Assembly (NCBI RefSeq): GCF_003711515.1
Contig: NW_021167093.1
Location: 360,643-424,642 of the forward strand
DNA length: 64,000 nucleotides
Direction: 5' to 3'
From: Sodiomyces alkalinus F11
Lineage: Eukaryota; Ascomycota; Sordariomycetes; Glomerellales; Plectosphaerellaceae
Shown in pieces: positions 1 to 64,000 of the stretch; the stretch's first letter is position 1; each line of letters begins with the position of its first letter. Both the position numbers and the translations under genes were made by a program. The notes under the pieces were generated by a model. It was not told the DNA's origin and searched no databases. It worked only from the letters and a program-made list of their open reading frames with translations.

Positions 1-397
1 ATTCAACTAGGGTGTAGTAGGTCGTCGCGGGTATTAGCTAGAAAGCTAAGCCTAGCAGCTATAACCCTTTCGAGTACTTTACCTAGGCAGTTTAGAAGGG
101 CTATGATTCTATAAGCCTTAGGATCTAAATAGTCCTTCTTCCCTGGCTTCGGCATAATAACTCCGAGGGCTTCTTTCTAGTAGATAGGGTGGTGCCCTGT
201 GGAAAAGAGCGCTGAGTAGGCCTGTAAAAAGTACCCGGGAATAGCCTTATAGGCCTATTAGATCGGTTTTAAGCCTATTCTATTAGGTCTAGGGGCCCTT
301 ACTTTAGCGGCTCTAAAAGTCGCGCGATATAGTTCTATAGCCTAAAGGCTAGGCTACTCTCACGGCCTTCTAAGGCCCTTACTATATAATCTAGTTA

Positions 398-424
398 CAG
401 TGGGGTAGCAGAAATTTCGGGATA
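398..424 (+). repeat. Left terminal inverted repeat of the Tc1/mariner element
   Basis: The arm begins CAGTGGGGTAGCAG and pairs with the complement of 1,751-1,777. Mismatches are mostly transitions. It is preceded by TA. Confidence 0.9.
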
Positions 425-449
425 ATCCACACCTTCAACGCGATCAATA

Positions 450-1620
450 CGTTACACCTCTATCACTACCCTACCTTTAAATAGCTATAACTATAGATTA
501 ATAATGGTCTTAGACGCTTAACCACTATTATTCGCCTTATAAGAGGGCGATGATTATAACCCTATGCGAAATAGGGTTATCCTATCGTTAGATTACGTGT
601 CGCGAAGGCGTATCCCCTAGCACTAGGCACGGAAAATATAAACGGTATTAACACTAGGAATCTACCTAGTTACTCTGTCGCCTAGGGCGCCCACGAACGC
701 TTAGCGAATAGCAAAAAAGATACCTCTTCCGACTTATCGAAGCCGATCCTTTTATTTCGTGTAAGGTTCTTCGAGATCGGGCTAATCTATACTGTAGTCC
801 GGAGATATTTAAGCACGAGCTTATCCGGGGAGGTATCCTATACTTCCGAGCACTTTAACGCCTAAACTTAACGGAAGAACACGCGGCTATAAGGCTTACC
901 TTCGCGAAGAAGTACCTAAAAAAGGATCTTAACTATTAGCGACGCGTTATCTTTTCTAATAAATCTATAATCGCACGCGGTGATAATACTTATTAGAAAT
1001 AGGTGTTTTACCTATGTATAAGTCACTTTATATCCTAGATTTCTTTAATACTAATAAGCTTATAGGGAGAACGACTATGGCTCTATTACGTATAACCTCA
1101 GGGTAAGCTAATAAGACATAACTAGATATTCTAGGGCGCTTTTATATACTACTCGCGTATATCTTTATACTAGATATACGGAGACCCTGAATCTAAGCGT
1201 GGAGGCGTTTCCGGGCGCGTTATAAAGCCCTGCCTTAAAGAGTACCTGCCTACGATATACGAGCCGGGTAGTGTCTTCGTCTAAGATAACGCCCCTACGT
1301 ATATAGCTAATATAGTGTAGAATTAGTTAAAGATATAGGCTTAGGATAATAGGATCAAGACTATAGACTAGCCGCTATACTCCCCTGACCTTAACCCTAT
1401 AGAAAACGTGTAGAAATTGATAAAGAAGCGTATTTGCCGTAAGGAGCTATGTCTTTTAGATATAAAGACTAATAAGCAGTCTATAGAACTGCTTATTAGA
1501 GCCGCTATTATAGTATAGGAGGAGTTCGAAGAGGAGCTATGATAACGGCTAGTTAACGGGATACCGTGTAGAATAGAGGCTGTTATCAAGGTAAACGGGT
1601 AGTATATAAAGTATTAATAG
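450..1620 (+). pseudogene. Tc1/mariner DDE transposase remnant
   Basis: The transposase of the element at 398-1,777; in the intact form it cuts and joins the transposon ends. On the plus strand, FV*DNAPTYIA (second catalytic Asp, near 1,278-1,310) is followed by YSPDLNPIENV*K (near 1,377-1,416), which is the hallmark end of the DD34E catalytic core, with the Glu in place. A basic C-terminal tail follows (LIKKRICRKEL). Stops occur throughout as TAG and TAA, mostly at positions where Gln or Trp is expected. The N-terminal helix-turn-helix part before about 830 is too altered for me to place the start codon. Confidence 0.88.
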
Positions 1621-1750
1621 ATATTATTTTATAGCCCTGATTCTAAGGTATCTAGAATATATAACTACTACTACTTTTACTAGGAACTGATATGTTGAGA
1701 GGACTTGGAAGATAATGGTAGAATTGATAGTGGTGAGGTATTTTTAGAAG

Positions 1751-1777
1751 TGTCCCGAAACTTTTGTCACCTGACTG
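1751..1777 (-). repeat. Right terminal inverted repeat of the Tc1/mariner element
   Basis: The complement begins CAGTCAGGTGACAAAAGTTT and pairs with 398-424. It is followed by TA at 1,778-1,779. Confidence 0.9.
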
Positions 1778-2242
1778 TAGAATCTAGGGGCCATTAGAAG
1801 AGTAAGAGGGGCCTAGGTCCCCTAAGGGCCTGTAAATATAGGGGTTTCGAGGGCGTTAGTACCGGTAGTAGAGGGTACTAGAAAAAGGGTTTAAAGTAGG
1901 GCGTTATATTTATCCCTCAAGGCGTAGGCTTTCTGCTTTGTAGGCGTTTGAATCGGTGGGACTTTCGCGTTAAGGCCGGTTTTCGTATAGGTATAGGCCT
2001 TAAAGATCTTAGGGCCTTTGGCGTAGGCTAGAAAGGCCTCCTAGTAGTCGCTTTTTACTATTTTTACCGCCCGATAGTAGACGTTTCGAGCTTCTTTTTA
2101 GGAGGCTTTTAAAGACGCTAGCCGAGTGGCCGAGGCTCCCTTTTTAGCTGTCTTTCTAAAGACCCTAAAAGGCCTAGTAGCTGATTTTCGCAGGACTTTT
2201 AGCTCTTTAGTCCACTACGGCTTCGAACCCTCAACTACCTTC

Positions 2243-2544
2243 TTTTTTTGTTTCAATATATATATACAGCCCTAAAGCTATAGCACGAGTCTATTAAGGA
2301 GACTAAGCCTATAACGAGGATCTGGTTATTTACATAACTTATATATAAAAATAAAGAATGTACGAAGCAGATTTAGTAGTCCGGGACTTATCCTTAAGTG
2401 GTGGTGCGCGCTCCCCGGAGTTCCCTAGGCTTTAGGGTTCGATCGTAGGTAGTATATATAGTAGTACGCTTAATTACGCGTAGGATTCGAACCCACGGCC
2501 TTACACGGCCACAAGGCGTGTCTACCACCCACGCTATCCCCCCG
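2243..2544 (-). mobile_element. SINE-a: tRNA-derived short interspersed element, short form
   Basis: On the minus strand this copy starts GGGGGGATAGCGTGGGTGGT, which resembles a tRNA 5' half with an A box, and then has GGTTCGAATCC, a perfect B box, about 45 bp further on. Such internal promoters drive RNA polymerase III. The 3' end is A-rich (poly-T on the plus strand at about 2,243-2,249). Flanking 13-bp target duplications are 2,230-2,242 (CTCAACTACCTTC) and 2,545-2,557 (CTCTACTATCTTT); two of the three mismatches are C/T. Compared with SINE-b it lacks about 180 bp after the B box, ending where both copies read GCGTAATTAAGCG. Confidence 0.82.
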
Positions 2545-2722
2545 CTCTACTATCTTTAACTTAGATACTAAAGTTTAAAGTGCTAGGGTAATAGTTTTTA
2601 AGAGGTAATAACCTAAAGAGTCCTAGTCCGAGGCGTTAATAGCCTATTAAAGGTCCTGGGCGAGGCTAGGTTCTAGGCTTTTTAGAGTCCGCGTAAATAA
2701 GTTCTAATCTACTAGCTTATAG

Positions 2723-3235
2723 GTTTTCATTTTCTTAATCAATACGCGTATACAGCCCTAGAGCTATAGAACGAGTCTATTAAGAAGACTAACCCTATAA
2801 TAAGCTAACTAGTCTATTTATATAAACCTGTTAATAGTGAAGTGAAGTCCTTATAAATAGCTTCCTTAGGCTTTAGCGGTCCAGGTCTCTTAATATTCCG
2901 GGAAGTGTCTTATAAGGTTACGCGCTCTACTACGTGCCGTAGCTTACGTAGCCCGATCGTAGTAGTGTGTGTATGGGTGCGCTTAATTACGCGTGGTAGG
3001 TACGTACCCTCCCCGCCTAAGGAGGGTACGTACTAAGAGAGGCAGTGTGGTTCCACTGATCAGCGCGTAAGCTGATACATATCTCCCCGAACGTGCGGGG
3101 ACCCCTATAACGTGCAGGAGCTCCAGGTAGGTCGCGCGCGAATTTAAAAAGTTCTCGCACGGTTAAGGGGAGTAGGATTCGAACCCATGGCCTTACGCGG
3201 CCTACTAGGCGTGTCTATAACCTACGCTATCCCCC
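2723..3235 (-). mobile_element. SINE-b: tRNA-derived SINE, longest copy
   Basis: This copy of about 513 bp is flanked by a perfect 11-bp duplication CTAGCTTATAG (2,712-2,722 and 3,236-3,246), which is direct evidence of retrotransposition into LINE-A. The minus strand begins GGGGGATAGCGTAGG (A-box region) and has GGGTTCGAATCC (B box) about 50 bp in. A GC-rich body with short inverted repeats follows, and then a tail ending GGGCTGTATACGCGTATTG before an A-rich end. The body (about 2,990-3,180) keeps many CA and TG steps, so it has suffered far less RIP than the surrounding LINE. The tail shares its last 110 bp with SINE-a and the SINE-c tail. Confidence 0.87.
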
Positions 3236-4149
3236 CTAGCTTATAGTTATAATCCGGCAGGAAGGACCTATTTATAGCACTGTTAGAGTCTAGAACGGTA
3301 GCCAAAAGGAGCCTAACACGGTATAAAGAGGTAGTATTTTCGATATAATTCTACTTATCGAAGCGGAGACAATTAAAGCCTAGCGTATAAAAGGCGAGGT
3401 CTATAACCGACTCTTAACGAAGATTAAACCTAAAAAAAGGTCCCTCCGTTTAGGTTTACTTCTTCAGAATCCACTAAATAGGTGCCTTCGAGGCTATCCA
3501 AGAAGTCTACTAGGGCCTAGGCCCTAATAGGAGCCTCGTTAGTAGCCGTCCCGTTCGACTACTAGTGGTTTCTATTAAAGTCCCCTATAATAAGAGTAGG
3601 CTTAAAGACCTATAGGCTCTATAGCACTCTGTCCTTAGTCTAGGGCCGGCTTTTAGGACCTAAAAAGGAACGAGAAGAAGAAGAAGAAGTGGAAGTGGAA
3701 ATGGAAGCGGTAGAAGGGGTACGGCTAGGTGGCCTGCCACGGCCTATCGCTTCGGGGTCCTCTTCTATCTTATTATAAACGTGCAGAATACAAAAGGTCT
3801 ATAGATAGTAAACCTCAATAATCTACGCGTCTATATCGTCTAGAAGGTCGTCGCGGTGTGAAAAATCAATACTAGAGCCCTTTCTTATACAAGTAAGGAC
3901 CCTAGGCTTAATAGAGAAAAACTAGGTTTTCTAAGATATAGGTATAACGGTATAGAAGGCAGGGTGGTTCCGAATAAACCACCCTTCCGGTTTCAAGACG
4001 GAGGCTAGTTCCTGAATAAGGACTATATTAGCTAAGGCTTTTAAAGCCTATTCTAGGATAGTCTTTTACGCCGGGGCCTGTTTATCGACGTTATACTGAA
4101 TAAACCGGATATCTTTCGAACTAAAAGGCCCTTTATTTATAGAATTTAG

Positions 4150-5775
4150 GGTTGTATAGCTTAAAACACCTCGTAGTCTCTGCTAAAGGGGGGTTGCTCT
4201 CCCTTATAGTTATAGCACTTATAGGTCTTATACTCGTAGTCTCCGTATTCTTTATACTCGTTATAGTAGTAGTATTCTTCGCCGTGGCCTTCGATAGCGT
4301 AGATAGGGTAGGTAGCTAGGACCTTATAGGTCCCTCGTGTATATCCGAATTTCCAGTAGTTAGAATACTAGGCTCTAGGGGTTATAGGCCTATATTTATA
4401 GACCTTTAGCCGCTGGCCGGCTATATAGAGCCCGTGTTTTAGCCAGTACTTCTATTCTTCCGTGGAGCATATAGAAATAACTATAATACCGTAAAACGTG
4501 TTTAGGGCCCCTAGCCACCGAGGCTTCCCTACTACCTTAATAGGGTTAAAGGTGCTGATTTCGGTGGCTAGGTCCCATAGACCTAGGCCCTATTATAGGC
4601 TTCGGTTTAGAGCCTCTTACGGCGGCTCGGAAGAGTCGGATAGAGGGGTATCGCTACCCCTAGTCCTAAAGGCTCTAGAAGGCACCTGTTTAATAATAAG
4701 CTTAAACTAGTCACCTATAGGCTAGGGGGACTAGAGAGGGAGGTTTAGCTCTTTAAACCACTGGTTCTACGAGTCTAGGAGCTATTAAACGCTGTATTTC
4801 GGCCCTGGGGTTAAAACCAGGTTCCCGTTAGTTAATAGGGCAACAGCCGTAACTACAGGGGTTTTTAAGGCCTTATTAAGCCTGTTTCGCAGCTCGAGGG
4901 GGTTAAAGTCTTCCCTAGGGATCCGGGCCCCTACCGTAGGTTAAGGAATAACCTTAGGGACCTTTTTAGGGTCGGTTAGGAGGGGTGCCGGGGGTAGAGG
5001 CGGGGGTGGGGGCTAAGGGTGCTAAAGCCCCTAAAATAGGGGCCTGAGTTGCCGTGGGGCCTTTTTTCCCCTTAACAGCCTCGCTATAGAGGGGCTCAGG
5101 CTATTCTATAAGCCTATGAACTGCTTAAGCTAGTTCGTCCACTTTCTATTCGAGTATAAGAGGCTAGGGGCTCGGGGTTCCGTTAATAGTAGATTTAAGC
5201 CCTTCGGTTAGGGCTTTAGTCTAAGGGGCAGGGTCGAGGGTATAGGCGTGTTAAAGTACCTAAAGGGCCTCTTAGAGTAGGTCCTTAGCCTATACCTTAC
5301 TAGCTGAACTAGTCGACTTCTAGGGCGTAGCCAAGGATTCTCCTAAGGCTCTAGCTATTCCGTGTGCTTTTTTAGCCTATATAGAGCCTAAAAGGCTCGG
5401 TTTTTTAGTAGAGGAGGGCCTAGAAGCAGGGGGGCCCATAAAGGGCGTTTCGAAAACGCCCTCGGCCTCCGAGTTAGAGAGGGATTCGATTCGGGTTCTA
5501 GAAAATCGTCTAGGTATAGGTGTAAAAGGACTAAGGTGCCTTTTCGAATTTAGATGCGTAGCGAGGGTTAAATCCTCTATATTAGAGGTATTACCTATAT
5601 CCACCTCCCCTAGGCCCTCTATAATTATAGGGGCCTTAGGGGGGGGGGGGGGGGGCGTTAGGGCTTTTAGGGGCATTGGGGGCGTTATTATGGCTAGCGT
5701 TGTGGCTAGTGGGTTATTGTTTATGGTGTTGTGGTTGGGTGGAGATCGAGGGTGCGGCTCTGCGCGGCTAAGCAT
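4150..5775 (-). pseudogene. LINE-A ORF1: gag-like RNA-binding protein remnant
   Basis: The first protein of Tad1-like LINEs binds the element's RNA. The frame opens with a methionine at 5,775 (MLSRAEPHPRSPPN), stays open for 132 residues, and is Pro/Ser-rich; after that, stops appear. Towards the end (about 4,370-4,190) there are spaced Cys, His and Tyr residues with the pattern of three successive zinc knuckles: a first near 4,322-4,370 (NYWKFGYTRGTYK, where Tyr probably replaced Cys and His through TGC>TAC and CAC>TAC changes), and a last one with KCYNYKGEQPPF near 4,190-4,230. The start is chosen because the open frame begins there and no upstream ATG in that frame precedes a clear homologous segment. 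Confidence 0.75.
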
Positions 5776-6900
5776 GCTGCTTTGTTAGCGTAGGCGCACG
5801 GGCCATGTCAGACTTTTCCCCTGCACGCGGGGGAGCCGTAGGTCTATTTCCAGGCATTTTCGCACTTAGAATACGCCTAAATTGGCGCCTACGCAATATA
5901 GGGCTATAGATAGGCGTATAGAGCTGGAAAAGAGCTATCGATTAATATAGGTTTTAAGTAGTCTAGGGCGTTTGCGCGTAAAATATAAGTCCCCCTATAT
6001 AAGTTGCTTAGAGGCGTTATAACGCTAGTAGGCAGTAATAGTTATCCTTTTATTCGAATACCTTTATTAGCGTTATCTCGCCGATAAGACGTAACTTATA
6101 AAGCCCCTCCTGGTAATAGAAATACTATAAATCGCGGAATAGGTATTCTCGCCGTATAAATGCCTTAAAGTTATTATACACGCGATAAAAGCTTCCGGTT
6201 ATAGCTCCGCCACGATATCTAGTGACAATGTTCTAGCTTAGTTAAAGCCTATTTAATTAGCTAGAGTACCGGGGCCTTTACCCTAAAACGGTTTCCGGCT
6301 TTAACCGCGGATGCCTAGTTATTAATCTTAGTGATAATCGTATTCTCTCCTAGAGTCTTATAGTTATAAACTGGTAGCTTCTTATAGTCCCGCTATATCG
6401 CCGGATATTCGATAAGCTATGATAGGATAGCCTTACTCTATCTTTATATCTATTAGTTAAACTCTTACTATTATCATATCTAACGCGCTAGGAGGGCGAA
6501 TAGCTTCGTAGTGGTTATCGGCGACAATTCCCTTACACGGTCCGATAATATAGAGCTTGCCGACTATTTGGCGCTCCTCGCCCGCTTAATATTAAGCCTC
6601 CGTGGATAACTATCCACGGATAACGTCCGCGTCTACACTAAACTCGGGGGCGATAATAAGGCCGTATCGTTATTAGTATTATCCTATTAGCCCTAATACT
6701 TTTCTTCCGTGCCTTGAATAGGCTCTTCCTATTATATGCCCGTATCCGCCCGCTCGGTATCGGCAGTACTTCGTAAAGTCTGTTTTAGTAGTATCTTCGG
6801 CCCGGTAACCTTATAGGTATAGAAGTTAAAGAGTTTATTAAAGAATAGGCAATAATACTAGAGAAAAGATATACCGTAACAGATACTACTATTATAACTT
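5776..6900. other. Unassigned RIP-degraded stretch between LINE-A and LINE-B
   Basis: The first 200 bases are probably the LINE-A leader. From about 6,000 to 6,600 the minus strand gives a long frame interrupted only by TAG and TAA, which suggests decayed coding sequence, but I see no motif that names a family. From 6,600 to 6,900 I see nothing recognisable on either strand. Confidence 0.4.
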
Positions 6901-8788
6901 AATAGTCGTATATTATAAAGACTTTAACTTAAGGAGAAAAAGGAAGACCTTTCCCCCTTTACGCTACTATAGTAATTTAGTCTTGCCGAGTACTCCGCGA
7001 TCCGAGTATATCTCCGATCCTATATAGTGCTAATGTATAGTGCCACTTAATTTCTTATAGGTTCGTGGGTAGCCCTACGGTAGCGCGGGGCTAACCGGGT
7101 AATATAGTAATAATAATAATAATAGGAAGACTAATAATAATAGTATGATATAAGGGTCTTAGTAATATAGTAATACCTCAGTAATAGCGTACTAATCTCA
7201 TTATAGATAGCGTTTACTAATAGTAATAACCATAATTATAAATAAGGTATAGTCCGTATTATACTATACATAGACTATAGTAGTATCGAGGCTATATCGT
7301 GGGGGCTAATATAAGGTAGTTATTTATATTATAGTAAGCGCCTAGGTATATACCTGAATAAGGTCCAGGTATATACTAATACTACTAGCACTAACGCCGC
7401 CTATTTTCAGTATACTACTAGCCGATATCCCTCTAAGAATATAAGTTATTTCTATATTATAGAGGTATTACTAACGTGTTAGAATAGTTAGGTCTAATAA
7501 GTCAATAAGTCCCTCTCGCTACTAAAAAGCAGTAATAACGCCTTATAGATATCTATATAGCCTCTATATCGGTAAACGCTACTAGTAATAATAGTATCAC
7601 TACGGTAAGTAGTCCCCTTTCGGTGTCGTAGTAATGACTTACTAATAGTCTATAGGCTAAGAAGCGTCTAAAGACGGCCGCCTTATCCCTTAGACGGGCC
7701 GTCTCTTAGGCGCTACCTTGTAGTCGCCGCCATGGCGGCATATTATCCGTAGAGGTGTAGGATCTAATACGCCGAGTTCGGCGTATAGAGAGTATAATAG
7801 GCGTTCTGTTAGATTATTTTATAAGTGGCCCCGCTAACGTTCCCTTCCACCTCCTCTACTATAGCATAACTAGCTAAGTCTTTTAGGATCTTAACTATAT
7901 TAATAGCGGGGTTAATGCCTCTAAGGGGGGTAAAGATAATAAGGAGGAGGAGTAATCGGTGCTATCTTAATATCGCCGGGGTCCTCGCTTACAGGGCCCC
8001 TATTTAATAAGAAGTCAGGCCATTACATCGCTTTACCCTGTTACGGCGCCGTCCAGCTTTTGCAGGCTTCCGTGACTTTAAGGGCGAGGCGGAAGGTATT
8101 AAGCCTTTTCCATTATAGGAACCACTTAGCTATAGCCCTAGCTTTAGTATCGTGTTCTAGTATAGCGTATAAATCTCTCTTAGTTAAAAGCAGTCTGCCT
8201 ACGGCACCGAAAAGGTCCTTACGCTCCTTAGTAGTTATATCTTAGTACTAAAGTATTATATACCCCGCTATTTCTGCCCCTCTATTACTATAAGGGCACC
8301 GCGTTACTAGAAACCCCGGTACCCTCGCCTTAGATAGGAAACCTCGTAGGTCTAGTTTTTCGAATCGGATCTACGTAAGTACGGAGCTTTATACCTTAAA
8401 GAGTCGTCTATATTCCCGGAGAGAGCGTTATATTAGAGGGCGGCTTAGTACTATTACGGCGTAGGTATAGAGCCGCCCGGCTTCCGTCTAGGTTTTACCC
8501 TATTCCTTTATAAGGGCCTTTCCCGGGGGCGTAATCCCTGCCTAGGTTATTAAGGCGGTAAGCTAGGTAGTCTATATAAGGGCGGTATAAGTCTTATAGT
8601 ATAGATTTAGTACTACTAGGGCTCTGGCCGTAGTATATACCCCGGCTAATATTTTATTCTTAATACCCGTTTCCTATACCCGGAGGACCTTTTAGGCACT
8701 AAGGCGTAAAAGATATAGGTTAAGAGGAGGAAATAAAGGTCTTGTTTTCGAGGATTCTAACTAGTATAGCCTTATAAGCTGCTACTAG
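6900..8788 (-). mobile_element. LINE-B copy 1 (3' part), broken by SINE-c and an inversion
   Basis: This segment aligns base for base, with RIP-type differences, to 56,790-58,490 in the same orientation: for example CGCTACTAAAAAGCAGTAAT near 7,518 and 57,208, and AAGCGTCTAAAGACGG near 7,661 and 57,352. In copy 2 the region holds the end of a LINE ORF2, so this is the C-terminal and 3' untranslated part of the same family. It ends at 8,788, where SINE-c was inserted (GCTACTAG target). The next part of the LINE reappears inverted at 9,511-10,114. The left end near 6,900 is approximate. Triplet runs of TAA occur at 7,110-7,130. Confidence 0.75.
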
Positions 8789-9140
8789 GGGGGATAGTAT
8801 AGGTAGTAGATGCGCCTGGTGGCCACGCAAGGCCGTGGGTTCGAATCCTACTCCCTTTAATCGTGCACGACCTACCTGGAGCTTCTGCACGTCACAGAGG
8901 TCCCGGATATTCGGGGGGATATTTATCAGCTTCAGCGCTAATAAATGGAACTACACTGCCTCCGGGACATACCCTACCTTTCGGGGGGGAGGGAAAGATA
9001 CGTATCTACCACGCGTAATTAAGTGTATACTACTACTACTACTACGATCGGGCTATATATGCTAGGGTACTTTGTGGAGCGCGTAACCTAATAAGATAAT
9101 TCCCGGTATAATATAACTAGACCGCTATAGCGTCTCTATA
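8789..9140 (+). mobile_element. SINE-c, 5' head
   Basis: On the plus strand this copy starts GGGGGATAGTATAGG, has GGGTTCGAATCC (B box) at about 8,838-8,849, and follows SINE-b through CGACCTACCTGGAGC, ATATTTATCAGC and CACGCGTAATTAAG to about 9,140, where the match stops. The matching tail lies inverted at 10,115-10,250. The A box is more altered than in SINE-a and SINE-b. Most CA and TG steps survive between 8,820 and 8,980. Confidence 0.78.
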
Positions 9141-9510
9141 TAGTCCTCTCTCTTCTCCTCTTCTTAACGGGGAGAGCCGGAATCTTCCTCGAGTATAGAA
9201 TATCGATCCGATCGTCGTGATTAGACTAATACGCTACGCTAAATAGATCCGCCTCCGAGCACTATATTATAACTGCGCAGGGACGTTCTAGCTCGAATAG
9301 GATTATTAGGATAATATTTGTGATGGCTTGATAATAGGGAAAATCTAGAATACAGGAAGATCCGATAAAACAGTCCTGATATAATCCGGTTCGGTTATAT
9401 GCATCCATTTGACCTGATTGACCGGTTCGAACCCAAAGAGCCTGACTGACGGATTAGTCAGAAAACGTACGACCGACCTAATTAGTCATACTAACACCAA
9501 AAACGCATCT
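9141..9510. other. Unassigned, lightly mutated segment at an inversion junction
   Basis: It lies between the SINE-c head and the inverted LINE-B fragment. It matches neither SINE-b nor LINE-B copy 2. From about 9,330 to 9,520 it keeps many CA and TG steps and has short inverted repeats such as CTGACTGACGG / GATTAGTCAG. No reading frame is recognisable. It could be a solo LTR or unique DNA caught in the rearrangement. Confidence 0.4.
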
Positions 9511-10114
9511 GCGCAGTTCTAGTATACTATAAGACTCCCCGATCTCCCTTATCCTCTTTATCCTTTATATCTCTACCCTTTACGAGGAACTAGAAAGGAT
9601 ACTAAAAATAACGGTAATAGATTTTACTAATAACACGAATATTATCGCCTTTAGCAGAATAAAGGCATAGATAAGATACCGCCTTACAAGTATATAGCGT
9701 ATTTATCTAGACTAGGAGATCGCGAGCGGGCTATAGTTTAAACTAGCTAAGTAGACCTATATCCCCTTTACGAAGTCCCGCTAACCCTTATCTAACCCGC
9801 TCCTCCTTAGCACTGTTTCATTTTTAGTAGCGTAGGCGATACGACTCCTAGGCGTTTAGCTAGATAGGAAACTCGATTTTAGACAATACGTTCAGGAGGT
9901 AAAGAGCCGCCTCGCTACTTAAACCACGCCCTTTTAAGGCTAAGTATAATAGTGTAAGGGTATAGCTTCGTAGATATAAGGAGATTATACCTTATATTAA
10001 TAAGACTAGTTATAGCCTATTACGCCTTTGCCGTTTATAAGATAAGGGCCGGCCCTTAGCACGGCCCCGTAGCAGTACTTATAACGGTATAGAACTAGTG
10101 TCTCCGGCTAGTAG
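9511..10114 (+). mobile_element. LINE-B copy 1, inverted reverse-transcriptase fragment
   Basis: On the plus strand this is the reverse complement of 58,490-59,080 in LINE-B copy 2: CCCGATCTCCCTTATCCTCT (about 9,538) opposes the GGAGATCGGGG block near 59,060. In copy 2 this block encodes the reverse-transcriptase palm (GSPISFILFILY and the following FxxD region). The orientation is opposite to the neighbouring piece at 6,900-8,788, although in copy 2 the two are contiguous and in the same direction. The end at 10,114 reads CTAGTAG, the complement of the CTACTAG at 8,782-8,788, which is the SINE-c insertion site. Confidence 0.8.
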
Positions 10115-10250
10115 TATGTCTTTTTTTTAATACGTGTATACAGCCCTAAAGCTACAGCGCGAGTCTATTAAGGAGACTAACTCTATAACGAGTTAACTAG
10201 TCTATTTATATAAACCTGTTAATAGTAAAGTGCAATCCTTATACACCGAC
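10115..10250 (-). mobile_element. SINE-c, 3' tail with poly-A, in inverted orientation
   Basis: Plus-strand TTTTTTTT (10,121-10,128) is the poly-A tail, followed by the family 3' end (complement of TTTAGGGCTGTATACACG), which matches SINE-a and SINE-b for about 115 bp. Together with the head at 8,789-9,140 it makes one SINE split by an inversion. Confidence 0.8.
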
Positions 10251-10536
10251 TTGAAGATTAAGATTACTAGGGGAGATTTTGCCCTAACGAATAGGACAAA
10301 GAGAGGAGGGATCAGAGATACGACATAGATTCGGCCAGGAATTCATTTAGTTATGGCGTTATGTGTCTAAATAATGCGAAGATATACGATATGAATTCGA
10401 CTAGCTATTCGTCTAGTCAGGGTAACGCGAGTCTAAAAAAAGCGACCGATTTTAGATACGATTCGACTAACAATGCCTTTATTCAGGGCGTTATATACCT
10501 AAAACCCGCGATACTATCTTTATTATTTGGATTTTA

Positions 10537-11807
10537 TGGCTTCGTCTTCTACCTCGGGCTAGGACTCTAGGTCCTCGCCCTCCTCTTTACGATATAACTC
10601 TACGTCTTTACTCTCTCCCTCTCTCTCGCCCTAGGACTTTAGTCTCCTCCAGAGTCTCTTCGTTAAGGGCTTTAATAGTGGTTCTGATATACCCTGTCCA
10701 GGCATATCTCTGGCCAGCCAGTACTATCGGACCTAGGGCTTCTAGGGTTCGGAATAGCGAATTTTGGGTATAGAAAATAGGGTGTAATAAAGATATCTTC
10801 TCTAAGCTAAGGGGCCACGCCCCCGGGACTTAAGTATCCTACGAGTGAACCCGGTGGAATCCTCGGCTCTTATATACAGGAACCCGAGTATAACCCAGGG
10901 AAGCTGTAGTATACACTAAAGGTACTTATAGTGTGCCCCGTGCGTGCTATGGCTTATGCTATAGTACGCCCGTAGTACGCCCGTGGTACGCCCTGGCGTT
11001 CCCGGTGGAATCTGGGGCGTATTAGGTTCTGTTAGCTACTTTAGCTTGAAAAGAATAGTCCCTCGCGTATAGACTACCCTAGTCAGGGTAATAAGTTAGT
11101 TCCTATTCCTCCCTCTCCTTCCTTTCCTTCTTTTACTCCTCTTTCTTCTCCACCGCCCTCTTTTACCTCTTCCCCTTCTACGCCTCCTCCTATAACTTCG
11201 ACTCCTCCGCCTTTTTATACGCCTGCTTATACGACTGCCGACCTAACGCCTCCGTATACGCCGCCGCTCGCTTCCACGACCTCCGAAGAGAATAGTCCCT
11301 CGCGTATAGCTTACGCTAATCAGAGTAACGTGGGTGTCGAGAAGAGTCACTCGCGCGTTATTCCTCCTCCTTGTCCTATTCTTTCTTTAAGTCCTGTTTT
11401 AACTATGGCCTCGACTCCTCCTGTTCCGACTCCTATTATGACTCCTATTCCGACTCCTATTCCGACTGTTCCAACTCTCCCAAAGCCTGCCCCTATTACC
11501 GTTATCGTGAAGGAAAACCCGCGAGCTCCTCTATAGCCTTACTCCCGACACCCCCCCCGATTCGACGATATATATATCTACCGGTTCCTCGAGAAGTACG
11601 TCGACTACGCCACGATACACCGCTTCGAGGAAGAGAAGCTTCGATACCTGCCTCTATATACGGATAGTAGTATACGACCCGTCGTGGAATAGCTCGTAGA
11701 TTTAGCCGGTGCCGGTTCCTAGGAAGACCTCGTGGAAAGACTGAAATCGCAATATCGTTATCTTAATTCGGAATACGAATAAGAGTACTTTGCTACGAAG
11801 GTCCGGG
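10537..11807 (+). pseudogene. 5' gag fragment of an LTR retroelement (same gag family as 61,190-63,950)
   Basis: A gag protein would package element RNA. A frame starts at ATG 10,537 (MASSSTSG, then a Ser-rich segment) and is interrupted by the R repeat (10,694-11,022). From 11,052 to 11,536 the frame is open without a stop for about 160 codons and is Pro/Ser/Thr-rich, with NSPSRIDYPSQGN and, 80 residues on, NSPSRIAYANQSN as an internal repeat. After one stop it continues as RFDDIYIYRFLEKYVDY, EEEKLRYLPLYTD and ERLKSQYRYLNSEYE (11,558-11,790), a gag core with the same arrangement as the one near 61,840-62,060. It stops abruptly at 11,807, where Copia-1 begins. It is much less RIP-mutated than its neighbours. 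Confidence 0.7.
10694..11022 (+). repeat. Dispersed repeat R, copy R1
   Basis: It begins ATACCCTGTCCAGGCATATC, contains CTGGCCAGCCAGTACTATC and GTGTAATAAAGATATCTTCT, and ends near GGGGCGTATTA. The same blocks recur at 53,421-54,105. Near its end are short tandem units of AGTACGCCCGT (about 10,959-10,990). It interrupts the gag frame that starts at 10,537. Its class is unknown; a solo LTR or a non-autonomous element are both possible. Confidence 0.65.
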
Positions 11808-13440
11808 GTCTATCGACTAAAGCCGTAAGCTGCTATAACGTAGCGCCGCGCCTAAAAATGTATTTAAAGTCGTCCGCCGTGATACTACTTACTATATAGC
11901 TATCTGCTGCGTTAATACCTACGAAGAATATAATAAATATATCCGTACCGCGCTAACGATTCTAAAGAAGTTATAGGAGTGGTTATTAAGATAGCAGGAG
12001 CTATTAAAGTACCTAGAAGAGGTTAAATTAATACTCGTAACGTATATCTAGGTAGCAGACCGCTTTAGAGGGATACGTATAATAACTAGGCGCGACTAGA
12101 CTAAGGCTAAGAGACGCTTTTTGGATAAGAAAGTAGGTCTCCCTAAGGACCTTTATACCCTTAGTTAACGAGATATCGAGACTAGACTTAAAGACTAAGG
12201 AAAACGTAGTAGCTATTATACTATAGTATTCCCTATACTATATATTAGAAACGATAAGGGCGACGAAAACTTAGATACCACGGCTAAGCCCGGGAAGGAG
12301 GGTGGCCATAGGAAGAATAAAGCTAAGAAGTCCGCTACCTCTTCCTCTAATACTTTAGCTAACCGCTCCTCTTCTAAACATCGATACTTTCCCTTCGGAA
12401 AAAAGAGCCCTATTCGTGTATACGTTACGCTTTAGTATAATATTAACGCCTATTACGATATATTTCCAGAAGTAACGTTTACCGGTTAAACCCCTAATAA
12501 AAACACTAAATTCATAGTCTAATAGATCCTTAAATACGACCCCGTGATACGCGCGGAAATAGAAGAAGTACGTGTCGTAAAGGTGAAGAAGGATATAATT
12601 TAGGACTCCGTATAGCTTAAGGAGGCGTGACTTACCCGTAGTAGTATCCCTTACGCCGCTAGCTTTATAGTAGGAGCCGCTACTACTAGTTACCCTTTTC
12701 GAGCCTTTACTATTCTTAATTCCGGCGCTATAATACATATTTTTAACGATTTTTCCTGTTTTTCTGATTTTAGCCTAGTTATACAGGGAGACGATATAGT
12801 TATAGGCAGTTTATCACTACCTATTAAAGGTTATAGTAATATAACTATAAGATTAAACGGACAAATAGGAGGCCTTTATTTTAGATTAGTAAACGTCGTA
12901 TACTACGAAGACTTTACCTGTAATTCAATTTTAAACTAATAGTTACGACTACGGGGCTATTAGTAGGATTAAAAGCCACTAAATAACTACCTCCGCTATA
13001 CCGACGGATCTTTAATATACTAGCTAAGTTACTACTTCGATTAAACCGTTATTAAGTATATGCCCTGCGATTCTAACCTATCTACAGCTGCTTTTCTAGG
13101 CTCTTCCCGTTAAAAAGACGTCTATAAACCGATAATACGATATCCTAGTATAGCATAAGGTATCTTATAGTATCTACGGCTAGGGCATACTAGCCCTAAG
13201 CCGCTTAGACACCTAGAAGAATAGACGTAGGGGGTTAAGATTAAGCGACTAATAACTATTAACTATATAGCCTATAAGCTTATAAAAATAAAACAGTATA
13301 TTAGTAGGCACCCTTATATAGTATTAACCTACGTAGGCGAATATTAGGCGGTTAACTTTATAGAGTTTCAATGGATATCCGATAGACATTCCCGGTTTAT
13401 ATTCTTCACTAACCGTTATAGTGGCTTTACGGCTACCTAC
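11808..13440 (+). pseudogene. Copia-1 gag, protease and N-terminal integrase remnant
   Basis: From ID*SRKLL near 11,813 the frame follows Copia-2 gag (NTYEEYNKYIRTALTILKKL; TAKPGKEGGHRKNKAKK). The aspartic protease active site lies at about 12,711-12,737 (ILNSGAIIHIF; the catalytic DSG reads NSG, a G-to-A change). The GAG_pre-integrase zinc segment follows (LRLGHTSPKPLRHLEE, about 13,165-13,215), then the first integrase block with its catalytic Asp (ISDRHSRFIFFTNRYSGF, about 13,376-13,430). It is cut at 13,440 by Gypsy-1. Confidence 0.82.
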
Positions 13441-13445
13441 GTTAC

Positions 13446-13634
13446 TATCACGGCTTATCACAAGTTGTTCACGTATTAAGGCTGAAAATATAGTTTATTC
13501 GAACTAAGGAAGCAAAGGAGAAAAGGAAAAGTCTACGCGGTATATAGACGGCTAAGTATATATAAGATCGAAGGTCCGTGCTTTTTAGTCCCGGCCACTA
13601 CCGGGGACTATTCCGCGGGCTATAGCCCTTAATA
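13446..13634 (-). repeat. Gypsy-1 3' LTR
   Basis: The 189-bp LTR matches 20,298-20,501 in direct orientation but lacks about 15 bp near 13,567. It contains the GGGACTATTCCGCGGGC segment shared with the Gypsy-2 LTRs. Confidence 0.9.
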
Positions 13635-14049
13635 TACCCCCCCTCCTCCCCGCCGGAGGCGAGGTCGCGGTCGTGTTATAGTCGCCCGGTCATAACCTCG
13701 TATTACCCTAGCCTCCCCGCGTATAATCTGAAAATAGCCTCCTTTATTCGATTCTATTAAAGGCTCCCTTAAAGGGAGGCAATCCGTAGCAGCTAAGATC
13801 CTTTCAAGGCTAAAATAGTATAAAGAAGCTTTTATATAGCGGTGCTATCGTAAGCTCCTCGTCGGCGTATATACTCGTTATAAACGATATACCTACCAAA
13901 TATATAAGTAGGGGTTATTCCTTCCACCTAAATAGCGTAGGAAGGGTAGTAAAATAAACCTCCTACTATTCCTCGGTTTTTTTTTCTATTCTTCCCCCTC
14001 CACGGCTTCCTTTTTAACTAAAGGTGTTTTTTTTTAATTAGATTTCCTA

Positions 14050-15325
14050 TATTATAAATAGCCCTAAAGTGCTTCGTAGGTCCCGTGGCAGTATAACTAA
14101 TATCGCCGAGTAATAGCTTGTCTCCTAAGCCGCCTATATTCTCCTCGCTATAGGTTAGCACGCCCCTCGGCTATAATTCCGTACCGTAGCTAACTATTAG
14201 TAGATATCTAACTTCGCCTTACCTAATAAGCGACCTTATAAGAGTAATAGTAATAACGATATAAGTTCGCGGCCCTTATTACTACGGGTTATAAGGTTAG
14301 TCGTAACTAATAATAAGTAAACTCCGACCCCCCCTCCTACTAAGAAGCCATACGCCTCTAAAAACCCGCCCGGCCCCCGCCGCCTCGCCCCTTATATATA
14401 GTACGCTACCCGGTAATATAAATAAGAATATAGTATCGAGTATTACCACTAATCAGGCCCTAGTATAGCTAGGGCTAACGCTAAATACTACGAGTACTCG
14501 TACCGTACTTATAAGTATTCCGAGGTAGGCGTGCCGGTTATACGTATAGTAACTACGACTAATAAGTAATATAACTCCCTCCCGCCGCTTATAATACCGC
14601 TAATACCCTATAGGCTACCGCCTATACTATAAATAAAGATACCGACGATAAGGACATAAGTTATACCTACCCTTTACTTAGTAGCCTTTATACTAATTCT
14701 TCTGTGTAGAATCGCTACTAGTTCTAGAATACCTATAGTAACTTCTAAGTCGTCCTCGGTTAGGCTAAATCGGGTAAAAATATCGCTACTCCCTTATAGC
14801 CGCCCGCCCCGCCTATCGCCCCTACTCCCGCCGCCGCCGCTACTCTGGTCGCCCCCGCCCCTACCGCCGCTTAGCCGTCCGCCGCCCTACTATCCGCCGC
14901 CCCGCCCGCCACCACTAAGTCCTAAGTAAGCGTGGTATAAGGTCTTAATAATATCGTTACCTTTATAGGTAGTATAGACTAAGCGCTTAAGGATATATCG
15001 TCGAAACTAAAGGATACTAATAACACTCTCTCCGCTATATAGTCAGAGGTCCGTAATATCTTTAATAGCGCTAACCGCGTATATAAGTATTAAGTCGAGT
15101 TATACCCTATTCCTACTTATAGTACGCCGGAGGTAGCCCCTAAAGTCGCGCTTACCTTAGCTCCTCTATAGGAGGTTATTACTCCTCTTATTATTAATAG
15201 CGAGGAGGGTATAGCTACCTAGGCGGCTTAATTTAAGCCGGTAAAGGAGTTATAGGTAAATACTATTAAGGGCGGTATAGTCTCGTACAAGGAGGAGTTA
15301 AAGCAGGGGGAGATTATAAAGTAAT
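14050..15325 (+). pseudogene. Gypsy-1 antisense accessory open reading frame (unknown function)
   Basis: The frame runs opposite to gag-pol, between the chromodomain and the 3' LTR. Translation gives, in order: ISPSNSLSPKPPIFSS and VSTPLGYNS (about 14,100-14,180); a Pro/Lys-rich basic part with KNPPGPRRLAP (14,360-14,400); a Tyr-rich part (KYYEYSYRTYKYSEV, near 14,490); NKDTDDKDIS (near 14,640); F*VVLG*AKSGKN (near 14,740); an Ala/Pro linker (14,795-14,920); and a helical C-terminal part with SIDQALKD-like and KLKDTNNTLSAI segments, then LIINSEEGIAT and a stop near 15,324. The same protein order and many of the same residues occur at 38,011-39,255 in Gypsy-2, in the same antisense position. 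It is not a family I recognise. There are frameshifts and stops. Confidence 0.65.
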
Positions 15326-15419
15326 AAATCTCTTTTTTACTTAGTTCTTTCCTACTTATAAATTAAGTAGTATAGGGGTATAACCCTAATATAATCTTAC
15401 TTTCGGTCTTTATCCTCCT

Positions 15420-18400
15420 TACCACCGCGTCGGCCTTTTTTCGCGTCCGTGTCTCCTTTATATACTATTATAAAGGCCCGTTATTCGACTATACTAGGTC
15501 GTGTTTCTTCTCGAATTCGTTAAGTACTTATATCTCCCGTAGGCTTTTAAGCGGTTCCTATAGTAATTCTATATAGCCCTTCTATTATACTAATACCTCG
15601 CGGACCTTACCGCGACCTCGTCTTCGGGTATAGGCGTAAAGGATTTCCTCCACTACCTATTCCTTTTCCCCGTTTAGTCCTTCACAGATAAGTAATAGCT
15701 AGGGGTCTATTATTGCTTCCCCTAATAGGGGGTTATAGTCGGCTCGCTATAGGAGATTCACGTAAAAACGGTTATAGACCTATAAGAAGATATCTAGTTA
15801 TACGATATAAGAGTTAATAACCTTTATAACTTTATATTTATAGTAGAGCTAGGTAAGTTTCTTCGAGGGCCGTGGCGAGGAGTAGTTACTAATATCTAGC
15901 TATATAAGGTCGTCCTTTTTAAACCTCTTAGTAGGGTAATAATAACGGTATACTAAGTCCTCTTAGCGTAGTTATATAGCGGTTATCACGGCGTAGGCAA
16001 ACTAAGTAATTTCCTTAAGGCGACTTAGCAGGTTATACACCGAAGCCTCGCGCTTATTAGTCAGTGTAGTCTTATTAACTTAAAGAGGATTCGCGTAGTA
16101 CCCGTATTATAGGAAGAACGGGCTTATTTAGATTATCGAGTTTACCCGGTTATTTAAGGCTAGCTACGCTACCGGTAATAACGTATTCTAATTGTCTTAG
16201 GCGTAATAGATATACGCTTATAAGTAAGCTTAGACTTCCTAGTTAATATAGTCGGGACCTTTATCCGTCTAAGGGTAATATACGGTACTTAGTCGTTATT
16301 TAATACCTATAAGTTTATAAAAGTATCGCTAAAAATAGCTAATCTAGTTTAACCCCTAATTACTAATAATAGACCTCGGTATTCCGTAGAACGTATAATA
16401 GTATAGTAAGAACTGTTTAGAATAGGCTTTAGTATCTATAGTATTTATCGCTTTTAGTATTACCGATTTTAAGAGTTAATTAGTAATTACCTATAGGTAT
16501 CTATACTTACCCTTATAGGTCGGTAATAGGTCCATTATAAAGTCTATCACGATATCGTAGAAGATTCGCTCTAGTATAAGGAGTAAGCTTTTCGTACCCC
16601 TTTATATATAGCTAGCTCGGTATATATTATAATTCCGTATAAATCTTCTAATATCTTGATTTATACTAGGCGAAAAAAGCTAATAAGCGATTAGAGTAAT
16701 AATAGTATTATCCCCGCCTAGGTATCCGCCGACTACTAAGTTATAGATTATTTATATAAGATAGCCTCGTAACAGGTAACTAACCCCGTCTTCGCTATCC
16801 CCTAGCACCTATAAACGGTCACGAAATATTAGTTATCCTTAGTTAATTCTATACTCGGCGATTTATATTTTAAGCTCTTGCTTAGGGGGAAAACTCCGCT
16901 CTCCCGCTACTATTACGGTAAAAGCACCTTAATAATACTTATTAGTAGCCCTACCTTTATTCTATAATCGCTATAGGTTAGGGTCTACTTTAAAGACTAT
17001 AGTTAGCTCCGGTAACATTACTCTTACTAGGTATACCCGGGGGGAGATAACTATATTAGGGATTATCTAGATATACCTCCCTTACTCTCGGACATCGGAA
17101 AAATATTTAAGTATATCCTACTCTTAACGTAAAAGCGTGTTAGCTATAATATTATCGGCCCTTTACCGGTACTCTAATATAAAGTTATACTAAGCGAGCT
17201 CCGTTACTTAACGACTCTAATACTCGGTTAGGGCCTTTTAATTATAAAGTATTTAAGCGCTTTATAATCGGAGTAAATCTAAAACTAGCTATTACTTATA
17301 AACTCCGTTTTCTAAACTTATAGGTAGTCTATAATCGCTAGTATCTCCTTATCGTAAATCGAGTAATTATACTTAGCGGAGTTAAATCGGCGTAAGTAGT
17401 ATATAATAACATACCTATATCCTTATTCGTCTTCCTACAGGAATACGCCACCTAGTATAAACCCTAAATAATCCGTTTCTAGCCAGGTCTTCCTTCCAGG
17501 TTACTATTATTATAGGTAAGGCTCTTCCTTAAACCTCTACTTTAGTTCCTTAAAGGCTACCTTTTATAGGGAGCCTTAGTAAAATAGGGCGTTCTTCTTC
17601 GTTAGGGCCGTGAGTAGCGCCGTAATAGCTATAAAGTCGCGGATAAATATCCTATAAAAGTTAGCGAACCCTAAGAAACTTTATACTCTAGTCACAGAGA
17701 CTAGCGCTTCTTATTCTATAATAGCTTTAAGTTTCTCGGGCTCGTAAAATACCCTTTTTTCCGCTATAACGATAAACCCTAGGTATTTAACTGTCTTAAC
17801 GCTCAACTGGTACTTCTTCGGGTCGAGGTTTAGCCTAGCGTTTATAAATGTATTAATTACTCGCCGTACCTTCTCCTTATAATCTTTATAAGATCTATCT
17901 AAGTAGATTAGAATATCGTCTATATACACGGAGACGAAATCGTTAAGGAACTCCCGTAACGATAAATTAATATATCGCTAGAATATTATAGGCGCGCCGG
18001 TTAACGTAAAAGGGTTTACTAGCTACTTAAATAGTCTAAACCGAGGACAGAATATAGTCTTATACTTATACCTAGGTACTATCCATATCTTATATAAGGT
18101 AGCGATAATATCTAATTTAGTAAACCGCTTCGCCTTAGCTAGGTTATATAGGGTCTTTATAATTAGGGGGAGTAAGTAATAATCTTACTAAATATTCGTA
18201 TTTAGGGCGTAGTAGTCGTACCAAAACTAGAGGCCGCCTTCTAGCTTTCTTATAAATAGCACGGGCGCGGCGGTAGCAAAGCTACTCGTATAAATAAATC
18301 CCTTATCTATTAAATCCGTTATCGTCTTCTATAATATACGGACCTCTTCACGTAATATATTATAGAGCGGGCTCTACGGTAAAGCTTATTCGTTACTACT

Positions 18401-19150
18401 ACTATCCTTCTATAAATAGACCTTATAGTCGGCGCTAGGTTAGTATAAGAGCAGGTATATAGAGTAAGGGCGTCAATAAATCATTAAACTCTTATATAAT
18501 ACTCTCGGGGATATATTCTCGCGGGTCTATTAATTCCTTCGCGCTTAGGGCCGTTTCGATATCCTTTAACGATATAGCCCGTAAACCCTCCTCCTATCTT
18601 TTTCTCTTCCGATACCATAGTTATCTATATAGTCCTATAAACATAGACTCTATTACTAGTACTATAGTACGGATGTCTTATACTATCTTTAGCTCCTTTT
18701 CGCCCTAAAATTGTATATTAATATTAGTTAATCCGTAACGGAGCCTTTATTCTTTAGCATGGAAGACTACGTTATTATATTCTTTTTATAAAAGCCTAAG
18801 GAAGAGATCCTAGTCTAGACCTAGTACTATATATACAAAAAGACGCTCGGTATACCCTTATATATCTAGCGTAAAGACTATGATACCGGCGCTGCTAACC
18901 GGTTTAGTCTTATCTAAGAAGCTATTTAATAGTCGTTTCTTCTTATCGACTAACGGTAAGCGTATTTTTCGAGTAAACTTCTTATTCACGGCGGTATAGT
19001 AGTTATAACCTATATCTATAAAAGCGTTTATTAACCTATTATTACTAAACTCTTACTTAGACTATTACTAACTCGTTCTGTAATAACGGTTTAAACTCCT
19101 CCTACTCGCGTTACTCTTACGCTATCGGCTTTAATACCCGATTTCGCACT
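15420..19150 (-). pseudogene. Gypsy-1 pol remnant: protease, reverse transcriptase, RNase H, integrase, chromodomain
   Basis: The order on the minus strand is the Ty3/gypsy one. Protease: FIDIGYNYYTAVNKKF (about 19,030-18,985; DTG reads DIG). Reverse transcriptase: the catalytic box MYIDDILIYLD is intact at 17,929-17,897, within a 72-residue open stretch (17,711-17,929) that ends YLGFIVIAEKRVFYEPEKLK. Integrase: IFYDIVIDFIMDLPTYKGKY and FLLYYYTFYGIPRSIIS (about 16,580-16,370), with the usual Asp positions. C-terminus: a chromodomain-like segment EEILYAYTRRRGRGK followed by EGYIELL*EPLKSL (about 15,670-15,560). Other parts carry many stops. Confidence 0.87.
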
Positions 19151-19199
19151 AAAGCTATTCTTTTTCCGAGTCTTCGGTATCTTCGGGAATATCTTCGGG

Positions 19200-20100
19200 T
19201 TCCTCCTCTTAAAAGGATATTCGGGCTACTATATCCTTTTTATTCTTATAATACTATTAGATATAGCCCTTCTTCTAGTAGTTCTAATATATAATATTCG
19301 CGTAACGGTTAGGTTTTTATTAAATCCCGTTAGACTCGCTAACCTTATTAACTCTACCTATAACAATATCGCCGTTAGCGTCCTTAGCCGGTTTACGGAT
19401 AATAGAAATTAGTCGGTACGACTTACTAGTACTCTTTTATCTCTATATAATTATTTATACTTTATTACCCTACTCGGTATAGGTATCGGGGAGGTCGGTT
19501 ATTACTAGGCTATTACATAACCTATTATTTAGGGCGCTATTAAGGAATAATATCTTAATATAGTCTATCTAGTTATGGCCTCCTACTATACTAGGTTGCT
19601 TTTAAATATGGGTAGGAAGTGCGTAAATAGCTAGTCGGGTTTTTGTTTTATCGATTAAAGGGCGTTAGTAGCGCGGCCTTATTTGTTATAGTTCTTATAC
19701 GTACGGTTAAGGTAGGCTATAAATTCTTTTAGGTTAAATTCACCGTTTATACCTCCGTTACCGAAGAAGGTGCTAACCATCTATTAAGGCTAGGTATGTA
19801 AGCACGCGTTAATTATATACCACGCCTTTTTATTACTACGAAATAGCGGGCTATTAAGCTTGAGTTTTAGTCGTATAGCCTAGAATAAGGAGGTGTATTC
19901 TATGCGTTTTCCACTATATTTTACGAGAACGGCGACTTACTATACACGGTATAAGAGCGTGGGTACCGGTAACGGGATAGGTATAATAGTCTCTACTTCT
20001 AGGGGCCTAGGTAAGGGCAAGGGCGTAACGACTAGAGTAGACGTCGGGTGCGTAGTAGGTATAAGGTACGGGTTAAGTTAAGACCTTTTAAAGGCTACTT
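19200..20100 (-). pseudogene. Gypsy-1 gag remnant
   Basis: The minus strand reads GEFNLKEFIAYLNRTYKNY, then NAL*SIKQKPD*LFTHFLP and a series of helices, as in Ty3/gypsy capsid proteins. Near 19,330-19,270 a zinc-knuckle-like segment is visible with Cys replaced by Tyr. It matches Gypsy-2 gag (33,590-34,260) almost throughout. Confidence 0.8.
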
Positions 20101-20297
20101 ATAGGCTAGCGATTATATTATAAATAGGGGCGATATATATCCTTACCGTTTTCTATACGCGTTATAATACGCGTTTATCGATCGTATTATATAAGGTCCC
20201 TACGACCTACCCTTAGCCCCTTAGTAGGCTCGGGGTGAAGTAACCAGGACCTCCTTCTATATAAGCGTTAAAGCTTATAATCTTATAAGTTCGAATA

Positions 20298-20501
20298 TAT
20301 AACGGCTTATTAAAAGTTATTCACGTATCAAGGCCGAAAATATAGTTTATTTGAACTAAGGAAGGAAAGGAGGAATAGAAAAGTCTACGCGGTATATAGA
20401 CGGCTAAGTATATATACGATCGCACGGGCCTTACTAGGAGGTCTGTGCTTCTTAGTCCCGGCCACTGCCGGGGACTATTCCGCGGGCCATAGCCCGTAAT
20501 A
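20298..20501 (-). repeat. Gypsy-1 5' LTR
   Basis: The 204-bp LTR runs from TATAACGGCTTATT (plus strand) to CCCGTAATA. It is adjacent to the GTTAT duplication at 20,502. Confidence 0.9.
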
Positions 20502-20506
20502 GTTAT

Positions 20507-23500
20507 AAATAGTAAACTTATAGCCGATATCCTTAAAGTAATTAAGAAAGTCCTTGCCTGGGTAGAACGTTAATTAGGCTATAAGGTGCGCGTTTTCGAA
20601 GCTGATACTAAGCTAACTTAATCCTATGATATTACACTGTTCCTGCGGGGAAAAGGTATTCTTGTAAAGATATCGGCCCCTAATACTGAATTATACAACG
20701 GGGGTGCCGAACGCGCTACTGCCGTGAGAATTTCGAATAGTTATACGATAAATATCCACGTAAAGTTCCCGCCGTTTATATAGCCTAAGCCTATTCCCAC
20801 GGCTACGTATGTTTATAACTGCAGGCTATAAAGGTAGTATGATAAGGATTAGAAAACGTTATATAAGGTCCTTTGTAATAAGAGGCCGATTTTATTATAT
20901 CTTCGAGCCTATAGTTATAAGGTGTATACAATGGCTAAGGACGCCTAAAAGGGTATTAATAAGCTGTTAAATCATATCGCTCCTTATACGTATATCGGCT
21001 ACTATATCGGCTACAATTCTACTAATATCTTCTATATCTAGGTGCCTGGCCTACGTCGTTATAACCGAATTATCCGTACGCGCGACGTGGACTTTAAGGA
21101 ACGCGTCTTTTTCGACGGCGATATTAATATCTTTAAAGACGATCTTTATTAATTAATAGAAGAGAAATGAGAAGACCTGATTAGTTAGATTAAATAAGAG
21201 AGGGCTGGAGAGTTACGGTCGTTTATAGACGTATAAGCTAAGGACCCCCCCCCCCTTTTTTTATATCACTGCTTATTTTAAACTTAATATGCCCCTGCCT
21301 TGGGCCTTGCCGGGATAAGACCCCCCTAGATCCCCTTCATTAGTATCGCCGAGGTTATAGTCCGTAAGACCCGGCCGTAAGAGGGTAAAGGAGGCTATCT
21401 TGACTCTAGATAGATAAGATTTAGATTATAAGCAGTGTAATTTAGCTAGTAAATCGCCTGATCACCGTCTATAGGCACCTAGTCTACTACTTCCCACTTT
21501 ACTAGAACTCCGTTATTAGTTATAGCGCTAATAGTAGCTATTATATTAGGAAATCGTGAATTCTTTACAGTTATAACCATAGGGTGTTTTATAGATAAAG
21601 TAACACGGTACTACAATACCCTTATACTTACAGCTATAAGGCTCCTTACACATAAAGGAGCGCGACTAATTCCGTAAAGAGATAGCTAGTAAAAAGACCA
21701 TTAAGTGGCCGTGTTTAACGCTAGCCGCTACGACCCGAATATACGCTCTATAGATAGAACTCCGCTAACTAAATTACGGTTCAAAAGGACTATAGCTATA
21801 ACGCTATAGCGGCGTTTATCGGTATTACTTAAGTCCACAGCCCTAGTAGCCTTAGAAAATCTAACCCCGGCGGTTATTCTAGCGTCCGAGAACCCCTCGC
21901 GATATACCCTTACACCCTTACAGTCACCTATTCCGATAGGCATAAGAAGACCACCTACGGAGCTATAAGAAGATAGGGTCGTAGATATAGGTATTAGCCT
22001 CTGTAATAGATAGAAATTAAGTGTCTAAACTCGATATACGTGATAATATATAAATTCGATAAGTATGGTTTTTTATATAAATATAAGACACGGCTTCTAG
22101 TACGCCGAAATTAGGAGTATTAATCCTCTTTCGAGGAGATATACATAACTATATAGGTCGGACGGTTATTCTGCGGGTTAATAGTAATCGCTGACTATTA
22201 TAATCTTATATTATTATAATTCGATATTATAAACGCGTTTATATACGCGCCCCTGTTCTATAATATCTTTATATTCCCGCTACTAGGGTTTCCGGCCCCT
22301 AGGAGTCGTTTATACCTAAAAAAGGCGTTATATAGTCTTAAGGAGTCTCTATTACTCTGGTAAAAGTACTTTTCGGCGATCCTTTTAGTGGACGGTTTCT
22401 ATATAATGCCGTAGGAACCGTATTACTTTCTGCGTCGCGGTTTAATTCTGTTTTTCTAAATCGACAATATCGTTATTACTTATAAGGAATAATATAAGGC
22501 TTGGATAAAGCAGGCTATTAATAACCTACGCCGCTACTATAACCTATAAGACCGCGATCTATTGTAGTAGTTCCTTAGTATTAAGGTTATTCGCGACCGT
22601 GCCGCCTATAAGATCTGGCTATCGTAACGCGACTGTATTATAAAATTAGAACGGCTATTAAAGCTAACCAGTAAGCATAGTAACACCTTTCGCCTAACGC
22701 ATCTAATTAAGATCGTAGAACTAATACCCTATTCAGGGACCTCGACTAATATTAAAAGCTATTAACGGAAGATAGGATCTATACTATATATAGCCGTGAT
22801 ATCGCGGCCTAATATCGCCTTTATAGTATTAAGGCTATACCACTTAATACTAATCCAGGGCCTATATACCACGAGGCTACCGATTATCTAATTCTCTATT
22901 TAATTAATAGCTAATCCCTTATATTGGAACTCAGGGATAGCGATACTATCAAAATCTATACTAACACCTCATTTACCAATAATACTCTTAATCGTAAAAG
23001 CAGCTAAGCGTTCATAATAAGGCTATTTAGTGGAACTATCGCGTAGTGCGCTAATAAGTAACATATAGTTATAATGTTAATAACTAAAGTAGAGCTATTA
23101 GCGGTAGTATAGGGAGTTAAAAAGGGTATCTTTATATAACGGCTATTATTTAGTATAGGCATAGAATTTAATGGTCCAGAAGTAAGGATCCTATACAATA
23201 ATAACTAAACGATTCAGTTAGTTAATTAAGAGATTATCACGTTAATAAGACGCCTCCGCCACGTCGATATCTACGACCACTAGTTACGTTAAGTAAAGGA
23301 ATAAGGGCAAATACTTATAATATATCTCAGGAGAGGGGGAAATAGTCGTAGATAGCCTAATAAAGACCTTATACGGCGAGAAGTTCGAGATATTTAGGTC
23401 CTAGGTAGGCGTGGTGGATAGACGGGAACGGTTATACTAAAATAAACTAGAGGAGATCCTGATAGAATATTTAGAGTAGCTAGAGAATAGATTTAAGGGC

Positions 23501-23590
23501 GGCTATAGGGAAGAGATTATATAGCTATTATATCTACCGGTTAGGAATAGCTTTAATCGTCTAACTAACGTTTAGGGCAATTAGGGGGTA
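20507..23590 (+). pseudogene. Copia-1 C-terminal integrase, reverse transcriptase and RNase H remnant
   Basis: This is the continuation of the Copia-1 polyprotein after Gypsy-1. The integrase Glu block is near 20,690-20,740 (NGGAERATAVRIS), followed by FKERVFFDGDINIFKDDL. The reverse transcriptase lies at about 21,900-22,650: FYNIFIFPLLGFPAPRSRLYLKK, then the catalytic box near 22,450 reads IDNIV instead of the usual VDDI. RNase H follows to about 23,450 (IKTLYGEKFEIFRS near the end). Copia-2 has the same blocks in better condition. Many in-frame TAG and TAA codons rule out activity. Confidence 0.83.
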
Positions 23591-23618
23591 TATCGAGTAG
23601 ACTATAGTGTTTTCGGTT

Positions 23619-23825
23619 CAGTAACTATTTAGAGTTTTAATATAGGTTTAGTAGAAGAGCTATAATATAGCTTAGAAGTTAGAGATTTAATTTTATTAGT
23701 GTCACTATATAATATATAAGAAATTCTAAACAAATAGAAATATATTAATTATAAATTAATAGATATAGGTATAGCTATAAAATAAGTACTAAAAATAAAT
23801 TTAACCCCTATACTATATATCTCTA
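23619..23825 (+). repeat. AT-rich inverted-repeat element, left part
   Basis: An AT-rich block begins CAGTAACTATTTAGAG directly after the Copia-1 LTR fragment. Its bases 23,645-23,690 (AGGTTTAGTAGAAGAGCTAT and following) pair with the complement of 40,145-40,190. It was split by Gypsy-2 at the CTCTA duplication. It is probably a non-autonomous DNA transposon (MITE-like). Confidence 0.6.
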
Positions 23826-24027
23826 TAATACGGGCTATAGCCCGTGGCATAGTCCCTGGTAGTAGCCGGGACTAAAAAGCACGGACCTCCTAGTAAGGTC
23901 TATACCATTCTATACGTATTTAGCCGCCTATATAGCGTAGACTTTTCCTTTCCTCCTTTTCTTCCTTAGTTCGAATAAACTATACTTTCGACCTTAATAC
24001 GTGAACAACTTTTAATAAGCCGTTATA
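23826..24027 (+). repeat. Gypsy-2 5' LTR
   Basis: The 202-bp LTR starts TAATACGGGC and ends GCCGTTATA (TCACA in the better-preserved 3' copy). Confidence 0.92.
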
Positions 24028-24114
24028 TATTCGAACTCGTAAGGTTATAAGCTTCGATGCTTATATAGAAGGAGGTCCTAGTCACTTCGCCCTAAGTCTA
24101 TTACGGGGCTAAGG

Positions 24115-24291
24115 TGCTATGCACATCTACTAGCTACCGGTACTATGGACAGATAAGTCAGTAAGCTGCAGAGGTATATTAGATACCTCTACTATAGAGC
24201 TCTGCGAGCTTATACTTAGCTAGATTACGATCTTTAATATCTTTATATCTTAACTATTCATATCGCCTATAACGCCGTATATGGTATATTA
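24115..24291 (+). repeat. Gypsy-3 5' LTR
   Basis: The 177-bp LTR starts TGCTATGCACATCTAC and ends GGTATATTA. The first TG is intact here and reads TA in the 3' copy. Confidence 0.92.
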
Positions 24292-25740
24292 ATAGTAGTA
24301 ACCATTTATTACCACCGTTCACTATACTATACCCGTTTCGCTTTAATTTTACCTCTCTGTATTTTCCGCACGTTTTAACACTATCGACTAAGTTACCTAA
24401 TCTATTATCGTCCTCGTAGATCCTTAGCATATATCCCGTATCCCTGCCATTCTATAGATTAGTAGCGCTAAGCTATAGATATATAACTGCTTTCTCGTAT
24501 TTTAACCACTTTAACGTCTATACTATTATAGTTTTTCAATTCATAGATTAAACGATTTCACATGTTTAAACGCCCTAAACGTTTGTATTTTCTATATAAT
24601 CCGTCTTTATATACTTATAAGCACGAGGCGTCTATTTATATTATATTTATCCTTTTTATATTAACGTTATCCAGTCAGTAACAGTTAACACGATAGTTAT
24701 ACCCTTATAGCGAACCCTATTACTAGCTATAGATCCTCTTACCCCGTCTATAGTCCTATAGCGTTTTTATTATACCCTTCCCTGCCTATAATCTATAGCA
24801 GATAGACCTATTATTCTCTAAGGAGAAGGAGCTATTCTATATTCATAAGTTTATCTAGGAATATCCTAATTAGGCATAGAAGCAGGACCTGCCTAATAGC
24901 AGCTTATCAGTTATCGAATAAGAAGGATCTGTCTTATAGTAAAGAGCTAAAGCCGAGTATTAGTAATCGTAAGCGACTACGAGATCTACTAGACACCACG
25001 CCAGGAGCTCATCGCTAGATTCCGGCCTAACCTTCCCCGTAGTGTGGTTAACAGATTAGTGGTAAGTACGAGGAATATTAACTATAGTTCTTAAGTTTCT
25101 TAATATTACTAAGAGCAGACTATCTAATAAAGTTATTTCCCGATAAATAAGCGAAATACCTTAGTCTCTTCCCTAATAGGAGATCGGAGGATAGTAGGCT
25201 CCTCCTTTATAAGTATTATATAGTCTTCTTAATAGATAGGTAAAGTATTATAGATTTCCTAGTAGAAATATAGACGTTAGAACTCTTCCTATCGTTTTAA
25301 ACCCTACCCTCGTAAGCTATTTAGTTTTATCCGTGTATCTCCAATAAATTCCGTTAATATTCCTTATTCGTAAATCTCCTTTAGTTTATATCCGCGCGTT
25401 AAACAACTACAGGACTTTAATTTAGCGTAATTATCGCCCTCTCCTTATTAGTCTTAGGAACCGTTTACTAATATTAATTCTAAGCTAGCCGCGATCCTAT
25501 AGAATTCTATAGATATAGATATAGACGTAACTTAGGCTACGTAGCCGATTTCGGGCTAGTAGTAGTAGACCTAGCAGTAACCGACGTAGGAATAATAGCA
25601 CGCGGTGCGCTAGTAATAGTTAGTAGAGGAATAGCGACGGTATATAGAGTAATAACGACGGTAAACTAAGCAGCGATATATCCCGCAGTAATATAGGTAG
25701 CACTAGTATACTCCCTAATTATACCTAGGCTCGTAGTAGA
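24292..25740 (+). other. Gypsy-3 leader and unassigned 5' part
   Basis: This lies between the 5' LTR and the recognisable gag. Some plus-strand stretches read as protein with TAG/TAA interruptions (for example around 24,980-25,100), but I cannot assign a domain. No other feature is visible. Confidence 0.5.
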
Positions 25741-25799
25741 AAATCCCGTAGACCTAGTTCCCGTAGTAGCCGCTAGCGCCGTAGGTCCCCGCCCCTTCG

Positions 25800-27100
25800 G
25801 TGATACTAACGAATAACCAATTCTAGATACTCTTTAGCACCCTTATCCAGGTTATAGAGAATAGTAAGGCCGGCTATAGTAATATAGGAGGAGACGACTA
25901 ATCCTCCTTTCGCTATAAGCTAAGCTTAATCGGGTAATTTAGTCTACTAGTAAACCCCTCGGATCTATTAGCGATATAGATAGTCTCTAGAGATAAGGTA
26001 ATCTAGTATAGTATCGATCTTTTTATTAAGAAGGTAGAGCTATTTACTTATACTCCCGAGCTAAAAGAGCAGGCTTATATTAATCTTAATACACTTTTCC
26101 TAAGTAAAGCTAATACCTAGTGGGTTAGTAGTATTATAGCCGTATAGCGTAATAAGGTTTATTATAGCCTTAATAATATATATACTCTACTCCGTAACCG
26201 TTAACGGATTAAACCGGAGATTATAGCTAATAAGATAAGCGATACACGTTTTATAGCATGCGATATCCTAAACGGAAAATTATTCGCAGAATAGGCTAAC
26301 TAGGTAGCTCGCTACTATAGGGCTTTAGCTACTATAGTTCGTATAAATATCGACTTATAGCAGGAAATTTAGAACCGTATTAATCCTTCCCTTTATAAGA
26401 TCTGCCCTCGCCCGGATATCGATAAATATTTTAACGATTTTATATATACTATTAAGGACTAGATTACTAACTGCTAGAAATCTTTATAGTATTAAGTCCG
26501 ATACGGTATAATCCGTGTAGGTATACTCGGAGGTTTATCCGCTACTCCTATTACTAGCGTCCTACTAGATACTAAACTACTTATATATACGATAACGAAT
26601 AAGGATACCGAAGCTAACGCCGCTAATTAGGGTCGTTACGACGGTAAAGGCGGCTCTACTAACCGTTTCGATAATAGATTTACGGGAAGTCGATCTATAG
26701 GCGATCGTTTTAGTTCCGGCTAAGGCCGAGGAAACTAGAATAACCGAGGTAACTATAATAATTAGAATAATTAAGGATACTATAGCCGCGGAGGCTATTA
26801 GATTCGTAAAGGTAGTAGGTTCTACCGCTAAGAAAAATATCTATATACTTATCGTATACGATAGTAAGTTAAACCAGGACTATCGAATAATAATAAACAG
26901 GTAGTCTATATTACTATAGATAATCCTTATAGACTACGAGACAAGGAAGACCTTCGCTCTAAAGGTTTTAAGTTCGTCGACGAGATTTTAAGTAAAGGAG
27001 AAGAGATATACTTTTATAAGACCGATAAGGTAGTTTCTAAAGAAGTTGACGTCTATTATTCTTACTTTATAGGCCTTATAGGCTATGCCTCTTCTTTTTA
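25800..27100 (+). pseudogene. Gypsy-3 gag remnant
   Basis: The plus strand reads FIKKVELFTYTPELKEQAY, SIIAVQRNKVYYSLNNIYTLL and RIKPEIIANKISDTRFIA, a helical capsid-type protein. A Gly/Arg/Asn-rich RNA-binding segment follows (about 26,640-26,800: GRYDGKGGSTNRF, SRSIGDRFSSG). A Cys-poor, Tyr-rich segment near 26,830-26,870 is likely a decayed zinc knuckle. Stops are frequent. Confidence 0.72.
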
Positions 27101-27599
27101 AACGTTATCCTCTATAGCCCATTATACAGCTATAAGATTATAGACGAATACTTAGAAGTAAACCTCGCTAAAGCGGAGAAAACTATATATAAACCCTAAT
27201 ATAAAGCCCCTTACGTATTAATATAGTAAATATATAGTATATTTCTTGAGTAAGTCTTAGCTTTATTAGCACGTCTACTCTAACACGTATACAGAGCTAA
27301 AACCTAAGGGATAAAGTCTATATTGGATTTATAAGTAATAGTTCGGTTAGACTAACACTCTATCTATTTCGGTATAAGAGTCTATGGATATATAGTAGGC
27401 TACTATATAATCTACGGTTATATAGGCTAAGGAACCGGCGATACTAGAACCCGCGCACTTATAGACTAAGGAACTACCAGCCTAAGGTTAGGACTTAAGA
27501 TAGGAGTCTATTAACGGATCGGCAGATAATAGACTGCTAAGGCCACCTAAGCTAGATAACCTATATAGCTTTTACGCCTTCCAGCTAAATAATATAGTT

Positions 27600-30500
27600 A
27601 ACGCCTAGGCGTTAATCGCTAAAAGCCTTAATCGGTATATATACTATTAAATCCCGATAAACTTCACGCTCTTTAGGACACCTATAAATATCTATATCGA
27701 CTCGGGTTATACTATAATAATAGTCGATAGATAGTGGCTATAGAACCATGCGTATAATATTCGTTTCGTTAAGGTAGCGAAGCTAAGACCGATATATAGT
27801 ATCGCTAGAAAGACTATTCCTAAGGAGATTACGATATTCGATTTCTATATTAACGGCTATATCCAAAATATACTAATTCTAGGGTATTTTATAGTAACGG
27901 TATAGGTAATTAATAAGTTAGAGGTAAAAATACTACTTAGAGCGGTATTTCTTAGCACCTACGGTGTTAATATCCTTTATTCTATAAGGTAACTACGCGT
28001 TATAGGGTGCCACGGTATACGGATTCTAATCTCGGGATACCGGAAGAAGTCTATAGGGTATTACGTCCGTAGAGTAATAGTAGCGTAGATATTATTTATT
28101 CTACTAAGATCCTTGACTCTAATTCTAATACGCTATACTAATCTGCCTATAGGCCACGAATACTATTTCGCGCCCGATCCTAAGTATACTATACTATATT
28201 ATATATATAATATATATACTCCTACGGTAATCTACTACGTTAACGATAGTAAAGCGGGCTATATAGTTTATTAGAATAATAAAGTAGGCTATATTATAGA
28301 TTTATAGAATAACAATAAGGCAGAGCTAGTTAAATAGGCGAACGCTTACGCGTTAATAGCGGTCGAAGGCTAATAATTTAAGGAATTAGATCTAGCACGT
28401 TATATCCTTAAGGCCCTGTACTATAAGCTTTCACGGATCGCGGAATCTATCCTATAATAGTAAGATAAGCCGAAAGCAGATAGAAAGAAGCATATCACTA
28501 TTAATCCTAAACGGTCTAATAACGTGTCTAAAGTTAAAACGAAGGACGGAGTATATATCTACGCTATAACGCCCAATAAGGCTTAATAAGTCTACGAACT
28601 ATTTAAAGAATTTAATATATAGCGTGATAAAGGAATTATTCCTTTACTATCTAATAAGCGGATACGCGTTAACCTAGTCGATAACTAGTAAAGTATAAGC
28701 CTATACTCCTATCTATATTAACTTAGTGTCGAAGATAAAGGCTATTTAGATAGTAAGTTTAATAATATATATAAAGTCGGCAGAATAACCTAATAATATT
28801 AGCCTACTCCCTTCGTATACCTAGCGTTTATAGTCTAGTATACCGTGAACGGGACACGTAAAGGCAGAGTAATTATTAATCTATGAAAACTTAACGCCGC
28901 TATAGTACCGAATAAATATCTAATCCCGTCGTAAGATAAGATTATTTAGTGTTTTTAGGGGAAGAAGTATTTTAGTGTGTTTAACACTAGCTTATTCTTC
29001 TACTAGCTACTAGTGCAGGAAGGGTATAAGGATCGGATAACTATTATCTCTCCACGCAGATTAGAACGCTCTAGGGTTATACTAATAGGATTTCGTAACT
29101 TCCCGCCGTCTGTATACCGCTTTATAGATTAACGTCTATTTAAGTATGGGTATTTCTATAAAGCGTATATTCATAATATTATTATCTTTTCTAATATATT
29201 TAAGGGGCACCTTAAATATCTACGGAGTATTACAAAGCTATTTTAGGATATCCGACTCACCCTATCGGTAGTAAAATCCTTTTATATATATAACTCGGTA
29301 CGTCTACTCGGGTTTAGGGTTAATAGACTTAGTCTATATATAACCGCTAATCGTATCAAAGCTCTACGATAGCTTAAAATACCCGAAAAGCTATCCGATC
29401 TAAAGACCTATATTAGTAAGGTTAGTTTTCTTTAATACTTTACTCCGTGGTTCCGTGTTAAAGTTAATCCGTTATAAAAATCTATAACCGCGCTACTTAA
29501 TAACGCTAAAGACTATAGCCAGATTATACAGTTAGCTCCGAAATACTTAAGGCAGCGATAAATAAGCAGGTTAATATATAAACCGGTAAACGTTAAGCGA
29601 TAAGCTTTTATGATTATTTAGAAGTAGGTTATAGAGGAGATATAACTATAGTACTATAACCCTAACTAAACGATATTTCTTAACGTAGATACTAGCGAAA
29701 ATAGACTAGGTATATTTCTTTTTTGTCTCTCGGTGCCGTAGGATAAAGGTAAAATCCTAGTTATCGTAATTTAACCGATCCTCTTCCTATCTAAGAAGCT
29801 TATAGCTATAGAAGCGCGATATAAGGCTAGAAAACTAGAGATCTATACCTTAGTCTAGGCCTATAAGATATTACGAACTAGACTATAATGCTATTATTAA
29901 CCGGTAATAGTTCTAATAGATCACTAAGCGACGCGAAGTATTATCTATTAAACGTCTCTAAAGATAATAGATATTAATAAGTTAAACCCTCGATTAATAG
30001 CTACTTTGACCTTCCTTAGCTAGTTCCGGCTAAAGGTACGCTATATTCCCGATTAGTAAAACCTGATTCTAGACGCGTTATCTAGACTACCTATTATAGA
30101 TAATAAGGACTCCTAGGAATTAATAGGGTAGAAGAAAGCTAAGCGTAAAAACAAAGTACAGCTATTAAATACTAGTAAGCTAGATAATATTTAGACTAAC
30201 TATACCGATACTCTATAGGCATATATCACGTTAAGATATAGGTTTTCGGACGAATCTACTCTAACTTACGTCGCGGTCGATTACGTCATACCTAATAATC
30301 TACAGGACGAGTTTTAGCAGGTATACGAGGAAGACGCAAAATATAAACCTATTATTAGCGAACTACGGGCATAATAGGAGGGCGCTAAAAATTCGAGCGG
30401 TTGTAAGCGGAAGATTCCACCCGCTTATCATGAAAATAGACTACTATATATAATCGGCGAAGGCGATAAATTACGATTAATTATCCTATAAAAACTAATA

Positions 30501-31860
30501 CCTAAGATACTATAGATAGTATACAACGATAACTATCACTTTGGAGTTAGACGGATAATCAATATACTAGATAGTTTTAGCTTTCGCGGCAAGCTAGCTA
30601 TAATAACCGAATATGCATAGTATTATCTAGTATACTTCGAAAATACTATAGACCGGCAGAAGCCTTTAGGCGAGCTATAGCCGATTATACCACCTACTAT
30701 ACCTTTTTTAATAATCACAATTAATTTTATCGTCGGCTTACCGCTAGTCGTATACGAATATTCATTCTAGGCGCTTAAGGATAAGTCTATTAATAGGTTT
30801 AACACACTACTAATAATAACCTATAAAATAAGTAAAAAGACTATACTAATACCTAGCCACTTAACCTATACGGCGAAAGACTAGGCGAAGGTCTTTCTAA
30901 GAATACTATAACTAATAGATTAGGGTCTACTAATTCGTATTATCTCGGATTAAAACCCGAAATTCGTGTTAGAATTCTAGCAGGAGTTCTAGAAGTACCT
31001 AAGTACGTAGCTCGTATTAGCTACGATATAGCATTCGTAAACTAATAGCTCTTTGGAGCGAAAGAATCAGGTAATCGAGATTATTCTACGATACTATATA
31101 TTGATAAGCGATAGTCTATAGCCCGATATACTCCCCGCGGTATAGCACGCGCTTAATTAAGCCTATACGGCGATATTAGATACTTCTCCGAATAAGTTTC
31201 TATTCGGGTTTAAACCGTAATCTATAGCAGATATAATAGCGAATATAGGTATACCTCCGGTATTCGATAAGGAATAAATAGACTATATCCGGTAGCTATA
31301 TTATTAGAAGGCGGAGTATCTCGTAGTAATCGCTATAGCGGATATAAAAAGGCGTTACGATATTATACATAGACTATATACTTTTAACGTTAATAAGATA
31401 GTCTATCTACGGCTATATAAAGAATATAAACTACTAGGATAAACTAAGGATTCTCGAAAATAGTTATAATAGTGTAGTAGGCCGTTCCGTGTCGTGCGAG
31501 TAGTAAGTCCTTTAGACTATAAGCTTCATTTTCCGTAGTCATAGCGCGTATATACAGTCGTTTCGATTATATAGCTTATCCTAGCTTCTATTAGAGATCT
31601 ATTCGGTAGAGAACGGACGAAGCCAGGCCCGATTATCGTTAATAAAGATAACGACGAATAGTCTTCGTATAAAATCGAAAAGCTCTTAAAACGGCGTATC
31701 GTCAAGCGAGGAGGACATCCGTGTACCGAATAGTTGCTTTGATAGAAAGGATAGCCCGATTAATATAACGAATAGTACCCTCGATAACTCCTAATAGAAA
31801 ATACGAGCGACCTTATATACGGATTTAAAAAAGGATAACCATATAGTAGCGAGTTATACC
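27600..31860 (+). pseudogene. Gypsy-3 pol remnant: protease, reverse transcriptase, RNase H, integrase, chromodomain
   Basis: Protease: INIYIDSGYTIIIVDR (about 27,690-27,735; DSG intact). Reverse transcriptase: GTRKGRVIINL*KLNAA, then GKKYFSVFNTSLFFY*LLV (about 28,960-29,015) and the catalytic box near 29,170, which reads YIHNI instead of YIDDI. RNase H follows near 29,690. Integrase: Asp blocks around 30,700-31,050, including SNSSLERKNQVIEI-like residues near 31,040. The C-terminus at about 31,680-31,810 reads KLLKRRIVKRGGHPCTE, KG*PD*YNE*YPR and LLIENTSDLI, the pattern of a chromodomain, which in related fungal elements steers integration to marked heterochromatin. Confidence 0.87.
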
Positions 31861-31939
31861 ACAGACAACCACGTAACCGAACACAATCAACACTAACGCC
31901 AGCAATACTAATAACCTAACTACGATAAGTGCCAATAAT

Positions 31940-32760
31940 CCGACCACGATAGGGGCGGTGTTATACCCGGACGAACTCGTTAAACGTATATTTATAGATT
32001 GGCGATTTACTATCGCTAGCGCGGATAGACCTATCGATTAGTACCTAATTACTAGAGTAGACTAATTAATTAGATCTATATTCTTCGATATACCCGATTT
32101 AGTCGATAGGCTAAAGACTAAGATTACTAGGGGATAGAAGTTAGTAAGGTATTACGTTATCGTATTAGCGCTAAGGGATAGCGGCAAGATTAGCGATAAT
32201 TAGCCAGATATCCTATACCGAGATAAAATCGTTTAAATGATTATTAAATAGCACGATAACGGCTTCGATAACAGGTAATATGTGAGGCTCGCGTCGCCTA
32301 GCGATAATAGCGACTTCGTGAATACATAGCCTAAGAGATAGAGGATAATCAGTAATATTAGCACGGGAAATACATAGACAGGGATATCCGCGTAACCGGG
32401 CATAACCGCGTAGCCGATATCTATAACAGGACAACCGCCTATTACTGCCGTAGATTTATTAAAGCTAGAAGATAAGTTAATAAACGAAATCAGATAACTA
32501 CGGTAGTAGCGTAATAACTTCGAAGCAACTATAAAATAAGATTTTGCCGACTATTAGTAAGATTATATATAGAAATTCGATAACACTAAAGCCCTAATCG
32601 ACGCTAACGATAACAGTCCCTATAAAAAGCTTAAAGCTCTTAGACAGAGAATTCTTAGCGTGGAGACATAGCTAAGCGTCACGATAATAAATATAGTTAA
32701 AATACGTAATAACCTAAATAAGCTAATACCGACGATAACACTAGCGTAGTCATAGCTATA
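31940..32760 (+). pseudogene. Gypsy-3 possible extra sense-strand frame after pol (unknown function)
   Basis: After the chromodomain a further plus-strand frame can be followed: LYPDELVKRIFIDWRFTIAS, SIFFDIPDLVDRLKTKITRG, RYYVIVLALRDSGKI, then a polar segment, then VDLLKLEDKLINEIR, FEATIK*DFADY and LIDANDNSPYKKLKALRQRI, a Lys/Leu/Asp-rich helical end suggesting coiled coil. Stops are almost all TAG, TAA or TGA at positions where Gln or Trp fits. The next 300 bp to the LTR are Tyr/Pro-rich or non-coding. I do not recognise the protein. It could be the end of a long integrase C-terminus rather than a separate frame. Confidence 0.45.
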
Positions 32761-33091
32761 ATTGTTGTAGCCTTAGCCGCTTTTATAGCCGTGTTCGCCG
32801 TATCTATAATAACTAGAATCTCCGGTATAATCGCTACCTTAATTATAGCCATAATCTCCGATAAACTAGTTATAATAGCAGTAATACCTAATCGTGAGCG
32901 ATAGGGAGGATTAGCTTAATAATTCGGGATAATATTAACGTTCCTCTAAAAAGTGATATTCGGATAGTGTAAGGTTCGGTTTTGCCTGGTTATTACTTAG
33001 TGTTTCCGATGTTTTATATTAAGATTTGCCGAGAGACTTATCTAAGGACTAATAATAATCGGGATAATTGCATTTTTTACGGGGAGGGCAT

Positions 33092-33268
33092 TACTACGCA
33101 TATCTACTAGGTACTGGTACTATAGGCAGATAAGTCAGTAAGCTGCAGAGGTATATTAGATACCTCTGCCACAGAGCTCTACGAGCTTATACTTAGCTAG
33201 ATTACGATCTTTGACATCTTCATATCTTGACTGTTCACATCGCCTGTGACGCCGTATACGGCATATTA
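33092..33268 (+). repeat. Gypsy-3 3' LTR
   Basis: The 177-bp LTR starts TACTACGCATATC and ends GGCATATTA, preceded by the purine-rich tract GGGGAGGGCAT. Confidence 0.92.
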
Positions 33269-33589
33269 TAAGGGCAGGATATAGGGACCTTATATAATAA
33301 GATCGACAAACGCGTATTATAACATGTATAGGAAGCGGTAAGAATATATATCGCCCCTATTTATAATATACTTACTAGTATATAAGCAGCCCTTAAAAGG
33401 TCTTAACTTAACCCATACCTTATACCCACTAGGTACCCGATACCTACCCTAATCGTTACGTCCTCGCCCTTATCTAGGCCCCTAAAAGTAGAGACTATTA
33501 TCCCTATCCTATTACCGGCACCCACGCTCTTATACTATATATAGTAAGTTACTATCCCCGTAAAACTTAGTAGGAAACGTATAGACTAT

Positions 33590-34260
33590 ACCGCTTAGTT
33601 CTAGGCTATACGACTGAAACTTAAACTTAATAGCCTGCTATTTCGTAGTAATAAGGAGACGTGGTATTTAATTAACGCGTGCTTAGATACCTAGCCTTAG
33701 TAGGTGGTTACCACCTTCTTCACTAACGGAGGCATAAATGATAAATTTAACCTAAAGGAATTTATAGCCTACCTTAACCGTACGTATAAGGACTATAACG
33801 AATAAGGCCGCACTACTAACGCCCTTTAATCGATAAAGTAAAAGCCCGATTAGCCGTTTACGCGCTTCTTACTTACTTTTAAAAGGAACCTAGCATAAGC
33901 AGGAGGCTATAACTAGGTAGACTATATTAAGATATTATTCCTTAATAGCGCCCTAAATAATAGGTTACATAATAGCCTAGTAATAACCGACCTCCCCGAT
34001 ATCTATACCGAGTAGGTTAATAAAGTATAAATAATTATATAGAGATAAAAGAGTACTAGTAAGTCGTACCAATTAATTCCTATTATCCGTAAACCGGCTA
34101 AGGACGCTAATAGCCATATTGTTATAGGTAGAGTTAATAAGGTCGGCAAGTCTAAAAGGCCTTGTTAAAACCCTAACCGCTATTCGAATATTATATATTA
34201 GCAGTACTAGAAGCAGGGCTACGTCTAACGGTACTATAAGAGTAAGAAGGATACGGTAGT
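33590..34260 (+). pseudogene. Gypsy-2 gag remnant
   Basis: This resumes immediately after Gypsy-3. FNLKEFIAYLNRTYKDY is near 33,745-33,795, followed by the same helical segments as Gypsy-1 gag (for example TYTEWVNK-like residues near 34,000). A zinc-knuckle region near 34,190-34,240 has Tyr in place of Cys. Confidence 0.82.
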
Positions 34261-34269
34261 CTAAACGTC

Positions 34270-37200
34270 CCCTTAATAGGAGGAATCCGAAAATATTTCC
34301 GAGGATATTAAAGACTCGGAAAAAGAGTAGCTCTAATACGAAATCGGGTACCGGAGCCGTTAGTGTAAGAGTAATATAAGTAGGAGGAGTTTAAACCGTT
34401 ATTATAGTCTTTACGTAGATATATAAGGGTATACTAAACGTGTTTTCGCGTACGTAATACTAGGTCTAGACTAGGATCTCTTCTTTAGGCTTTTATAAAT
34501 AGAATATAACGATATAGCCCTCTATACTAAGGAATAAAGGCTCTGCTACGGAGTAGCCGATATTAATATCCGATTTTAGGGGGAAGAAGAGCCGAAGGTA
34601 GTATAAGAGATCCGTGTTATAGTACTAATAATAGGGTCCGTGTTTATAGGACTATACCGATAATTATAGTATTAAAGGCGAAAAAGATAGGAAAAGGGCT
34701 TATAGGCTATATTATTAAAGAATATTAAAAAGGCTTTACGTATAAAGGAACTGGTAGACCCGCGAGAATATATCTCTAAAAGTATAATATAAGAGTTTAG
34801 CGATTTATTCGCGCACTTATACTCTATATGCCTACCCTTATACTAACCTAGCGCCGACTATAAGGTCTACTTATAGAAGGATAATAGTAATAATAAATAA
34901 GCCTTACCGTAGGGCCTACTCTATAATATATTATCTAAAAAGCTCTTTATATTACGGAAGACGATAACGGATCTAACAGATAAGGGATTTATTCGCGCGA
35001 GTAGCTTAGCTACTACCATGTCTATACTATTCGTAAGGAAGCTAAAAGACGGCCTCCGATTTTACTACGATTACTACGCCCTAAATATAATTACTTAATA
35101 AGATTGTTACCTACTCCTCCTAATTATAAAGATACTACGTAAACTAGCTAAGGCGAAGTGGTTTACTAAGTTAGACGTTATCGCCGCCTTTTATAAGATA
35201 CGGATAGCGCCGGGGCATAACTATAAGACCGTATTTTATACTCCGTTTAGACTATTCGAGTGGCTAGTATACCCTTTTAGGTTAACCGGCGCGCCTACGA
35301 TATTCTAACGATATATTAACTTATCGTTACGGGAGTTCCTTAACGATTTTATCTTTATATATATAGATAACGTTCTAATCTACTTAGACGGATCTTAAAA
35401 GGACTACGAGGAGAAGGTATGGCGAGTACTTAGTGCCTTTATAGACGCTAGTCTAAACCTTAACCTAAAGAAGTGCGAGTTTAGTATTAAGATAATTAAA
35501 TACCTAGGGTTTATCGTTATAGCGGAAAAAGGGGTATTTTATAACCCCGAGAAACTTAAGGGTATTATAGAATAGGAGGCGCTACTCTCCGCGATTAGGG
35601 TATAAAGTTTCTTAGAATTCGCTAACTTTTATAGGATATTTATCCGCGATTTTATAGCTATTATAGCGCTATTTACGGCCCTAACGAAGAAGAACGCCCT
35701 ATTCTACTAGGGCCCCCTTTAAGAGGTAGCCTTCTAGGAGCTAAAGCGGAAGTTCTAGGGAAAGCCTTACCTATAATAATAGTAACCCGGAAGGAAGACC
35801 TGGCTAGAGACGGACTACTTAGGGTTCGTGCTAGGTAGCGTGTTTCTATTGGAAGTTAAGTAAGGATATAGGTATATTGTTATATATTACTTACGCTGAC
35901 TTAAGTCCGCCGAGTATAATTACCCGATTTATAATAAGGAGATACTAGGGATTACAGACTACCTATAGGTTTAGAAAGCCGAGCTTATAGGTAATAACCG
36001 GTTTTAGATTTACTCCGACTATAAAGTGCTCGAATACGTTATAGCTAAGACGGCCCTAACTAAGCGCTAAAGTCGCTAAGCAGCTAAGCTTACCTAGTAT
36101 AATTTTATATTAGAGTACTAGTAAGGGGCTAATAATATTAGAGCTAACGCGCTTTTACGTTAAAAGTAGGATATACCTACGGATTTTTCTAATATCTAAG
36201 AATAAGGGAGGAATATCTAGATAATACCCGATATAGCTATCTCCCCCCGGGTATACCTAGTAAGAGTAATATTACCGGAGCTAACTATAGTCTTTAAAGT
36301 AGACCCTAACCTATAGCGCTTATAGGATAAAGCTAGGGCTATTAATAAATATTATTAAGGTGCCCTTACCGTAATAGTAGCGGGAGAGCAGAGCCTTCCC
36401 CCTAAGCTAAAGCTTAAAATATATATCGCCGAGTATAAAATCGACTAAGAATAGCTAATATTTCGTAACCGCCTATAAGTGCTAGGGGATAACGGAGATA
36501 GGGCGAGCTACTTATTATAAGGCCGCCTTATATAAGTAATCCACGACTTAGTAATCGGCGGACACTTAGGCAGGGATAATACTCTTATCCCAGTTACCCG
36601 TTAGTTTTTTTAGCCCGGTATAAATCAAGATATTAGAAGATTTATACGGAATGACGATATATACTAAGCTAGCCACGTTCAAAGGGGTACGAAGAGAGGA
36701 TTATTACGTCTACTCCTTATACTAAAACGAATCTTCTACGGATAAACTTTATAACGGACCTACGACCTACCCGCAAGGGTAAGTATATATACTTATAGGT
36801 AATTACCGACTAATTCTCGAAATCGGTAATACTTAAAGAGATAGATATTATAGATAGTAAAGCGTATACTAAACGGTTCTTACTATACTATCATAGGTTT
36901 TATGGAAGACTAACGTCTATTATTAGTAATAGGAGGTTAAACTAAACTAGCCGCTTTTAGCGATACTTCTATAAACTCGCGGGTATTAAATAGCGACTAA
37001 GCATAATATACTACTCTTAAATAGATAAAGGTCCTAAACGTATTAACTAGAAAGTCTAAGCCTATTTACGGGCGTATACCTATTATACCTAAGATAATTA
37101 AAACATGCTATTATTAGTAGCGTAACTAGCCTTAAATAACCGGATAAACTCGATAATCTAAATAAGCCTATTCTTCTTATAACACGGGTACTACACGAAT

Positions 37201-37840
37201 CCTCTTTAAGTTAATAAGACTATGCCGATTAATAAATATAAGCCTTCCCTGTAGGACTTACTAAGATATTTTAAGGAAGTTACCTAGTTCGTATAAGCCG
37301 TGATAGCTACTATATAATTACGCTAAAAGGAGTCGGTAAACCGTTAGCGCTACCCTACTAAGAGGTTCGAAAAGACTAACCTTATATAGTTAGATATTAG
37401 TAACTACTCCTTACTATAACCGTTAAAGAAACTTACTTAGCTTTACTATAAGTATAAGGTCATAAAGGTTATTAACTCCTATATTGTAGAACTAAATATC
37501 TCCTCGTAGATCTATAACCGCTTCTACGTAGATCTTTTACGGCGAGCTAACTATAACCCCTTCCTAGGGTAAGCGATAATAGACCCCTAGCCGTTACCTA
37601 TCCGTAAAGGGCTAGATAGGGGGCAGGAATAGGTGGTAGAGGAAGTCCTTTACGTCCGTACCCGGTAATAAGGTCGCAGTAAGGTCTATAAGGTATTAGT
37701 ATAATAGGAAGGCTATATAAAGCTAATATAGGAACCGCTTAAGAGTATACTAGAGATATAAGCGCTCGACGAATTTGAGAAGAAACACGGTCCGGCTTAG
37801 TTAAATAATAGGCCTTTATAGTAGTATACGAAAAAGATAT
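34270..37840 (+). pseudogene. Gypsy-2 pol remnant: protease, reverse transcriptase, RNase H, integrase, chromodomain
   Basis: Around 34,400-34,700 there is a protease and linker. The reverse transcriptase, about 34,920-35,580, is readable over long stretches: FIRASSLATTMSILFVRKL, KWFTKLDVIAAFYKIRIAPG, PFRLTGAPTIF, then the catalytic box near 35,360, YIDNVLIYLDGS (YIDD changed to YIDN by one G-to-A). YLGFIVIAEKGVFYNPEKLK follows. RNase H lies near 35,650-36,100, integrase at 36,640-37,330, and a C-terminal chromodomain-like part near 37,650-37,800. It is the same protein as Gypsy-1 pol; between the two copies most of the sequence could be compared. Confidence 0.88.
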
Positions 37841-38010
37841 AAATTTAAGGAGGGGCCGATATAGTAGCGTGGAGGATAAGAATAGTAAGCGAGGATATAT
37901 TAGGGTTACCGTCCCCCTCTACTTAATCTATGAGTAGAGAAAAAGAAGAGTAAAAATAAAACCTAGCGCTAAAAATACTAAAATCGGCTTATTCCTCCGT
38001 ATCCTTATTA

Positions 38011-39255
38011 TCCCTCCTTTTACGAGGTTATACCGGCCTTAGTAGTACCCACCTTCGACTCCTTTACCGGCTTAAAATAAGCCGCCGAGGTAGTCGCGAC
38101 CTCCTCGCTATTAATAATAAGAGGAGTAATAACCTCCTAGGAAAAAGCCGAGGTAGGTATAGCCTCGGAGGCTACCTTTAAAGCACCGGCCGGGAGAGGG
38201 TATAATATAGTAAAATACTTATAAAAGCGTCTCCTATAGTAGGAGAGGCCATATACCTCCGTCTTTATAAAGGCTATATTATCGTTACGGTCGTCTAGCT
38301 TATACGTAACGTCCTTAAGAGTCTTATCTATGCTATATAGGGACACGGCGATATTATTAAATACTCGTAGTAGGCCCGCCTAGAACGCGGTGTTAGTAGG
38401 GGCGGCGGCGGGAGGCGGTATAGTAGCGGCAGGCTAAGCGATAATAGGGGGCGTAGTAGTAGGAGGAGGCGGCGCGATAAGAGCGGGAGTAGGGGCGATA
38501 GTGGGGGAGGGAGCTTATAAAGAACCTATAATGCTTTTACCCAATTTAGCTTAACCGAGAGCTACTTAGAAGCGACTATATACCTCCTAAAACTAGTAGT
38601 GGTTCTATATAGGCTATTATTATAGACGCTACTAGGCGAAAAGCGGATATAAACTTATATCTTTATCGTTAGTATCTTTATTTATAGTATAAGCGGTATC
38701 CTATAGGGCGTTAGCAGCGTTATAGACGGCCGGGGGGGGGCTATATCGCTTATTAGTCGCGATTACTATATATAGAACTAGTATGCTTACCTTGGAGTAT
38801 TTATAGGTATAGTAGGAGTACTTATAATACTTAGTATCGGCGCGAGTAACGTCGGGGCCTAAGTAATTATAATACTCGACGGTATACTCCTATTTACACT
38901 ACTAGGTAGCGTACTAGGCATAAGGGGCTAGGCGGCGAGGTCCGGGCGGGTTCTTAGGCGCGCGGAGCTTCTTCGGAGCGGGGGGTCGGGGTCTACTTAG
39001 CGTTAGTAATAGCCGACCTCGTAACTAATAGTAACATGGGCTAACCTTATATCGTTATCGCTACTGCCCTTATACGGGCGTTTATTAGGGGAGGCGTAAT
39101 CGGATATCTACTAACGGTTAGCTACGGCTCTAAACTATAGGCGAGGGGCGTGCTAACTCACCATAGGGAGAATATAGGCGGTCTAAGTAATAAGCTTTTA
39201 CTCGGTGATATTAGTTATACTACTACGGGACCTATAAAGTATCTCGCAGCTACTT
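38011..39255 (-). pseudogene. Gypsy-2 antisense accessory open reading frame (unknown function)
   Basis: This is the counterpart of 14,050-15,325, again antisense to gag-pol and between the chromodomain and the 3' LTR. On the minus strand: ISPSKSLLLRPPIFS and VSTPLAYSLEP (about 39,215-39,110); a basic Pro-rich part; VEYYNYLGPDVTRADTKYY (about 38,885-38,830); TAYTINKDTNDKDIS (about 38,700-38,655); F*VALG*AKLGKS (about 38,570); a Pro/Ala/Thr linker (38,510-38,400); and a 69-residue open stretch 38,346-38,137 (MSLYSIDKTLKDVTYKL...), then EVITPLIINSEEVATTSA. The C-terminal part looks helical. Both copies keep the same order. Differences are mostly C/T and G/A, with a few one-base gaps. I cannot name a domain. 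Confidence 0.65.
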
Positions 39256-39654
39256 ATAATATAGAAAATCTAATTAAAAACAAAATAGTTAAAAGGAAGC
39301 TGTAGAGGGGGAAGAAAATAGTAAAAAACGAGGAATTGTAGGAGGTTTATTTTATTACCCTTCCTACGCTATTTAGGTAGAAGGAATGACCCCCCGTTAT
39401 ATATTCGGCAGGTATATTATTTATAACGAGCACGTACGCCGGCGAGGAGCTTAGAATAGCACCGCTATATAAGAGCTCCTTTATACTATTTTAGCCTTAA
39501 AAGAATCTTAGCTGCTACGGATTACCTTCCTTCGAAGGAGCCTTTAATAGAATAGAATAAAGGAGGCTATTTTTAGATTATACGCGGGGAGGCCAGGGTA
39601 ATACGAGATTATAATAACACGACCACGACCTCGCCGCCTCTAGCGGGGGTGATA

Positions 39655-39858
39655 TATTACGGGCTATAGCCCGCGGAATAGTCCCCGGTAATAGCCGGGA
39701 CTAAAAAGCACGGACCTCCTAGCAAGACCTGTGCGATTCTATACGTACTTAGCCGCCTATACACCGCGTAGACTTTTACTTTCCTCCTTTCCTTCCTTAG
39801 TTCGAATAAACTATATTTTCGGCCTTAATACGTGAACAACTTTAGATAAGCCGTCACA
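39655..39858 (+). repeat. Gypsy-2 3' LTR
   Basis: The 204-bp LTR starts TATTACGGGC and ends GCCGTCACA, keeping the CA terminus. Confidence 0.93.
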
Positions 39859-39863
39859 CTCTA

Positions 39864-40272
39864 TTACCTATCTAGAACTCTATATTCTAGTTTCTATAAT
39901 ATAACTAACAGTAGACTTCCCCTACTAAATCTTTATATAGGCTTACACGTATTACTTCACAACTTCTCGAATACTAAGTACTTATTTATAGCAGTTCTAT
40001 AGTAGTATCTATGAACTTTGGGCTATTTTCGGATATTTAAGTTATACTTTTCACGAGTAAAACTGATCTATTATGAATATTCTCAGTTATATTCTACGTT
40101 ACTAAGAAAACACATACTAAAATAAATAAATACTCAAGTCCTAACTTCTAGGCTATATTATAGCTCTTTTACGAGACCTATATAGAAACTATAAACAGAA
40201 TATAAGTACTTGAATTTTACTTTATATAGGGGTTTTGGTTTATAATATTTACTATTTTATTGAAAAGCACTG
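39864..40272 (+). repeat. AT-rich inverted-repeat element, right part
   Basis: The continuation of 23,619-23,825 after Gypsy-2. Bases 40,145-40,190 (TCTAGGCTATATTATAGCTC and following) form the complement of the left arm. The far end may be the CACTG near 40,270, opposite the CAGTAA at 23,619. It is AT-rich with no coding frame. Confidence 0.55.
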
Positions 40273-40378
40273 TTTTGGTGTAAAGTTATGTCCCACAAGG
40301 GGGTATGTCCTACAAGGCGGGGTGGGGACTTCCGCTTTATCTGATAAGAACCTGTGTTACCATGGCCCTATTTTTCCG

Positions 40379-40415
40379 GGCTGAATATGAAAACGTCCGG
40401 GCTCGGCAGTGTGTC
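40379..40415 (-). repeat. Detached terminus of a related MULE
   Basis: GGGCTGAATATGAAAACGTC and the following CGGGC match the right terminal repeat of the MULE at 43,165-43,190 (GGGCTCGATATCAGAACGTC) in the same direction, only about 40 bp outside the left end of the intact MULE. It is probably what remains of another copy. Confidence 0.5.
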
Positions 40416-40448
40416 GTATTACTCTATACCGCGCTATTATCCCTGTTA

Positions 40449-43213
40449 ATCTAGGGATAGATTAGAGCGCCCGGACGTTCTGATATCGAGCCCTTGAATA
40501 TAGAGCCATTATAATATATATTCCCTTACCTGTAAACTCTTAATTTCATAGTACTAAAACGGGGTTTGGCGGGACTAGGTATATACTGTTATATTCGTTA
40601 ATTAAACTGTACCTAGTTATATACCTACTAAGGTAGGGTGCCTGCCCGCCTATCTTATACTATAAATTTTAATAACCACTTAATTATATTACTATAACTA
40701 TTATTACTGCCGCCGTGATAGAACGACCCTACGGCCCTACACTGCCGATCGCTACCTATAACTGGGTAAAAAAGGCGTAGCGAGCGATTCAGGAATGTAC
40801 TTTCTCGAACGGCTACTCTTTTATTATTAAAGAATAGTATCCGCCTATCTTTTTAGGTCAAAGTCCGATACGAATTATATTCCGTGATAGGAAAGGACTT
40901 TCTAAGGGAGCTTAAGTAACCGTATCTTATAAGACTAAACGTAGGAAGACGTTTACGTAGATAACTAACTACTCTTTTCGGATTAATATTAAAGAGCAGG
41001 GCGGTAAATAGATCGTGGATCCTATTCGTGGGCGTAGTAACAATATAGTAGCCTCCTCCTACAACTATCCCGTAGGCTAAAGCCTCTTCCTTTCCTGCCT
41101 TTCGGAACTCTTAGCTTTCTGTATTTAAAGATAAGGTTATTAATATATAAAATACTAGTATTCGGCCGTAGTAGATCGTGATAAAGCTCCGAAATCCGGA
41201 ATCTCTAGAATAAACGCCGGTTTAGGTTATTTATACGGATATTATAAACTTACTTACTAAACACCGTAGAGAAGAACTAGCCGGCCGTACTACACTATAA
41301 TAGCTTTATAAGGTATTTTCTTCTCCTATATATAGAAACCCTAGGTAATGCCTACTATTTATATAGTAATTAGATAACAAGTCAAGCTTCTTTTACTAAG
41401 ACCTTTAAGATAATATAGGCCGTGTCGAGTACCTTGTTTTTACGCTATAATCCTCTATTAAGCTTCTACGTTAATCGCCGGACCTTTTATTACTCGACTA
41501 TACCTATAAGACTAACCGCTTTAATATACTATTACTTAGTATCCACGGTATTACGTCTTTTTGTAAGGCGTTCTAAGTTATCTATACCTTCCTTAATAAG
41601 GAAACATAAGGTTAATATAGCTAGGCTTTAGAGTGCTTCTTAGAGATTCTAGGTATATCTTACCCTTTACTACGTTATATTACAATTTATTATAAGCTTA
41701 TATTAATTGATACCCTTCTTACCTACCTAAAATTATACTCTATTAACTTTATTTTATACCGCTAATATATTAATACTAATATCCCTACTAAAATAAAGAC
41801 CTTTTTCCTAAAACCGACTCGAATAACCGATAGATAGGTTAAGCGTTACCCTTAATTCGTTACTTTTCTCTAGGCCTAGAATACCTTAACTAATGGTAGT
41901 ATAGAGAAGGTATTTAATTAGTAACTAAAAGAGTTCTAGCGGGATAGCGTATACCTAAAAAACGCTATTAAATATACTATAAATACCTGGAGTATATTAT
42001 AGAAGGAGAGGTTCGTTCGTTACTAGCTAAATAAAGTGCTTTACTTCGGGCACTTAATAATATCTATTATAGAGTCCTCCTATAGAAGCGTTAAGACTTT
42101 TCTATACTCCTCTATTAGTGATTTAGCGATAGTCTTTCGTAAACTAAAGCTATACTAAAGAAACTAAGAGGAGGAGATTATTCTAGAGAGAAATAAGCCA
42201 ATAAATAAAGTAGCGTTTACTACCCAAGGCGTTCCTTTTAGCCTTATTCGATATTAACTCGTTCTATAAGCTCTCTAGCTTATCTAGCATAATACAATCT
42301 CGCGCTTACCTCGGGTAAGCCGAGGTTATAATAAATAGCCTTAACTAACACTAATAATTAACGACTACCTTCTCTACGCTATTTTTAAGACTAACGGCCT
42401 ACCTTATTATTACGTAATTACTTATTATATACGTAATAATAAACCCCGTAAGATACGGTCTTTTAATTCCTACTAGCATTAGAATCGTGACGAGGTTAAC
42501 GCGTAGGATTGCGATAATAAAGGAACCACTACTAATAGTAGTAATACGCCTAGCCTCTTTAATCCTCGATTACCCTTAGATCCTATACTTATTCATAGAA
42601 AAGGCCGTCTAAAGGGCGCTATTACGATATCGAGTTCGAGCCACGCTAAGGGCTACGGGGTTAATAGTACACGGAGACTACCCTCGGCTTTAGAGATTGT
42701 CTAAGTAGAAGAACGGAACGAGGTAATTACCCCTCTATTTACTACGCCTATTACCCTATCTACTATTAACACGTATAAGCCTAGAATTATAGCTCTATAT
42801 AGAAGTTATCGGATCTACGAAGATATCGAGGAATACGTTAAGAATCCCCTTATTAACGCTCTTAAGTATCTATATATCACGATTTTGATAGCGTTTAAGG
42901 GTGTTATCGATATATAACTAAGGCAGATTAAAGAAAAGGCACTTTAGGTGGCTATTAACGAGCTCGCGGAAATAGATTAGCTAGATACTTAGATTATTAT
43001 TATTATTATAGTATTACACCTAATTAACGAAAATCGACTATACTTTAATTAAGGATATTAACGAATATAACGGTATATACCTAGTCCCGCTAAACCCCGC
43101 TTTAGTACTATGAAATCAGGAGTTTATAGGTAAGGGGATATATATCATTATAGCCCCACACTTAAGGGCTCGATATCAGAACGTCCGGGCGCCCCAATCT
43201 GTCCCTTGATCTA
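40449..43213 (+). mobile_element. Mutator-like DNA transposon (MULE); right end interrupted by Copia-2
   Basis: The terminal repeats pair over about 42 bp: the left arm (40,451-40,493, with GCGCCCGGACGTTCTGATAT) and the complement of the right arm (43,165-43,207). The last bases of the right end lie beyond Copia-2, at about 48,865. A possible 9-bp duplication is TATCCCTGT (left, 40,437-40,445) against TATCCCCAT (right, after Copia-2 removal); the two mismatches are transitions. The transposase carries a FAR1-type DNA-binding domain and a MULE C-terminal part. The two termini have escaped most RIP, although the interior has not. Confidence 0.8.
40690..43060 (+). pseudogene. MULE transposase remnant with FAR1-type DNA-binding domain
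   Basis: On the plus strand the N-terminal part (about 40,740-41,070) reads CTFSNGYSFIIKE, then a basic stretch with KTKRRKTFT and NYSFRINIKEQGGK*IVDP, which is the FAR1/WRKY-GCM1 zinc-binding fold of many MULE transposases, with some Cys and His altered. The middle is heavily damaged. The C-terminal part from about 41,890 is clear: NGSIEKVFN, WSIL-like residues, KERFVRY*LNKVLYFGHL, then IIESSYRSVKTFLYSSISDL (about 42,066-42,125), the VExxH-like motif of MULEs. The tail contains KGRLKGAITISSSSHAKGYG and STRRLPSALEIV (about 42,600-42,705). Stops are frequent. Confidence 0.8.
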
Positions 43214-43418
43214 TGTCGAACAGAGCACAGTCTTTTTCGGTTACGTAACGGGCCGGATTGCCAAGGGTACAATCCGGGTGGACGCTTACAGAATCTGCAC
43301 TATATAAAATACGGTGGCAATGTTTCCCTAACGGTCCGACACAGTTATAATTATACACAATTGCCTTAATTAATTTTTAACCTATTTTATAACGATTTTG
43401 ACTACGCTTTATCTGATA
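43214..43418 (+). repeat. Copia-2 5' LTR
   Basis: The LTR starts TGTCGAACAGAGCACAG and ends CTGATA. The first, outward-facing half keeps CA and TG steps; the second, inward-facing half shows C-to-T and G-to-A changes relative to the 3' LTR. Confidence 0.95.
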
Positions 43419-43459
43419 ATTAAGAGTCTCACCTACTAAGTGAAGATATACCCATGTTA

Positions 43460-46400
43460 CCTACCTTTACACTACCGATTGAGGAGCGATCTAGCCGCAC
43501 CGATATAGCGAGTCTATTCTATAACCTCTTTATAACACTTTACGACTATTTACAATCCTATTATATAACCGCTAAGATATCGTATCTTAGCCCTATTACG
43601 TATAAAACCTATAAGGATTAGGAGCTCTAGTAACGCCTATACGAATCGGTTACTACCTATAATAACGTATAGCGGTTTCTCCGCCCAGTTAATCCGACTT
43701 AAACCCCCGAAGAGCCTATAATACCGAATTACGACTCTTTCCCCTCTATAACGCCTAGGCATACCCCTACGTAATATCTTAACCTTACGGATACCGGCTA
43801 GAGGGCGTACGATATCGAAATCGCGCGCTAGAAGATCCTATAAGCGTAATACGATAGCTACCTAAAGGGGATTAATGCTATACTAACCTAGTAGGTTAAT
43901 ACTATCGACTAAAGCCGTAGATAACTACTACGAGGAGGTATACCCCGCGAGGTATATAAAGCTGTTAAATGTAATACGGAATAATACCTAGCTACCCGCT
44001 GAACCGATACCCATAAAGAGTACATTAAGTATACTCGTTACTCTACGAATAGCCTTAAGAAGCTCGGGGAGTGGTTAGATAAGTGGCAGCTACTACTATA
44101 AAGCTATAAAGATACCGGTTCGAAGCCCGTCACGTATATATAGATTATAGATTTCTTTAGAGGTATACGCCCTTATACTGGCCGCGATTAGATAGAGGCC
44201 GAGGGACGCCTTATAGATAACTAGGTAGTTATACCCGAAGACCTTTACACCCTTGGTCAGACATATATTAATACTAGACTTAAAGACTAAGGAAAACGCG
44301 GTAGCCACCGCACTATAGTATTCTCTACACTACACACTAAAAGCGAAAAGGGCGAGGATACCTTAAATACTACGGCTAAGCCTAAAAAGGGTGGCTATAG
44401 AAAGAATAACGCTAAGAATCCTATAGCCACACCTTCTACTACTTTAGCTAACCGTTCCTCTTCTAAACGCGGCTAATCTACTCTATAGAGAGGGCAGATC
44501 TACTGCGTATACGCTATACCTAGCCACGATAGTAACGCCTACTTCTATCTATTCCCGGATACGGTATATAACGACTAAACGCCCTTTAAAAGCACTAAAA
44601 TAACCGTCTAACGGATCCTTAAATATAACCCCGCTCTACGTGCGGAAGTAGAAGAACTACGCGCCGTAAAGAAGGTGAAGAAGGATATAAGCCGGGACTC
44701 TGTATAGCTTAAAGAGGCGTGACTCGACTATAGCAGCGTCTGTAGCGGCGTCTCCCACGCTATTACCTTTATAGCGGGTACTACTACTAGTTACCCTCTT
44801 CGAACCTCTGCTATCCTCGATTCCGGTACCACGATTTATATTTTTAACGAATTTTCCTGTTTTTCTAATTTTATACCTACCGCGCAGAGAGACTACGTAA
44901 TAGCCGGTAGTTTATCCCTGCCTATTAAAAGTTACGGTAACGTGACCGTGAGACTAAATGGACTAATAGAAGGCCTCGATTTTAGACTATTAAACGTTAT
45001 ATACTACAAAGATTTTACCTATCATTTAATCTCAAACTAACGGTTACGACTACGAGGATACTAGTAGAATTAGAAGCCACTAAATAATTACCTTTAATAT
45101 ACCGATAGATCTATTTTATTCTAGCTAAGTTATCACTTCGATTAGACCGTTATCGAGTACGTGCCCTGCGATTCTGACCTCTCTACGGCCGCTCTTCTAG
45201 GCTCCTCTTCTTCGTCGTCTTCCACCCGAAAAGCCGTCCATAAATCGATAATACGTTATCTAAGCACTACGGAGGGCATCTTATAGCATCTACGGCTAGG
45301 GTATACTAGCCCTAAACCACTACGGCACCTAGAAGAGTAGACGCAGGGGGCCAAAATAAAGGGACTAATAACTATCGACTACGAGGCCTACAAGCTTATA
45401 AAGATCAAGCGACACGTTAGCAGGCACCCTTATAACGCACCTACTACTACAGGGGAAGAGTAAGCGATTAATTTCACGGATTTTAACTAAACGTCCGACA
45501 GGGACTCGCGGTTTATATTTTTCACCGACCGTTATAGTGGTTTTACGGCCACCTACGTTATAAAGAGTAAGCTAGCAGTAGATATCCTTACAATAATTAA
45601 GGAATTCCTCGCCTAAGTGGACCGTTAATTAGGTTATAAGGTACGCGTTTTCGAATCTAATAATACGCTAACTTAATCTAACGATATTATCCTCTTCCTA
45701 CGCGAGGAGGGTATTCTATTAAAGGCATCCACCGCCGACACTTAAGCGCAGAATAGGGGTACTAAACGTGCTACTGCTGTGGTTATTTCGAAGGGTTATA
45801 CAATAAATATCCACGCTAAGCTACCGCCGTTTATATAGCCTAAGGCTATTCCCACGGCCGTATACGTCTATAACCGGACGCTATAAAGGCAGTATAATAA
45901 TAAGGATTGAAAAACGCTATACGAGGTCCTCTTTAGAAGGAAGCCGATTTTATTATATCTTCGAGCCTACGGCTATAAGGCGTACGCAATAACCAAGGAC
46001 GGCTAAAAGGGCGCTAATAAGCTATTAAATCGTATCGCTCCTCGTGCCTATATCGGCTACCTTATCGGCTACGTTTCCACTAATATTTCCGTATCTAGAT
46101 ACCAGGCCGCCGTAACTATAACCGCGCTATTCGTATGTGCCATATAGATTTCGACGAATATGACTTTTTCAACGGCGATATTAACGCCTTTAAGGATAAC
46201 CTCCGTTAATTAACCGAGGAGTAATTAGAAGACCTAATTAGTTAGATCGAGCAGGAGAGGGCTAGAGATTTATAGCCGTTTACAGACGTATAAGCTAAGG
46301 ACCCCCCCTTTATATAACTGCTTATTTTAAACTGTTTATAGCCTTAGATCCGGGGCAAAACGCCCCCGGATCCCCTTCCTCGACGGTTTTACCGTTAAGG

Positions 46401-48640
46401 TTATACTCTGTAATACCCGGCCGTAAGGGGGTAGAAGTGGCTAGATAAAACTTAGGTCACGAATAGCACGATTTAGCGAGTATAGCGCCTGATTACCATC
46501 TATAACCACCTATTCCGCTACTTCCCTCTTTACTAGTAGCCCCGCCGTCGGTTATAGCGCTAATAGTAGCTGTTATATTAGGAAATCGTAATACCCCTGC
46601 GGTTACGGCCGTAGGGTTTTAGGATAACGGAACACGGTACCGCGATACCCCTATAGCGACGGCTATAGAGCTCCTATTAAATAAAGGAGCGCGACTAATA
46701 TGGTAAGGAGATAGCTAGAAAAGAGACTATTAGGTTACTGCGTTTAACGCTAGCCGCCACGCCCCTACTATACGCATTAAAGATAGGACTCCGCTAACCA
46801 AATTACAGTTAAAAAGGACCACACCTATAACGCTATAGCGGCGTTTATCGCTATTACTCGAACCCACGGCCCTAATTGCTATCTCGGAAAATCTTACCCC
46901 GGCGGTAGCCTTAGCCGCGAAGATCTATTATAAAGACCTCCCCCCTCCTCCGAAGAACCCTCGCGATATACCCTTATACCCTTACGGCCACCTATTCCGA
47001 TAGGCATAAGAAGACTACCTGCGGAGCTATAAGGAGATAGGATCGTGGATACGGGTACCGGCGTCCGTAATAGATAGAAATCAGGTTCTGAACTCGATAT
47101 AGGTGATAATATATAAATTCGATAAGTATAGATTTCTATATAAATATAAGGTAAGGCTAGTAGTACGAGGAGATTAATAGTATTAATCCTCTCTTAAGGA
47201 GACGCATGTAGTAACGCTAGCCGGACGGTTATTCCGCGCGTTAATAGCTATCGCCGCCCGTTTTAACCTTACGCTACTATAATTCGATATAGTAAACGCG
47301 TTTATATATGCGCCCCTCCCCCACGATATCTTTATATACCCGCCGCTAGGCTTTCTAGCCCCTAAGAGTCGTCTTTACCTGAATAAGGCGTTATATAGAC
47401 TTAAGGAGTTCTTATTACTATAGTAAAACCACTTTTCGACTATCCTCTTAGCGGACGGTTTTTAGATAGTGTCGTAGGAACCGTGTTATTTTCTACGACG
47501 TGGTTTAATTCTATTCTTCTACATCGACGATATCGTTATTACTTATAAGGAATAATATAAGGCGTAGATAAAGTAGGCCATTAATAACCTATAACGCCAC
47601 TATAACCTAAAAGGTAGCGAACCTCTATAATAGTTCCTTAGTATTAAGGTTATTCGCGACTATACCGCCCGTAAAATCTAGCTATTATAACACGACTACG
47701 TTACTAAGTTAAAACGCCTATTAAAGCTAAATAGTAATAGTAAGCATAGTAATAACTATCGCCTAACGCACCTAATTAAAATCGCAGAACTACTGCCCTA
47801 TTCAGGGACCTTAACGGATATTAAAAGCTATTAACGGAAGATAGGATCTATACTATACGTAGTAGTGATATCGTGGCCTAATATCGCGTTTATAGTATCT
47901 AGGCTATACCGGTTTAACGTTAATCCAGGGCCTATTCACTATAAGGCCGCCGATTATCTAATCCTTTATCTAATTAATAGCTAATCGTTTACGTTAGAAT
48001 TAGGGGGTAACGATACTATCGAAATCTATACTAATACCTCGTTTACCGATAATACCCTTGATCGTAAGAGTAGTCAAGCCTATATAATACGCTTATTTAG
48101 CGGTATAATCGCGTAGCGCGCTAATAAGCAGGATACAGTTATAATATTAATAACGAAAACAGAGCTATTAGCGTTAGTATAAGGTACTAAAAAGGGTATT
48201 ATTATATAACGCCTATTACTTAGTATAGGAGTTGAATATAACGATCTGGAATTAAGGATCCTATATAATAATAACTAAACGATTTAATTAGTTAACTAAG
48301 AGATTAGTACGCTAATAACACGCCTCCGTTATATCGATATCCACGGCTATTAGTTACGTTAAGTAAAGGAATAAGGGCAGATAATTATAACGTACATCAT
48401 AAGCGCGGAGATAATAGTAGACGGGCTGATAAAGACGTTATACGGCGAGAAATCTAAGATATTCAGGTCCTAGGTGGACGTGATAGATATACGGGAACGG
48501 TTATAACAGCTAGAGGAAGTCCGGATAGAATATTTAGAGGACCTAGAGGATAAATTTAAGGGCGGCTATAGCGAATAGATTATATAACTAGATTATCTGC
48601 CGATTACAAATAGCTTTAATCGCCTAACTAACGTTTTAGG
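43460..48640 (+). pseudogene. Copia-2 gag-pol polyprotein remnant
   Basis: Gag lies at about 43,460-44,700 (HKEYIKYTRYSTNSLKKLGEW near 44,010; a basic KPKKGGYRKNNAKN segment near 44,375). The protease active site ILDSGTTIYIF is at about 44,813-44,845. The GAG_pre-integrase segment (LRLGYTSPKPLRHLEE) is near 45,287-45,335. The integrase core starts TSDRDSRFIFFTDRYSGF (about 45,490-45,545) and ends near 46,260. The reverse transcriptase is at about 47,190-47,700, with LFFYIDDIVITYKE near 47,512-47,550. RNase H follows, with NTSFTDNTLDRKS near 48,035 and IKTLYGEKSKIFRS near 48,440. Stops are mostly TAG or TAA in place of Gln or Trp. The 3' end is marked by the purine tract ATTAGGAGG before the LTR. 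Confidence 0.88.
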
Positions 48641-48654
48641 GCGATTAGGAGGTA

Positions 48655-48859
48655 TATCGAATAGACTATAGTCTTTTTCGGTTATATAATGGGCCGGATT
48701 ACTAAAAGTATAATCCGGGTAAACGCTTACAGAATCTACACTATATAAAATACGGTAGCAGCGTTTCCCTGACGGTCCGACACAGTTATAATTATATATA
48801 ATTGCCTCAATTAAATTTTGACCTATTTTATGACGATTTTGACTACGCTTTAGCTGACA
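48655..48859 (+). repeat. Copia-2 3' LTR
   Basis: The LTR starts TATCGAATAGACTATAG and ends GCTGACA. Here the first, inward-facing half is mutated and the second, gene-facing half keeps its CA and TG steps, the reverse of the 5' LTR. Confidence 0.95.
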
Positions 48860-48949
48860 ATCTATCCCCATGTGGGACGGATCCAGAATACCTTAACCTG
48901 CCACGACGCTCCTCGGTTGCCCAGCGTCGACTTCCTCCAAGTTATCACA
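48860..48949 (+). promoter_or_regulatory. Remaining 5' leader of the AP-1 gamma gene
   Basis: The 90 bp between the Copia-2 target duplication and the start codon are unmutated, mixed-composition DNA with normal CA and TG content. No TATA or CCAAT element is evident. The start context TCACAATGG has A at -3. Any upstream promoter must lie in the Copia-2 LTR or be displaced to the other side of the MULE. Confidence 0.5.
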
Positions 48950-51686
48950 ATGGCTTCCCGTATGCACGAAGCAACTCCCTCCATTTATTGAGCATCCTGA
49001 CTTACCATGACGTGTAGTGAAGCAATTTATTCGCAACGTGCGTTCCGCGAAGACCATCGCCGACGAGCGGGCTGTTATTCAAAAGGAAAGCGCATCGATT
49101 CGCGCAAGCTTCAGGGAGGAGAGTCACGACCATGGGACCCGGTAAGCTCCAACTCCTTCTCGGCATATCTTGGACTTCAGCTTGTCAGTCGAAGCAGGTA
49201 CTGATAGAACCAGACGAAACAATGTAGCGAAGTTGCTCTACCTCTTCACCTTGGGCGAGAGAACGCACTTTGGCCAGATAGAATGTCTCAAACTTCTCGC
49301 ATCCACCCGATTTGCGGACAAGCGACTCGGTCACCTCGCCACTAGTCTGTTGCTAGACGAGAATCAGGAAGTATTGACCTTGGTTACCAACTCCCTCAAA
49401 AAGTACCAACCGCATGGTTCCATACAGCTGTCTTTTCCGCCAGTACGCTGATGAGAATCCAGTGACCTCTCCCACTCGAATCAGTACGTCGTCGGACTCG
49501 CCCTATGCACGCTGGGCAACATTTCTTCGGTTGAGATGTCGAGGGATCTTTCTTCCGAAGTCGAAATATGTGTTAATACCTCCAACCCGTACATTCGAAG
49601 GAAAGCGGCCCTCTGTGCCATGCGGATCTGTCGAAAAGTCCCTGACCTGCGCGAACATTTCATCGAAAAAGCGAAGCATTTGCTATCTGATCGCAACCAT
49701 GGTGTCCTTCTTTCCGGTTTGACACTGGTCACCAGTCTCTGTGAGGCAGACGAAGAACAAGGCGGAGAAGACGGCGTTGTCGACAACTTCAAGCAGTTTG
49801 TCCCTCAGCTCGTTCGCACATTGAAAGGGCTGGCCACCTCTGGCTATGCGCCGGAACATGACGTTGCTGGCGTTACAGACCCATTCCTGCAAGTCAAAAT
49901 TCTGCGTCTCCTCAGGGTACTTGCCATAGGTGATGCACAAGTCAGCGAGCAGATCAACGACATATTGGCTCAGGTGGCGACCAACACTGATTCGTCCAAG
50001 AACGTGGGCAATTCCATTCTATACGAGGCTGTCCGAACTATTCTGGATATCGAGGCCGATTCTGGCCTTCGCGTGCTTGGAGTCAATATTCTGGGTAAAT
50101 TCCTGTCAAATCGGGATAATAACATTCGCTATGTCGCCCTGAACACCCTCACCAAAGTGGTTGCCATCGAACCGACCGCTGTTCAAAGACACAGGAACAC
50201 AATCCTGGAATGCCTCAGAGATCCCGACATCAGCATTAGGAGACGGGCCCTCGACCTTAGCTTCACTCTCATCAATGAAAACAATGTTCGCGTTCTAATT
50301 CGGGAACTGCTAGCTTTTCTGGAGGTAGCAGACAATGAGTTCAAACCTACAATGACGAGCCAGATCGGTATCGGTGCCGACAAGTTCGCCCCCAATAAGC
50401 GCTGGCACATCGACACGATGTTGCGAGTGCTGATGCTTGCAGGGAACTATGTCAAAGAACCCATCCTATCGTCCTTCATCCGGCTGGTTGCCACTACCAC
50501 GGAGCTACAAACCTACGCAGTCCAGAAGCTCTATACCAGCCTGAAGAAGGATATCACGCAGGAAAGCTTGACACAGGCCGGGGCCTGGTGCATTGGTGAG
50601 TATGGCGATGCCTTGCTACAGAACGGGCATTACGAAGAAGAGGAGCTAGTGCAAGAAGTCAGAGAGCATGAGATTATCGATTTATTCTCCTCGATTCTCA
50701 ACAGTAGTTACGCGACCCAGGTATCGACCGAGTACATCGTAACTGCCCTGATGAAGTTGACGACCCGGCTATCGGAACCCACACAAATTGAGAGGGTCAG
50801 GCGGCTACTTCAGTCAAACCAGACAAGCCTCGATGTTGAAGTGCAACAACGTGCGGTGGAATACGGGAATCTCTTCTCCCACGATACAATTCGCCGGGGA
50901 GTACTCGAGAAAATGCCACCCCCTCAGATCAAAGAAGAGTCGCGGGTCCTTGGCCGAGCCACTACGAAGAAAGCGAATAAGGAGTCTCACAGGAAATCGA
51001 AGATTCTTAAGCCAACTGAAGAAGACCTACTGTTTGGTTTCGCCGACACACCTGCCACTGCCCATGGGTCTACCAAGAAGGCCAGCGCAAATCTACTCGA
51101 CGACATCCTTGGTACTACTGAAACCTCCTCATCGGCACCTACCCCAACCTCTCCTACACCCCAGCAATCCAATGTCGCCTCCATCATGGATCTATTTGGT
51201 TCAAACTCGGAGGCGCAGACTGCACGGTCAGATGTACCCAGCGGCGCTATAAACTCGGGTAACTCGGCAACGCCAGCAGCGCATGTTCCAGCTGAGATCC
51301 CTTGCTACAATTCCAATGACCTCCAGGTAATTATGCAGGTCCAGCGCAATGCCGAAGGGCTAGTCCAGGCGACTGCCCGGTTTCGAAACACATCTGGCGC
51401 TGTTACACTCTCTGGCGTGGGCTTGCAAGCTGCAGTACCCAAGACGCAGAAGCTCCAGCTTACGGGCATCTCGAGCCCTCACCTGGATCCTGGGGCTGAG
51501 GCAACCCAGGTGATGAGAGTGTCCGGGGCAAAGGGGGTAAGTTGTAACGAATCAAGTATCATTCAAGGCGCGTCCTTTGCTTACTAAATTCTTCTCCAGG
51601 CACTGAGATTACGCCTGAGAATCCAGTTCATCCACCCGTCTGCTGGTCAGTTAATGGAGCAGGTAAATTGGACAGAACCATCTTGA
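48950..51686 (+). CDS. apl4: AP-1 clathrin adaptor complex subunit gamma (gamma-adaptin)
   Basis: Large subunit of the AP-1 complex, which links clathrin and cargo on trans-Golgi and endosomal membranes. Five exons: 48,950-48,959, 49,018-49,141, 49,214-49,402, 49,463-51,536 and 51,600-51,686, joined to 827 codons plus stop. The four introns (58, 72, 60 and 63 bp) start GTATGC, GTAAGC, GTACCA and GTAAGT and end in AG, with branch-like CTGAC, CTGAT and ACTAA sequences. Exon 1 encodes only MAS plus one base, and splicing gives [20 protein letters not shown], the usual fungal start. The adaptin N-terminal trunk spans about residues 1-600 ([20 protein letters not shown] near 47-66), the hinge about 600-715 with clathrin-box-like LLDDIL (652-657), and the gamma-ear about 716-827, ending VNWTEPS. 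Length is normal. Composition is unlike the flanks and shows no RIP. The symbol follows yeast APL4. Confidence 0.96.
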
Positions 51687-52480
51687 GACAGGCAATTTAC
51701 GTAACAGACACTACTGTTCTTTTCATCGTGTTTGGGGTGAACGGTGTTCCTTTTTACGGGTTGCCTCCTATCACATAAGGTAGCGTAGTCTGTCTGGTTC
51801 GTGATGTATTCAGGGCTGCACTGCGAGGACATCACGGTGTCATTTCAGGACAACGAAACAGAGCTGCGATAGCCATATCGGTTGACTTTAAGTACTACAC
51901 CAAAATCTGTATATGCCAGTTGAGTCGCGACGTATTACACATGTACAGTACACGGTCGAATACTACCACACTAGGTAACGCAATAACATCGCCTCTTATT
52001 TTATCAGATGCCCTTAGTCACCTTATCGAGGTATGATAAACTACATTATATTAGACGTATAGAGTACCTTGATCCTATATATCTATGTTTATTTCTCCTG
52101 CTTTTTTTTCTATAGTTAGATATCCCTATAAAGTACTATAAGCTTCACTTAGATAAATATATATATATATATAATTCCGCACCTTTATTTATATTCTAAT
52201 AGTTATAAGCCCGGCGCTCTAGTAAAACGACTATTCCGGAAGATCTAATAGCTCTAAGACAGATATCCTATTTTAAAGCCTTAAGTCCATTACGGCTATA
52301 GCTATTCTGCTGTTATGTCCGCCTGCTTTTATTATATTTAGTCGTTTTATCGCTTTGACGTACTATCGTTTAAATCGTTTAGTATTGTTAATCGACCTTT
52401 CCGCTTATCTTATTATACTGCTTTTTATTAGTATAATAATAACTTCTATAGTAGTAGTACCCGTAATAGACCTTATAATG
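51687..52480. other. 3' flank of the AP-1 gamma gene and transition into repeats
   Basis: Up to about 52,000 the sequence has normal CA and TG content and is presumably the 3' untranslated region and spacer; no clear polyadenylation signal is evident. From about 52,030 TA steps rise sharply, with a TA run at 52,159-52,175. The stretch to 52,480 is probably the leader of Copia-3. No tRNA or other gene is seen. Confidence 0.55.
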
Positions 52481-52481
52481 C

Positions 52482-53420
52482 TTATCTTACCGAAGGACTA
52501 GCGCCCTTAGATTAAAGCTGTGAGGACTATTATATACTCCTATAATATAGCTAACCTCGTTAATCCTGACCTTAAAGAGGTTAAACCACGCCGTATCTTA
52601 ACCGATCTACTAAAGCCGCCTATGTTCGCAGAACAATAAAATACCTTTAATTAGGATATACTATTTAAGATCTACTAGCTAGAAGAGGATCGTTATAAGG
52701 CCGAATAAAGGGGCCTCCACGCTCCACACGACTTTATCGCGAAGACTATTAGTCCTACCTTGAAGAATTAATACGTCGGTAAATAGGAAGTAAGGGATAT
52801 ACTATAAGCCCTTAAGACACACCCTAAGCCTATAAACGCCGGCTAGAAGCTACTATTAAGAGATATTAGGACGAATACCTCTAAAACGTTAGGCATATAC
52901 CCTATAAGCGCTAGCTAGAAGGTCTTCTTAAGCTATACCGCGACACCGAGACGTATAAAGTTCGTGCTAATAATACTAAGAAAGATTAGATTAACGGCTT
53001 TTTTAAAGCTATCGGGAGCCTAGCCCCGTAATAGTCCGAGGCACGGTATATAAAGCTTCTACGCCCAGAAGAAAATAGCCTACCTTTTATCTAATCTATT
53101 ATAAAGGAGTATACGATATAGCTTTATCACCGCTAGCTACACCGACTCGATAAAAAGCCTACTATATTATTATTTTATATGGCAACCTTCCTAGGAAAAG
53201 ATAAAGAAGGTAAGTAATAGCCGGTATAATAAGGATAACAGGACACCTAATAGTCCTCTCTATAGTAGAAGAAGGAATGGCTTTATAACTATCGTGATAA
53301 AAAGAGAAGCAAATATAATTATAAGCCCTTATAGAAGTGCCCTAACGTTAACAAGGCATATAGAAATAAGGGGCATATACCTTTAAAAGAGATCTTAGAA
53401 CGCTACGACCGTACTATCCA
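52482..53420 (+). pseudogene. Copia-3 gag remnant
   Basis: The plus strand from about 52,480 reads LPKD*RPLD at the usual N-terminal position of a copia gag. A shift later gives IANLVNPDLKEVKPRRILTD, KIY*LEEDRYKAE and HDFIAKTISPTLKN. It ends with a zinc-knuckle-like KCPNVNKAYRNKGHIPL (about 53,335-53,385), where CPNC...GH is the family pattern. It is cut at 53,421 by the R repeats, and no pol follows. It is a different family from Copia-1/2. Confidence 0.7.
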
Positions 53421-54105
53421 ATATACCCTATCTAGGCATATCTCTAGCCAGCCAGTATCATAGGACCTAGAGGTTCTAGGATTTAATATACCCTATCTGG
53501 GTATATCTCTGGCTAGCTAGTATTATCGGACCTAGGGATTCTAGGGTTTAAGCGGCGATCTTTACTATAGTAAACAGGGTATAATAAAGATAGTTTATCT
53601 AAACTAAGGGGCAAAGTCCTGAACTAATATATCTATAGGGAAACCCCGGGGATAGTCTAGTCTCCTTACTATAGCCCAATAATACCTAGTTCCTACTACG
53701 TACCTCCTTAGTATATTGTTTTTATAATATACCCTCGTAGAACACAGTTCTTACAGTAGACCCCCGTAGTACCTAGTATCCGTGGTATACCCCCGTGGAA
53801 TGCGGTCCTCACGGTATACTCCCGTGGAACTCGGTTCCCGCGGTATACCCCGGCAAGGGGTGCTTTCTATAATACGCCGTGGGCGTATTATTATCAAACC
53901 CTAGGTAATATGCTCTATCCAGGCATATCTCTGGCCAGCCAGTACTCTGGAACCTAGAAGCTCTAGGATTTATTATACCCTATCCAGGTATATCTCTAGC
54001 TAGCCATTACTATTAGACGTAGGGATCCTAGGATTTAAGGGGCGACCTTTACTATAGTAAATAGAGTATAATAAAGATATCTTCTCTAAACTAAGGAGGA
54101 GGTAG
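53421..54105 (+). repeat. Dispersed repeat R, two dimeric copies (R2 and R3)
   Basis: The block ATACCCTATCCAGGTATATC, then CTAGCCAGCCAGTA-like and GGACCTAGGG segments, occurs four times: at about 53,421, 53,486, 53,908 and 53,973. The second and fourth are followed by CTTTACTATAGTAAA and GTATAATAAAGATA. So two dimers of about 190 and 195 bp are separated by about 295 bp that contain a minisatellite. The R1 copy at 10,694 is related. Confidence 0.7.
53729..53858 (+). repeat. 29-bp minisatellite inside the R repeat
   Basis: Four full units of 29 bp (starting 53,729, 53,758, 53,787 and 53,816) and a partial fifth. Each starts ATACCCCCGTGGAA or a variant and ends CGCGGT or a variant. Differences are mostly transitions. 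Confidence 0.85.
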
Positions 54106-55300
54106 CACCGAGGATATATTCTTTGCCGGACCCGGACTATCTATTCTGAAGTAGCCGGATTAATTCTGGCTACTAGGCTCTATACGTTTATTTAGGTACC
54201 TAGCGGCGAACTCTATTTATTCGTATAGGGTTTGGGCTATGGGACCCTTATATGCGTATAATACCTGCCTATTATAGTCGTATTATATACCCCGGGCGAG
54301 AAGAGCCCTATATCCCGCGAGCGTCCTGGGGAGCTATCCCGTAATAGGGGTATACGACGCATATATAACGGGGGTGCTAGACAGAATAATCGTTACTTAT
54401 AACCGGTTACTAATAGATAATATTATAACGAGAAGAAATAGGGGGATAGGTATATATAGGGGGCACTAACTGTCGCATCTCAAAAATATACCACTACGAT
54501 AAAAGGGATTTCCTATATCTTATACATAGGGCTTATTTAAGTGCTTATATTTAATATGACATACCCCCCAGATTAGCAGGCAGTACTGCCTGGTAGGCTA
54601 GACAAGTCATTAATAAGCACTAATAGCTCTAACTATCCGTCTTTTTTTTTGCTTATAGGTTTTCCACGTTTCGAATTAAGGTTATTTTTAAGGGGTATAC
54701 TTGGCAATAACTACGCTGAAACGGCTACCGGGCTTATAACTATCGCACGTTAAAATAGCACTTATATAACTAATTTAATAGAGTGGAAATCTCGTATATA
54801 TATAGTATATTAAGTTATATTAATATAAGTCTCTGATACCCTTAATTTAGGTGGTAAAGACTCTGTTATAGGTACTATATTATTTGGATCCTATCCGGTC
54901 TTTTCCGGTATCCTCCCTTATTATATCCTGATACCCGAGGTCCCCGAGATCCGAAGCTCTTAGTCAGGCATAGATCCCCTAGGGACTACGTCGTGGTCCG
55001 TGTACCTATACGATATACCCCCTTAGTTAACGTGGATCTTCCTAGGTTAACTAACTAATTAGAGGCTTTGGTTTAGACTAAAAGCTCTTAACTTTTCTAT
55101 CGTGAAACTAATAGTTAAGGGAAAACGCCCTTGTAAAAAGGATCTAAATCCGCTCTATTTAAGCGTTTAATTTAATTCTATCTTAATTAGTTCCTTAATT
55201 CTGATTAGCCGGATCTACTTAATCGGATCTATATCTATCGGATCTTCTACGCCCTTAGGGGCCTTCGTTATCGCTACGGCTTTAGCGCTTTCGATCTTTT
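54106..55300. other. Unassigned; partly coding-like, partly LTR-like
   Basis: From 54,110 to 54,480 the plus strand reads as decayed protein (RRTLFIRIGFGLWDPYMRII, REEPYIPRASWGAI) without a recognisable domain. From 54,480 to 55,300 it is AT-rich with a poly-T run at 54,641-54,650. This could be the 3' LTR and untranslated end of the minus-strand Copia-4, but LTR ends cannot be fixed since only one copy is present. Confidence 0.4.
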
Positions 55301-55329
55301 TATACAGTTGCTTTAACTACTTAATACGA

Positions 55330-56040
55330 TTCTTTTAATCCGTTAAATTAAGCTATTATTATAGTTTTTTAATCCCTGCCCCCGGTAGCGCCTTTATTAG
55401 GCCGTCTGTGATTATATTCTTTATATTAACGTACGTAACCTTAAAGAGATCTTACTATACTAACTAGCGCGCCTACTAGTTATAAATATCCACGTGCCGT
55501 AGCCTTATTTGCAGGCGTTATGCCTTCTTATTAACGAGGTTAATAGTCTACTAATTATCGTAATATAGCTATAGTTATTATTAATCTAACCGAAGTTTTA
55601 AACCCCTTAATATCCGACTAACGAATAACGTCTCCTTAGCGGCCTTTATAAGAGCGAGTAGTTCTGACTCTATTAACGATATCGTGATTATCGGTTACTT
55701 ACCAGCCTTCTAGTTAATAGTGCCGCCGAAAAGCTTTATCGTATATCCTTATAAGCTCTTAGGGTCTGGATTATCCCCGAAGAACGCGTCGCTTACGGTT
55801 AAGAAGAGTCTATCCCCGCTGAATTCCGGGTAGTAGTGTCTTATATAGTATAGGAATAGTAGCACTTATTAAGCCCTTTTAAAGTGGTTAGAGGAGGGGT
55901 TAACGTTATATTAGAAAAGCTTCGAATAGGCGAACCGATATTAGGCCTTATTATAATAGCGGTATATAGGATTAAACCGATTATACTCTAATAATAGTAT
56001 ACCTCGGGAATTAACACGCGTATACCGTCGCGTGGTATTA
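55330..56040 (-). pseudogene. Copia-4 RNase H (pol C-terminus) remnant
   Basis: The minus strand reads LFLTVSDAFFGDNPDPKSL, GYTIKLFGGTIN*KAGK, ITISLIESELLALIKAAKET, LFVSRILRGLKLRLD, then LRHVDIYN and LFKVTYVNIKNIITDGLIKA. This is the typical copia RNase H end, with its SDA...D core, ESEL motif and the final TKAL-like motif. No reverse transcriptase is left upstream: LINE-B starts at about 56,055. Stops are fewer than in other elements. Confidence 0.85.
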
Positions 56041-56054
56041 GCAGTCTTATAATT

Positions 56055-59000
56055 AATTATTATTATTATTGTTATTCTTACTCCGCTATCCTATATAATC
56101 TATAAGAGCCTAGTTTAGACTATATAGTCCTTCTCGGGTAGCTATAAAGGGGAAAACCCGGGATTCCGGAGAAAACCTCTATACTCGTCCTTAGTTAGAT
56201 TAGTACCGCTACGGGGCCGATATAGCCCCGGTTTATCCCTTCTATATATCTAGATCACACCTCTAGGCTAATAGATAATAGGAAGGGTAGTAGGCTATAG
56301 TTCGGGTTAGCCTAGGCCGGTCGTTAGTAAGGGGGCGGGGGCCGAAAGGGTGCCGCGGCGCCTCTATTATATAGTAACCTCGGCACGCCGTGTCCGGCCT
56401 CCCTATATCCCCGGGCATTATACCTATTATTCCTTTTATTTAATTAATAAAGAGAAAAGATAGGGCAGGCGTTCCTGCCTCCCTTAAGGGGGGGGTGCCT
56501 GCTATATCCGGCGGTAGGCAGGGAGGGTAGGGCTTCGCCTATACCCGTAGAGAATAGTAGATAGTTAATATAGGGTATAGTCTTCCTCTTTTCCTCTTTT
56601 TCCTTCCTATAATGCTATAGAGTTCGTTATAGGTATTCCTTATTACGATCCCGCCTACGGTCTTATAGACTTACTATCGTGGCGTTATACTAACTAATAG
56701 CAACGTCAATTTATAATTTTCCTTATCTAATTCTAGTACGTGATCTACAGTTTATAGGTGGTGTTATAGTGGCGTAGGGTTAACTAGGTAGTATAATAGT
56801 AATAGTATTAATAATTATAATATTAACCGTAAATATTACCTTAATATAAGTATCTCTATATCGTGGTAGCGCCGTGGTGGTAGTATACTAATAGCCGTAG
56901 ATACCTTCTCCTAATAGTAATAAATAATGCTACGAACAGGGCACCGTTCGTGTTATACTATATATATACCTTAGTGGTGCCGAAGTAGTGTTATAGTGGC
57001 TAATATATAGTCGTTACTTACGTTATAGTAAGCGTCTAGGAATATACCCCAACGACGTTAAAGCCTATACTAATACTACGGGAACTAATACTACGTGTTT
57101 TTAGTACGCTAATAGCCGGCGCCCGTATAAGGATATAAGTTATCGCTATACTATTAGGGTGCCACGGGTATATTAAGGTAGTCTAACTAATCGGTAAGTC
57201 CCCCCCGCTACTAAAAAGCAGTAATAACGTCTTATAGACGTTTATACCGCCTATATTTCGGCTAAGGCTACTAATAACGGTGGTATCGTTACGGTAAGTA
57301 ATCTCCCTTTAATATCGCGGTAGCGCCGTACTAATAACCTATTGGCTAAGGAGCGTCTAAAGACGGCGGCTATATCCTTTGAATAGGCCGTTGCTCGGGC
57401 GCTACCTTCCGGTTATAGCCGTGGCGGCACCTTATCAGTAAAGGCGGTTTTATAGGATTTACTCTGTTATACCCGTCGCTTAGAGGGTATAATAGGTATT
57501 ATAATAGATTATGATATACATAGTCCCTTTTCGATATCGCTATAGCGCCTTCGCGGTAGCAGTATAGCTAACTAGTTCTAGGGCCTTAAGTATATTAAGA
57601 GTAGCGTAAGTGCCTCCGAGGGGGGTAATACTATTAGCGAGGAGTAAAGGGGGCTTTGGCCGATAACGCTTCGACGCCGCTAGGGCCCTAGCTTATAGGG
57701 CCCCTATTTAATACTAAACCGGACCGTTATATCGCTTCTTCCCCGCTACGGCGCCGCCGCGCTCTTATAGGCTTCTATAACTTTAAGGGCGAGGCGGAAG
57801 TTATTAAGCCTCTTCCGTTATAGGAACTACTTAGCTATCGCCCCGGCTTCTATATTATAGTCTAGTGCGTTATATAAATCGCCTCTAGTTCTAAGTAATC
57901 TCCCTATAGCACTGAAAAGCTCCTTATACCCTTGCTCGGTTACGTCCTAATACTAGAGTACTATATACTCCGCTATCTCTACCCCCCTATCGCTACAGGA
58001 GTACCGCGTTATTAGGAATCCCGGTACCCTTACTTTAGCTAGGAAGGCTTATAGGCCTAGTTTTTTTAATCTAATCTAGGTAAGTACGGAGCTTTATAGC
58101 TTAAGGAGTCCTTTATATTTCCGGAGGGAGCGTTATATTAGGGGGCGGCTTAGTGCCGCTACGGCGTAGGTATAGGACCGCTATACTTCTGCCTAGGCTC
58201 GCCCCTATTCCCTTATAAGGGCCTTCCTCGGGGCTAAGGTTTTAGCCTAGATTATTAGGGCGGTAAGCTAGGCTATCCACTCGAGGGCGGCGTGGGTTCT
58301 ATAATACTAATTCGGTATTACTAGGGCTTTTATAGCGGCGTATACTCCGGCTAATATCTTATCTTCGGTCCCCTCTTCCTATATCCGGAGGATCTTTTAG
58401 GTGCTTAGGCTAAAGCAATATAGGTTAAGGGGGGGATAAAGGTCTCTTTCATAAGGACCCTAACCGGTATAGCCCTATATACTCCGGCTACTAGTCGGAG
58501 ATATCGGTTTTATACCGCTATAAGTGCCGCTAGGGGGCTATACCGGGGGCCGGCCCTTATCTTATAAATAGCTAAGGCATAATAGGCGATTATTAGTCTT
58601 ATTACTATATGGTATAATCTTCTTATATCTATAAAGCTATACCCCTACGCTACCGTACTAAGCCTTAAGAGGGCGTATATTTAGGTAGCTAGTCGGCTCT
58701 TTATCTTTTTAGCGTATTACTAGAAGTCGAGTTTTCTATTAAGCAAAACGCCTAGGAACCTTATCGCCTCTACTACCGGTATATAAATAGCGCTAAGGGG
58801 GAGCGGGGTAAAGGAGGGTTAGCGTGACTTCGTAAAGGGGATATAGATATACTTAGCTAGTTCGAATTATAGTCCGCTCGCTATCTCCTAGTCTAGGTAA
58901 GCACGCTACGCGGTAATAAGGCGGTACCGCGTTTATACCTCTATTCTACTAAAAGTAATAATATTCGTATCGTTAGTAAATCCTACTACTATTATTTTAA

Positions 59001-60110
59001 GGACCCTTTCTAGCTTCTTATAAAGAGTAGAGATATAAAGGATAAAGAGGATAAAGGAGATCGGGGAGCCCTATAATATGCCCCCGCGGAGGTACTATAG
59101 GGGGGCTATTTCGCTATTAAGTAATAACTAGGCTATACGGTCTTAGAGAAAGCTACTAATTAGGGTAGTAAGCTATCGGGGGAAGCCCTTCCTTTTAAGT
59201 ACTTTAAGGAGGCGAGAGTAGGGGATAGTATTAAAAGCGCCTTTAATATCTAGTTAGAGTATTAGAGCGGAACCGTTATAAGCTTAACTCGCCCTTATAG
59301 CTTCTATAACTCTCTATACTACTATCTCTATACTCCGCCGGTCCGGTTATCTATCTATCCTTCTAGGAGGAGCTAATACTCCTCCGCTACGGCGGCGATA
59401 TAGTTAGCTAGTATCCCTTTAAGGACCTTACCTATTATACTAAGAAGTAATATCGGTCGCTAGCCTTTTACTATCTTATAATCGGCCGGTAGCCGGCCTT
59501 CTATCTTAAGGACTACTATATTAGCGTAATAGCACCTCTTCGGGTAATAGCCGGCTTCGAGGTACGCTATAACGATAGCACTTAGTCTTTAGTATAGGGG
59601 AGGTCTATATACTTTTAGGAGCCCTACTAGGAGCCTATTAGGCCCTAGTACCGCCTAGGGCTTAGTCTTCTTAAGGCGCCCCTATATATCCGCTACGGTA
59701 ATATCGTAGCGGATATTCTATCTAAGAGGGAATTCCGCGCCTAAGGGTCTAAGGGTAGTAGGGAGGGGGGTTAGGAAGAACTTCCAGTTACGGACTTCGG
59801 CTTTCTTTACGTGTATAATAGCCGGGTTATTATTGTTATCTCGGTATAGTAGTAGTACTAATAAGGGGTTTAGCGGTACTCCCCCTTTTATCCGTGCCTA
59901 TGTCTATAATCGCTAGAGGAGGTTATTATTTTTCTTAGTCTTATCTAGTAGGTACTACTAGTATAGCCGCTTCGCCGCCGCTACGGCCTTATCGTGGCGC
60001 CTCGACGCTTCCTAGAACTCGTCCTATTAGTTCTAGGACTTCCTGGATATATATCTACGGTAAAGGCCCCTTATATCCTGTAACCGCGTAGATACGGCGT
60101 TGGAGTGGTT
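56055..60110 (-). mobile_element. LINE-B copy 2: Tad1-like non-LTR retrotransposon, RIP-degraded
   Basis: On the minus strand a reverse transcriptase (59,520-58,900), connecting and RNase H-like regions, and a C-terminal domain (about 58,050-57,760) are followed by about 1.7 kb of 3' untranslated sequence, ending in ATT/AAT triplets at 56,055-56,075 that may be the tail. It matches copy 1 (6,900-8,788 and, inverted, 9,511-10,114). At the other end, near 60,110, it stops in RIP-damaged sequence before an LTR element; ORF1 and the endonuclease are absent, so it is probably 5'-truncated. Confidence 0.8.
57660..60100 (-). pseudogene. LINE-B ORF2: reverse transcriptase remnant
   Basis: The minus strand reads AYLEAGYYPKRCYYANIVVL, KIEGRLPADYKIVKG, SIIGKVLKGILANYIAAVAE (about 59,560-59,400), the N-terminal blocks of a Tad-type reverse transcriptase. 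Then GSPISFILFILY (about 59,070-59,035) and GFTNDTNIITFS (about 58,985-58,950); the last is where the catalytic FxDD is expected, and it reads TNDT. The C-terminal part gives RGVEIAEYIVL, LLRTRGDLYNALDYNIEAGA and NNFRLALKVIEAYKSAA (about 58,000-57,760). Many stops. Confidence 0.83.
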
Positions 60111-60119
60111 TCGGTAGAC

Positions 60120-63100
60120 GGTCACATGACCCCCCCTTTCAAGGCCGCTGGATCCACTACCTATATGTATATTAAGGACAGGCTTAGGATATCCCTATCG
60201 AGGGATTATTATTAAATCATTATGCTCTTTTGTAATTACTTATTCCGCGTTTAAGGTATCTTTGTAGTTTAACTTATATTATCCTGATTAGAATAGTGAC
60301 TACCGATCTACTTCTTCGCTAAAGGTTATAGCGGTGTTAGTTATATTTTCGTTATATATCGTGGTTTTACTGGACTAACCTCTTTATCTAATCTTTGTCT
60401 TAACGATCTGGTGCTATTACGTCTTTTTCTAGTTATAATATAGTGCTCGAAGGCGGATGTATTCGGCGTCCCTAAAGTATTCTAACCCTAATTAGAGTAA
60501 TAAAGGCGAATGAGGGAGGTTCCGGCCCTCCTAAACGGACTATTAATTAACGACCCCTAAAGGATATGAAGATAACGACCGAGGAAAGATTTAACGCTTT
60601 AAGACTAAGGGGAGATTAACCCTAATAGATTTAGAAAAAGAAACGATTATATAGGTAAGATAAGAAGTACCTTTAGCACTTTTAATTATAAGACCCCCTA
60701 CCGCGGAGGTAGTAATTATAGGAACGGAAGAAACCGATTAGATCGTGATAAAGTTAGATTCCGGATATAGAATAGACTTAATAGGGGGCTTATAACCCTT
60801 ACCACTAATTAAAATAGACTCTTATATAATAGTAAAGAAAAGATAAGACCGCCGAGAGTAGTTTACCCGGATTTGGATAACTAACCCCTAATAACCTAAG
60901 GAAAATACTAATACCGAGCGTGGAAGCGAGATAACGATACCTTATATAAGGATCTAATAGTCTAATAGATAAGACCTCTACGAACCCTGTAAGTAAGTTA
61001 TAATACTTCTTCGTAAGACTTAGCGTATAATATTACTAATATTAATATCTATAAGTATAGTCCTTTTACTAATAGGTAATCTCCTAATCGTGGGGGGTCT
61101 CTCCCTTTAAGGTAAGTTAGAAAAGCTTAACCCCGAAGATAAATATCACGGAGTAAAACCTAGGACCGCCCTCTCGTTAAAGACTTTATTACTCTTATCG
61201 AGATAAGATAATATATATACTAACCTGGCTAGTATCTAGAATACCTATACGATCTTCTCGATAGATAATTAGTTTAAAGAACCTTTCCCTAAATACTCTA
61301 AACGCCCTAACTCTATTATTATTATTCGCCTACTCCCTTGCACTTATACCTACAATACTATAGATAGTTAGATTTAGTATCGCGAGCCTACCCCCGTTAT
61401 CGTCGTTAGCGACTCCGACGATAAGGCTCCCTTACCGGCTATTCCCCCTATTTTTACGCCCGCCACTTCTACTACCCCTAATTAGGGGAACTATAATATC
61501 GGGGCTACGGCTTTGCCTCCGCCCGCTTCTAGGCCGACTACTATATCTACCGCGGCTCCGACTACTATTACGATATCTGCCCCTAAAACTACCCCTATTA
61601 CCGATACTACCCCTAAATCGACTATGACCCCTACCTAGCTTATCTTTACTACCTAGCCTACCCCTAAACGTTAGTAGCCCCCTACCACCACCGAAGACCT
61701 AGTTAAGCTACTATAGGCCCTGATAAGCCGTGACCGAGAGAGTATTATCCACGAGGTTGTTAGAGTACTACCCCCTACCACTACCACGTTAAAAGCACCT
61801 CTAAATCGCCTTACTACTAAAGCTCCCCGCTTTAGTAGTAAGTCCCTCTCCACGTTCTTTTAATAGTACGATAACTATACTAAGCTTAACCGCCTTAGTA
61901 AAGCCGATAAGATGACCTACGTTAATTTATACACGGATATAGCTATTCGTCCTACTATTAAACGCTTAGTTAGAGAGGTTTAAACCGCCAAAGATGGTTA
62001 GTGTAATCTAGTCAAGAAGCTTATTAAAGAGTACTCTTATCTAGATCCTGACTACTAACTTAACTTCTCTTACGAGGTGTATTAGCTTCGGGTAAAATAT
62101 AAGACGTATAAGATTAATAGCGTTTATTAGGTTAGGGACTTACTATAGTAAATCACTATCTAGAAAGCTAAGGCCTAGCGGGTTTAAGGCACTTTTATTA
62201 AGGACTCCGAGCTCTACAGTATCGTCCTTACTATGATATATAGGGATATCTATATATTTATCGCTAATAAGCTTAAGATTTAAGGCACTAATCTAAGAAA
62301 GATAGTTAAAAGCTATAGGCTACTCTCGGACCTATTACGCGAGTAGTCAACGGATATTTAGAAAGTAGAGGGTAAGCCTATAGATAAGGACATTATACTA
62401 GGTATAACTAAGTCTAATTGGCCTAATAGTACCGCTTTCTAGCCCACGATCTTAAGGCGGCCTACTATAGTCTAGGAGTCTATAGCCTCTTAATCGGATA
62501 TAGATAAGCTCGCTAACCTCCTCGAGAAGTATACTATTTCCCTTATCTATAATAGAACTAAAGGTGTTAGGGGTATTATTACCTAAGTGCTCGCTCTATC
62601 TAAGAGGATAGGCACGGAAAAGGTCTAAGCCCTCCTCGCTATAAAGTCTAACCTAAAGAACGCCTTTTATACTATCCTTATATATACCCTTAGCCTACGA
62701 TAACTGCTTTAGTGCACTTCGCCGCCCCTAATCAGGCTAATAATACCGCTTACTAGCCTAATAACGCCTAATATACTAAGGAGATCTACTACGGAGGACC
62801 CCGCCCTAGATATTATAGTAACAGATATAATAATAACCGCCCGACCTAATAACACGATAACCGCCTAGGATAGTAGAGAGGTGCTTAGAATAACGGCTAG
62901 CCCCTACTAGCTCGCTACTACGGCTACGGCTAAGAAAGGCATCGTAGAGATAACTACCCTATCCTAATCCACGATAACGCCTATAACCTAGTTAAATAGT
63001 AGTTCCCCGAGTATTTAGTAATAGATTAGACCGGTACCTAGGTAGCCTACCTAAAGAGCGAGCTACGGGTTAACGAGTACTAGCTATACCGACGCCTTAT

Positions 63101-64000
63101 AGTATATTAGCTAGCCACTAAGCTTTATACCTGATTAAAGGAGCTCGTAAACCTCTATATTAAGACCTTCCAGCTTATTACCCTCCCCTATAAGACTAAA
63201 AAGACTAATAGACTTATAATTAAGTCTATAGTTAAGTAGGTATAGAAGTAATAGGCCGGTTAGAGTAGTTAGGCTAACTAAGCCACTTAAGCCTCGAGAG
63301 TTACTAAGGTTATAGGATCTATTAATTTTATTACTACCAGAGTATATACTACGTTTATATCTCGATATACTTTAACTAACCCGTAAAACCCTTTTCGTAC
63401 TATTAGAAGCGGGAGAACTAGTAAACCCGCGCTAAAAGTAGCTAGTTCCCCTAATTAGGCTATTTAATAGACCCTATCGACTTCGGAAAGCTCTTAAAGG
63501 GTTATAGAAATAGTTAATAACGCCGATATAGAAGACGGACTAGCCCCTGATTTAATAGCCCCTATATCTAGACCCGCTACTATCTTAACTACTACCCGGC
63601 CTACCTCGCGAGCCTTAGCTTAGAAAGATACCCTTAATTTATTTAACTAGGAGGCTATTATATACAAGGTCCGCGAGAAGAGCCTAAAGTACCTTTTAGA
63701 GATAGAGGTTAAGGTTCCTATAGTTTACCTCCTCTCTATTAATAAAGCTATCCTCGCGGACTATAAGGAGATACTAAGGTCGATCGGTAGTTAAGTAAAG
63801 CCTTATAAAGTTATCCGCTTAACCTCTAAAGAGGCCTTTTTTATAGACTCCTTACCCCTTAAACCCGAACGCCCTATATAGTTTACGAATACCACGACTA
63901 TAGCCCCTACGCTTAACGGTGTCCTATCTATTACGCCCGCTCCGATAATTAATAAACTAAAGCCTCCTACTATTTACGCTAAGTATATAACGATAGGTGT
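60120..64000 (+). mobile_element. LTR retroelement, 5' part, runs off the right edge
   Basis: A plus-strand gag of about 2.8 kb follows a non-coding 1 kb that may hold the LTR (about 60,120-60,560). No second LTR is in the window, so ends cannot be defined. The gag belongs to the same family as the fragment at 10,537-11,807. The protease is not reached before base 64,000. Confidence 0.65.
61190..63950 (+). pseudogene. Gag polyprotein remnant of the right-edge LTR retroelement
   Basis: A Pro/Thr/Ser-rich N-terminal part (61,380-61,720, with IVVSDSDDKAPLPAIPPIF) leads into a capsid-like core: RFSSKSLSTFF, YDNYTKLNRLSKADKMTYVN, LYTDIAIRPTIKRLV and LIKEYSYLDPDY (about 61,830-62,060), matching FLEKYVDY...EEEKLRYLPLYTD in the fragment at 11,558. 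A knuckle-like YYGGPRPRYY, probably from CxxCGGPxxxxxC, is near 62,790-62,825. Then an Asn/Arg-rich segment and a long linker follow, ending KPPTIYAKYITIG at the edge, where a protease normally begins. Stops throughout. Confidence 0.68.

What the first reader, a model, noticed from the sequence alone, without database searches (positions are those of the whole stretch)
38011..39255. A Ty3/gypsy family with a conserved antisense accessory frame between pol and the 3' LTR
Gypsy-1 and Gypsy-2 each carry about 1.7 kb after the chromodomain. In both, the readable protein frame is on the strand opposite to gag-pol (14,050-15,325 plus in Gypsy-1; 38,011-39,255 minus in Gypsy-2). The two proteins share order and many residues: VSTPL, NPPGPRRLAP versus NPPGPRRLAP, KYY-YSY-TYKYS, NKDT-DKDIS, LG-AK-GK, an Ala/Pro linker, a helical C-terminus and LIINSEE. 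Codon-level agreement on the antisense strand in two independent insertions suggests selection for protein before RIP. Antisense frames are described for some plant Ty3/gypsy elements; I do not know a named counterpart for this one. Function is unknown: it could be a captured host gene, an env-like or a regulatory protein.
Basis: partly seen in the sequence, partly recalled or inferred. Interest (0 to 1): 0.82.

Follow-up and report, generated by a model that had tools for sequence, protein, structure and literature searches.

The report
Antisense split gene in fungal retrotransposon
A family of fungal jumping genes carries, on the strand opposite to its replication genes, an extra protein gene that appears to be split by four small introns, which hints that the backward orientation can let a jumping gene keep an ordinary split gene.

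Summary
The antisense frame is real, but it is not one continuous ORF. In 38 aligned copies it resolves into five exons and four introns of 49-60 nt, opposite to gag-pol, with GT...CTRAY...YAG-type signals. RIP left a pattern at the 5' splice sites: AT after T (93 AT, 1 GT, 1 TT), GT after other bases (47 GT, 6 AT). Removing introns 2 and 3 gives frame in 35 of 36 copies each (unspliced 9 and 18); intron 1 only 19 of 36. Exon 2, Cys-rich, shows purifying selection in the antisense frame (transversion omega 0.12); exon 3 and the C-terminus show none. A second family in the genome, opposite a pol about 45% identical, carries the same gene; a third probably does. [quoted passage not shown] plant Grande, Retand). 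The introns, Cys-rich domain, age and a history partly unlike that of pol look new within the searches made. No transcript was available; the function, probably a nucleic-acid-binding regulator, is inferred.

The parts
39162..39242 (-). exon 1a of the antisense gene; candidate start codon at 39242 (ATA in 32, ATG in 3, GTG in 2, CTA in 1 of 38 copies)
   Evidence: the segment 39230-39162 is 69 nt in 36 of 36 copies; omega for exon 1 as a whole 0.53 [0.29-1.01], not conclusive
39108..39161 (-). intron 0 (54 nt): GTGAGT in this copy, CTAAC box, TAG
   Evidence: box 14 or 15 nt before the end in 33 of 38 copies
39051..39107 (-). exon 1b (57 nt)
   Evidence: 57 nt in 35 of 36 copies
38993..39050 (-). 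intron 1 (58 nt here, 51-60 in copies)
   Evidence: 5' end GT in 5 of 5 copies after C, AT in 33 of 33 after T; CTRAY 14 nt before the end in 36 of 38
38791..38992 (-). exon 2: Pro/Lys-rich start with a poly-C tract, then an eroded Cys/His-rich domain
   Evidence: omega 0.12 [0.07-0.21] for 38791-38965; ten near-exclusively Tyr/Cys columns; multiple of three in 18 of 36 copies
38741..38790 (-). intron 2 (50 nt; 49-51 in copies)
   Evidence: frame kept after removal in 35 of 36 copies, unspliced 9 of 36
38659..38740 (-). exon 3 (82 nt here with one extra base; 81 in most copies)
   Evidence: 81 nt in 34 of 36 copies; omega 1.07, no selection signal
38605..38658 (-). intron 3 (54 nt; 52-56 in copies)
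   Evidence: frame kept after removal in 35 of 36 copies, unspliced 18 of 36
37985..38604 (-). exon 4: helical start, Ala/Pro linker, helical pair, variable C-terminus; 3' end uncertain
   Evidence: omega 0.58 [0.36-0.97] in 38180-38380, 0.90 in 38011-38180
39650..39858 (+). 3' LTR of Gypsy-2 (TG...CA), purine-rich tract just before it
   Evidence: end set by the CA motif, BLAST homology reaches 39854
35102..36601 (+). pol with reverse transcriptase and RNase H domains, sense strand
   Evidence: RVT_1 4.5e-19, RT_RNaseH 1.3e-13
14069..15316 (+). same antisense gene in Gypsy-1; introns 14150-14203, 14261-14320, 14525-14574, 14656-14709; 3' LTR 13450-13640
   Evidence: coordinates transferred through the alignment

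Best explanation
An antisense, intron-containing protein gene has long been part of a Ty3/gypsy lineage in this fungus. Shown by sequence: five exons and four short intron-like modules on the strand opposite to gag-pol, between pol and the 3' LTR; purifying selection on the Cys-rich exon 2; the same gene in a second family beside its own diverged pol, and probably in a third. Inferred: it is transcribed from integrated DNA, from a promoter in the roughly 400 nt between gene and LTR or in the LTR, and is spliced by the host. The element's genomic RNA carries the introns as reverse complements, which are not spliced, so reverse transcription copies them unchanged; this explains how introns persist in a retroelement. 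Inferred, about 40% likely: the product is a zinc- and nucleic-acid-binding regulator with a helical C-terminus, acting on the element's own transcription or RNA. Inferred origin: capture of a convergently oriented host gene. Confidence is about 0.9 for an antisense spliced coding gene, lower for the rest.
For: Splice signals at four places, with CTRAY 14-18 nt before the 3' end. RIP pattern at 5' sites: after T 93 AT, 1 GT, 1 TT; after other bases 47 GT, 6 AT. Frame kept after removal of introns 2 and 3 in 35 of 36 copies each, against 9 and 18 unspliced. Exons 1b and 3 of constant length divisible by three in 35 and 34 of 36. Conserved splice modules: five antisense start sites, none on the sense strand, none on either strand of pol. 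Exon 2 omega 0.12, lowest of six frames. Second family with pol C-terminus 45-46% identical and modules beside exon 2; probable third family.
Against: No RNA evidence. Exon 3 (1.07) and 38011-38180 (0.90) show no selection; exon 1 (0.53 [0.29-1.01]) is inconclusive and sense +1 is 0.48 there; in the linker 38380-38480 sense +1 (0.36) is lower than the antisense frame (0.53). Intron 1 frame test is weak: 19 of 36 against 15 unspliced, blamed on a variable poly-C tract. Pol gives 0.86 in its own frame, so the positive control is blind. The splice pattern was written after seeing the introns, and copies are related, so counts are not independent. Third-family matches are weak (E 0.006 to 0.09). 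No homologue or domain names the function.
Confidence: 0.7

Rival explanations
1. The antisense transcript itself is what matters: it pairs with genomic RNA and feeds silencing or represses translation, and the open frame is secondary.
For: Proposed for plant antisense extra ORFs in PMC7264820 (passages read). No transcript or protein data here to exclude it.
Against: Exon 2 is constrained at amino-acid level (omega 0.12) and frame is kept through length changes in introns 2 and 3, which an RNA-only role does not need.
Confidence: 0.1
2. A captured host gene that is only a passenger, with no role for the element.
For: Introns resemble those of ordinary fungal genes; no function is known; exon 3 and the C-terminus show no constraint.
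Against: The gene occurs in a second family with a diverged pol, probably a third, and exon 2 is constrained. No intact host copy turned up: every row listed (88 and 98 matches, some of them pieces of one copy) has an in-frame stop.
Confidence: 0.12
3. The frame and splice-like signals are by-products: an old non-coding region whose sequence happens to look antisense-coding, or a sense-strand coding region whose shadow is seen.
For: In exon 2 sense frame +2, which shares silent positions, also scores low (0.25 [0.13-0.54]); sense +1 equals or beats the antisense frame in exon 1 and the linker.
Against: Antisense exon 2 is lower (0.12). Conserved splice modules occur only on the antisense strand, the RIP pattern at 5' sites is specific, and splicing fits frame in introns 2 and 3.
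Confidence: 0.06

Closest known systems
brtn of Boty-like Ty3/gypsy elements, Botrytis cinerea (Zhao et al. 2011, Virology 417:248; not held, seen only as cited in PMC7264820, PMC8365987, PMC4227169)
   Same: Fungal Ty3/gypsy element with an extra antisense gene between pol and the 3' LTR.
   Different: brtn sequence and intron content were not available, so homology is untested; the passages read mention no introns or Cys-rich domain.
Plant antisense extra ORFs: Grande gene23, RIRE2, Retand with TRP28 domain (PMC7264820, PMC11963269; passages read)
   Same: Antisense gene between pol and 3' LTR, retained in most copies, proposed regulatory, for Grande nuclear.
   Different: Plant elements; no sequence link tested beyond Pfam, which gave no TRP28 or other credible match here; the word intron does not occur in the main text of either paper.
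HBZ of HTLV-1 (named in PMC11963269, passages read; that HBZ is made from spliced antisense RNA is recalled)
   Same: Antisense gene at the 3' end of a retroelement with a regulatory product.
   Different: Unrelated element and protein; only a resemblance in layout.

Membership tests
Antisense additional ORF between pol and 3' LTR (aORF-3R) | Lies between pol and the 3' LTR | tested here: met
   pol end and LTR start flank it in the window and in the copies with both flanks
Antisense additional ORF between pol and 3' LTR (aORF-3R) | Antisense to gag-pol and coding | tested here: met
   exon 2 omega 0.12 on the antisense strand; splice modules only antisense
Antisense additional ORF between pol and 3' LTR (aORF-3R) | Present in most copies of the family | not tested
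   copies were collected by the antisense region itself, so elements lacking it would not have been seen
brtn of Boty | Sequence homology to brtn | not testable with these tools
   brtn sequence not held; no homologue in the protein database
Ty3/gypsy | RT and RNase H followed by integrase | tested here: met
   RVT_1 and RNase H in the window; integrase zinc-binding domain above cut-off in two of three sister copies, core domain below cut-off
Chromovirus (chromodomain Ty3/gypsy) | Chromodomain after integrase | tested here: inconclusive
   no chromodomain match in the window or three sister copies; SH3_Tf2-1 below cut-off; RIP damage limits this
Spliceosomal introns of ascomycete type | Short, GT(RAGY)...CTRAY...YAG | tested here: met
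   with GT read as AT after T as RIP would leave it
Spliceosomal introns of ascomycete type | Spliced transcript observed | not testable with these tools
   no RNA data held

The most novel reading that the evidence does not exclude
The antisense strand of an LTR retrotransposon can shelter a multi-intron gene through repeated reverse transcription. The gene can be expressed only from integrated DNA in the nucleus, and it behaves as an old modular accessory locus that is exchanged between element lineages while its Cys-rich core stays under purifying selection. In 32 copies its median transversion distance is 3-5 times that of pol (0.074 in exon 2 and 0.112 in exon 4 against 0.022), and exon-2 distances do not correlate with pol (-0.02).
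Probability: 0.35. Interest if true: 0.78.

Novelty: new variant of a known kind. Interest (0 to 1): 0.62.

Why it matters
Passage through spliced RNA removes introns, so a multi-intron gene kept in antisense gives independent evidence that such frames are real genes and suggests how they arise: capture of a gene in opposite orientation. A 2020 review calls the origin of most antisense extra genes unknown (PMC7264820, section 6 read). The base before each 5' splice site predicts its fate under RIP, a practical way to recognise gene structure in ruined repeats. The open question of what these accessory genes are and where they come from becomes testable by looking for the same split gene, undamaged, in other fungi.

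Tried and rejected
Single-frame reading of 38011-39255: rejected, because the coding signal changes frame near 39,000 and frames shift between exons in many copies. Pol as positive control for omega: uninformative (0.86 [0.71-1.06] in its own frame), probably because pol copies diverged recently. Pfam on the window and Gypsy-1 frames, 39 exon-2 members and 28 exon-3/4 members: nothing credible; the best is E 0.025 in one member, and DEC-1_N in 7 of 28 members at best 0.049. Protein database: nothing at E 0.1 for the exon-3/4 alignment (7,995 candidates scored) or exon 2 (5 candidates), although the same database returned 142 pol relatives at E 1e-10, the best 44% identical, from Hirsutella rhossiliensis. 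RIP damage of the queries limits this negative. Viral contigs: 143 pattern matches, no relative. Structure of exon 4: mean pLDDT 50.7, so no fold search was made. Literature listings showed no report of introns in an antisense gene of a fungal gypsy element; I saw listings only, except for the papers named as read in passages, and most subscription papers, Zhao 2011 included, are not held. Exchange between lineages: clusters by exon 4 differ in exon 4 (0.060 within, 0.150 between) and LTR (0.028, 0.063) but hardly in pol (0.057, 0.065); exon 2 correlates poorly with exon 4 too (0.17), so noise in short stretches may add to the effect, some truncated pol copies inflate the pol mean, and no formal recombination test was run.

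Full report
Setting. The window lies in a 43.4-Mb, 22-contig genome with heavy RIP: in the aligned region TpG counts 775 against TpA 12,991. Gypsy-2 has reverse transcriptase and RNase H in one sense frame (RVT_1 4.5e-19). Two of three sister copies show an integrase zinc-binding domain above cut-off, and sister copies show core and Tf2-1-like SH3 domains below it; no chromodomain was detected. The 3' LTR is 39650-39858. The region 38011-39255 has 45 matches in the genome, a lower bound. I examined 41 copies: 39 fetched loci, Gypsy-1 and Gypsy-2. 38 were aligned from the end of pol to the LTR; L013, L039 and L041 were left out for missing flanks, and L040 and L044 were dropped from the tests of introns 2 and 3 and of exon lengths (36 copies). 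Searches with single exons listed 88 exon-2 and 98 exon-4 matches, every row with an in-frame stop; some rows are pieces of one copy.

Coding test. RIP makes transitions useless, so only transversions were counted, in all six frames. In exon 2 (38791-38965) the antisense frame has omega 0.12 [0.07-0.21]; the other antisense frames have 3.06 and 1.74; the sense frames have 3.21, 1.96 and 0.25, the last sharing silent positions with the antisense frame. Exons 2-4 together give 0.44 [0.34-0.61]. Exon 1 gives 0.53 [0.29-1.01] with sense +1 at 0.48; exon 3 gives 1.07; 38180-38380 gives 0.58 [0.36-0.97]; the linker gives 0.53 with sense +1 at 0.36; 38011-38180 gives 0.90. Pol in its own frame gives 0.86 [0.71-1.06], so the control is blind, probably because pol copies diverged recently (all). 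The coding case thus rests on exon 2 and on the splice and frame evidence.

Introns. The antisense frame jumps between copies at fixed places. There lie modules with a GTAAGT-like 5' end, a CTRAY box and a YAG-type 3' end: 39161-39108, 39050-38993, 38790-38741 and 38658-38605. The box is 14-18 nt before the end in 33 of 38, 36 of 38, 29 of 36 and 33 of 36 copies. By my arithmetic on the exon frames they fall between codons (phase 0), apart from the poly-C tract at the start of exon 2 and the extra base in exon 3 of the window copy. A scan with a pattern written after seeing them finds five antisense start sites conserved in at least 30% of copies (one of them, 38804, probably an alternative start of intron 2), none on the sense strand and none on either strand of pol in 35 copies. 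Splicing arithmetic gives frame in 35 of 36 copies at intron 2 (unspliced 9) and 35 of 36 at intron 3 (unspliced 18). At intron 1 it gives 19 of 36 (unspliced 15), which I attribute to the variable poly-C tract. Exon 1b is 57 nt in 35 of 36 and exon 3 is 81 nt in 34 of 36 copies; exon 2 is a multiple of three in 18 of 36. Copies are related, so these are not independent events.

RIP as a witness. RIP turns TpG into TpA. Over the four introns the first two bases are AT in 93, GT in 1 and TT in 1 of 95 cells with T before them, and GT in 47 and AT in 6 of 53 cells with another base before them (Fisher p about 1e-30 without the TT cell, copies not independent). Intron 1 shows it within one site: GT in 5 of 5 after C, AT in 33 of 33 after T. 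This is what one expects if these positions were GT before RIP.

The protein. The Tyr-rich block looks like an eroded Cys/His cluster: in exon 2 ten columns are almost wholly Tyr or Cys, with Cys still present in 1 to 15 of 37-39 copies. After it come exon 3, a short helix, an Ala/Pro linker and a helical pair (AlphaFold mean pLDDT 50.7, helices at 70-76). Pfam gives nothing credible, and no homologue was found in the protein database.

Age. Two weak exon-2 matches (E about 6e-4) led to a second family (L048, L049). Its C-terminal pol lies on the opposite strand and is 45% (172 aa) and 46% (137 aa) identical to that of the window copy. Its exon 2 is 34-44% identical to family-1 copies. It has intron-like modules directly before exon 2 in both loci and after exon 3 in L048, none on the other strand. 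A search with L049 led to a probable third family (L050, L051; E 0.006 and 0.09; 31-34% to the window copy at E 0.008 and 0.015). It has modules in the places of introns 0 and 1 under a slightly looser pattern scanned on one strand only. Only 901 bases of each could be fetched, so its pol was not seen. The gene is thus older than the split of at least the first two families.

History. In 32 copies the median transversion distance is 0.022 for pol, 0.074 for exon 2, 0.112 for exon 4, 0.045 for 39256-39640 and 0.025 for the LTR. Rank correlation with pol is -0.02 for exon 2, 0.20 for exon 4 and 0.45 for the LTR; exon 2 with exon 4 is only 0.17. Silent transversions per site are about twice those of pol (0.050 against 0.025). 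The antisense gene seems to have a history partly its own, which fits exchange between element genomes during reverse transcription; this is an inference without a formal test.

Comparison. Antisense extra genes between pol and the 3' LTR are a known class in plants, and one fungal case, brtn of Boty, is cited in PMC7264820, PMC8365987 and PMC4227169 (passages read); Zhao 2011 itself was not held. In PMC7264820 and PMC11963269 the word intron does not occur in the main text, and the former recommends looking for antisense and spliced transcripts. The arrangement is therefore known. The multi-intron structure, the Cys-rich domain, conservation across families and a partly separate history are what the listed searches did not show.

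Mechanism. Sense genomic RNA carries these introns as reverse complements, so they should be neither spliced nor lost on reverse transcription (established knowledge of splicing and retrotransposition); an antisense transcript made from integrated DNA could be spliced. I put about 0.9 on an antisense, spliced, protein-coding gene and about 0.4 on a nucleic-acid-binding regulator acting on the element.

Noticed in passing
49536-51587: An intact 683-aa ORF with Adaptin_N (1.7e-106) and adaptin C-terminal domains in a stretch of about 51% GC: a normal host gene in the middle of RIP-damaged repeats.
   Followed up: partly
10687-10815, 53420-53612, 53907-54096: A repeat unit of about 65 bases, found once or in head-to-tail copies; nature unknown.
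   Followed up: no
20502-23618 and 45557-48683: A 3.1-kb direct repeat, 78% identical, not identified.
   Followed up: no
23811-24291 and 33094-33269: A copy of the Gypsy-2 LTR and adjoining sequence lies about 8.8 kb upstream of where the rest of Gypsy-2 starts, as if its 5' end had been split by an insertion.
   Followed up: partly
L050 and L051 (G000:C3:2846350-2847250, G000:C8:1573870-1574770): Probable third family of the antisense gene, 82% identical to each other; only 901 bases each were seen, so it is unknown whether they lie in elements.
   Followed up: partly
38966-38992 and the same place in other copies: A poly-C tract of very variable length at the start of exon 2, which spoils the frame in half of the copies: slippage, or conceivably a frame switch.
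   Followed up: partly
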